From positions 1-35,027 of the IMG/VR virus record IMGVR_UViG_3300013005_000098: a stretch of DNA of 35,027 bases, one strand, 5' to 3'. The position numbers and the translations under genes were made by a program. A model generated the notes under the pieces. It was given only the letters and a program-made list of their open reading frames with translations, was not told the origin of the DNA and did no database searches. Below, piece by piece: positions 1 to 35,027 of this stretch; the stretch's first letter is position 1, and each line of letters begins with the position of its first letter. The stretch is from a virus.

Positions 1-1086
1 GAAGTTATCACCCGCCTGGGGCGGCACGGTAAACTTCTAGTAGTTGGAACCCGTGTCGCGCCCATAGATTTATATAAGATGATTCGTGACCCAGGTCAGT
101 GGACTGGTGGCAAGAGCCCCTTCACTTACTTCTCGATGCCAGCCGTGCTGGAGTTTGACGAGAAGCCTGAGAATTGGAAAACCCTTTGGCCGTGGACTGA
201 CCGCGCTGAAGGAGATATTGACGAGGTTAACAATGATGGACTTTATCCGAAATGGGATGGACCCTCTCTCTTTACGCGCCGCTCTGAAGTTGCGCCATCT
301 GTCTGGGCTATGGTCTACCAGCAAGAAGACGTCCAAGAAGACAGTATATTCTCGCCAACAGCAGTCGCAGGATGTGTTAACGGTATGCGAAAGCGCGGAC
401 CGCTTAAACCAGATACTCCAGGGCACCCGAAACATTTAGAGTCTACCTATACGGTTATTGGTTTTGACCCAGCCGTATCTGGTCGTTCAGCATTTGTGGC
501 AGTTACTTACAACCGCGCTGACGGTAAAGTTTACGTTTTAGATTGTATTAACATGGTTGACCCTACTCCCCAAAAGGAAACAGCGTTGATTCATGAGTGG
601 GTAGAGAAGTACCATCCGCAAGAGTTTCGAGTTGAGATTAACGCTCACCAGAAATACTACGCTATGGATACTGACCTGCGTAACTATCTAGCTCAGTGGG
701 GTTGTCAGTTAAACTCACACTTCACTGGCAAGAACAAATGGGACACTTCCTTTGGTGTTGCATCCATGGCGAGCCTATTCGGCTCTATCCGTGATGGACG
801 TTTCCAAGATAACAACCTGATTGAGATGCCTTCTAACGAAGGCTCCGAGGGACTTAAGTCTCTAGTTCAACAGTTGATTACCTGGAAGCCAGATACCAAG
901 AACCCGACTGACTGCGTTATGGCCTTATGGTTTGCAATTATTCGGGTGCGTGAACTGATGCAACAATCAACACGCATTGGCCAGTATGGTCAGAACAGAT
1001 GGGCTACAAGAGCTCAGATAGCACAACGCGGTTCAATTCAATTAGATGAAGCCTTTGCATCGCAATGGGCTGACCAATACGGATAG
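1..1086 (+). CDS. terL: Terminase large subunit, C-terminal part (5' end outside window)
   Basis: The reading frame is open from base 1 without a stop, so the gene starts upstream and the ATG at 79 is internal. What remains is the end of the ATPase half (an LLVVGTR strand followed by AP-DLY, the usual coupling region) and the whole RNase H-like nuclease half. The first nuclease aspartate lies in VIGFDPAVSG (around base 465), an acidic-strand position follows at VEINAHQKYY, and the last acidic residue is in NPTDCVMALW near the end. Terminase cuts concatemeric DNA and drives it through the portal, and the portal gene follows closely. The Walker A and B motifs would lie upstream and cannot be checked. 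The assignment rests on nuclease motifs, order and context. Confidence 0.88.
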   Translation, partial: EVITRLGRHGKLLVVGTRVAPIDLYKMIRDPGQWTGGKSPFTYFSMPAVLEFDEKPENWKTLWPWTDRAEGDIDEVNNDGLYPKWDGPSLFTRRSEVAPSVWAMVYQQEDVQEDSIFSPTAVAGCVNGMRKRGPLKPDTPGHPKHLESTYTVIGFDPAVSGRSAFVAVTYNRADGKVYVLDCINMVDPTPQKETALIHEWVEKYHPQEFRVEINAHQKYYAMDTDLRNYLAQWGCQLNSHFTGKNKWDTSFGVASMASLFGSIRDGRFQDNNLIEMPSNEGSEGLKSLVQQLITWKPDTKNPTDCVMALWFAIIRVRELMQQSTRIGQYGQNRWATRAQIAQRGSIQLDEAFASQWADQYG

Positions 1087-1095
1087 GAAAATAAC

Positions 1096-1362
1096 ATGGC
1101 AACAAAAGCAGAAAAAGTATTAAAGACAGAAAAAATGAAAAGCACAGGCCTTAACCCAGATGTTGCAGCAGTTAGATATGTTAACGCTGGCCTTAAAGAC
1201 CTCGGTCTAAAACCAGTAGAAAAAATGGAACTTCAAAAGAAGTTAATTCCTATTGTCGCAAGTCGTATTAGCAATGACCGTGGTCGCACAGCATCACGTG
1301 CTCAGAATGTTGTTAACCGTGAAGCAAAAGCCCGCGTTGCAAAAGCAAAAAGCAAGATTTAA
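1096..1362 (+). CDS. Small basic protein downstream of terminase
   Basis: 88 residues, lysine/arginine-rich and mostly helical, ending in a strongly basic tail (REAKARVAKAKSKI). It starts 9 bases after the terminase stop, with an AGGA Shine-Dalgarno-like sequence before the ATG. There is no signal peptide or membrane segment. Its place between terminase and portal suggests a virion or packaging-associated, possibly DNA-contacting role, but I do not recognise the family. Coding status is supported by spacing, codon pattern and absence of a competing frame. Confidence 0.7.
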   Translation: MATKAEKVLKTEKMKSTGLNPDVAAVRYVNAGLKDLGLKPVEKMELQKKLIPIVASRISNDRGRTASRAQNVVNREAKARVAKAKSKI

Positions 1363-1382
1363 CTAGAGATAGGGAAAACAAA

Positions 1383-1673
1383 ATGGCACGTAATACCAAT
1401 ACAAATGTAGCACCAGGCGGCGGCGGCGGCGGAATGCCATCACGCGGCGCAAAAGTTAGTTCAAGCGTAAAAGTAACAGTTAAGCCAGGTGCTGCTGGTC
1501 TTTCATCAACAGAAGTAGCACGTCTTAAAGCCATTAACGCAATGGTGTCTGGCATGAATACAAGTCAAATTCAACGTGCGCTTAAGGCTGCCAATAAAGG
1601 AATCGCTGCAAAAACAGTTTCAGGTCGTGGCGGCGGTATGGGTGGCGGCTTGAACATTAATAAAGTTAGATAA
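1383..1673 (+). CDS. Small glycine-rich basic protein, unknown function
   Basis: 96 residues. A glycine run near the N terminus (PGGGGGGMPSRG) and a second glycine cluster near the C terminus (GRGGGMGGG) flank a middle of about 55 residues that looks helical (LSSTEVARLKAINAMVSGM, then QIQRALKAANKG). The ATG follows a purine-rich stretch (AGGGAAAACAAA). The low-complexity ends look like flexible arms of a structural protein. Nothing identifies a function. It sits in the same operon as terminase and portal, with gaps of 20 and 27 bases on either side. Confidence 0.65.
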   Translation: MARNTNTNVAPGGGGGGMPSRGAKVSSSVKVTVKPGAAGLSSTEVARLKAINAMVSGMNTSQIQRALKAANKGIAAKTVSGRGGGMGGGLNINKVR

Positions 1674-1700
1674 TTAATTTCCCTTTAAGTTAGGACAACA

Positions 1701-3467
1701 ATGGCATTATCAATGGAGCAGGTAGCTGCACGCGTTCAAGCGCTACGCTATCGCAACAACGAGCGCGACCAGCGCAACCTTGACGTCCTTGCAGTTCGTA
1801 AGGGTAAAATTGCTGAAGTCTATCCTGACTTCTTCCCAGATGGAGTAGATGCCAATGTCGTGGCAAATTTTATTGACATTGTTGCCCGCGACCTATCCGA
1901 GGTTATGGCACCACTACCAGCCGTCAACTGTTCAGCAGCGAATCAAGTTAGCGACCGTGCCCGTACTTTCGCTGATAAGCGTACTCGTATTGCTTCGAAT
2001 TATTTTTCGAACTCTGACCTGGCTGTACAAATGTACTCGGGCGCAGACTGGTACATCACATATGGTTTCGTCCCATTCATAATTGAATTAGACGAAGAAG
2101 CAAAACTGCCACGTATTCGCGTAGAAAATCCAATAGGTGCTTATCCTGAGTTTGACCGCTACGGACGTTGTGTGGCATTTGCTAAGCGTTACATGATGAC
2201 ACTGGGCGAATTAGTAACTCAATTCCCTGAGTATGAAAGAGAACTGCTAGGTGGCTACGGCTACAAGCAAGACCTCAATCACCAGGTTGAGATGATTCGT
2301 TATTACGATAAAGACCAGTCACTCATCTACATCCCATCAAAGGGAGATTTAGTTCTTTCACGCGCTAAGAATCCTTTAGGAAAAATGATGGTTGTCTGCG
2401 CACGTAAACCATCCATTGATGGTGAACTACGTGGACAGTTTGATGATGTTCTAGGTATTCAATTGCTGCGCAATCGCTTTGCATTGCTTGCAATGGAAGC
2501 AGCAGAAAAATCTGTACAAGCTCCTATTGTACTTCCGCAAGATGTTCAAGAGCTACAACTTGGTGGAGATGCGGTTATCCGTACCTCTAACCCAGCAGGT
2601 GTACGTCGTGTAGAATTATCTATTCCACAAGGTGCGTTTACTGAACAACAAGTCTTAAACCAAGAACTTCGCGTTGGAACTCGTTATCCTGAATCGCGTA
2701 CAGGTAATGTTAGCGCATCAATTGTTACAGGTCAAGGCGTACAGGCTCTTATGGGAGCCTTTGATACACAAGTCAAGTCAGCACAAGCAATCTTTGCTGC
2801 TGCCCTTCGTGATGTAATCGGCCTTTGTTTTGAAGTTGATGAAGTTATTTATCCTGAAGAAAAGACCATTCGTGGTGTTGACTCAGGTTCTCCATACGAA
2901 ATTACCTACAAGCCAAATAAAGACATCAAGAAGGATTACTCCGCTGATGTTCGTTACGGTATGCTTGCTGGTCTTAACCCTGCACAGGGTCTTATATTTA
3001 TGTTACAGGCCTTAGGCGGCAAACTTATCTCCAAGGACATGGCGATGAGAGAACTACCATTTACTGTTAACGTAACACAAGAGTTGGAAAAGATTGAGAT
3101 TGAAGATATGCGTTCAGCACTTCTTGGGTCTCTTACGGCCTACACTCAAGCAATTCCACAGATGGCTACTCAAGGCCAGGATGCTTCTGAAGTAGTGCGT
3201 AAAATTGCGGCTGTGATTAAGGCACGCCAAAAGGGACAAGCACTTGAGGATGCGATAGAAGCAACCTTTGCCCCACAACCGCAACCAGTTCCTCCTGCTG
3301 GAGTACCACAAGCGGTTGAGCAAATGTCCCCTGCTCCCGAAGGTGCACCAGCAGGAGGCACTCCTCTTCCACCGCAAGAAGCACCACAAGATATTCAAAG
3401 TTTACTCTCTAGCCTGACTTCAGGCGGGGGAGCAAATGCAAGCGTTCGTACAGTACAGCGCAGATAA
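1701..3467 (+). CDS. Portal protein
   Basis: 588 residues, within the usual portal range. The portal forms the ring at one capsid vertex through which DNA enters and leaves, and it docks terminase. The N-terminal third has the typical start of podovirus-type portals (helix with ALRYRNNERDQRNLDVLAVRKGK, then a conserved VANFIDIVARDLSEVMAPLP segment), followed by a beta-rich wing, a long helical stretch around residues 330-420, and a C-terminal glutamine/proline-rich tail from about residue 525 (PQPQPVPPAG, APAGGTPLPP), likely disordered. Position right after terminase supports the call. The SD is AGGA before ATG. Assigned from sequence character and order, not from a search. Confidence 0.82.
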   Translation: MALSMEQVAARVQALRYRNNERDQRNLDVLAVRKGKIAEVYPDFFPDGVDANVVANFIDIVARDLSEVMAPLPAVNCSAANQVSDRARTFADKRTRIASNYFSNSDLAVQMYSGADWYITYGFVPFIIELDEEAKLPRIRVENPIGAYPEFDRYGRCVAFAKRYMMTLGELVTQFPEYERELLGGYGYKQDLNHQVEMIRYYDKDQSLIYIPSKGDLVLSRAKNPLGKMMVVCARKPSIDGELRGQFDDVLGIQLLRNRFALLAMEAAEKSVQAPIVLPQDVQELQLGGDAVIRTSNPAGVRRVELSIPQGAFTEQQVLNQELRVGTRYPESRTGNVSASIVTGQGVQALMGAFDTQVKSAQAIFAAALRDVIGLCFEVDEVIYPEEKTIRGVDSGSPYEITYKPNKDIKKDYSADVRYGMLAGLNPAQGLIFMLQALGGKLISKDMAMRELPFTVNVTQELEKIEIEDMRSALLGSLTAYTQAIPQMATQGQDASEVVRKIAAVIKARQKGQALEDAIEATFAPQPQPVPPAGVPQAVEQMSPAPEGAPAGGTPLPPQEAPQDIQSLLSSLTSGGGANASVRTVQRR

Positions 3468-3481
3468 ACTAGGAGGGGACA

Positions 3482-4027
3482 ATGACTACAATTATCGGCG
3501 TGCAAAGCACTGATGGTTGCACTATGGTCGCTGATAGCCTAGTAAGTGATGATACTGGTCGCACTTGGTCACATCCACAGATGACTAAAATAAATAAACG
3601 TGGAGAATTTTTAATTGGTGGAGCGGGCGAAGTTGCTCCGTGTGATATAGCACAACATGTTTGGGAACCACCAGTCCTAACTGTTAAAGATAAAAAAGAT
3701 GTTTATCATTTTATGATTACAAAGGCAATGCCTTCACTTCGTGAATGTTTAAAGACCAATGGATATAACTTTGATGAGCCACAGGATAAAGATTCTAGTT
3801 CTAGATTCCAATTCTTAATGGCTGTTAACGGTGAACTATTTGATATTGGTGATGATTTATCAGTAATGCGTAACGTTGATGGATTCTATGGTGTAGGTTC
3901 TGGTGCACAAATTGCACTAGGTGCCCTATATGCTGGAGCAGAAGCAATAAGAGCAGTAGAAATTGCTGCTCAATTAAGTATTTTTTCAGAAGGACCCTTT
4001 CAAGTAGAGGTTCAATATTCTAAGTAG
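3482..4027 (+). CDS. Proteasome-beta/HslV-like Ntn hydrolase, candidate head maturation protease
   Basis: 181 residues with the hallmarks of the proteasome beta/HslV N-terminal-nucleophile family. It begins M-T-T-I-I-G, so removal of Met would expose Thr as nucleophile. With that Thr as residue 1, Asp17 falls in the VADS motif, matching the family's conserved Asp17. A lysine follows in the MTKINKRG strand (family Lys33 region), then GGAGE, and a late GVGSGAQIALGALYAGAEA segment equivalent to the GSG-A-A-A helix. In the family the enzyme cleaves peptides inside a compartment. It lies between portal and the large virion proteins, where phages usually keep a prohead protease, and no other protease of that kind is visible. 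A strong SD (GGAGGGG) precedes the ATG. Role in head maturation is inference. Confidence 0.8.
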   Translation: MTTIIGVQSTDGCTMVADSLVSDDTGRTWSHPQMTKINKRGEFLIGGAGEVAPCDIAQHVWEPPVLTVKDKKDVYHFMITKAMPSLRECLKTNGYNFDEPQDKDSSSRFQFLMAVNGELFDIGDDLSVMRNVDGFYGVGSGAQIALGALYAGAEAIRAVEIAAQLSIFSEGPFQVEVQYSK

Positions 4028-4035
4028 GAGGAAAA

Positions 4036-4500
4036 ATGGCTGGAAATCAGAATAGTGGCGGTATGCGCCCAACTGCTCCACAGAATAATCCTGCTAATGT
4101 CTCAGCAACTGGCGGAAATGGACAAAGCGGACAAGGACAAGCCGCTCGATACATTCCAGGCTTGCCTTATGGGCAAGGACAGGCAACAATGCAGACACAA
4201 CAATCAGCAAAAATGTCTGCTGGACCACGTCCAAGTGCCACTACGGCACCTAAGCTTCCAGATGTAATGGGATTAACTGAACCAACTATGCGTCCAGAAG
4301 AGCCTGTCACTGCTGGCTTGACTCCTTATGGTCAACCAAACGACCCAACTGCTTTAGGACTTCCAGGTCAAATGCCAAATCAAGACCCTGACGTTGAAAT
4401 GGTTCGTCGTTTTTTTCCTGCAATGGAGTTCTGGGCTAGTCAACCTGGTGCATCTCAGGCCACTAAAGACTACATCGTGTATTTGCGAGGTACTCTGTGA
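4036..4500 (+). CDS. Low-complexity Asn/Gln/Pro/Gly-rich virion-type protein
   Basis: 154 residues. The first 100 are rich in Gln, Asn, Gly and Pro (for example GGNGQSGQGQAARYIPGLPYGQGQ) and likely disordered; the last 40 (MVRRFFPAMEFWASQPGASQATKDYIVYLRGTL) look like a folded helical end. An AGGAGG SD lies 5 bases before the ATG. The stop overlaps the GTG of the next gene (GTGA), suggesting translational coupling to the 1609-residue protein and a shared complex. Family not recognised; a virion linker or chaperone role is a guess. Confidence 0.7.
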   Translation: MAGNQNSGGMRPTAPQNNPANVSATGGNGQSGQGQAARYIPGLPYGQGQATMQTQQSAKMSAGPRPSATTAPKLPDVMGLTEPTMRPEEPVTAGLTPYGQPNDPTALGLPGQMPNQDPDVEMVRRFFPAMEFWASQPGASQATKDYIVYLRGTL

Positions 4501-7500
4501 GTGTTTGGGAATACCTAGGAAAGATTCAGCGTGAACTTGAAAAGAGACCTACACCCCAAAGAGCATCAACCAAATATTCAGTAAGCGACAAGGGTCAAGT
4601 TTCAACAAATGTGCAGCAAGCTGCCCCAATGCCTACCCCTTCAGCTGCTCCTGCGCCTATGAGTATTCAAGGCACCCCAACGTATGACCCAGGTTGGAAG
4701 AATCAGTTTGGCGTTACCTTTGATGCTGCCAAGAATCTACCATCTAACCCAGGTGGTTGGAACAATGAGGTTGAAACTCTAAGAAAAGTTGGAATCGATG
4801 TAGCAGATGCTACTATTGGAAAAGTAATTGAAAAAACTTTAGTTCCTGTAGATAACGCCACAGGCGGTGCGCTTTCTAAAGCACTTATGTACGGAACAAA
4901 TGAAGTTCGTTCTAACTATGCATTTACTAGAGATTTAGAAAACAGAACAACAGGCATGGGTCTTTTATCTGGCTTGCTAATGCTATCTGCTGGAGTCGGT
5001 GGCGGAATTCTAGGCGCTTTTGTTGGTGGACCTGTAGGTATATGGGCTGGCGCTACACTAGGTATAGCTGCTGCTGGACGTATTGGTAGAGAAGTATCTG
5101 AAACTGGTGTTCTTGGCAATGCATTTAAGACATCTGCTGAAGTAGCAACGACTAAAGCTGGTCAAGAGAAGTATAATTTTGGTCGAGATACAGTAACAAC
5201 CATCTCTGAGATTACTGGCTCTGAAACATTTGGTGATACCACTATGGGTATTGGTGCTATCACATCAGGTATCTTAAATTTTGGTTTTGAACTTGGAACA
5301 TCACCTGACATTGGTGCTGCTAAAGTAGCAGGTGCTGGTGTGCGTGGAGCACTTGTTGCTCCAATCAAGGAGACTGGCGGAAAGTTTAGTTCTAAACTTC
5401 TTGCTCCTGTGTTTGAAGCACAGACAGCAGCCCGTTTAGCTAAGGATGTAGACCTGCTTAAGCGCACTGGCGCTGGTGAAACAACCGTGTACACTCCAAT
5501 GTTTGAATTCTTTAAGAGTCATACTCCTGGTGAGTTAATTATGCGCAAAGGCTTTGACAATGAAGTCGGAATGTTTGCAGCTCAAGTACTTGCTGGTCAA
5601 TCAGATGAGGTAATCTCCCTAGCGCTACGCGCTGGACGTGGAGACTTAGACGCATTGGATACCCTTGCAGCATCACGTGCTGATATAGCAAATAATTTTA
5701 ACCGTCTTAATGATGGTATTCGCATGGGCGAAAAAGATGGTTTATACTTCGTAAAGTATGATGGCAAGACCCGCAATTTGGGCAAAGTCATGGGTGATTT
5801 GGACGAAACAGCCTGGGCACGTACTGAAGTAGAAGCGCTTCGTAAGCAGATTACTTGGTTAGATAACGCACTTGTCTTAGATAGTCGTCTAGCAGATAGA
5901 ACTGTTGGTAAATGGGCATGGGTAGAGCGTGCTCGTAATGATGCTGCTACTAGACGTATTGCTACTAAACTTGAAATGCCTTTAATGGGTAAGATGGAGA
6001 CCAAGGCTGGTAAAGCATTCCAGACTGTATACCAAAATGGTCCGTTAGGCATGTTTGTTCGCTTTATTGACCGAGGTATAGATGATATTCCTCGCAATAC
6101 AATTAACTTTAATGATGCTGTTCAAACACCTGAGCGTTTACGCACTAATCTTCGTGCATCTGTAGCAAAGTCTGGCTTAACGCCAGAACGTGCAGCAGAT
6201 ATCTATAATCGTTTTGTTTCAGCAACAAATGAATTAGAAAAACTAAAGGTTATTAATGAGTATACAGCAGAACTTGCACAAACTGTAGGGAAAAAGCATG
6301 GTGTTTCGCCAGATATTATTGAGCTTGTTCTTAAGACATGGGACAATGTTCATGGAACATGGATGTCTGAAGCACGCAATGCTAAAAACTTAAATGTTGG
6401 ATATATGTTTGGTCCTGGTGGAGTAGACGATATTCTTCATGACCCACAACTTATAACTCAGTTAGCAAATGGGGCATTTTTGCCAGACCCTAAGATGTGG
6501 GATAAAGCATTTGAACGTTACTCAAAGAAGCATGCAGCGCTACCTGGAGCAAAAGAGAATCTTGCCGTTAAAAGCAAGTATGTCTTAGATGAATTCCAAT
6601 CTTTATGGCGTGCTGGTACATTGCTTCGTGGTGGTTATCCACTTAATATTATCCGCGACTCAGCGGTTCGTGTCTATGGCGATGGCGCACTATTCCCATT
6701 GTTAATCAAGTTAACCCAAGATACCATTAACACACTTGCCAATAGTACACATACTACGGGTAAAATTAAAGATGCGTCGATTCGTTTAGCTAATCCAAAA
6801 AAGAATCTTGAGCGTATCTACTCAGACATTACTGACCGTGAGGCTACAATAGAAGCCCTGCAAAAAGTTCTTGAGGAATCAGGTTATAACCCTAAGAAAC
6901 CATCTAAGGAATTATCTGATTCACAAAAGTTCAACATTGCACAGTTAGATAATCTTAACAGAACGGTAAAAGAACTTCGTCGTCAGCAAGCCGCTCTAGT
7001 TGCTGGAAAGAAAACTAGAGTCGTAGCCCGCGACAAGATAGTTAACATTGATGGATATGATTTTCCAGCAGCATTTTCTGGACGCTTTGGTGACTTAAGC
7101 CGTCAGGCTTTAGTTCAGAAGGATGATATTCGCCGTGCTGTACAAGGTATCCGTGAGTTGGAGCTCGAGAATGTACGCCGCAGCCGCACTGGTGTTAGAA
7201 GCATCTTGCCTGGTGAGGACGAAGGATTACACTTAGCATCTTGGCAGCAAGCACTCCAAGACAAGATTGGCTTCGACCCTGTTGCTCGCCTAATTATGGA
7301 GGGCAAGACTCGTCAAGAAATTATTAAGTACCTTCGTAGTCCTGAAAGCAAAGACTATATGAGCCGTATGGGAGCAGAATCATTTGACGCCCCTAACCAA
7401 TACGAAAAGGTTCTTGCCGTAGTTGAACACTTTGCTCCTAGCAAGGAACTATACAAGCCAATTCTTAATGGTACTCTTGATGTTGATACATTGCGCAAAC

Positions 7501-9326
7501 TATATCCAAACATTGAAGAACGCCCACCAGTACTAAGTGACATGGTGAACGATATGTTAGGTCAAAGTGGAGCATATCGAAAGTTAACTAATCTTTATAA
7601 AGATGGTGTCGCTTGGCTATCAACTGCACCAACTAGTAAATTAATGTATTCTCCTTACTTTGCGGTCAAGTATGAAGAGAAACTTCAGTCTTTAGTATAT
7701 GTAGCTAACCTTCAAAAGCGTGTATTAAATGATTCTGATAAGGCAAACTTTGAAGCAGCGGCACGTGCCTATGGTATTCGTGAATATAAGAACAAGTTAA
7801 ACTCATTCCATCGTGACATGAATTACAATGGAATCTTTAACTATGTTCTAGCATTCTTCCCTGCTATTGTGGAGCAGTATCGTGCGTATGGTCGCATCTT
7901 CATGGAGCACCCTGATTTCCTTATTAAGGCAGCACAGATTTCATCTGTTCCAGAACGTTTAGGGGCAGAAGAAGAAGACCCATTTGGCAATAGATATGTG
8001 GAAGTTCCACTACCTATGCTTGGCGGAATTAAGGGTCGCATCAACTCTAACTGGTTTAATGTGTTCAATCCAACAGGCAATAGCCTTGTATCTGGTGGAC
8101 CATTGCTTACATCAAGTGTAAACTTATGGTCAAAACAGTTTAATGTTGAGAATAAATTTACGCAGTGGGCTCTGCCGTTTGGTACTCAAACTGGACTGAC
8201 TGGCATGGTTACCCCCAATACTGCACGTCGTTTAGCACAGGCAGCAAAGGCACAGTTACTTGAAAATGGTGACCAGTTTAACACTGACACCAATATGTTC
8301 TTGCGTCAGATTCGCTTTGATTATATCAATGCTAACCATAAAGAGCCAAGTGCTGATGAAGTTAATGGCATGACTTACGAGGCAAAAGAAAAAGCAACTG
8401 GACTTGCTTGGTTACGCTTCCTGTCATCCATCTCTCTACCAGCACAGCCACGTTATGTTACTGGCCTACAGGGATATGCTGATGAACTTCAAAGAATGAC
8501 ACAGGCAGACCCAATAAATGGCGAGGAAACATTCTTAAAGACATACCCTGATTATTTCCTACTTACAAGCAAGTTATCAGATTCAACCGCTGGCATCAGT
8601 CCTGATGCTACAGCCGTTGCCTTACTTAAGGATAATAAAGATACTTTAAATCGCATTGTTGCTAACATTGGAACAGATAACTTAAATGTTTTAGGTGCTG
8701 TATTTAATGATGAAAACTATGCGTTCTCTTCAGCGGCAAATGCATACTTACAGTCTACTGATATCCCAGGATATCCAGGCAAGAAGTTCAGAGATACCAA
8801 AGGCTTCTTAGAGGCAACCACAAAGTCAATTGTAGCCAAGGGCTGGAATGACTTTAGCAATCTTAAAGAGATTGTTCTTGATGAACTAACAAAGAGTGGC
8901 ATGAATCCTAACCGTGGATACGGTAAGAATATCTATGACCAATACATGGATAGCTTTATTCAAGGCCAAAAAGAAAAGAACAATATCTGGTATGAAGAGT
9001 ACTCGGCTGGGTATAGTGGTGGCTCCTCAAGCCGTCAAGCTGCTACAGTTAAAGCTCTTAGTATTGCTGCTAACACACCAAAGATGTGGAAAGAACTATC
9101 TAAGCAGCCACGCTGGGCCACAATTGTAGAGTATTTAAATTTCAGATATACAATATATGATGAGTTAACAAGAACTGGCACGTCACTTGAATCAATGCGT
9201 AATCGTAAGTTACGTGAAGATGCTGCTGACTATGTGTTGCTTCTACGTAAGCGCGACATCAACTTCGGCAAGTTCTATGATAGGTACTTTGATAATGATA
9301 AATTCGACTATGTCTACGGTGGGTAA
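4497..9326 (+). CDS. Very large (1609 aa) virion protein, candidate DNA-ejection/internal core protein
   Basis: 1609 residues, the largest product in the window. It starts at GTG inside the previous stop. After a proline-rich N terminus (residues about 40-60) there is a glycine-zipper-like hydrophobic stretch near residues 150-200 (SGLLMLSAGVGGGILGAF, then VGGPVGIWAGATLGIAAAG) that could insert into a membrane. The rest is mainly helical, with a charged coiled-coil-like region around residues 770-850 and an aromatic-rich segment (FNYVLAFFPAIVEQYRAYGRIF) near residue 1110. Size, glycine-zipper and position among head genes resemble internal virion proteins that podoviruses eject to span the envelope (as T7 gp15/gp16 do). 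I found no clear lytic, polymerase or protease motif. Function is inference; the gene itself is certain. Confidence 0.75.
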   Translation: MSVWEYLGKIQRELEKRPTPQRASTKYSVSDKGQVSTNVQQAAPMPTPSAAPAPMSIQGTPTYDPGWKNQFGVTFDAAKNLPSNPGGWNNEVETLRKVGIDVADATIGKVIEKTLVPVDNATGGALSKALMYGTNEVRSNYAFTRDLENRTTGMGLLSGLLMLSAGVGGGILGAFVGGPVGIWAGATLGIAAAGRIGREVSETGVLGNAFKTSAEVATTKAGQEKYNFGRDTVTTISEITGSETFGDTTMGIGAITSGILNFGFELGTSPDIGAAKVAGAGVRGALVAPIKETGGKFSSKLLAPVFEAQTAARLAKDVDLLKRTGAGETTVYTPMFEFFKSHTPGELIMRKGFDNEVGMFAAQVLAGQSDEVISLALRAGRGDLDALDTLAASRADIANNFNRLNDGIRMGEKDGLYFVKYDGKTRNLGKVMGDLDETAWARTEVEALRKQITWLDNALVLDSRLADRTVGKWAWVERARNDAATRRIATKLEMPLMGKMETKAGKAFQTVYQNGPLGMFVRFIDRGIDDIPRNTINFNDAVQTPERLRTNLRASVAKSGLTPERAADIYNRFVSATNELEKLKVINEYTAELAQTVGKKHGVSPDIIELVLKTWDNVHGTWMSEARNAKNLNVGYMFGPGGVDDILHDPQLITQLANGAFLPDPKMWDKAFERYSKKHAALPGAKENLAVKSKYVLDEFQSLWRAGTLLRGGYPLNIIRDSAVRVYGDGALFPLLIKLTQDTINTLANSTHTTGKIKDASIRLANPKKNLERIYSDITDREATIEALQKVLEESGYNPKKPSKELSDSQKFNIAQLDNLNRTVKELRRQQAALVAGKKTRVVARDKIVNIDGYDFPAAFSGRFGDLSRQALVQKDDIRRAVQGIRELELENVRRSRTGVRSILPGEDEGLHLASWQQALQDKIGFDPVARLIMEGKTRQEIIKYLRSPESKDYMSRMGAESFDAPNQYEKVLAVVEHFAPSKELYKPILNGTLDVDTLRKLYPNIEERPPVLSDMVNDMLGQSGAYRKLTNLYKDGVAWLSTAPTSKLMYSPYFAVKYEEKLQSLVYVANLQKRVLNDSDKANFEAAARAYGIREYKNKLNSFHRDMNYNGIFNYVLAFFPAIVEQYRAYGRIFMEHPDFLIKAAQISSVPERLGAEEEDPFGNRYVEVPLPMLGGIKGRINSNWFNVFNPTGNSLVSGGPLLTSSVNLWSKQFNVENKFTQWALPFGTQTGLTGMVTPNTARRLAQAAKAQLLENGDQFNTDTNMFLRQIRFDYINANHKEPSADEVNGMTYEAKEKATGLAWLRFLSSISLPAQPRYVTGLQGYADELQRMTQADPINGEETFLKTYPDYFLLTSKLSDSTAGISPDATAVALLKDNKDTLNRIVANIGTDNLNVLGAVFNDENYAFSSAANAYLQSTDIPGYPGKKFRDTKGFLEATTKSIVAKGWNDFSNLKEIVLDELTKSGMNPNRGYGKNIYDQYMDSFIQGQKEKNNIWYEEYSAGYSGGSSSRQAATVKALSIAANTPKMWKELSKQPRWATIVEYLNFRYTIYDELTRTGTSLESMRNRKLREDAADYVLLLRKRDINFGKFYDRYFDNDKFDYVYGG

Positions 9327-9328
9327 CA

Positions 9329-10312
9329 ATGGCTGAAGTTAAACTTGCTCCAGGGCAATTTGTTAAGAAATTTGATAATACTAAAAATATAAATAAGCTA
9401 ATTCCTGCAGCAGTAGTTGATTTAGTTTATGACGCAGAGGGTCAACTTCGTGGCTATATAAAAGATGGTAAAGTTATAAAAGTTGCTCGATGGGGCGATA
9501 CTCCAACACCGACACCAACAAAAGCTGGAACTCCAACCCCAACGCCAACAAAAGTTAGCGGTCCTTCACCAATGCCTATGGCTGGTCAAGTGGTGCAACG
9601 TCCTACTCCTACGGTAGCACCTACTGCCACTGCCACTCCCGCTGTCACTCCCAGTGCCTCTGCCTCATCTTCTGCATCTACATCTAATTGGTCTACTAAT
9701 ATTGTTGCTCGCGCAGCTGCACAAGGCGTAACAGTTAGTGTAGACTTTACTCCTAAAGCTGTTGATTTCTGGAGCACATTAGATAATAAAGAATTAACTG
9801 CTATTGCTAGTTATTTAAAAAAACTTGGCAAATCAGTAAAGAGTAAAGCAGATTTACTAGATACTATTTCAGCGTACTTCCCCGAAGCCTACAAAGCAAC
9901 AAGTATAGAAGGTGCTATTAGTGCCCTAAAGGACCAAATAATTATGGGCTTTAGTGGAGACCAAGATACACCTAGGTTACCAACAAAGCAAATTACTGAA
10001 GTTGACCCAGCGGTTATTAAGGCTGTAGTTCGCAGTGTATATCAAAATAAGTTGGGGCGCAACGAGTATGCCGATGAACTAGCAGCCGACTTAAAAACTG
10101 CGCAAGACATGATTAAAGAAGGTCAAGTTGCAACTACCAAAGTTGTTGGTGGTAAAACGCAAACAACTTATACTCCAGGATTTAGTCAAGAAAGACTTCA
10201 AACAAAAATTGCTGCTAATATTGATACCGCGACCGAAGGTCCTGTAGCGCAAGACTTAAAAGAAAAACAAAGTCTTGAATTCATGGATTTCATAACCAGC
10301 TTGGGAGGATAA
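9329..10312 (+). CDS. Virion-type protein with Pro/Thr-Ser/Ala linker
   Basis: 327 residues. Residues 1-50 form a small beta-rich domain (GQFVKKF, LVYDAEGQLRGYIKDGKVIKVARW). Residues about 56-122 are a low-complexity linker of PTPTPTK, PTVAPTATATP and SASASSSAS type, unlike anything folded. The C-terminal 200 residues look helical and carry a conserved-looking YLKKLGKSVKSKADLLD segment. The ATG is 3 bases after the stop of the 1609-residue protein. The linker suggests an extended virion component tying two domains together, probably part of the same ejection or internal complex. Family not recognised. Confidence 0.65.
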   Translation: MAEVKLAPGQFVKKFDNTKNINKLIPAAVVDLVYDAEGQLRGYIKDGKVIKVARWGDTPTPTPTKAGTPTPTPTKVSGPSPMPMAGQVVQRPTPTVAPTATATPAVTPSASASSSASTSNWSTNIVARAAAQGVTVSVDFTPKAVDFWSTLDNKELTAIASYLKKLGKSVKSKADLLDTISAYFPEAYKATSIEGAISALKDQIIMGFSGDQDTPRLPTKQITEVDPAVIKAVVRSVYQNKLGRNEYADELAADLKTAQDMIKEGQVATTKVVGGKTQTTYTPGFSQERLQTKIAANIDTATEGPVAQDLKEKQSLEFMDFITSLGG

Positions 10313-10315
10313 CCA

Positions 10316-11476
10316 ATGGCATCTACATACAAAGTTGTTAAGGGTGATACTCTTAGTGCTATCGCTAAGCGATACGGCATTACTCTTGCTCAATTAAAGA
10401 AGCTAAACCCACAGATTACTAATCCTAATTTAATTAGAGTTGGCCAAGTAGTTAATATTTCTACAGCAACAACAGATGGTTACAGTTCTACTCCTGTTGA
10501 ACCTGAAGTGGTTGAATCACCAGCCCAATCTTCTTCAATATATAACCCTAGCCCTGGTGCAGCAGTTGGTGGTCCTGGCGTTGGAACTCAAGCCACAGAA
10601 GGTGGTCCAGGTTCAGCAACAGAAGGAGATTCCTACGTTGCTGGTGAAAGCGATGCAATAAATGCATATGGCCTGACTCTTGAATTGCTCAAGATATTTC
10701 CTGAACTGCAAGATGCTTATGATGCCTTCATCAGAGGTGATAAGACTGGTGCACAACTTGCATATTACAAAACTAATTATTACAAGAATTTAACTGACAT
10801 TGCACAGACACGCGCAAAGACTAGGGCTAGTCGTCGTGGTGTTTATGACCAAGAATTAGAAGCGTATGTAGTAGCACAAAAAGCTCGTTTGGTATCTATT
10901 GGTATTACAGATGAAAAAGTTTTAACTAATGATTTTTTTGAAAAAGCATATCTTTCAGGATGGACAGATAAGCAATTAGATTTAAATGCTTTAGGTGGAA
11001 CAACAAAAGCATTAACTGGTGGAGCACTAGGAGATACCCAAACCCTAAAGCAATATGCTGATGCCTATGGCATGTCATATAATCCCTTGACATACGACAT
11101 TTGGACTAAGTCTTTAGCGGCAGGAACAATGACCGAAGATGACATTAAGAATAAAATGCGTCAAGATTCTGCTAGCGCATTTCCAGTATTTGCTGACCAG
11201 ATTAATGCTGGTAAATCATTAGATGCTTTAGCCTCAGCATACAAAACATCTATTGCTAATGTCCTTGAAAAGGACCCAGACAGTGTATCATGGACTGACC
11301 CTAACTTGCGCAAAGCATTACAAAATGTTGACAAAGATGGCAAGCCAGTCCTCATGCCAATCTGGCAATTTGAAAAAAATCTACGCAGTACTACTGAGTG
11401 GGAATACACAAACAATGCTAGAGACACAATGGATTCTTTATCATTAAAAGTACTTCGTGATTGGGGTCTAGCATAA
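10316..11476 (+). CDS. LysM-domain virion-type protein
   Basis: 386 residues. Residues 4-49 are a clear LysM domain: YKVVKGDTLSAIAKRYGI, then LKKLNPQI and LIRVGQVVNI, with the usual GDTL and N-P turns. LysM binds N-acetylglucosamine in peptidoglycan. A glycine/proline/serine-rich spacer follows (about 55-110), then a helical C-terminal domain of about 270 residues. There is no signal peptide, so it is not an exported host-type LysM protein. In this head-gene context it more likely rides in the virion and grips the wall during infection. I see no catalytic domain fused to it. GGAGG lies before the ATG, and the stop overlaps the next start (TAATG). Confidence 0.8.
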   Translation: MASTYKVVKGDTLSAIAKRYGITLAQLKKLNPQITNPNLIRVGQVVNISTATTDGYSSTPVEPEVVESPAQSSSIYNPSPGAAVGGPGVGTQATEGGPGSATEGDSYVAGESDAINAYGLTLELLKIFPELQDAYDAFIRGDKTGAQLAYYKTNYYKNLTDIAQTRAKTRASRRGVYDQELEAYVVAQKARLVSIGITDEKVLTNDFFEKAYLSGWTDKQLDLNALGGTTKALTGGALGDTQTLKQYADAYGMSYNPLTYDIWTKSLAAGTMTEDDIKNKMRQDSASAFPVFADQINAGKSLDALASAYKTSIANVLEKDPDSVSWTDPNLRKALQNVDKDGKPVLMPIWQFEKNLRSTTEWEYTNNARDTMDSLSLKVLRDWGLA

Positions 11477-12891
11477 TGGCTACATTTAAAGATGCTTATG
11501 GTCGTACCGTACAATTAGATGAAAACTTTGTAGCAAAGCCAATGGCTGAGGCCATTAAAAGTGAATCAGTAATCACTAATGCTAAATCATGGGGAATGAC
11601 TCCAGAAGAATATGTTACCGCACGCGGTGGAATTAACGCCTCTGGTTATTATGGTGACTCCTACGGCATAAACAGTTCTGATGGAGTCAGCCTAACAGAT
11701 GAAGAATACCAAAATGCGGTTTATGGTAAGACTGGTGCTGCACGTGGTGCTGCTGTTAACGCAGCATTAGCAGCAAAAATTGAAATCACAACTGATAAGA
11801 AACCAACATGGCTAGCTAGTGCTATTTCAAATGCTGAAGCCAACAAAGTTATGTGGGAAGGTCCAACTGTAGAAGATACCAATGTTGCTTTTACTGACCT
11901 ACCTGCTAATGCACAGACTGCTATTGGTGCTATCGGCGAAGGTGGCTTAACTGCTACGTCTGGAATTAAAGAAGTTACTGGGAGTGGAGCAACTTTAGTA
12001 GTAACTCCAGTAGCAACGGTTGATAAAACTGACACATCAAAAATGACAGCCGAAGAACTAAAGGCTTACCGAGAGCGTCAGTCTATTATTACAGTACTGA
12101 CCGACCGCTTTACTAAGTACGGTCTGGGAAGTCTTGCAAATAAGGTTAAAGAACTTGCAATTGATGGAGCTACTGAAGCAACTATTACAATTGGTTTGCA
12201 AGAAACAGATGAATATAAAATGCGTTTTTCTGCTAACCAAGACAGAATTAAAAAAGGATTAAGAGTCTTAACTCCAGCAGAATATCTTAATAATGAAGAT
12301 GGATATCGCCAAGTACTTCGTTCTTATGGCTTAAAACAATTTGACACTGATGCGTATGTTAAGCAATTTATTGCTAATGACATATCAGTTCCAGAACTAT
12401 CTGAGCGTGTAGTCACAGCAGTACAGCGTGTACAAAATGCTGACCCAGCAATCGCTAAGACATTGCGTGATTATTATGGCATTAGCAGCGCCGACATGGC
12501 AGCATATGTTCTTGACCCTAACCAGCAATTACAGAAGATTCAACGTCAGGTATCCGCAGCCGAAATTGGTACTGCTGCCCGTCGTCAAGGTCTTGAGGCT
12601 GGCGTTGCTGTATCTGAGCAACTTGCAGCACAAGGTATCAGCGAAGCTGAAGCACAAAAGGGTTACGCAACTATTGCCGACATTCTTCCAACTGCTGAAA
12701 AATTAAGTTCTATTTATGGAACTACAATGCAAGGATATGGACAATCCGAAAGCGAACAAGAAGTATTTAATAGCCTAGCGTCAGCGCAAAGAAAACGTAC
12801 GGCTCTAAGCCAACGTGAAATTGCGCAGTTCCAAGGTTCTTCTGGTGTCAACAAGACATCACTAACGTCTCAGAATAAGGGACAAATATAA
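11476..12891 (+). CDS. Virion-type protein of unknown function
   Basis: 471 residues starting at the ATG that overlaps the preceding stop; an upstream in-frame codon at 11461 exists but lies inside the LysM gene and adds only five residues. The middle contains repeated short helices and a DRFTKYGL-SLANKVKEL-type segment reminiscent of helical modules in the preceding protein (both use YGL, ADIL and tyrosine-rich helices). The C-terminal 130 residues are strongly helical (VQRVQNADPAIAKTLRDYYG, RRQGLEAGVAVSEQLAAQG) and end in a Gln/Ser-rich tail. It probably belongs to the same internal-virion or ejection set. Family not recognised. It closes this sub-operon: 121 noncoding bases follow. Confidence 0.65.
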   Translation: MATFKDAYGRTVQLDENFVAKPMAEAIKSESVITNAKSWGMTPEEYVTARGGINASGYYGDSYGINSSDGVSLTDEEYQNAVYGKTGAARGAAVNAALAAKIEITTDKKPTWLASAISNAEANKVMWEGPTVEDTNVAFTDLPANAQTAIGAIGEGGLTATSGIKEVTGSGATLVVTPVATVDKTDTSKMTAEELKAYRERQSIITVLTDRFTKYGLGSLANKVKELAIDGATEATITIGLQETDEYKMRFSANQDRIKKGLRVLTPAEYLNNEDGYRQVLRSYGLKQFDTDAYVKQFIANDISVPELSERVVTAVQRVQNADPAIAKTLRDYYGISSADMAAYVLDPNQQLQKIQRQVSAAEIGTAARRQGLEAGVAVSEQLAAQGISEAEAQKGYATIADILPTAEKLSSIYGTTMQGYGQSESEQEVFNSLASAQRKRTALSQREIAQFQGSSGVNKTSLTSQNKGQI

Positions 12892-13012
12892 GAATCCTGT
12901 GCGGACCTATCGGCCCCGCATAGCGTACAAGACCGAGAGCAAGAGCCAGCCCAATCCCCCGATTGGAATCTGAGGCTTGCGACTAAAACGAATAGAAGGG
13001 TGGACAGTTGCT
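12892..13012 (+). promoter_or_regulatory. Intergenic control region with two hairpins upstream of scaffold and capsid
   Basis: 121 noncoding bases, the longest gap in the late operon. It holds a TGCGG...CCGCA hairpin (about 12899-12919) and a perfect 6-bp hairpin CCAATC-CCCC-GATTGG (12952-12967). Neither is followed by a T-run, so they do not look like classic terminators. They could be mRNA processing or stability elements that raise scaffold and capsid expression. No consensus promoter was seen. Confidence 0.4.
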
Positions 13013-13492
13013 ATGAGCAACAACTACTGGGATGAAGACGAAGACGACCTAGATACCGATACCATTACTGGTAACGAAAGCGGAAGTGACCTCTTAAAGA
13101 AGTTACGGAAGGCTAAACGTGCCGATGAGAAACGTATCAAAGAACTCACTGAGCAACTTGAGGGATTCTCCAAGGTGCAGCGTGAGCGTACAGTCAAAGA
13201 AATCCTAGAACAAAAGGGTGTTAATCCTAAAGCAGCGAGACTAGTTCTGAAAGATTTAGACGAAGTTAGCGAAGAGTCAGTTAATACCTGGCTTGAAGAT
13301 AATGGAGACTTGTTTGGAATGTCTATTGCTAAGGATGCACCAAATGCTAACGAGTATGACCGTGCCGCATTGCGGCAGCAGGATGCCGTTACGCAAGGTG
13401 CAATAACACCTGACCGAGCAGAAAACTTAGAACAACGATTAGGCGCTGCGGAATCCGCAGAAGAAATCTTATCTATTCTTCGCTCACAATAA
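13013..13492 (+). CDS. Scaffold-like protein
   Basis: 159 residues from the ATG at 13013; the longer in-frame version from 12977 would use a non-ATG codon and is less likely, since GAAGGGTGG sits at a usable distance before 13013. The N terminus is very acidic (NNYWDEDEDDLDTDT), followed by a charged coiled coil at residues 27-65 (LLKKLRKAKRADEKRIKELTEQLEG) and a helical C terminus (ENLEQRLGAAESAEEILSILRSQ). Acidic, coiled-coil-rich and immediately upstream of the capsid gene, it matches head scaffolding proteins by character and place. Scaffolds fill and shape the procapsid and are removed, often by a phage protease such as the candidate at 3482. Confidence 0.7.
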   Translation: MSNNYWDEDEDDLDTDTITGNESGSDLLKKLRKAKRADEKRIKELTEQLEGFSKVQRERTVKEILEQKGVNPKAARLVLKDLDEVSEESVNTWLEDNGDLFGMSIAKDAPNANEYDRAALRQQDAVTQGAITPDRAENLEQRLGAAESAEEILSILRSQ

Positions 13493-13528
13493 CTCATTCA
13501 TAGTATCTAGTCACTTGGAGGTGACAAC
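13493..13528 (+). promoter_or_regulatory. Strong ribosome binding site of the capsid gene
   Basis: GGAGGTGA at about 13517-13524 is a full-length match to the anti-Shine-Dalgarno sequence, 4 bases before the ATG at 13529 (7 bases counted from GGAGG). It is the best SD in the window and fits the most abundant virion protein. Confidence 0.75.
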
Positions 13529-14476
13529 ATGGCCTACGTATCAACAGCATCCGATTCACTCGGAGGCACCGCTGGTGCAGCAGGTTTAGTTCAGAAGGCG
13601 TATGACCGTCTTTTGGAGTTTGCTCTCCGTTCAGAACCACTTATTCGTTCTGTCGCAGACAAGCGCCCAACTAACCAATCAATTCCTGGTTCAACAGTCG
13701 TTCTACAACGCTACGTTGACCTAGCAGCAGCAACAACTGCGCTAACAGAAACAACAGACCCAGATGCAGTAGCAATGTCTACACCAACATCAGTTACAAT
13801 TACTCTTAACGAGTACGGTAACTCTGTTCTTGTAACACGCGCTTTGGAACTATTCAGCCTTGCTGATGTAGACCCAGCGATTGCTAACATCATCGCATTC
13901 AACCTAGCCGATTCAATCGACGCAGTTGCAATGACAACACTTCGTGGTGGTTCAAACGTGATTTACTCAGGTTCAACCGCTACATCAACAGCAACAGTTA
14001 CTGCTGCTGCAACACTATCTTCTGCTAACATCCGTAAGGCTGTTGCTAAGTTACGTGCTAACAAGACAACCGCTCGCAAGGGCTCACTATACTGGGCTGG
14101 TATCCACCCAGAAGTTTCACACGACCTTCGTGCAGAAACAGGCTCAGCAGGTTGGTTGCTTCCAAATCAGTACGGTTCTGCACAAGACCGTATCTGGGCT
14201 GGAGAAATCGGTACATACGAAGGTGCATACTTCGTAGAGTCACCACGTCTTTACTCAGCAACTGATGGTGCTTCATCTGCAAAGGTGTACCGCACTATCC
14301 TAGCAGGACAGCAAGCAATGGCAGAAGCCGTTGCTGAAGAACCACACGTAGTCATCGGTCCAGTAGTGGACAAGTTGATGCGTCACCGCCCAATGGGTTG
14401 GTACGGAGTTCTTGGTTTCGCTCGCTACCGCGAAGAAGCCCTGTACCGCATTGAGTCAGGTTCATCAATCGCTTAG
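13529..14476 (+). CDS. Major capsid protein, N4-gp56-like HK97 fold
   Basis: 315 residues. The sequence has the layout of the N4-gp56 family of major capsid proteins: an N-terminal helical stretch (YDRLLEFALRSEPLIRSVADK), a strand block (STVVLQRYVDLAAATTALTETTDPD), a VTITLNEYGNSVLVTRALELFSLADVDP segment, a long helix INIIAFNLADSIDA-type, the ANIRKAVAKLRAN helix, and a C-terminal PMGWYGVLGFARYREEALYRI segment. HK97-fold subunits build the icosahedral shell. A scaffold-like gene precedes it and the best SD in the window drives it. No N-terminal delta domain is obvious; if there is proteolytic maturation it may act on the scaffold only. Confidence 0.87.
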   Translation: MAYVSTASDSLGGTAGAAGLVQKAYDRLLEFALRSEPLIRSVADKRPTNQSIPGSTVVLQRYVDLAAATTALTETTDPDAVAMSTPTSVTITLNEYGNSVLVTRALELFSLADVDPAIANIIAFNLADSIDAVAMTTLRGGSNVIYSGSTATSTATVTAAATLSSANIRKAVAKLRANKTTARKGSLYWAGIHPEVSHDLRAETGSAGWLLPNQYGSAQDRIWAGEIGTYEGAYFVESPRLYSATDGASSAKVYRTILAGQQAMAEAVAEEPHVVIGPVVDKLMRHRPMGWYGVLGFARYREEALYRIESGSSIA

Positions 14477-14491
14477 TTGATTGACGCTTGG

Positions 14492-14516
14492 GTAGGGGCA
14501 GCAATGTCCCTACTCA
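14492..14516 (+). other. Hairpin after the capsid gene
   Basis: GTAGGGG...TCCCTAC forms a 6-7 bp stem around an 8-base loop just after the capsid stop. There is no T-run; it may protect the 3' end of capsid mRNA or dampen read-through rather than terminate. Confidence 0.4.
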
Positions 14517-14541
14517 GGAGTAAGTTCATTAAGGAGAACTA

Positions 14542-14814
14542 ATGGCAACATACAAATTCACTACACCTTACGTCCTAGAAGGACCTTCAGGTGGGCATCG
14601 TTTGTTTTACTTTGCCAAACTCCGCAAGGGTATTACCATTGTTAAAAGTGGTGGAACTTATTCACAAGTTCGCTATATACCAGATGACACACAGGATGAC
14701 TACGATGTTATTTATCGTGGTGGTTATATACATGAAGGTATAAGTGAGGCAATTAAAGCCGAGCTTATTGCTGGTGGTGTAGGAGTTACGGAAGCAAACT
14801 TTACAGCAGAATAG
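14542..14814 (+). CDS. Small head-region protein, unknown function
   Basis: 90 residues, beta-rich (YKFTTPYVLEGPSGGHRLFYFAKLRKGITIVKSGG, then YSQVRYIPDDTQDDYDVIYRGGYIHEG) with a short C-terminal helix (ISEAIKAELIAGG). An AAGGAG SD lies 6 bases before the ATG. Its position directly after the capsid gene suggests a capsid decoration or head-completion role, but no family is recognised and this is inference. Confidence 0.7.
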   Translation: MATYKFTTPYVLEGPSGGHRLFYFAKLRKGITIVKSGGTYSQVRYIPDDTQDDYDVIYRGGYIHEGISEAIKAELIAGGVGVTEANFTAE

Positions 14815-14821
14815 GGACAAG

Positions 14822-15253
14822 ATGAACTGCAGTCATATCAGTAAGGTTCTTGACTGGGGATTTGATGAGAACCATGACTTTATAGCAAAGACATGGGGAT
14901 GCGTACTATGTGACGCAGTATCAGATGTACCGTTTAAAGATGAAGATAATATTCCAATTGACCACACCATGTGCGATGAAGATTGCTTTGGATGTAAGGC
15001 AAGAGGATTACAACTTAATACAGGAGATGCAGGCAGAGACATTCCTGACAAGAAATGGAACTCCGAACTAGGTGCTTACCGCGATGCGAGACGCCAAGGA
15101 ATTCAACCTGCTGGTACTAGAATGCACGACATAGAGCAAGCGCACAAAGCGTCCGAAAACTTAGGTCAGGCATATGATGCCGATTCAATGCCTAAGGCTA
15201 AAGACATCACCCCAAAGGCCGTAGAGGTCATGAAAGAGATAGGACAAATATAA
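14822..15253 (+). CDS. Cysteine-rich putative zinc-binding protein in head operon
   Basis: 143 residues. A first pair of cysteines lies in GCVLCD (residues 27-30), with a Cys/His-containing start (NCSHISK), and a second set in HTMCDEDCFGCKARGLQL (about 48-62). Together these could bind one or two zinc ions. The remainder (NSELGAYRDARRQGIQPAGTRMHDIEQAHKASENLGQAYD) is polar and helical. Proteins with a CDEDCFGCK-type motif followed by such a helix are familiar from actinobacteriophage structural operons, where their role is not established. The stop overlaps the ATG of the next gene (TAATG). Confidence 0.68.
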   Translation: MNCSHISKVLDWGFDENHDFIAKTWGCVLCDAVSDVPFKDEDNIPIDHTMCDEDCFGCKARGLQLNTGDAGRDIPDKKWNSELGAYRDARRQGIQPAGTRMHDIEQAHKASENLGQAYDADSMPKAKDITPKAVEVMKEIGQI

Positions 15254-15387
15254 TGCCAAAAGTCGGAATGAAGGAATTTGCTTATACTCCAAAGGGTATG
15301 GCAATGGCTAAAATGGAAGCAAAAAAGACTGGCAAGAAAATGGCTAAGAAGAAGCCTGCAATGAAGAAGATGGGCAAGAAGAAGTAA
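15253..15387 (+). CDS. Lysine/methionine-rich 44-residue protein
   Basis: 44 residues starting at the ATG that overlaps the previous stop and ending where the next ATG begins (TAATG again). About a third of the residues are lysine, with repeats of K-K-M and A-K-K (KMAKKKPAMKKMGKKK at the end). Such a peptide would bind DNA or RNA through charge and could help condense packaged DNA. The tight overlap on both sides is the main evidence that it is a real gene. No family recognised. Confidence 0.6.
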   Translation: MPKVGMKEFAYTPKGMAMAKMEAKKTGKKMAKKKPAMKKMGKKK

Positions 15388-15542
15388 TGGCTAAAACTCC
15401 ACAGTGGGAGAAGTCATTCCCCAAGATAAAGATAGCACCCACCAAATATACAGCCGCAGAACTTAAGCAGATTGCAGCGCAGAAGAAGAAAGAAGCGCAG
15501 GCTAAAAAGACTGGTAAATGGGATAGCGGAAAGACTAACTAA
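15387..15542 (+). CDS. Small lysine-rich protein (51 aa)
   Basis: 51 residues, ATG overlapping the stop of the preceding gene. A tryptophan-containing start (KTPQWEKSFPKIKIAP) leads to a basic helix (AAELKQIAAQKKKEAQAKKTG). It is similar in composition to its neighbours on both sides, making a run of three small basic proteins after the capsid genes. Function unknown; coding supported by overlap and consistent codon use. Confidence 0.55.
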   Translation: MAKTPQWEKSFPKIKIAPTKYTAAELKQIAAQKKKEAQAKKTGKWDSGKTN

Positions 15543-15551
15543 GGATTCAAA

Positions 15552-15809
15552 ATGGCAGACCCAAGACTAAAACGAGCAGGAGTATCTGGCTTTAACAAGC
15601 CAAAGCGTACACCCAACCACCCAAAGAAGTCACACGTAGTTGTGGCTAAAGAAGGTACTCAGGTTAAAACTATTCGCTTTGGTCAACAGGGTGTTACTGG
15701 CGATAAAAAGCCAACGGCACGTCAAGCGTCATTCAAAGCACGTCACGCAAAGAACATTGCAAAAGGTAAAATGTCTGCAGCATATTGGGCAGATAAGGTT
15801 AAGTGGTAA
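15552..15809 (+). CDS. Small basic protein (85 aa)
   Basis: 85 residues, basic throughout (LKRAGVSGFNKPKRTPNHPKKSHVVVAKEG), with a possible beta hairpin (THVVVAKEGTQVKTIRFGQQGV-type region) and a C-terminal segment ARQASFKARHAKNIAKGKMSAAYWADKVKW. An AAGGA SD precedes the ATG. The C-terminal pattern (FKARHAKNI.KG..SAAYWADKVKW) looks conserved in character with small phage head-region proteins I have seen, but I cannot name a family. Probably a virion-associated, nucleic-acid-binding protein. Confidence 0.65.
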   Translation: MADPRLKRAGVSGFNKPKRTPNHPKKSHVVVAKEGTQVKTIRFGQQGVTGDKKPTARQASFKARHAKNIAKGKMSAAYWADKVKW

Positions 15810-15827
15810 CTAAAAAAGGTGGGGACA

Positions 15828-16556
15828 ATGCAAGAAACAATCTCGGTCGCCTGGTGCGACAATGGTATGGTAGATGGTAAGTTCATGCAAGGTGTTACAG
15901 ATGTTCTCCTTAAGTCTGGAGTAGAGTTTAAGTCAACTCTTCGCAGCCAAGGAAATCAGATTGCTCGTCAGCGTGAGACAGTAATTAACTATTGGTTTGA
16001 TAAGACTGATACTGAGTGGTTACTGTGGGTTGACTCAGATGTAGTTATCAGTCCAGATAAGTTCAAGTTACTTTGGGACAATAAAGATGCCCAGAAGCGA
16101 CCAATCCTAACTGGTATCTACTTCACTACTGATACACCAGAAGAACCATTGATGATTCCAATGCCTACAGCATTTGAGTTCGTAGATGATGAAAATGGTG
16201 GCTTTGGTCTGAAGAGAGTTCATCCACTGCCAGAGAACCAACTGATTCAGATTGGTGCTGCTGGTATGGGATTTGTTCTCATGCACCGAAGTGTAGTTGA
16301 AAAGATTCGCAAAGAATTGCCAGATGCACAACTGTTCATGGAAATGGGCAGAGGCACTAAGTTTATTGGAGAAGACATTTACTTCTTCGCTTTATGCGAA
16401 AAGGTAGGAGTCCCACTCTGGTGTCACACAGGTGCAACCGTTCCTCATATGAAACGATTCTCATTTGATGAGCATTACTACAAGGCATTCTTTGGAGCAC
16501 CAAAAGAAGAAAAGAAGTCTAACTTAGTACTTCCGAAACGATATACGAAAGGTTAA
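15828..16556 (+). CDS. GT-A fold glycosyltransferase-like protein
   Basis: 242 residues from the ATG at 15828; a GTG nine bases upstream is in frame, but it lies inside the AAGGTGGGG SD. The N-terminal half has a GT-A (family 2-like) pattern: an initial strand (ISVAWCDNG), a QIARQRETVINYWFD helix, and the metal/nucleotide-sugar DxD motif in WLLWVDSDVVISPD (residues 69-71). Later motifs are GAAGMGFVLMHRSVVEKI and KFIGEDIYFFALCEKVGVPLW, where the ED pair is a typical acid of the acceptor site. It would transfer a sugar from a nucleotide-sugar. Placement among head and neck genes suggests it may decorate a virion protein; DNA or host-envelope glycosylation is also possible. Confidence 0.75.
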   Translation: MQETISVAWCDNGMVDGKFMQGVTDVLLKSGVEFKSTLRSQGNQIARQRETVINYWFDKTDTEWLLWVDSDVVISPDKFKLLWDNKDAQKRPILTGIYFTTDTPEEPLMIPMPTAFEFVDDENGGFGLKRVHPLPENQLIQIGAAGMGFVLMHRSVVEKIRKELPDAQLFMEMGRGTKFIGEDIYFFALCEKVGVPLWCHTGATVPHMKRFSFDEHYYKAFFGAPKEEKKSNLVLPKRYTKG

Positions 16557-16559
16557 CAA

Positions 16560-16826
16560 ATGGCATTAGGCAAAGCAGGAAGCAGCCTTACTCAAGAACT
16601 TAATCGTCTTGCTGGCATAACCAATGTGGCGAACTATAAAGATGAACAAGGCGCTGCTAATGCCTGGGCTGGCACTACTGGTTTAGCTACAGTAGGAGCA
16701 CTTAACATTAAGGTATCGGCTGCTAGGACTAGGGACAAGTTCAAAGATATTGATGGTGTATGTAATGAACTCGCTGGAACAACTGGACTAGCAGCACCTG
16801 CTGCGCTAAGGAGCATAGACGCATAA
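16560..16826 (+). CDS. Small protein with two AGTTGL repeats
   Basis: 88 residues with an internal duplication: NAWAGTTGLATVGALN near residues 35-50 and NELAGTTGLAAPAALR near residues 68-83. An earlier NRLAGITNVANYKDEQGAAN segment is a degenerate third unit. Short proteins with this L-A-G-T-T-G-L motif occur near neck genes in several tailed phages. It sits 3 bases after the glycosyltransferase, and its stop overlaps the next ATG. A head-tail joining or tail-attachment role is inference. Confidence 0.6.
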   Translation: MALGKAGSSLTQELNRLAGITNVANYKDEQGAANAWAGTTGLATVGALNIKVSAARTRDKFKDIDGVCNELAGTTGLAAPAALRSIDA

Positions 16827-17761
16827 TGCCTACTCTAACTAACATGATTGATGAAACACTTATCAATCTAGCAGGATACACATTTCAGCAAGACCGCAGT
16901 ACTTATCTTGCCTCAGCAATTACAACTACAACATCATCAAGTGCTTCCCCTTTGATTATGACTCTAGGTTCAACTGATTCAGTTGGTAAGGGTATTGTTG
17001 AAATTGAAGAAGAACTACTATGGGTAGATAACTACGACCGCATTTCTAATACAGCAACCGTAGCACCTTATGGTCGTGGCTATCTTGGCACAACAGCAGC
17101 AACACATGCTGTCGATACAAAGGTAACTATCTCCCCTACCTTCCCACGCCACAGCATCAAGCGTGCCATCAATGATACTATTCGTTCACTAGGTGCCAAT
17201 ATCTTTGCTGTGAAATCAACAACCTTTACGTTTAATTCTGCAGTGTCAACCTACGCATTTGCAAATTTAGATATAAAAAACATCCTGACTATCTCATGGC
17301 AAGAGATTGGCCCTTCAAAGGAATGGCGTCCAATTCGCCGTTGGGACTGGGACCCTGCCGCTAATCCAGAAGCATTCGGTTATACATCTGGAACTGACCA
17401 AGTTCAAACAGTGACACTAGGTGAGGCTCCTATTTCAGGTCGTACAGTAAAGGTTGTTTATGCAACTGACCCAAAACCATTTACAACCAATGCTCAAGAT
17501 TACGCAGTTCAGACTGGCCTGCCAGAATCCACACGGGACGTGGTAATTCTTGGTGCAGCTTATCGTCTACTATCATTCTTAGACCCAGCACGTGCTGCTC
17601 AAGTTAGCCCACAAGCTGATGAGACAGATAGCAAGCGCCCATATGGCGCATCACAGTCTGCCACTAAACAACTGTATGCACTTTACTCACAGCGCTTGAA
17701 TGAAGAAACAAAAGCACAACAACAAAATTATCCTCCTAAAGTCCACTACTCCCGCCGATAA
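16826..17761 (+). CDS. Neck/adaptor-like head-tail connector protein
   Basis: 311 residues. The first 50 residues look like a helical adaptor start (MIDETLINLAGYTFQQDRSTYL); residues 50-110 contain a beta-rich insertion (GIVEIEEELLWVDNYD, VAPYGRGYLGTTAATHA) similar to a module repeated at the start of the downstream fibre (ALEEIVDVSAISG, IVRGIDGSTGVAHSAG). Then comes RHSIKRAINDTIRSLGANIFAV, typical of neck proteins, a beta domain, and a helical C terminus (DVVILGAAYRLLSFLDPARAAQ). It lies between head and fibre genes. In podoviruses an adaptor (T7 gp11-like) joins portal and nozzle. I infer that role; no search was made. Confidence 0.6.
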   Translation: MPTLTNMIDETLINLAGYTFQQDRSTYLASAITTTTSSSASPLIMTLGSTDSVGKGIVEIEEELLWVDNYDRISNTATVAPYGRGYLGTTAATHAVDTKVTISPTFPRHSIKRAINDTIRSLGANIFAVKSTTFTFNSAVSTYAFANLDIKNILTISWQEIGPSKEWRPIRRWDWDPAANPEAFGYTSGTDQVQTVTLGEAPISGRTVKVVYATDPKPFTTNAQDYAVQTGLPESTRDVVILGAAYRLLSFLDPARAAQVSPQADETDSKRPYGASQSATKQLYALYSQRLNEETKAQQQNYPPKVHYSRR

Positions 17762-17770
17762 GGACCAGCA

Positions 17771-20287
17771 ATGACAACTAGAAAATACTCGTCCCGCTCA
17801 CAGCAAACTACCCTCAGTGGTGCTTTGACTTCTAGCGCAACAACAACAACTGTTGTATCAGGTTCGGCTCTTGTTGGTGGTGTAACCATCTCAGCAGGCG
17901 AACTCTTTACAGTTGTCATCGACCCAGATACAGCCCTTGAAGAAATTGTAGATGTCAGTGCCATCTCTGGCAATACACTTACAATTGTTCGTGGCATTGA
18001 TGGCTCAACTGGTGTAGCCCACTCTGCTGGTGCTATTGTTCGGCATATGGCAATTGGTCGTGATTACCGCGAAGCCAATACCCACATCGAGGCAACAACA
18101 GGACACGGCGCTACTGGCGCTGTAGTTGGTACAACCAACACTCAAACTTTAACTAACAAGACTTTAACTAGCCCAACCATTACTGGCACTGGTGCTATCG
18201 CAGGAACCTTTACTGGTAACTTGACAGGTAACGTAACTGGAACTGTATCTGGTAATGCTGGCACAGTAACTAACGGTGTCTATACAACCGACACAGGCAC
18301 AGTCACTTCTACAATGACTGCTGATGGCACTATTGTAAATGCTGATATTAATGCTAGTGCTGCAATTGACAAGACCAAAATTAGTGGAACTGCTGTAACT
18401 GTAGCCGATACTGGCACAGTGACAAGCACAATGATTCTTGATGGCACTATCCTTAATGCTGACATTAATGCATCAGCAGCCATTGATAAGACAAAGATTT
18501 CAGGTACTGCTGTCACCGCTGGTGATACAGGTACTGTTACTAGCACAATGATTGCTAACGATACAATCGTTAATGCAGATATTAACTCTGCCGCAGCAAT
18601 TGCTTACAGCAAGTTAAACCTTGCTGGTTCTATTACCTCATCAGATATTGTAGACGCAACTATAGTTAACGCTGACATATCAGCAACTGCTGCTATTGCT
18701 AAGACTAAGTTAGACCTTGGTGGAACAATTACATCTGCTGACTTAGTTGATGGAACTATTGTTAACTCAGACATTAATGCTTCTGCTGCTATTGCTCTTA
18801 GCAAGTTGGCGACCGACCCACTGGCTCGCGCTAATCACACTGGTACACAGACAGCATCTACTATCTCAGACTTTGACACACAGGTTCGTACTTCTAAGGT
18901 GACTGACCTTGCCGCACCTACTGGTTCATTCTCAATGAATAGTCAGAAGATTACATCTCTTGCTACACCAACTACAGGCACAGATGCTTCTACTAAGGAT
19001 TATGTAGATGCTCAGATTACTGCTCTTGTTGGTGGTGCCCCAGGCACACTTGATACTCTTAAAGAAATTGCTGATGCAATCTCTAGCGGTGGTTCATTTG
19101 AATCAACAGTAGTGCTTAAGTCTGGTTCAACTATGACTGGTGCTCTCACCTTGTCAGGTGCTCCAACTGTTGACCTACACGCTGCTACTAAAGCGTATGT
19201 AGATACCGTTGCTGGTTCTGCCACTGCCGCTGCAGCAAGTGCAACTGCTGCTGCTGCTTCATATGATTCTTTTGATGACCGTTACTTAGGTGCTAAGTCA
19301 TCTGCTCCATCTGTAGACAATGACGGCAACACTCTTGGTGTTGGCGCTATCTACTGGAACTCAGTAACCAACCAGATGTTTGCTTGGACAGGTTCTGCGT
19401 GGGGTTCTATTTCGTCAACTGCAGACATCTATCGCTTCCGCTTTACGGCAGCAGGTGGAGAAACTTCTGAGTCAGGTATTGATGATAATGGTTTAACTCT
19501 TGCCTACATTCCTGGTAAGGAGCAAGTATATCTAAACGGTGTATTGCTATCTCGCACATCAGATTATGTTGCTACTAACGGAACTTCTATTGCTTCTTTA
19601 GCAGCATTAACTTCTGGAGATATTCTAGAAGTTATTACCTTCACAGCATTTGAACTAGCAGACTCAATTGCTCGTTCATTGTTTGACACTAAGGGTGACA
19701 TTCTTGTCGCTACATCTGCTGACACACCAGGCAAAATTACTGTTGGAACAGATGGACAATATTTACAGGCTGACTCAAGCACTGCTACTGGACTTACTTG
19801 GTCAACAGTATCTGGCTACTCAGCCCCAACACTAGGCTCAACATCTATTGCATCAGGTGCTACTGTTTCAAATGTTGCTGGGTTGACTATTAACTCAACT
19901 ACAATTCCAACAAGCAAGACTCTTGTTGATACAGATTCTAGCCAGACATTAACTAATAAAACTTTAACTGGTCCAGTAATAAATTTAGTAACTAGCGCAC
20001 AAACTGCTTCATACACATTAGTTCTTGCAGATTCAAGTGATTTAGTTGAAATATCTAATGCTTCGGCAAACAACTTAACAGTTCCATTAAACTCATCAGT
20101 TGCATTTCCAGTAGGTACTCAAATCAATATTCTTCAAACTGGCGCTGGACAAACAACAATTGTAGCAACTGGTGGAGTTACAATTAACGGAACTCCTGGA
20201 CTTAAACTAAGAGCACAATGGTCAGCAGCAACTTTAATTAAACGTGCTACTGATACTTGGGTTGCTGTTGGCGATTTGAGCGCGTAA
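17771..20287 (+). CDS. Tail fibre protein with tandem repeats
   Basis: 838 residues, rich in Thr/Ser/Ala/Gly. Residues 1-100 form an attachment domain resembling part of the neck protein (LVGGVTISAGELFTVV, IVRGIDGSTGVAHSAG). A shaft follows: TLTNKTLTSPTITG, then three near-identical 39-residue repeats (starting near bases 18290, 18407 and 18524; core TSTM..DGTI.NADINASAAIDKTKISGTAVT), then about three shorter 32-residue repeats (TIVNADI.A.AAIA..KL). After that come KDYVDAQI and KAYVDTVAG, typical of phage fibre shafts. The C-terminal 110 residues (PVGTQINILQTGAGQTTIVATGG region) are paralogous to the 176-residue protein at 21443. Fibres bind host surface glycans or proteins. The stop overlaps the next ATG (TAATG). 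Confidence 0.85.
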   Translation: MTTRKYSSRSQQTTLSGALTSSATTTTVVSGSALVGGVTISAGELFTVVIDPDTALEEIVDVSAISGNTLTIVRGIDGSTGVAHSAGAIVRHMAIGRDYREANTHIEATTGHGATGAVVGTTNTQTLTNKTLTSPTITGTGAIAGTFTGNLTGNVTGTVSGNAGTVTNGVYTTDTGTVTSTMTADGTIVNADINASAAIDKTKISGTAVTVADTGTVTSTMILDGTILNADINASAAIDKTKISGTAVTAGDTGTVTSTMIANDTIVNADINSAAAIAYSKLNLAGSITSSDIVDATIVNADISATAAIAKTKLDLGGTITSADLVDGTIVNSDINASAAIALSKLATDPLARANHTGTQTASTISDFDTQVRTSKVTDLAAPTGSFSMNSQKITSLATPTTGTDASTKDYVDAQITALVGGAPGTLDTLKEIADAISSGGSFESTVVLKSGSTMTGALTLSGAPTVDLHAATKAYVDTVAGSATAAAASATAAAASYDSFDDRYLGAKSSAPSVDNDGNTLGVGAIYWNSVTNQMFAWTGSAWGSISSTADIYRFRFTAAGGETSESGIDDNGLTLAYIPGKEQVYLNGVLLSRTSDYVATNGTSIASLAALTSGDILEVITFTAFELADSIARSLFDTKGDILVATSADTPGKITVGTDGQYLQADSSTATGLTWSTVSGYSAPTLGSTSIASGATVSNVAGLTINSTTIPTSKTLVDTDSSQTLTNKTLTGPVINLVTSAQTASYTLVLADSSDLVEISNASANNLTVPLNSSVAFPVGTQINILQTGAGQTTIVATGGVTINGTPGLKLRAQWSAATLIKRATDTWVAVGDLSA
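18290..18640 (+). repeat. Three tandem 117-bp (39-residue) in-frame repeats in the fibre
   Basis: Three copies begin at about 18290, 18407 and 18524. Protein identity is very high while the DNA has diverged at many third positions, so the repeat is kept at protein level. A shorter 96-bp (32-residue) repeat continues to about 18810. Confidence 0.75.
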
Positions 20288-21384
20288 TGTCAATACTAGG
20301 AATCTTTGCTTCTGAAAATGGTGGATTGCCTACTGCTCCTACAATTGGTACAGCAACATCAGGTAACGCAAGTGCCACTGTAACTTATACAGCATCTACT
20401 TATACTGGTAAAGGTGCTGCTACTTACACAGCAACCTCGTCTCCTGGTGGGCTTACTGGCACTGGCGCTTCGCCAATTACGGTATCTGGTTTAACTAATG
20501 GAACTGCTTATACTTTTACAGTTAAGGCAACTTCTACAAGTGGTCAGACATCTGCTAATTCAGCAGCGTCTAACAGCATTACGCCTTCAAGCAAGGCTTC
20601 AACTGTTGAATACCTAGTTATTGCTGGTGGTGGCGGTTCTACTGGAACTAACGGTGGCAACGGCGCTGGTGGAGGTGGTGGAGCAGGTGGTTATAGAACT
20701 GCTACTGGACTTGCCGTTACAACAGGAGTTGCTTACACAGTAACTATTGGTGGCGGTGGAGCAGGTGGTGGCACTGAAGGCAGTAATGGTCAAAACTCTG
20801 TATTCTCTAGCATAACTTCTACTGGTGGTGGTACTGGAAGAGGCTACTCAAATTTCAGCAATGCTGATGGTGGCTGTGGTGGTGGTGGTGGTTTGCGTGA
20901 TGGTTTTGGTACAACTGCAACCCGCCCTGCTGGAACTGGTAGCCAAGGCGGTAATGGTGGTGCGGCAACATCATTGGGCGCAGGTGCAGGTGGAGCAGGC
21001 GGCGGCGGTGGCGGTGCAAGTGCTAACGGTACTGCGGCATCTGGATTAACTTCTGGCGCGGGTGGTGCGGGAAGTTCATCTTCTATTGATGGAAGCGCAA
21101 CAGTTCGCGCAGGCGGCGGCGGTGGTATAAATAGCAATGGTGGTAGCCCTGGCGCTGGTGGTTCTGGCGGTGGTGGTAGCAATGGCAGTAATGGCACTAC
21201 TAATACTGGTAGTGGCGGTGGTGCTGCAAGTGCCACAGGCGGTAACGGTGGTTCAGGTATTGTAATTATTAGATACCCAGATACTCTTGATGCTGCTGCA
21301 TCTACAACTGGTTCACCTACTGTTACAACTGGTGGTGGGTATCGTGTTTACAAATGGACTGGAAGCGGGAGTATCACTTTCTAA
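20287..21384 (+). CDS. Glycine-rich tail adhesin with FN3-like domain
   Basis: 365 residues from the ATG overlapping the fibre stop; the in-frame start at 20257 lies inside the fibre gene. Residues about 14-105 look like a fibronectin type III domain (APTIGTATSGNASATVTYTAS, ITVSGLTNGTAYTFTVKATS). Then comes the start of a glycine-rich domain (VEYLVIAGGGGSTG) leading to about 200 residues of GG-X runs (GGNGAGGGGGAGGYR, VTIGGGGAGGGTEG), ending in SGIVIIRYP. This matches the Gly_rich domain of phage tail tips, which can form bundles of polyglycine-II helices, as in gp38-type adhesins, and set host range. The final 30 residues (GGGYRVYKWTGSGSITF) form a short beta end. Confidence 0.8.
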   Translation: MSILGIFASENGGLPTAPTIGTATSGNASATVTYTASTYTGKGAATYTATSSPGGLTGTGASPITVSGLTNGTAYTFTVKATSTSGQTSANSAASNSITPSSKASTVEYLVIAGGGGSTGTNGGNGAGGGGGAGGYRTATGLAVTTGVAYTVTIGGGGAGGGTEGSNGQNSVFSSITSTGGGTGRGYSNFSNADGGCGGGGGLRDGFGTTATRPAGTGSQGGNGGAATSLGAGAGGAGGGGGGASANGTAASGLTSGAGGAGSSSSIDGSATVRAGGGGGINSNGGSPGAGGSGGGGSNGSNGTTNTGSGGGAASATGGNGGSGIVIIRYPDTLDAAASTTGSPTVTTGGGYRVYKWTGSGSITF

Positions 21385-21442
21385 TGACATGCTTTATAAA
21401 ATTAAACAAAAATAATATTAACAAACAACTTGAGGTGGTTAA
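21385..21442 (+). other. AT-rich gap between the two adhesin cassettes
   Basis: 58 noncoding bases, strongly AT-rich, the only real gap between the fibre genes. It ends in GAGGTGG, the SD of the next gene. No promoter with correct spacing and no hairpin was found. It marks the join between the two duplicated cassettes. Confidence 0.4.
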
Positions 21443-21973
21443 ATGACTAAAGCCCGTGACATAGCAAATGTTGGAACTACCCTAGCAACTGTATCTACTA
21501 CAGAGTTAGGCTATCTTGATGGCGTAACTTCTGCTATTCAAACTCAAATTAATACTAAGGCTGCTGATTCAGGCAATGCAACTCAGGCTGGTACAGAAAC
21601 CCTTACTAATAAAACTTTGACTTCGCCAACTATCAACGACCCTAAGTTAAACTTAACTCTTAATGCTCAGACAGGAACAACATATACATTTGTTCTTGCT
21701 GACAATGGTAAGTTAGTTACAGCATCTAATGCTTCTGCTCAGACTTACTCTATTCCAACTAACGCATCTGTTGCGTTCCCAGTTGGAACACAGATTAACT
21801 TAATTCAGATTGGTGCTGGTCAGGTTACAGTTTCAGCAACAACACCTGGCACAACGACTGTTCTTTCAAATGGTGCAACTGCAGCAGGTCCAAAGTGTCG
21901 TGGTCAATACTCATCTTTGACAGCAATTAAAGTCGCAACAGATTCTTGGTATGTGGTAGGAGATATTGCCTGA
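21443..21973 (+). CDS. Short fibre-like protein, paralogue of the fibre C terminus
   Basis: 176 residues. The start (MTKARDIANVGTTLATVSTTELGYLDGVTSAIQTQI) is a familiar phage fibre anchor segment. Then TLTNKTLTSPTIND, and a C-terminal beta domain (TYTFVLADNGKLVTASNASAQTYSIP, PVGTQINLIQIGAGQVTVSA, KVATDSWYVVGDIA). This aligns along its length with the last 110 residues of the 838-residue fibre (LADSSDLVEISNASANNLTVP, PVGTQINILQTGAGQTTIVA, RATDTWVAVGDLSA). It lacks the long shaft. The stop overlaps the ATG of the second glycine-rich protein (TGATG). The domain may cap the fibre and carry the adhesin. Confidence 0.8.
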   Translation: MTKARDIANVGTTLATVSTTELGYLDGVTSAIQTQINTKAADSGNATQAGTETLTNKTLTSPTINDPKLNLTLNAQTGTTYTFVLADNGKLVTASNASAQTYSIPTNASVAFPVGTQINLIQIGAGQVTVSATTPGTTTVLSNGATAAGPKCRGQYSSLTAIKVATDSWYVVGDIA

Positions 21974-22857
21974 TGCCTATTCTTGGAACTATTGTTTCTA
22001 GTATTCAAAAATCTAAAGCATTCTCTGCTACTGGTGGAACAACCGTTACAAGCGGTGGTTTCAAATATCACACCTTTACTGCAAGCGGAACTTTTGCCGT
22101 AACAGGTTCTAAGACTGTTGAAGTCTTAGTTGTTGCAGGTGGTGGCGGTGGTGGAAAATTCCAGAACGGCGGCGGCGGCGCTGGTGGAGTTTGTTACCAT
22201 TCTGGCAAATCAGTAACTACAAATAATTACACAGTAACTGTTGGCGGTGGTGGCACAGGTGCAATAGATGCTTCAATTGGTTCAAATGGTAGCAACTCGG
22301 TTATGGATACTATTACTGCTAATGGTGGTGGTCGAGGTGGTAACCGTTCGGCAGGTGAGAACAACAGTTCTGCTGGTGGCTCTGGTGGTGGCGGTGGTTA
22401 CGGTGGTGGTACTACTACAAACGGTGGCGCTGGAAACCAAGGTGCAAGTGGCGGAGCAACTGGTTATGGCAATGCTGGCGGTAATGGTTACTTCAATGAG
22501 TTTGTTGGTGGTGGAATGGCAGGTGGCGGTGGCGCGGGTGCGGCAGGTGCCACAGCAACCACTATGAATGGAACTGCTGGTGGTATTGGATTAAATACTT
22601 GGAGTACTTGGGCAACTGCAACTTCAACTGGCGCTAGTGGATACTACGCTGGTGGTGGCGGTGCTGGCGCTAATGGAACTGGTGCTGGTCAAGCAGGTGG
22701 CACAGGTGGTGGTGGCACAGGTGGTGGAACAAGTGCATCGGTTGCTGGTACTACAAACACAGGTGGTGGCGGTGGTGGTGGTGGAAACTCTGGTGGTTCT
22801 AACCAAAACGGTGCAACTGGTGGTTCAGGAATTGTAATTGTTAGATACGCGGCTTAA
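21973..22857 (+). CDS. Second glycine-rich tail adhesin
   Basis: 294 residues from the ATG overlapping the previous stop. It starts like its paralogue (MPILGTIVSS versus MSILGIFASE) but has no FN3-like domain; instead a short beta segment (TSGGFKYHTFTASGTFAVTGSKTVEVLVVAGGGGGG) leads into about 200 residues of glycine-rich repeats (GGGGAGGVCYHSGKSV, VTVGGGGTGAID, GGGGAGANGTGAGQAGG), ending in SGIVIVRYAA, the same end motif as in the first copy. Low-complexity stretches on the opposite strand are shadows of these repeats. Likely a tail-tip adhesin that determines receptor specificity. Confidence 0.8.
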   Translation: MPILGTIVSSIQKSKAFSATGGTTVTSGGFKYHTFTASGTFAVTGSKTVEVLVVAGGGGGGKFQNGGGGAGGVCYHSGKSVTTNNYTVTVGGGGTGAIDASIGSNGSNSVMDTITANGGGRGGNRSAGENNSSAGGSGGGGGYGGGTTTNGGAGNQGASGGATGYGNAGGNGYFNEFVGGGMAGGGGAGAAGATATTMNGTAGGIGLNTWSTWATATSTGASGYYAGGGGAGANGTGAGQAGGTGGGGTGGGTSASVAGTTNTGGGGGGGGNSGGSNQNGATGGSGIVIVRYAA

Positions 22858-22863
22858 GGGAGA

Positions 22864-23241
22864 ATGATGATGGCACACTTTGCAAAACTAGATGAGAACA
22901 ATGTAGTCACACAAGTAATTGTTGTGGCTAATGAAGAACTACTTCTTGATGGAGTAGAGAATGAAGATAAAGGTATTGCGTTTTGCAAGTCTTTACTAGG
23001 CGAGGATACTCGCTGGGTACAAACATCTTACAATGCAACATTCCGCAAGAATTATGCTGGCATTGATTATACATATGACTCAGTTGCTGACCATTTCTTT
23101 GCACCTCAGCCTTATCCATCTTGGACATTAGATGCTGACGCTAAGTGGCAAGCACCAGTTCCTTATCCAACAGATGAGAAGCCTTATGTTTGGAATGAAG
23201 AAACATTATCTTGGACTGAGTTAGTACTACCAACCGAATAA
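22864..23241 (+). CDS. Tail-associated protein of a widespread marine/freshwater phage type
   Basis: 125 residues if started at the first of three ATGs (22864, 22867, 22870); GGGAG best fits the third, giving MAHFAKLDENN. Sequence: HFAKLDENNVVTQVIVVANEELL, then GIAFCKSLLGEDTRWVQTSYNATFRKNYAGIDYTYD, FAPQPYPSWTLDADAKWQAPVPYPTD and YVWNEETLSWTEL. This pattern of MAHFAKLD start, GIAFCK, FRKNYAGIGYTYD-like and PSWTL is one I recognise from aquatic phages, where it lies near tail-fibre genes; its function is not established. The context fits a small tail or baseplate-like protein. Confidence 0.72.
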   Translation: MMMAHFAKLDENNVVTQVIVVANEELLLDGVENEDKGIAFCKSLLGEDTRWVQTSYNATFRKNYAGIDYTYDSVADHFFAPQPYPSWTLDADAKWQAPVPYPTDEKPYVWNEETLSWTELVLPTE

Positions 23242-23254
23242 TTAAGGAGCCATA

Positions 23255-25240
23255 GTGGCAAGAGACCTGACCGAAGGTAGAGCCAACAGAGCCATTGCGG
23301 TTGATGTTGGTGTAGTTTCTACCACTAACACTTGGCAGAATACTGACATTGCCTATGACGTAGCCATAGGTGGACTTCCCTTTATCTATGCTATCAACGA
23401 TGCTCGTCCTTATATCCGTCAGACTGCGCCCTTTCGCAAAGACCAGTTTGACAATGGGCAAGAGCCAGGCGAGCAATCACTAACTGGTTGGTGGATTCGT
23501 AGTCAAGCTTCATTCCACTCAGGCACTGGCATTAAGTTTTACGACCCAGCACAGACAGACGAAGTCGGACACTACCGATTTGCTGACAGCAAAGGCTTAG
23601 ATGTTTGGACTAAAGGACAGGTTACATTACTAAAGTCTTGTACTTCAGGACACGTAACAACTGGCCCTATCGCATCTAATGGTGTAACTCAACAGCATAT
23701 GCGCTCTATTAAGTGGAGCACATTTACTGGTGCTCTGCTACATGATGAATATGATGTGGACAAGATTAAGGTTACCGACCCAAGTAATCCAGTTCACTTT
23801 ATTGATTACAATTCAGGCGCTGACTCACCTGTGTATGCTATCTGTGATGATGGAACTTTTGCTTATTGGATTACCAATACATCCACTAAAAAAACTGTAT
23901 ACAAGAAAGCATTAACTTTAACTTCTGCTGATGCTGATACTAAAATGTTTGATGAAATTGGTACAGTATCAAGTGCTGCTATGGAGTATGTAAAAGATAG
24001 AATTGTTTTATGTGCTGATAATAAAGTATACGAATTTGCTACATCAGCGACAGCTATGCCGACTGCTGTGTATACTAATCCAACCACAACGCACGTGTAC
24101 ACATCTGTTGCTGCCTCAGGTCCTGCGATTTATATTGCTGGTTATAATGGTAGCCAGTCAACTATTCAAAAGTTTACACTTACAACTTCAACTGGCGCAA
24201 TGCCTACTTTGACTTCTGCCATTACGGCAGCAGAACTTCCAGTTGGTGAAATCGTACATAAGATTTATTACTATCTTGGATATATGATGATTGGTACTAA
24301 CAAGGGTGTTCGTGCTGCTGCCGTATCTGACCAAGATGGTTCGCTTAACTATGGCCCACTAATTGTGGAAACCACTCAACCTGTTTATGACTTTGCTGCC
24401 CGTGACCGCTTTATATGGGCCACTACATCTGTTGCTGGTGAGCCAGGGTTGACACGTATTGACCTTGGTAATGAATTAGAAACATTACGCTTTGCTTATG
24501 CTAATGATATTTATTACGATGGAGTAACTGGTCACGTTACAACTGCTGTTTGTTTCGATGGCAACACTGACCCAACCACAACTGACCGCCTTATGTTTGC
24601 TACCGCTCACGCCTCTGGCGATGGCGCTGTATATGTGGAAGATGCTACAACTCTTCGCCCATCTGGCTATCTAACTACAGGTAACATCCGCTACGGAACC
24701 CTTGAACCTAAGAACTTCAAGCGTCTATTAGGACGTGGTGAATTTACCTACGGTTCGATGGTGCTAGAAACTGTAGACAAAAACGGTACAGAGTATGACC
24801 ATATCTCATATGACGCAAACATTGCTCCAATCGAAGTAGCAACTTCCAATCCAGCAACTGCTCAGGAATATGTAGCCTACAAGTTTATCCTGTATCGTGA
24901 CGCAACTACTTCAAGTCTTGGTCCAATCTTCAAGGGATACCAAGCCAAGGCAACTATTGCTACCCCGCGTCAGCGCGTAATGAAATTTCCAGTCTACTGC
25001 TTCGACATAGAAACTGACAGATTTAATACTGTTCTTGGATATGAAGGCAGAGCCTTCGAAAGAATCCAAAGACTAGAAGATGTTGAGGAGAACGGTGACG
25101 TTCTTACATGGCAGGATTTATCAACTGGCGAGTCTCGTCAGGCAGTAATAGAGCAAGTCACATTCACCCGCATGACTCCACCAGATAAGCGTTTCGACGG
25201 TTTCGGTGGTGTCCTTGAAATAACAATTAGGACAGTATAA
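23255..25240 (+). CDS. Beta-propeller-like tail protein, candidate tail nozzle
   Basis: 661 residues, GTG start with an AAGGAG SD. It is almost entirely beta-rich, with repeated short blocks such as FAYWITNTSTKKTVYKKALT, DRIVLCADNKVYEFATS, GPAIYIAGYNGSQSTIQKFTL and RFIWATTSVAGEPGLTRIDLG, each about 45-60 residues apart, as expected from propeller blades. A C-terminal beta domain carries EYDHISYDANIAPIEV, RQRVMKFPVYCFDIETDRF and TWQDLSTGESRQAVIEQVTF. In podoviruses the nozzle (T7 gp12-like) is a large propeller-containing protein below the adaptor, and this is the best candidate here. It could instead be a tail-side receptor-binding or minor tail protein. Location just before the lysis genes fits either. 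Confidence 0.6.
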   Translation: MARDLTEGRANRAIAVDVGVVSTTNTWQNTDIAYDVAIGGLPFIYAINDARPYIRQTAPFRKDQFDNGQEPGEQSLTGWWIRSQASFHSGTGIKFYDPAQTDEVGHYRFADSKGLDVWTKGQVTLLKSCTSGHVTTGPIASNGVTQQHMRSIKWSTFTGALLHDEYDVDKIKVTDPSNPVHFIDYNSGADSPVYAICDDGTFAYWITNTSTKKTVYKKALTLTSADADTKMFDEIGTVSSAAMEYVKDRIVLCADNKVYEFATSATAMPTAVYTNPTTTHVYTSVAASGPAIYIAGYNGSQSTIQKFTLTTSTGAMPTLTSAITAAELPVGEIVHKIYYYLGYMMIGTNKGVRAAAVSDQDGSLNYGPLIVETTQPVYDFAARDRFIWATTSVAGEPGLTRIDLGNELETLRFAYANDIYYDGVTGHVTTAVCFDGNTDPTTTDRLMFATAHASGDGAVYVEDATTLRPSGYLTTGNIRYGTLEPKNFKRLLGRGEFTYGSMVLETVDKNGTEYDHISYDANIAPIEVATSNPATAQEYVAYKFILYRDATTSSLGPIFKGYQAKATIATPRQRVMKFPVYCFDIETDRFNTVLGYEGRAFERIQRLEDVEENGDVLTWQDLSTGESRQAVIEQVTFTRMTPPDKRFDGFGGVLEITIRTV

Positions 25241-25434
25241 TGGAATTGAAAGACTATCTAACAGTAGCAGTTGCCGTCATCGCAATCTTCTCAGCGTTTG
25301 CTGGTGGCATCAGATGGATGGTCAAGCATTACTTATACGAACTAAAACCCAATGGCGGTTCAAGTCTTAAGGATTCAGTTAAGCGTTTAGAAGAACGTAT
25401 CGATGACCTGTATAAATTGATAGCAGAGAAATGA
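25240..25434 (+). CDS. Small membrane protein with coiled coil, lysis-associated
   Basis: 64 residues, ATG overlapping the stop of the preceding gene. One N-terminal transmembrane helix (LTVAVAVIAIFSAFAGGIRWMV, residues 7-28) is followed by a charged coiled coil (LKDSVKRLEERIDDLYKLIAEK). Proteins of this plan next to endolysins in actinophages act as holin-like or regulatory membrane proteins, but the family varies. The endolysin-like M15 peptidase starts 6 bases later. Confidence 0.65.
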   Translation: MELKDYLTVAVAVIAIFSAFAGGIRWMVKHYLYELKPNGGSSLKDSVKRLEERIDDLYKLIAEK

Positions 25435-25440
25435 GTAATA

Positions 25441-25896
25441 ATGGCTGTAAAACTTGTAAAGAGAGCAACACCTGCTGCAATAGCAGTCCTACGCCAAGCA
25501 ACGGCACTGAAGCCCAAGCGTATGAAAGCCAGCGATGGACTCCTTCCTTCGGCTGCTCATCAGGTACAGAGTCCCAACTCTGACCACAACAGTGGCTTTG
25601 CTGCTGACATTACGCACGACCCTAAGTTTGGTATCGACTGTGCTGAAGCCTTCGAAAGACTACAGGCTGATAAGCGTGTCAAGTATCTAATCTTCAAGGG
25701 TCGTATCTGGTCTAAAGAACAAGGCGACCATGCCTATACTGGCATCAACAAGCACATGAAACATTTGCATATCTCAATCAAGGACGGCTTCGGGAATGAC
25801 ACTTCCCCTTGGTTTCCTTGGTTGGGTAAGCCAACAGTAGTAAACAAAGTAAAGGCTAAACTCCCCAAGCCACTACCTAAGAAAGAGACAAAATGA
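25441..25896 (+). CDS. Peptidase M15-like cell-wall hydrolase (endolysin)
   Basis: 151 residues. The zinc site of M15-type D-Ala-D-Ala/L-Ala-D-Glu peptidases is visible: His49 and Asp56 in SDHNSGFAADITHD (S-x-H-x6-D pattern), and the final histidine in MKHLHISI (residues 108-110). An acid needed for catalysis is probably in the KEQGDHAYTG stretch. Such enzymes cut peptides of peptidoglycan. No cell-wall-binding domain and no signal peptide is present, so release would need a holin; one candidate overlaps the 3' end (next ATG at 25893) and another precedes it. The C terminus is lysine-rich (KVKAKLPKPLPKKETK). Confidence 0.83.
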   Translation: MAVKLVKRATPAAIAVLRQATALKPKRMKASDGLLPSAAHQVQSPNSDHNSGFAADITHDPKFGIDCAEAFERLQADKRVKYLIFKGRIWSKEQGDHAYTGINKHMKHLHISIKDGFGNDTSPWFPWLGKPTVVNKVKAKLPKPLPKKETK

Positions 25897-26084
25897 ATAA
25901 AGCAAAAGCACAAGCAATCGTAGCAACCTATCTACGAGCAGCAGTCGCATCAGTTATTGCTCTGTATTTAGCAGGAGTCACAGACCCTAAGGCCCTAGCA
26001 TCAGCAGCATTGGCTGCGGTAGCTGGCCCAGTCCTTAAGGCACTTGACCCTAAGGCAACAGACTTCGGTAAGCAAGCAAAGTAG
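25893..26084 (+). CDS. Holin-like small membrane protein
   Basis: 63 residues. ATG overlaps the TGA of the peptidase gene. A hydrophobic stretch at residues 14-28 (YLRAAVASVIALYLAG) and a second alanine-rich one (LASAALAAVAGPVLKAL) give one or two membrane helices separated by TDPK, with a polar C terminus. This plan (NKAKA..I..TYLRAA.AS..ALY.AGVTDPK) is common in phage holins beside endolysins. Holins permeabilise the membrane and let endolysin reach the wall. It is the last gene before the late terminator. Confidence 0.75.
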   Translation: MNKAKAQAIVATYLRAAVASVIALYLAGVTDPKALASAALAAVAGPVLKALDPKATDFGKQAK

Positions 26085-26094
26085 TACTCATATA

Positions 26095-26109
26095 GGGCTA
26101 TAGCAGCCC
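26095..26109 (+). other. Small hairpin after the holin gene
   Basis: GGGCT-ATAGC-AGCCC, 5-bp stem and 5-base loop, just upstream of the main terminator. Probably assists termination or 3'-end stability. Confidence 0.35.
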
Positions 26110-26123
26110 CGTAGAGACAAAGA

Positions 26124-26169
26124 ACCCCCCTTCCTAAGGTAATCACCCTAGGTTGGGGGGTCTTTTGTT
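26124..26169 (+). terminator. Strong rho-independent terminator of the late operon
   Basis: ACCCCCC (26124-26130) pairs with GGGGGGT (26155-26161); an inner CCTA/TAGG stem extends it, and TCTTTTGTTG follows. On the opposite strand the hairpin is followed by TTCTTTGTC, so it may also stop the leftward transcript of the 26180-26356 gene. Confidence 0.85.
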
Positions 26170-26179
26170 GTCCCTAAAA

Positions 26180-26356
26180 CTAATCGTCTAGGTCGTCAGC
26201 TTCCAGGTCTTCGATGTGTTCACGGAACACCTTCAAGTCCTTCAGTGCTTTCCTACCCTTACGTCTGATGTAATATGTTTCTAGGTATAGATATACTTGA
26301 TTCAGTATCTCTTTTACTATGAGTGCTGCAAGCACTCCATAGAATATATTTAACAT
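26180..26356 (-). CDS. 58-residue membrane protein, leftward early gene
   Basis: Minus-strand reading frame, ATG at 26356, stop at 26180. The product starts with one hydrophobic segment (MLNIFYGVLAALIVKEIL), then an aromatic and basic stretch (YLYLETYYIRRKGRKALKDL), and an acidic end (IEDLEADDLDD). GGGAG lies 5-9 bases upstream of the ATG, and a consensus promoter (26439-26468) and a 5'-UTR hairpin lie in front, all in the right orientation. It is the only gene of this transcript. Small single-helix proteins made early often act on the host envelope (for example superinfection exclusion); that is inference. Confidence 0.65.
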   Translation of the reverse strand: MLNIFYGVLAALIVKEILNQVYLYLETYYIRRKGRKALKDLKVFREHIEDLEADDLDD

Positions 26357-26391
26357 TATTCTCCCTATAATATATATATTATTATATATAG

Positions 26392-26422
26392 TATATATAA
26401 CCCCTTCGGGGTTTATATATTA
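26392..26422. other. TTCG tetraloop hairpin in the control region
   Basis: CCCC-TTCG-GGGG flanked by AT pairs (TATATAA/TTTATATA, with one bulge) makes a stable hairpin in an otherwise AT-only stretch. It falls inside the predicted 5' UTR of the leftward transcript and has no T-run, so it could stabilise that leader or insulate the two directions. Confidence 0.55.
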
Positions 26423-26438
26423 TTTACTATATATTCTA

Positions 26439-26468
26439 AGTATAACCACACTAACTGACCGTTGTCAA
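26439..26468 (-). promoter_or_regulatory. Leftward consensus promoter
   Basis: On the minus strand TTGACA (26468-26463), 18 bases, TATACT (26444-26439). Predicted start around 26432, giving a leader of about 75 bases with the TTCG hairpin before the 58-residue membrane protein. It shares CACTTGACA and GTTATACT-type flanks with the rightward promoter 25 bp away. Confidence 0.72.
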
Positions 26469-26493
26469 GTGAGACTTACGGGATTGGTAACAC

Positions 26494-26522
26494 TTGACAT
26501 GACTATGACGGTATGTTATACT
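26494..26522 (+). promoter_or_regulatory. Rightward consensus promoter of the early operon
   Basis: TTGACA (26494-26499), 17 bases, TATACT (26517-26522), essentially a perfect sigma70/sigmaA-type promoter. The next ATG begins at 26529, 7 bases from the end of the -10 box, so transcription would start at or next to the A of the ATG: a leaderless mRNA, a common form in Actinobacteria. No SD is present before this ATG, which agrees. Confidence 0.8.
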
Positions 26523-26528
26523 CAAGAT

Positions 26529-26720
26529 ATGAGCATAAAACTTGATGGATATACATTACCAGAGCACGTATCGTACTCAGCATTCACGACATACATTGAC
26601 TGCGGGTATCAGTACTACCTAGGCCGACTGCTCATGAAGGAGGAACTTCCTTCCGTCTGGTCGGTTGGTGGGTCTGCATTCCACCTTGCTTGTGAGAACT
26701 ATGACAAGGGGACAATGTGA
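26529..26720 (+). CDS. RecB/Cas4-like nuclease, N-terminal part (separate reading frame)
   Basis: 63 residues from the leaderless ATG at 26529; an in-frame start at 26469 lies upstream of the promoter and is rejected. It has the N-terminal signature of the RecB/AddB/Cas4 nuclease clan: VSYSAFTTYIDCGYQYYLG, with the first iron-sulphur cysteine (Cys25), and VGGSAFHLACENY with the catalytic-site histidine (His52). The rest of the domain is in the next gene, one frame back, beginning at a GTG that overlaps this TGA (ATGTGA). The two products complement each other, so they may assemble, or a -1 shift at AAGGGGAC may fuse them. Not active alone on present knowledge. Confidence 0.72.
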   Translation: MSIKLDGYTLPEHVSYSAFTTYIDCGYQYYLGRLLMKEELPSVWSVGGSAFHLACENYDKGTM

Positions 26721-27328
26721 TAAACGCTAAACAACTATGGGACCAAGCATGGCTTGAGTCCAAGGGTGACATAGACTTGACCAACGCACGAACTGGTGGT
26801 CGAGCTACTAAGGCTAACCCTAACAAAGAAGACGTTCCATTCTGGAATGAGACTGGTCCTCGTTGGGTCCAGGCTTACATCGAATGGCGCGACGCTAACC
26901 CAACTTGGAAAATCTGGACTACTCCACAAGGAGCTCCTGCTATAGAGTTGGCTATGCTACCTCAGTTCGCTGGCGTGCCAGTCAAGATGATTCTTGACAG
27001 AGTGTTTGAAGTTAACGGTGAGTTGGTCATCGTAGACTTGAAAACCTCTCAGCAAACACCTTCCAATACACTACAGCTTGGATTCTACAAGGTCGGTCTT
27101 AAGAAGACCTTTGGTATCGATGTTAAGTGGGGGACATATTGGATGTCACGCCAGTCTGGGGTATCTCCGTTAGTAGACCTAAGTATGTACACCGAAGATA
27201 GAATCGAATACCTAGTTTCAGGTTTTGATAAGGCTCGCAAGGCTGGCATCTTCTTGCCTAATGCTAACAATTGCCAATACAAATGTGGGTTGACAGCGCA
27301 CTGTCAGTTCTCTACAAAGATAGGATAA
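26717..27328 (+). CDS. RecB/Cas4-like PD-(D/E)XK nuclease, catalytic and Fe-S part
   Basis: 203 residues, GTG start overlapping the preceding stop. It carries the metal-binding core Asp94 (ILDRVFEV) - 12 residues - Asp107-Leu-Lys109 (VIVDLKTSQ), the helix with LQLGFYKVGL (QxxxY motif), and three clustered cysteines Cys186, Cys190, Cys196 (NCQYKCGLTAHC), which with Cys25 of the first product would complete the four-cysteine iron-sulphur site of the AddB/Cas4 type. Family members are DNA exonucleases or process ends in recombination. Phages use them in replication-linked recombination. A stop lies upstream in this frame near 26700, so it is not simply a longer single gene. Confidence 0.82.
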   Translation: MINAKQLWDQAWLESKGDIDLTNARTGGRATKANPNKEDVPFWNETGPRWVQAYIEWRDANPTWKIWTTPQGAPAIELAMLPQFAGVPVKMILDRVFEVNGELVIVDLKTSQQTPSNTLQLGFYKVGLKKTFGIDVKWGTYWMSRQSGVSPLVDLSMYTEDRIEYLVSGFDKARKAGIFLPNANNCQYKCGLTAHCQFSTKIG

Positions 27329-27331
27329 CAA

Positions 27332-27748
27332 ATGGAAGACTGGAAACTACAAGTATCATACAAGACACCCGCTGGCGACATGATTAATATTAGAGCAAAT
27401 ACTGCTGATGAGCTCAGCGTGTTGCTTGAAGGTATTGGTGATTACTCAGTACAGGTAGCTGCAGTACAACGATTGGTTGTTGGTGCTTACAACACAGCCC
27501 CTTTGGGGACACAGCCTTCAACGCCAAGCACTCCGCCATCCACTTACTCCGCTCCACCCCAGGCTCAGGGTCCGTCGTTTACGGCACCGCCGAGCGCAAT
27601 CACACCACAGGGAACAGCAAGCCCGACGTGCGTACACGGAGCGAGAATCTTCCGACAGGGGATAAGCAAGACAACTGGGAAGCCTTACGCTTTCTGGGCA
27701 TGTCCGACACCTCAAGGAACACCTGACCAATGCAAGCCAGTAAACTAA
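27332..27748 (+). CDS. Protein with Pro/Thr linker and C-terminal zinc-ribbon-like end
   Basis: 138 residues. Residues 1-55 form a small domain (WKLQVSYKTPAGDMINIRANTADELSVLLEGIGDYSVQV) of a type seen in actinophage early regions. A Pro/Ser/Thr linker follows (about 57-97). The end (TCVHGARIFRQGISKTTGKPYAFWACPTPQGTPDQCKPV) has a C-x-H ... C ... C pattern and the K..GKPYAFWACP..... C phrase typical of topoisomerase/GRF-type zinc ribbons that bind single-stranded DNA. It starts 3 bases after the nuclease, in the leaderless early transcript. Function in DNA metabolism is inferred from context. Confidence 0.68.
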   Translation: MEDWKLQVSYKTPAGDMINIRANTADELSVLLEGIGDYSVQVAAVQRLVVGAYNTAPLGTQPSTPSTPPSTYSAPPQAQGPSFTAPPSAITPQGTASPTCVHGARIFRQGISKTTGKPYAFWACPTPQGTPDQCKPVN

Positions 27749-27761
27749 CGAGAGGAACAAG

Positions 27762-28106
27762 ATGAGCATCTGGGATAACCCTGAGTTCAAGAGTGAAGGA
27801 ACGAGTAGCACCTATGTTAATTTCAAAACAATTGGTGACTCGGTAGAAGGAACAGTACTAAGTGTCGGACTCCAGACATGGGACGATGGAACTATAGCAC
27901 CAAAGATTATACTTCATACTAGTGAAGGAGAACGAACTCTGACTGCTGGTCAGGTTCGATTGAAGATGGCACTAGCAGAGAAGCGTCCAGAACAGGGCGA
28001 CTATCTTGCTGTTAAGTTTGTATCTATCGAAGACCGTGGCGGTGGTAAGACACTCAAGCACTTTGATGTAGCTGTCCGTAAAGCAATGGCAACAGCACCA
28101 TTTTAA
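27762..28106 (+). CDS. OB-fold-like small protein, ssDNA-binding candidate
   Basis: 114 residues, mostly short strands: VNFKTIGDSVEGTVLSVGLQTWDDGTIAPKIILHTSEGERTLTAGQVRLKMAL, then PEQGDYLAVKFVSIEDRGGGKTLKHFDVAVRKA. The G-D-S-V-E-G-T-V-L and V.......DDGT..PKI.L motifs match small actinophage proteins with an OB-like barrel found next to recombination and helicase genes. Single-stranded DNA binding is a reasonable but unproven guess. GAGAGGAAC lies before the ATG. A strong terminator follows within 15 bases. Confidence 0.65.
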   Translation: MSIWDNPEFKSEGTSSTYVNFKTIGDSVEGTVLSVGLQTWDDGTIAPKIILHTSEGERTLTAGQVRLKMALAEKRPEQGDYLAVKFVSIEDRGGGKTLKHFDVAVRKAMATAPF

Positions 28107-28119
28107 TTAAGTAGATGAC

Positions 28120-28166
28120 AGACCATAGCCATCAAGTCACACCGTCAGGGTGGCTATGGTCTTTTT
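28120..28166 (+). terminator. Rho-independent terminator inside the early region
   Basis: AGACCATAGCCA (28120-28131) is perfectly complementary to TGGCTATGGTCT (28151-28162), 12 bp around a 19-base loop, followed by a run of five Ts. It lies between the OB-fold-like gene and the ATPase, so downstream genes need read-through, anti-termination or another promoter; none was found in the 78-base gap. Confidence 0.85.
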
Positions 28167-28185
28167 CTAGAGGGGAGAATAACAA

Positions 28186-28968
28186 ATGCGTACACTTGTC
28201 CGCTCTATTGGTCGTGCCAGTATTGGTGGAGAACCGTTGCCTAGTTGCTTTAAGGCGTTCGAGAACAACAAGATTATCATTAGACGCTCTGAAGTTTCAA
28301 TGTTTGCAGCAGCTCCAGGAGTTGGAAAGTCAACACTAGCACTAGCATTAGCACTGAAGATGAAAGTACCAACGCTGTACATATCAGCAGATACCAACGC
28401 ACACACTATGGCTATGCGATTAGCCTCAATGATTTCAGGTAAGTCACAATCAGAAGTTGAAGGAATGTTATCAACTGATGTTGGTTGGACTAAGGCTACA
28501 CTAGCCAAGGGTTCACATATTGTTTGGTCATTTGAATCAGCACCTACACTACAAGATATTGATGAAGAAGTAGAAGCGTTTGAAGAACTATGGGGTTGTC
28601 CACCAACTCTAATCGTAGTAGATAACTTAATGGATGTAGCTACCGATGGTGGAGAAGAGTTCGCATCAATGCGAGCCATCATGAAGGAGTTGAAGTATCT
28701 TGCGAGAGCGACTAACGCTGCAGTGGTTGTTTTACACCACACTTCGGAGGCTGTCATGGGTAGCCCGTGTCAACCACGCTCCGCTATTCAGGGTAAGGTT
28801 GCTCAACTTCCTGCTCTTATATGCACCCTTGGTGTTGTGGGTACTTCTATGGGTGTTGCTCCTGTTAAGAATAGATACGGTAAAGCTGACGCAGGGGGCG
28901 GACTCATGACATGGGTTGCTTTCAACCCTGAGTATATGTTCATCGATGATATCCCAGAGAATGTGTGA
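28186..28968 (+). CDS. RecA/DnaB-superfamily ATPase, replicative helicase candidate
   Basis: 260 residues. Walker A is APGVGKST (residues 43-50); a likely Walker B aspartate is Asp146 in LIVVDNLMD; VVVLHHTSEA (180-189) is the histidine motif after it; RYGKADAGGG near 228 may supply the sensor or arginine finger. The order fits the DnaB/RepA-like C-terminal motor domain without the N-terminal domain of full DnaB (typically over 400 residues). It would be a ring-shaped 5'-3' helicase or a RecA-like loader. The primase gene follows 1.8 kb on, favouring helicase. A GGGGAG SD lies before the ATG. Confidence 0.78.
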   Translation: MRTLVRSIGRASIGGEPLPSCFKAFENNKIIIRRSEVSMFAAAPGVGKSTLALALALKMKVPTLYISADTNAHTMAMRLASMISGKSQSEVEGMLSTDVGWTKATLAKGSHIVWSFESAPTLQDIDEEVEAFEELWGCPPTLIVVDNLMDVATDGGEEFASMRAIMKELKYLARATNAAVVVLHHTSEAVMGSPCQPRSAIQGKVAQLPALICTLGVVGTSMGVAPVKNRYGKADAGGGLMTWVAFNPEYMFIDDIPENV

Positions 28969-28972
28969 TGAT

Positions 28973-29077
28973 ATGGAAAAGACAATTAAGATTATGAAGC
29001 AGGAAGCATACGTTGAGGGCTACCAAGATGGTTATCAGGCAGCTCTCAATGAAGTGAAAGCAAAAGAATCTAAATGA
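28973..29077 (+). CDS. 34-residue acidic/helical peptide
   Basis: ATG at 28973, stop overlapping the ATG of the next gene (ATGA). Sequence MEKTIKIMKQEAYVEGYQDGYQAALNEVKAKESK, a single predicted helix. The stop-start overlap supports translation. The YxxGYxDGYxAA pattern is common in small phage peptides of unknown role. Confidence 0.45.
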   Translation: MEKTIKIMKQEAYVEGYQDGYQAALNEVKAKESK

Positions 29078-29640
29078 CTTATCCTAATTGGTTTGAGAGT
29101 CAGAGATACAACTTCGAGAATAACTTATCCCACCTAAAGGGTAAGCCTGAGCTTAAGTTCTTACAGGTTGGCGTGTTTACTGGTGATGCTAGTGAGTGGT
29201 TACTAGATAACATACTCACAGTTACATCATCGACGTTGACTGATGTTGATACTTGGCAGGGTTCAGATGAAAAAGAACATAGCGATATGGATTTCAGAGA
29301 AATTTATAATGACTATCTATGGCGCGTAAAAGATTATGATAATTTATTATCAATCAAAGGCGACTCATCCTATGTCTTGCCCAATCTAAAAGAAGAATAT
29401 GATTTCATTTATATTGATGGTGACCATACTGAGAAGGCTGTGTACCAAGATGCCACCAACGCTTGGGCATTACTAAAGAACGAAGGCATACTAGCCTTTG
29501 ACGATTACTTATGGGGACAAGATGTTCACCCATCGCTTCGTCCAATGCTTGCTATAGATAAATTCCTTAAGGAGAAACAAGGCAAGTACGAACTACTTAG
29601 TAAAGATTACCAGGTTTGGATACGCAAGAATGACAACTAG
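29074..29640 (+). CDS. Class I SAM-dependent methyltransferase (Methyltransf_24-like)
   Basis: 188 residues. Motif I is FLQVGVFTGDASEWLL (about residues 29-44; G-x-G-like with V-G-V-F-T-G), followed by an acidic strand end TDVDTWQGSDE and EYDFIYIDGDHTEKAVYQDATNAWALLKNEGILAFDDYLWGQ, the characteristic DGDH-Y motif of the Methyltransf_24 group. These enzymes methylate small molecules, sugars or proteins more often than DNA; no DPPY-type DNA methyltransferase motif is present. Its target is unknown. The 3' end overlaps the next gene by 11 bases. Confidence 0.8.
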   Translation: MTYPNWFESQRYNFENNLSHLKGKPELKFLQVGVFTGDASEWLLDNILTVTSSTLTDVDTWQGSDEKEHSDMDFREIYNDYLWRVKDYDNLLSIKGDSSYVLPNLKEEYDFIYIDGDHTEKAVYQDATNAWALLKNEGILAFDDYLWGQDVHPSLRPMLAIDKFLKEKQGKYELLSKDYQVWIRKNDN

Positions 29641-29998
29641 AAAATCACACAAGGCAAGGGGAGCAACATATGAAACACAACTACGAGATTATTTTAGACG
29701 AAATGGATATGACGCTGAGAGACTTGCAAGAACAGGCAAGCGAGATGAAGGCGATGTTGCAATCAGAGCTGACTTCCTTGGCTCCGTTGGTGTCATCGAA
29801 GCCAAAGCTCCAGGTCAATCAGGTCGCATTGACCTCTCTGGTTGGACGAAAGAGGCTCAACTTGAAGCAACTCATTATGCGGAAGCAAGAGGCATCGACA
29901 GAGAAGCTGTGTTGCCAGCAGTCATCATCAAAGCTAGAGGGAAATCGGTGGAAGATTCGTACTTAGTATTTAGATTGGGTGATGTCTTTGGAAAATGA
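29630..29998 (+). CDS. Holliday junction resolvase-like PD-(D/E)XK nuclease
   Basis: 122 residues. It has the Hjc/Hjr-type plan: KARGATYETQLRDYFRRNGYDAERLARTGKRDEGDVAIRADFLGSVGVIEAKAPGQ, with Glu15, Asp42 (GD), Glu57 and Lys59 (EAK) as metal and catalytic residues. Resolvases cut branched DNA before packaging and after recombination. It overlaps the methyltransferase 3' end and its own 3' end overlaps the primase gene. Other PD-(D/E)XK phage endonucleases remain possible. Confidence 0.75.
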   Translation: MTTRKSHKARGATYETQLRDYFRRNGYDAERLARTGKRDEGDVAIRADFLGSVGVIEAKAPGQSGRIDLSGWTKEAQLEATHYAEARGIDREAVLPAVIIKARGKSVEDSYLVFRLGDVFGK

Positions 29999-30347
29999 TA
30001 TGCCTTCGGTCAAGTCGGTGCTCGAACACTACGGTGCAGAGATACGACGTGACCACGGGCAGGTCAATCTTAAGTGTCCCTTTCATGGGGACACACACCA
30101 ATCAGGTACAGCAAACTTAGATGACAATGTATTCTATTGCTTTGCTTGTGGCATAGGTGGCAATAGTTTACAACTAATATCAAAGCAGGAAGGGGTGGAT
30201 ATACGTGGCGCAAAGAGATTCGCAGAAGGAATTACTGGGGTTAGCTACGCGGAAGTACGCGGAAAACATTTATCAGGCAGAAGATTACCTCAGAAGTCGG
30301 GGAATTACAATGGAAGTAGCGCGACTAGCAAGATTAGGCGTCGTTAG
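29982..30347 (+). CDS. DNA primase, CHC2 zinc-binding part (separate reading frame)
   Basis: 121 residues from the ATG at 29982; a GTG directly before it (29979) and an ATG at 30000 (MPSVKSVLEHYG) are alternative starts, the latter just after the upstream stop. The zinc motif is LKCPFHGDTHQSGTANLDDNVFYCFACGIGG: Cys-x2-His then Cys-x2-Cys, as in DnaG-type primases. It ends in KSGNYNGSSATSKIRRR, a poorly structured tail. The TOPRIM catalytic part starts inside it in another frame (30205). The two together would make a complete primase. Confidence 0.78.
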   Translation: MSLENDMPSVKSVLEHYGAEIRRDHGQVNLKCPFHGDTHQSGTANLDDNVFYCFACGIGGNSLQLISKQEGVDIRGAKRFAEGITGVSYAEVRGKHLSGRRLPQKSGNYNGSSATSKIRRR

Positions 30348-30831
30348 TGAACCCGAAGCAGGACATGAAGCTTACGCGGGACGGCTTGCTATTCCGTATC
30401 TCACTAAGACTGGCGTCGTTGACCTACGTTTTCGCTCACTTAACCCTGCTGTTGAACCGAAGTATATGGGCATGGTTGGGTCTGATACTCGCATGTATAA
30501 TGTACTGGACATTGAACGTGCTGGCGATTGGATTGGAGTCTGTGAAGGAGAACTTGACACACTTACTCTTTCTAGGTGCGTTGGAATTCCCTGTGTTGGA
30601 GTCCCAGGCGCGAACTCTTGGAAGAAACATTACACAAGACTCCTCGCCGATTTCGAAAGAGTATTTATCTTCGCTGACGGAGACGCGCCAGGCAGGGAGT
30701 TCGCCAATAGTCTTGCCAAGGAACTACCAGTTACAATCATTGGATTCCCAGACGGAGAAGATGTTAACTCAGCTTATACTAAATACGGGGCGGAATTCAT
30801 TAGAGAGAAAGCAGGGATAGATAATGTCTGA
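30205..30831 (+). CDS. DNA primase, TOPRIM catalytic part
   Basis: 208 residues, GTG start with SD GGAAGGGG upstream, one frame ahead of the zinc-binding gene and overlapping it by 143 bases. The TOPRIM centre is visible: Glu114 (GVCEGELDTL) and Asp158-Gly-Asp160 (IFADGDAPGREFA), with GIPCVGVPGANSWKKH between. The N terminus (YLRSRGITMEVARLARLGVV) is the usual primase link helix. It makes RNA primers for replication and would use the DnaB-like ATPase at 28186. Whether the zinc and TOPRIM parts work as two proteins or as a frameshift fusion cannot be told here. Confidence 0.82.
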   Translation: MAQRDSQKELLGLATRKYAENIYQAEDYLRSRGITMEVARLARLGVVSEPEAGHEAYAGRLAIPYLTKTGVVDLRFRSLNPAVEPKYMGMVGSDTRMYNVLDIERAGDWIGVCEGELDTLTLSRCVGIPCVGVPGANSWKKHYTRLLADFERVFIFADGDAPGREFANSLAKELPVTIIGFPDGEDVNSAYTKYGAEFIREKAGIDNV

Positions 30832-31162
30832 TGATACTGAGAAGTGTCCTGAGTGTGGTGAACACTTTGATAATGCCTTCGAAGCAGTCGACCACATACT
30901 TGAGGACGATGAAGACTTTGACCCAGCATTAATTTTACCCAATGGATATCGTTTGATGATTGGGTCGTTGTTACGCTGTATGTATCGGTACGCAGATGAA
31001 CCTGAACAGATACGAAAGATAACACAGTCAACGTTCTTAACTTTATTTACAGCAGAGACGCAACCTAGTGTCATGAAAGATGTTGTTGAAGATATGATTG
31101 TTGACTCTAGCATGATGGACTTGGACGATGAACTCAAAAACCTACTGGCAGATGGAGCGTGA
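30824..31162 (+). CDS. Small acidic protein with a zinc-finger-like N terminus
   Basis: 112 residues. It begins with SDDTEKCPECGEHFDNAFEAVDHILEDDEDFD, a C-x2-C followed by a histidine, like a short C2H2-type finger (second histidine not clear). The rest is helical and acidic (VMKDVVEDMIVDSSMMDLDDELKNLLAD). AGGGA lies before the ATG, and the ATG overlaps the end of the primase gene. Function unknown; small phage regulators and DNA-mimic proteins show this composition. Confidence 0.65.
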   Translation: MSDDTEKCPECGEHFDNAFEAVDHILEDDEDFDPALILPNGYRLMIGSLLRCMYRYADEPEQIRKITQSTFLTLFTAETQPSVMKDVVEDMIVDSSMMDLDDELKNLLADGA

Positions 31163-31168
31163 AGAGAT

Positions 31169-31543
31169 ATGGCAGATTATAAATCATTTGGTGGACCAAG
31201 GATTAAAGGTGACCAGTTTCCACAAAGAGAACGAGCATCTGATAATTCAAATCAGCGTCCCTCTCTTGACTTCGAAGACGAAGTAAGGATTGTATATGAT
31301 GAGTTAATGTCCTTGCTTCTCAAGAAGCATAAGGACTATGGCCCTAAGAATATAGCAGACGCGCCTGGCGGTGCGCTGAATGGATTGCGTGTGCGTATGC
31401 ACGACAAGTTAGCACGTATCAATAACTTAGTTGATACAGGTGAAGTACCACAGTACGAAAGCCTTGAGGATTCCTTCAAGGACATGGCTAACTACGCAAT
31501 CATTGGGTTGCTAGTACTACGAAAGCATTGGGACAATGACTAA
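31169..31543 (+). CDS. Nmad1/DUF1599-like protein
   Basis: 124 residues. After a variable 38-residue start comes the family pattern: LLLKKHKDYGPKNIADAPGGALNGLRVRMHDKLARINNLVDTGEVPQYESLEDSFKDMANYAIIGLLVL. The HKDYGPKN, RMHDKLARI and SFKDMANYAIIG motifs are those of the nucleotide-modification-associated/DUF1599 family found in phages and thought to act on nucleotides or nucleotide-sugar pools (all-alpha, related to MazG-like NTPases by plan). Precise reaction is not established. Its stop overlaps the next ATG. Confidence 0.75.
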   Translation: MADYKSFGGPRIKGDQFPQRERASDNSNQRPSLDFEDEVRIVYDELMSLLLKKHKDYGPKNIADAPGGALNGLRVRMHDKLARINNLVDTGEVPQYESLEDSFKDMANYAIIGLLVLRKHWDND

Positions 31544-31943
31544 CAAATCAAGCTTCGACTTAGACTTCGGCTTCGGGCGCAAAGGTGAGCAGTTAGTAGA
31601 TGAGTTGCTTACTGGTGGGCGTACTGTTGAAGTAAAGCGCGACCGCAAGTGGGCTAAGACTAACAACCTATACATCGAAACTGAATGCTACTTCAAAAAG
31701 ATTGAGGGCTGGGGCCCATCAGGGTTGATGGTAACTGAGGCTGCGTACTGGGCGTTCGTACTTGAGGAGTCAACACTCATCGTGCCAACTGCTGCGTTGC
31801 GCTGGTGCGTTACTGAGTTTGGTCGAGAGATTACCTGTAATATTCCACCGAATATTTCTAAGGGATATCTAATTACAGTAGATGATTTAATGTCAGCGAC
31901 ACGACTATATAAGAAGGCGACAAGTGGACTGGTCAAGAATTGA
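31536..31943 (+). CDS. PD-(D/E)XK-like small nuclease candidate
   Basis: 135 residues. It starts SSFDLDFGFGRKGEQLVDELLTGGRTVEVKRDRKWAKTNNLYIETECYF. An acid in the GRKGEQL helix, an Asp in the first strand and E-V-K of the TVEVKRD strand form a plausible PD-(D/E)XK site, with a following IETEC strand. A later YWAFVLEESTLIVPTAALRW section suggests a second half of the fold. It would be a nicking or structure-specific nuclease. Phage proteins with this E-V-K-x-D pattern are often annotated as endonucleases. It is the third such nuclease in the early region. Confidence 0.65.
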   Translation: MTNKSSFDLDFGFGRKGEQLVDELLTGGRTVEVKRDRKWAKTNNLYIETECYFKKIEGWGPSGLMVTEAAYWAFVLEESTLIVPTAALRWCVTEFGREITCNIPPNISKGYLITVDDLMSATRLYKKATSGLVKN

Positions 31944-32574
31944 ACCTTGGGATTATGTGGTAACTAATGTAGCCTCGGAGTACCACCGTAAGTTTAATAT
32001 GGTGGAACTCGAGGACATTAAACAATCATTATATGCGTGGTTTATTGACCACCCTAATAAGCTAACCGAGTGGGAAGCAATCGGCATTAAGGATACAAAG
32101 AATTTATTGTATCGTTCGCTACGTAATGAAGCATTGGATTATTGTCAGCGATGGAAAGCCAAGTCACTTGGCTATGACACATCTGATTTATATTACTATG
32201 AACCTGAAGTAGTAGAGGCTCTGTTACCTGCGGTATTGCGTGGAGAGTTCGGTGTTACCCATAAGTTAGACTTGGGTAGAACTGGTAGACCAAGCGCACC
32301 CTCAGAAGGTGGTAATCTACAGGTACTAATGCTTGAAATAGACTCTGCGTATTGGAAGATTAACAAAGAGGATAGAAGAATATTATTCCTCCGCCACGCA
32401 GAGTCACTTGACTTCAAAGAGATAGCTAATGTGCTTGAGCTAGGCACAGATGACGCTGTTCGTATGCGTCACAAGCGTGCCATTAAACGAATAGTGTACA
32501 AGCTTGGTGGCTTCAAGCCATACATTGACAACGATAAGGTTACCGACCAAGAAGATACACCAGAGCAATCGTAG
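31924..32574 (+). CDS. Sigma-factor-like transcription protein
   Basis: 216 residues, GTG start overlapping the preceding gene by 20 bases. The N-terminal half has a region-2-like helical pattern (MVELEDIKQSLYAWFIDHPNKLTEW, NLLYRSLRNEALDYCQRWKAK). The C-terminal 70 residues have the region-4 helix-turn-helix pattern: KEDRRILFLRHAESLDFKEIANVLELGTDDAVRMRHKRAIKRIVYKLGG, in the style of RExxVLxLR...G.S..EIA..L....VR.R..RA...L. It would direct host RNA polymerase, probably to late phage genes. It is the last gene of the rightward block. An anti-sigma or simple DNA-binding role is possible because region 2 is weak. Confidence 0.7.
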   Translation: MDWSRIEPWDYVVTNVASEYHRKFNMVELEDIKQSLYAWFIDHPNKLTEWEAIGIKDTKNLLYRSLRNEALDYCQRWKAKSLGYDTSDLYYYEPEVVEALLPAVLRGEFGVTHKLDLGRTGRPSAPSEGGNLQVLMLEIDSAYWKINKEDRRILFLRHAESLDFKEIANVLELGTDDAVRMRHKRAIKRIVYKLGGFKPYIDNDKVTDQEDTPEQS

Positions 32575-32583
32575 AGGCGATGG

Positions 32584-32622
32584 CACAGTATATCAAAGCA
32601 ATAGCAGTAAAGATATACTGTG
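32584..32622. terminator. Hairpin between the two converging gene blocks
   Basis: CACAGTATATC (32584-32594) pairs perfectly with GATATACTGTG (32612-32622), 11 bp, loop 17 bases, between the sigma-like gene and the leftward genes. Without a T-run it is a weak terminator at best; a nearby perfect palindrome GTAAAGCTTTAC (32629-32640) overlaps the stop of the leftward gene. Confidence 0.5.
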
Positions 32623-32636
32623 TTATCTGTAAAGCT

Positions 32637-32858
32637 TTACTCATAGATTATCTCCTCTTCCATTGGGTCAACCCATAAGTCCTCAGGGAAATCAGCGAAC
32701 AACTCATCTTCGAGTTGACCCCAATTATCACCTGTCCTGTCCATATACCACTCACAATTAGAACACTCGACACTACTTGTTTCGAAATCCCAATCATCTT
32801 CACGCTCGATAGTTTCTTCTGTGCTACACAGCATACATCTATAGAACTCTAACCACAT
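32637..32858 (-). CDS. Small acidic protein with two CxxC motifs
   Basis: 73 residues from the ATG at 32858 (MWLEFYRCMLCSTEE); GGGAGGG lies just upstream, within the end of the FmdB-like gene, and decides against the longer version starting at 32891. Two zinc-type motifs, CMLC and CSNC (C-x2-C), separated by an acidic stretch (STEETIEREDDWDFETSSVE), suggest a zinc ribbon. The last 30 residues are very acidic (DELFADFPEDLWVDPMEEE). It overlaps the preceding gene through TAATATG. Role unknown. Confidence 0.65.
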   Translation of the reverse strand: MWLEFYRCMLCSTEETIEREDDWDFETSSVECSNCEWYMDRTGDNWGQLEDELFADFPEDLWVDPMEEEIIYE

Positions 32859-32859
32859 A

Positions 32860-33027
32860 TTACCCTCCCGTTGAATAGAAACCTGAACCATTAAACTTTA
32901 CTGCTGGTGCTGTATACACCCGTTCCATAGGCGCACCACACTTACATGTGGGTCGTTCATGGTCAAAGGGTAAGGACAACTCGATTACTTTGCCCTCGCC
33001 TGGGCACTCGTACTCATACGTTGGCAT
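32860..33027 (-). CDS. FmdB-type zinc-ribbon protein with one cysteine missing
   Basis: 55 residues (MPTYEYECPGEGK..., ending GSGFYSTGG). The start MPTYEYEC and the run HERPTCKCGAPMERVYTAPAVKFNG are the FmdB-family zinc-ribbon signature (second knuckle C-x-C-G-x-P-M). The first knuckle, normally C-x2-C-G, is CPGEGK here and has lost its second cysteine, so zinc binding may be weakened or use another residue. GAGAGGAAG precedes two adjacent ATGs; the second is the family start. FmdB-like proteins are proposed regulators in bacteria; their phage role is unknown. It overlaps both neighbours. Confidence 0.75.
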   Translation of the reverse strand: MPTYEYECPGEGKVIELSLPFDHERPTCKCGAPMERVYTAPAVKFNGSGFYSTGG

Positions 33028-33175
33028 CATCTTCCTCTCTCTGTTGTTCTATTAACCATTGGACTAATCGTTCAGTTGCTTCTTCATTAATACGTGCTTG
33101 CGGTACTACTGGTATATTATTCCAGAAGTCTTCCACTTCACGCCTATTCACCACCTCATGTAAGAACTCAGTCAT
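33014..33175 (-). CDS. Small acidic helical protein (53 aa)
   Basis: 53 residues from ATG at 33175, GGAGGAAG 7-10 bases upstream. It overlaps the FmdB-like gene at the 3' end (14 bases) and the next gene at the 5' end. Sequence TEFLHEVVNRREVEDFWNNIPVVPQARINEEATERLVQWLIEQQREEDDANV is helical with two hydrophobic faces. No motif recognised. Good SD and overlap chain support it as real. Confidence 0.6.
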   Translation of the reverse strand: MTEFLHEVVNRREVEDFWNNIPVVPQARINEEATERLVQWLIEQQREEDDANV

Positions 33176-33395
33176 AACTTTCTTCCTCCGTATCGATAGG
33201 TGTTGGTGCTGTCGCTAGTGTACCACACTCAGCACACTCCATGTCGAGGAAGTACATACCAATCTCACCATCATCATCGAAGATAACTTTCAAGTTCCAT
33301 ATGTCACAGCCACAAGGGCATGACTTAGTAGGTGTACCGCGTATGTCCATTGACTTAGTGTAGTCTGGCTTGAGTTCGGTAATATCTTTAGCCAA
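33168..33395 (-). CDS. Small zinc-ribbon-like protein
   Basis: 75 residues from a TTG at 33395, which has AGGTG at proper distance; a GTG at 33404 lies inside that SD and is the alternative. Zinc ligands: SCPCGCDIWN and ECAECGTLA, giving a two-knuckle ribbon, separated by a beta segment (LKVIFDDDGEIGMYFLD). It overlaps the next gene downstream (the TGA lies just beyond its ATG) and the TAA of the upstream gene. Function unknown. Confidence 0.62.
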   Translation of the reverse strand: MAKDITELKPDYTKSMDIRGTPTKSCPCGCDIWNLKVIFDDDGEIGMYFLDMECAECGTLATAPTPIDTEEESYD

Positions 33396-33606
33396 GTTTA
33401 ACACCTCGCGTATCGTGGTTCTTAGTCATAATCATATGAACATCATCAGCATTAGCACAATCCCTTGCCGTTTCGTGGAAGTATAGGTAGGTAGTGACAG
33501 CACTAAATCTTTTCTTGTGTGCTATCGACTTAGACTTACCCTTGATTGGCTTGTTACAACTTGCGCACCGTGATATGACATCTCTCTCTGTATCTCTGCC
33601 TTCCAT
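33388..33606 (-). CDS. Small basic protein with one CxxC pair
   Basis: 72 residues from ATG at 33606 (MEGRDTERDVISRCASCNKPIKGKSKS); AGGAAGGG is 9-10 bases upstream, inside the end of the transglycosylase gene. CASC is a zinc half-site; two more candidate ligands are His58-type residues in TYLYFHETARDCANADDVHMI. The KPIKGKSKSIAHKKRF stretch is basic and may contact nucleic acid. It overlaps its upstream neighbour at a single base (33606). Function unknown. Confidence 0.6.
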   Translation of the reverse strand: MEGRDTERDVISRCASCNKPIKGKSKSIAHKKRFSAVTTYLYFHETARDCANADDVHMIMTKNHDTRGVKLG

Positions 33607-33998
33607 TAGTACCAACCCTTCCTGTTAAAGTGTGACCATGCTTGACAAGGTGTCAAGTATCTGTAGTAAATATAATCTAACCCTCTATCTATTTGAATTG
33701 TAGCAGGTGTGTTAGGGTCAAGCCCTAGTAGTTGTGGTATCCCGCCAGCGTTCTTCCCCATAACTTTGACAGGATTGTAAGCACTCGCTTTCCAAGCCGA
33801 CTCCCTACCCCACAACTTACTAAGGCATGACCATTGGTTATCTTTCCAGTCGCTTAGCTTATCTCTTGCGTATGCTTTACTGTCTGCTTTCACCCAACTA
33901 CGAGCGACAATCGTTTCGTTTGATTGTGGTTGTCCTGTAGATGGGGCAAACAATATCAGCATGATAAAGATAACGACTAGAAAGTATACCTGCTTCAT
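33606..33998 (-). CDS. Secreted/membrane-anchored lytic transglycosylase-like enzyme
   Basis: 130 residues. Residues 5-19 (YFLVVIFIMLILFAP) form a signal peptide or anchor. The catalytic domain: NQWSCLSKLWGRESAWKASAYNP, with Glu66 in the W-x-R-E-S-x-W context as the expected acid, then NAGGIPQLLGLDPNTPATIQIDRGLDYIYYRYLTPCQAWSHFNRKGWY. This is the lytic-transglycosylase/Rpf-like fold frequent in Actinobacteria (E-S-x-W, G-I-P-Q, Q-I-x-x-G-L-x-Y-I, C-x-A-W). Cys58 and Cys118 could form a disulphide. It would cleave glycan strands from outside the membrane. The ATG overlaps the WhiB stop (ATGA). Confidence 0.8.
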   Translation of the reverse strand: MKQVYFLVVIFIMLILFAPSTGQPQSNETIVARSWVKADSKAYARDKLSDWKDNQWSCLSKLWGRESAWKASAYNPVKVMGKNAGGIPQLLGLDPNTPATIQIDRGLDYIYYRYLTPCQAWSHFNRKGWY

Positions 33999-34327
33999 TG
34001 GCTAACCCTTACTCTATGAGCAAAGGCTATCCGTTGCTTTCTATCTTCCCGATTCGTTGCGATACCTGCCAAGAGTATTCGTTCTCCCGACATAGTACCA
34101 CCCCAAATTCCATGCTCTAGATTCTCAGGCTTCATGCCTTCGGCTAGACACTCTGTCTTGACATCGCACTTACCGCAAATAGACAGCGCAACAATGGCGT
34201 TGTTGACTATCGCTTGCTTCTCCTTAATAGTGAGTCTACCTGTATCCCTTGTACTCTCTGGTACATCAGAGAACCATAGGTCTGGCTCATCATGCCCCGT
34301 ACATAAACCTTGTAGTTCATAACTCAT
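33995..34327 (-). CDS. whiB: WhiB-family iron-sulphur transcription regulator
   Basis: 110 residues. Four cysteines match the WhiB pattern: Cys9 in LCTGHDEPDLWFSD, then Cys51-x2-Cys54-x5-Cys60 in SICGKCDVKTECL, binding a 4Fe-4S cluster. Next is GIWGG (73-77), the hallmark beta turn, then the basic C terminus (NREDRKQRIAFAHRVRV) that contacts DNA. WhiB proteins act with the primary sigma factor (they bind its region 4) and respond to redox state. They exist only in Actinobacteria and their phages, so this gene fixes the host phylum. AAGGAG lies before the ATG. It is coupled to the transglycosylase gene. Confidence 0.92.
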   Translation of the reverse strand: MSYELQGLCTGHDEPDLWFSDVPESTRDTGRLTIKEKQAIVNNAIVALSICGKCDVKTECLAEGMKPENLEHGIWGGTMSGERILLAGIATNREDRKQRIAFAHRVRVSQ

Positions 34328-34336
34328 ACTATCTCC

Positions 34337-34498
34337 TTAGTGTAGTACTGGTACATAGATTGGATACGCTTCGAAGTTGATTAACTTAGAACCAAACTCT
34401 GAGGCTTCCTCTACCGTATTAAATATACCATAGATTACCTTGCCGTCCGTGTCTGTCTCCGTGATAGTCACATACCCTATCGGAAATTGTTCGCTCAT
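34337..34498 (-). CDS. Small protein of unknown function (53 aa)
   Basis: 53 residues from ATG at 34498 with AGAGAGG upstream. Sequence SEQFPIGYVTITETDTDGKVIYGIFNTVEEASEFGSKLINFEAYPIYVPVLH alternates strands and one helix (beta-beta-alpha-beta), a compact small fold often seen in short phage proteins. It ends 9 bases before the WhiB start and shares its transcript. No further call. Confidence 0.55.
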   Translation of the reverse strand: MSEQFPIGYVTITETDTDGKVIYGIFNTVEEASEFGSKLINFEAYPIYVPVLH

Positions 34499-34522
34499 AG
34501 TATATCCTCTCTGTTAAGTGTA

Positions 34523-34555
34523 AGTGTGAGCAGTTTATTGTCATGCTCAGGACAC
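34523..34555 (-). other. Small inverted repeat between leftward genes
   Basis: On the plus strand GAGCA ... TGCTC encloses TGTCATAAACTG-like bases in the gap between the 34560 gene and 34498. It has no T-run. It may be a weak leader or processing hairpin. Confidence 0.25.
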
Positions 34556-34559
34556 TATA

Positions 34560-34832
34560 CTATGCCTCGAATACTACCGAGGTGACATCAGCAAGGCGAG
34601 AGTGGGTTGTCACCAACCCCTTCTTACCATTGAGATGCTTGTAAGTACCGTCGCCCAACGATACCCATAGTGACTGTGGATTAAAGCGGTCTTGCTGTTC
34701 CTCGGGCAAGGCTTTGATGATAGTGCCACGCTTGTGATACTCGCTTGTAGTATCGAAAGCGTTGTAAGAAATCTCATCAGCGATGAGTCGAAGTTCCTCG
34801 GCTAAGCCAAGGATAGTTGCGTTGGTGGACAT
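34560..34832 (-). CDS. Small protein of unknown function (90 aa)
   Basis: 90 residues. An N-terminal helix (STNATILGLAEELRLIADEISYN) is followed by a polar, beta-rich half (GTIIKALPEEQQDRFNPQSLWVSLGDGTYKHLNGKKGLVTTHSRLADVTSVVFEA). GAGAGGG lies before the ATG. No motif recognised. It is separated from the cysteine-rich gene upstream by a hairpin with an AT-rich tail. Confidence 0.65.
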   Translation of the reverse strand: MSTNATILGLAEELRLIADEISYNAFDTTSEYHKRGTIIKALPEEQQDRFNPQSLWVSLGDGTYKHLNGKKGLVTTHSRLADVTSVVFEA

Positions 34833-34844
34833 ATTTCCCTCTCG

Positions 34845-34874
34845 ATAAATAAACTGTAAGCAATCTACTTACAG
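34845..34874 (-). terminator. Hairpin with T-rich tail between leftward genes
   Basis: CTGTAAG-7 bases-CTTACAG (34874-34854 on minus) followed on that strand by TTTATTTAT. It has the plan of a weak rho-independent terminator after the partial gene at the window edge. Confidence 0.45.
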
Positions 34875-34878
34875 AATC

Positions 34879-35027
34879 TTAGAACTGGTAGTCATAGAAA
34901 TCGGCTAAGCTCCGAGTGGAGCGTAACTTACTTGGGACATAACACATACAATCGGTGAGGATTGAGTCGCAATCGTAACAAGTTTGACAGAAGTCACAAT
35001 AGTACGGGTTCTCCTCGAAATCTACTA
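34879..35027 (-). CDS. Cysteine-rich protein, 3' part (5' end outside window)
   Basis: Open minus-strand frame from the window end to TAA at 34879; 48 residues are visible. Sequence includes YYCDFCQTCYDCDSILTDCMCYV: seven cysteines in twenty residues, in C-x2-C-x2-C-x2-C form, unlike ordinary zinc ribbons and closer to metal-cluster or metallothionein-like segments. The end is SKLRSTRSLADFYDYQF. The full protein cannot be judged. Confidence 0.6.
   Translation of the reverse strand, partial: VDFEENPYYCDFCQTCYDCDSILTDCMCYVPSKLRSTRSLADFYDYQF

Follow-up and report, generated by a model that had tools for sequence, protein, structure and literature searches.

Does a phage that encodes a proteasome-like subunit between its portal gene and its virion genes use it to mature the head, or does the subunit act elsewhere? 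The question is raised by a stretch of viral DNA of 35,027 nucleotides, the whole of which is called the window here. From its letters, the preliminary description proposed that the product of one ORF is an Ntn hydrolase (hereafter Ntn) serving as the head maturation protease, with an action on host proteins as the alternative.

The Ntn hydrolase and its known relatives

The following features of the window are referred to below.

1701..3467, + strand: portal protein, bounding the cassette slot on the left (PHROG 104, E=2.6e-30; Pfam SPP1_portal)
3471..3480, + strand: strong RBS of the Ntn gene, aggagggga (from the sequence)
3482..4027, + strand: proteasome-beta/HslV/BPH-type Ntn hydrolase, 181 aa, predicted threonine peptidase (profiles, fold, active site)
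4036..4500, + strand: g6, PHROG 8200 protein, right border of the slot
4497..9326, + strand: large internal virion or ejection-type protein (IVP), 1609 aa (PHROG 10618; matches Streptomyces podoviruses in size and position)
13013..13492, + strand: scaffold-like protein whose conserved start, MSNNYW, lies at 13013 (PHROG 7813; matches to scaffolds are weak)
13529..14476, + strand: major capsid protein (MCP), N4-gp56 family (TIGR04387, 129.6 bits, cut-off 60; PHROG 1357)

The PHROG and Pfam matches confirmed that Ntn is flanked by the portal gene and by virion-type genes downstream, as first described. The ORF begins with an ATG 14 nt after the portal stop codon, its protein starts with MTTIIGVQ, and its own stop codon is overlapped by the RBS of g6. 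Because no promoter or terminator patterns were found on the + strand around the gene, Ntn probably shares its transcript with the late genes. Of 38 ORFs compared across the window, it has the lowest GC content (0.386) and GC3 (0.209); its GC content is also lower than that of the portal gene in 98% of relatives, with a mean gap of 5.6 points.

Profile searches and structure prediction confirmed, far beyond chance, that the ORF encodes a proteasome-beta/HslV/BPH-type Ntn hydrolase. The HMM search that had been suggested as a check matched an HslV-type phage family, PHROG 1040 ("peptidase HslV family"), over residues 1-178 (E=2.3e-29). In a phmmer search of the PDB with the single Ntn sequence, the BPH structure 5ovu was the best relative (E=3e-5), and a profile of 52 homologues matched BPH at E=1.5e-12 and HslV at E=1e-9. 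The Pfam Proteasome model remained below its threshold (12.8 bits, cut-off 22.4), and among the NCBIfam models the curated HslV family gave no match, with just a weak hit to archaeal proteasome-beta (15.5 bits). AlphaFold2 supplied with 52 diverse homologues returned a model with a pLDDT of 93.8; a model from a shallow alignment of 21 close homologues (pLDDT 40) was discarded. With Foldseek, the best solved structures were those of BPH (E ~1e-11, TM 0.68-0.75), followed by HslV, and the best predicted viral fold was a phage protein named HslV, A0A6J7XBU4 (TM 0.88). The beta-sandwich core is present in the model together with the flanking helices H1-H4, which are predicted at residues 51-60, 74-92, 142-150 and 155-165.

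The active site could be assigned residue by residue. After Met removal, Thr1 corresponds to T2, Asp17 to D18 and the catalytic Lys to K36, which is mature position 35 owing to a two-residue insertion relative to Lys33; the GSG motif occupies residues 139-141. None of the 161 unique phage homologues departs from M1, T2, D18 or K36, and in an alignment spanning 21-100% identity there are only nine invariant columns, including these four, G139 and G141. D18 and K36 align with D17 and the catalytic Lys of BPH, and T2 stands at the position of the family nucleophile. The elements listed in the preliminary description, namely a 181-residue ORF, an MTT start, Asp17, a Lys near 33 and the GSG motif, were thus all found again in the sequence and alignment. 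The median dN/dS between close homologues was 0.057 (1,524 pairs). Judged from these sequence comparisons, Ntn catalysis is under strong purifying selection, and positive selection inside Ntn alleles was ruled out by the dN/dS of ~0.06.

Phage proteasome homologues named PPH, AAH and CPH were described by Fuchs, Alva and Lupas in 2021, with function unknown and an uninformative genomic context (PMC8665760). Like them, Ntn is phage-borne, has the Thr1/Asp17/Lys33 site and has no recognized partner unfoldase, and the N-terminal position of its Thr nucleophile after Met removal, its Asp/Lys alignment and its core fold place it in group I, the HslV/BPH-related group. PPH comprises ~140 residues and is missing helix H2 (criteria of PMC8665760), whereas Ntn has 181 aa and a helix at 74-92, which excludes PPH identity. 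AAH was not found in actinobacterial phages (PMC8665760), whereas the present lineage has relatives among the Streptomyces phages and encodes WhiB. Connectase identity was also excluded: connectase is missing the first helix pair and has a two-helix insertion between S3 and S4, whereas the predicted Ntn model has H1/H2 and no such insertion.

By both sequence profile and fold, the closest solved structure is BPH (PDB 5ovs, 5ovu), from which Ntn differs in being a phage gene with ~25% identity to it. The 16-residue loop that follows H2 in Ntn (NGYNFDEPQDKDSSSR) recalls the elongated, highly acidic pore loop of BPH; it contains several acidic residues but is less acidic than that of BPH (in the family, acidic residues of the H2-S7 loop outnumber basic ones by a median of 2). 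With HslV (ClpQ), Ntn shares the fold, the active site and the MTT start, but its pore loop is longer (PMC5777263), and no HslU partner was recognized when the ORFs of the window, which is short by an estimated 4-5 kb, were scanned against PHROGs and Pfam. Ntn matches PHROG 1040 over its whole length and, like the phage proteins of that family (A0A6J7XBU4, VpV262 ORF47), is encoded by a lone gene with no recognized HslU; however, members such as VpV262 ORF47 lie outside the structural operon, whereas Ntn of the window lies in the late operon after the portal. Scans of bacterial genomes with the patterns used found no homologue of Ntn.

Head maturation

A gene that adjoins the portal gene in the late operon, keeps a conserved catalytic site and belongs to a genome lacking S14, S49 and S78 proteases is a natural candidate for cleaving scaffold, MCP or portal during prohead maturation. 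The lack of such proteases was borne out, as profiles detected none in the window or in full-length relatives (for S78, ClpP and S49, no match in the window or in 11 relatives, both Ntn-plus and Ntn-minus). A prohead protease just upstream of the window, which would have been an alternative source, finds no counterpart in the longer relatives (39-41 kb), in which nothing resembling a known prohead protease was detected. Ntn resembles prohead proteases (S14 ClpP, S49, S78, T4 gp21) in neighborhood only, and the folds differ. In the open-access literature searched, we found no paper describing a prohead protease of the proteasome or HslV type.

The head itself argues against this role. The MCP belongs to the N4-gp56 family and no propeptide is visible at its N-terminus; for this type of head, the assumption that this position should contain a prohead protease fails. 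Cultured Streptomyces podoviruses of the Beephvirinae share the N4-gp56-type capsid, the scaffold and the gene order with the window, at identities of 42-44% for the portal and 52-55% for the MCP. The Ntn profile detected no copy in four Beephvirinae genomes and a single-sequence search none in the others, and the annotation of the two Beephvirinae genomes whose head region was read includes no capsid protease. One member of the group, phage Abafar, forms infectious podovirus-shaped particles (PMC11536984).

Ntn is also naturally dispensable among closer relatives, which are metagenomic contigs classed as linear. Among the matches listed that have enough downstream sequence, 10 of 121 portal loci are without Ntn, with portals 86-90% identical to that of the window; some loci share one contig or come from near-identical phages and are not independent. 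Ntn is present in ~92% of the relatives sampled, a sample that leans to close relatives since the portal search comprises the best 80 loci. Three Ntn-minus records, 39.9, 37.5 and 30.5 kb long, gave no match to the Ntn profile at any position, whereas the same profile detected the gene in all eight Ntn-plus records tested as a control. The MCP of one Ntn-minus relative (L097) is 97.5% identical to that of the window and has an identical N-terminus. More generally, the N-terminus of the MCP does not differ between Ntn-plus and Ntn-minus relatives, and the scaffold-like protein is common to both. A host-encoded or unrecognized substitute may be present in the Ntn-minus phages, which are represented by metagenomic contigs.

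Outside this lineage, homologues of Ntn are located away from the head module. Homologues 62-66% identical to Ntn occur in unrelated phages, one of them on the opposite strand beside genes for RecT, a methyltransferase and an exonuclease, with WhiB and SSB nearby, and another adjoining an endolysin gene. More distant homologues lie in non-structural regions. In Microbacterium phage Lifes, in Arthrobacter phage Pitbull, where it is gene 77, and in Psychrobacter phage D'Alembert, an Ntn gene lies away from the head genes, and each of these phages encodes a separate capsid or head maturation protease in addition. In Lifes, the annotated start of the corresponding "protease" (gene 14) seems to be placed too far downstream: homology begins ~39 nt upstream (L036 4297-4336), and the annotated start omits the N-terminal stretch with the catalytic Thr.

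Natural absence, the heads of Beephvirinae, the other genomic contexts, the coexistence with dedicated proteases and the allele exchange set out below all speak against head maturation by Ntn, which we now consider extremely improbable. With it goes the hypothesis of a proteasome-type head maturase, which is attractive but very probably wrong.

The slot between portal and g6

Ntn varies independently of the head genes. Across 116 non-redundant portal-adjacent loci, the identities of Ntn and portal are only loosely related (Pearson 0.34), and Ntn is less than 50% identical in 45 of the 448 pairs whose portals are at least 90% identical. Where the portals of two phages are 92-97% identical, their Ntn alleles can be just 30-35% identical; in L106/L120 the portals are 96.8% and the Ntn proteins 35.4% identical, and in L132/L164 the values are 95.2% and 34.4%. 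In many such pairs, DNA similarity is lost no more than ~40 nt from the Ntn start codon and returns near the stop codon or at g6, while in other pairs the homology break lies further out or the right-hand match was not found. The reverse case also occurs, as in L016/L019, where Ntn is 98.9% and the portal 87.3% identical. An exchange of alleles 30-35% identical beside nearly unchanged portals is not what would be expected of a protein that recognizes cleavage sites in conserved head proteins.

These comparisons of related genomes indicate that Ntn is a single-gene cassette between portal and g6 that passes between phages and may drop out altogether. What is new here is this exchange slot, the Ntn protein itself being of an already known kind, and no description of the slot was found in the open-access literature searched.

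The slot was never observed empty. A small ORF of 73-86 aa with an acidic C-terminus lies between portal and g6 in every one of the 10 slots without Ntn and in 56 of the 156 with it, counts that pool two sequence types through iterative search and come from loci that are not independent (examples are L097 4886-5146, L124 5217-5447 and L118 12325-12579).

The neighbors of the slot bear on two further explanations, in both of which Ntn would be tied to virion proteins other than the capsid. In 780 pairs from 40 loci, the identity of Ntn showed no correlation with that of portal, g6 or IVP (Spearman 0.02, 0.09 and 0.05, respectively), and co-adaptation of Ntn with the internal virion proteins was ruled out by this lack of correlation. 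That Ntn processes IVP or g6 is suggested by gene neighborhood only, and with neither identity tracking that of Ntn and the g6 gene kept in Ntn-minus relatives, we judge it very unlikely. Alternatively, Ntn might be packaged with the internal virion proteins, ejected, and act early on host proteins. Such a virion-borne peptidase would reconcile late synthesis with early action, and the gene directly precedes the ejection-type genes g6 and IVP in the late operon; however, its alleles assort independently of both, and homologues elsewhere are unlinked to virion genes, which leaves this explanation unlikely, though worth keeping in view.

The region downstream of the slot is itself variable. The segment 4036-12891, which contains g6, IVP, a LysM protein and g10, is far more divergent among relatives than portal, scaffold and MCP. 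IVP varies strongly, with a median pairwise identity of 25% among relatives.

Probable function in the host cell and other features of the genome

The explanation that we regard as probable is that Ntn is an accessory, late-made and slot-exchanged threonine peptidase, acting most likely on host proteins and not on the head. The alternative named in the preliminary description, action on host proteins, is the best fit, with the substrates themselves being our inference. Removal of Met1 would free Thr2 as the nucleophile, which Asp18 and Lys36 would activate for the cleavage of peptide bonds. Like those of BPH and HslV, the subunits would probably assemble into a homo-oligomeric ring whose active sites face inward. 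Produced together with the late genes as an accessory enzyme, Ntn would most likely work in the host cytoplasm without a phage unfoldase; for BPH, too, no partner unfoldase is known (PMC5777263). Its presumed host substrates could be linked to host shut-off, protein turnover or counter-defense. Constant catalytic residues combined with the exchange of whole alleles would fit adaptation to different hosts.

Several points weigh against this host-directed, accessory peptidase. A position in the late operon is unusual for an early host-takeover gene unless the product acts late or is packaged, and presence in ~92% of relatives is high for a dispensable gene. Moreover, assays with standard substrates revealed no activity of BPH, the nearest solved relative, even though its Thr1 is bound by epoxomicin (PMC5777263). 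This lack of activity, and the presence of both amidases and a ligase, connectase, in the Ntn clan (PMC8665760), would also suit an activity other than that of a general peptidase, such as a specific amidase, a deacylase or a connectase-like peptide ligase. However, in the predicted fold H1/H2 and the rest of the core are all retained and the S3/S4 insertion characteristic of connectase is missing, and the nearest structures are peptidases; we consider a different activity of this kind improbable.

If Ntn is a host-directed peptidase, a more specific proposal can be put forward tentatively, and we would sooner doubt it than accept it. The slot may be a dedicated exchange site, at which alleles as little as ~30% identical, all with intact Thr/Asp/Lys, are swapped among phages that are otherwise nearly identical because each is matched to host-specific substrates, plausibly defense proteins or regulators. 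If host-matched exchange is true, phage proteasome-like enzymes would be counter-defense or host-takeover peptidases. Phage proteasome homologues are widespread and their function is unknown, and the slot offers a way in. It provides a natural experiment in the form of near-identical phages with Ntn, without it, or with very different alleles, and under the host-directed reading a comparison of hosts and alleles could reveal the substrates.

The host in question is likely actinobacterial, because the window encodes a WhiB-type transcription factor (33995-34327, - strand; Pfam 37.7 bits, cut-off 23.6) and an L5-gp49-like protein, and because the nearest cultured relatives of the phage infect Streptomyces; this assignment draws on gene content and relatedness. 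The large terminase gene (TerL, 1-1086) is truncated at the left edge of the window, its frame being open from base 1. Since TerL runs off this edge and relatives measure 39-41 kb, the window appears to be a fragment of a ~39-41 kb genome from which ~4-5 kb is missing.

Some further features of the window were observed. An exonuclease (PHROG 1870) extends over two ORFs, 26469-26720 and 26717-27328, which overlap by 4 nt; its counterpart in Streptomyces phage Dennebes is one ORF annotated as a Cas4 exonuclease, and the division may be genuine or may stem from a frameshift or a mistake in the assembly. The primase is likewise encoded in two ORFs, 29979-30347 and 30205-30831, which overlap by 143 nt in different frames and hold the zinc-binding part and the TOPRIM part. 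Dennebes has an identical arrangement of this overlapping pair, and a programmed frameshift is possible. A long protein rich in repeats resembling NADINASAAIDKTKISGTAVT is encoded at 17771-20287, followed by two glycine-rich proteins at 20257-21384 and 21946-22857; the three are probably tail fiber or decoration proteins. Finally, a glycosyltransferase-like gene (15819-16556; PHROG 34859, E=8e-81) is located within the block of structural genes.
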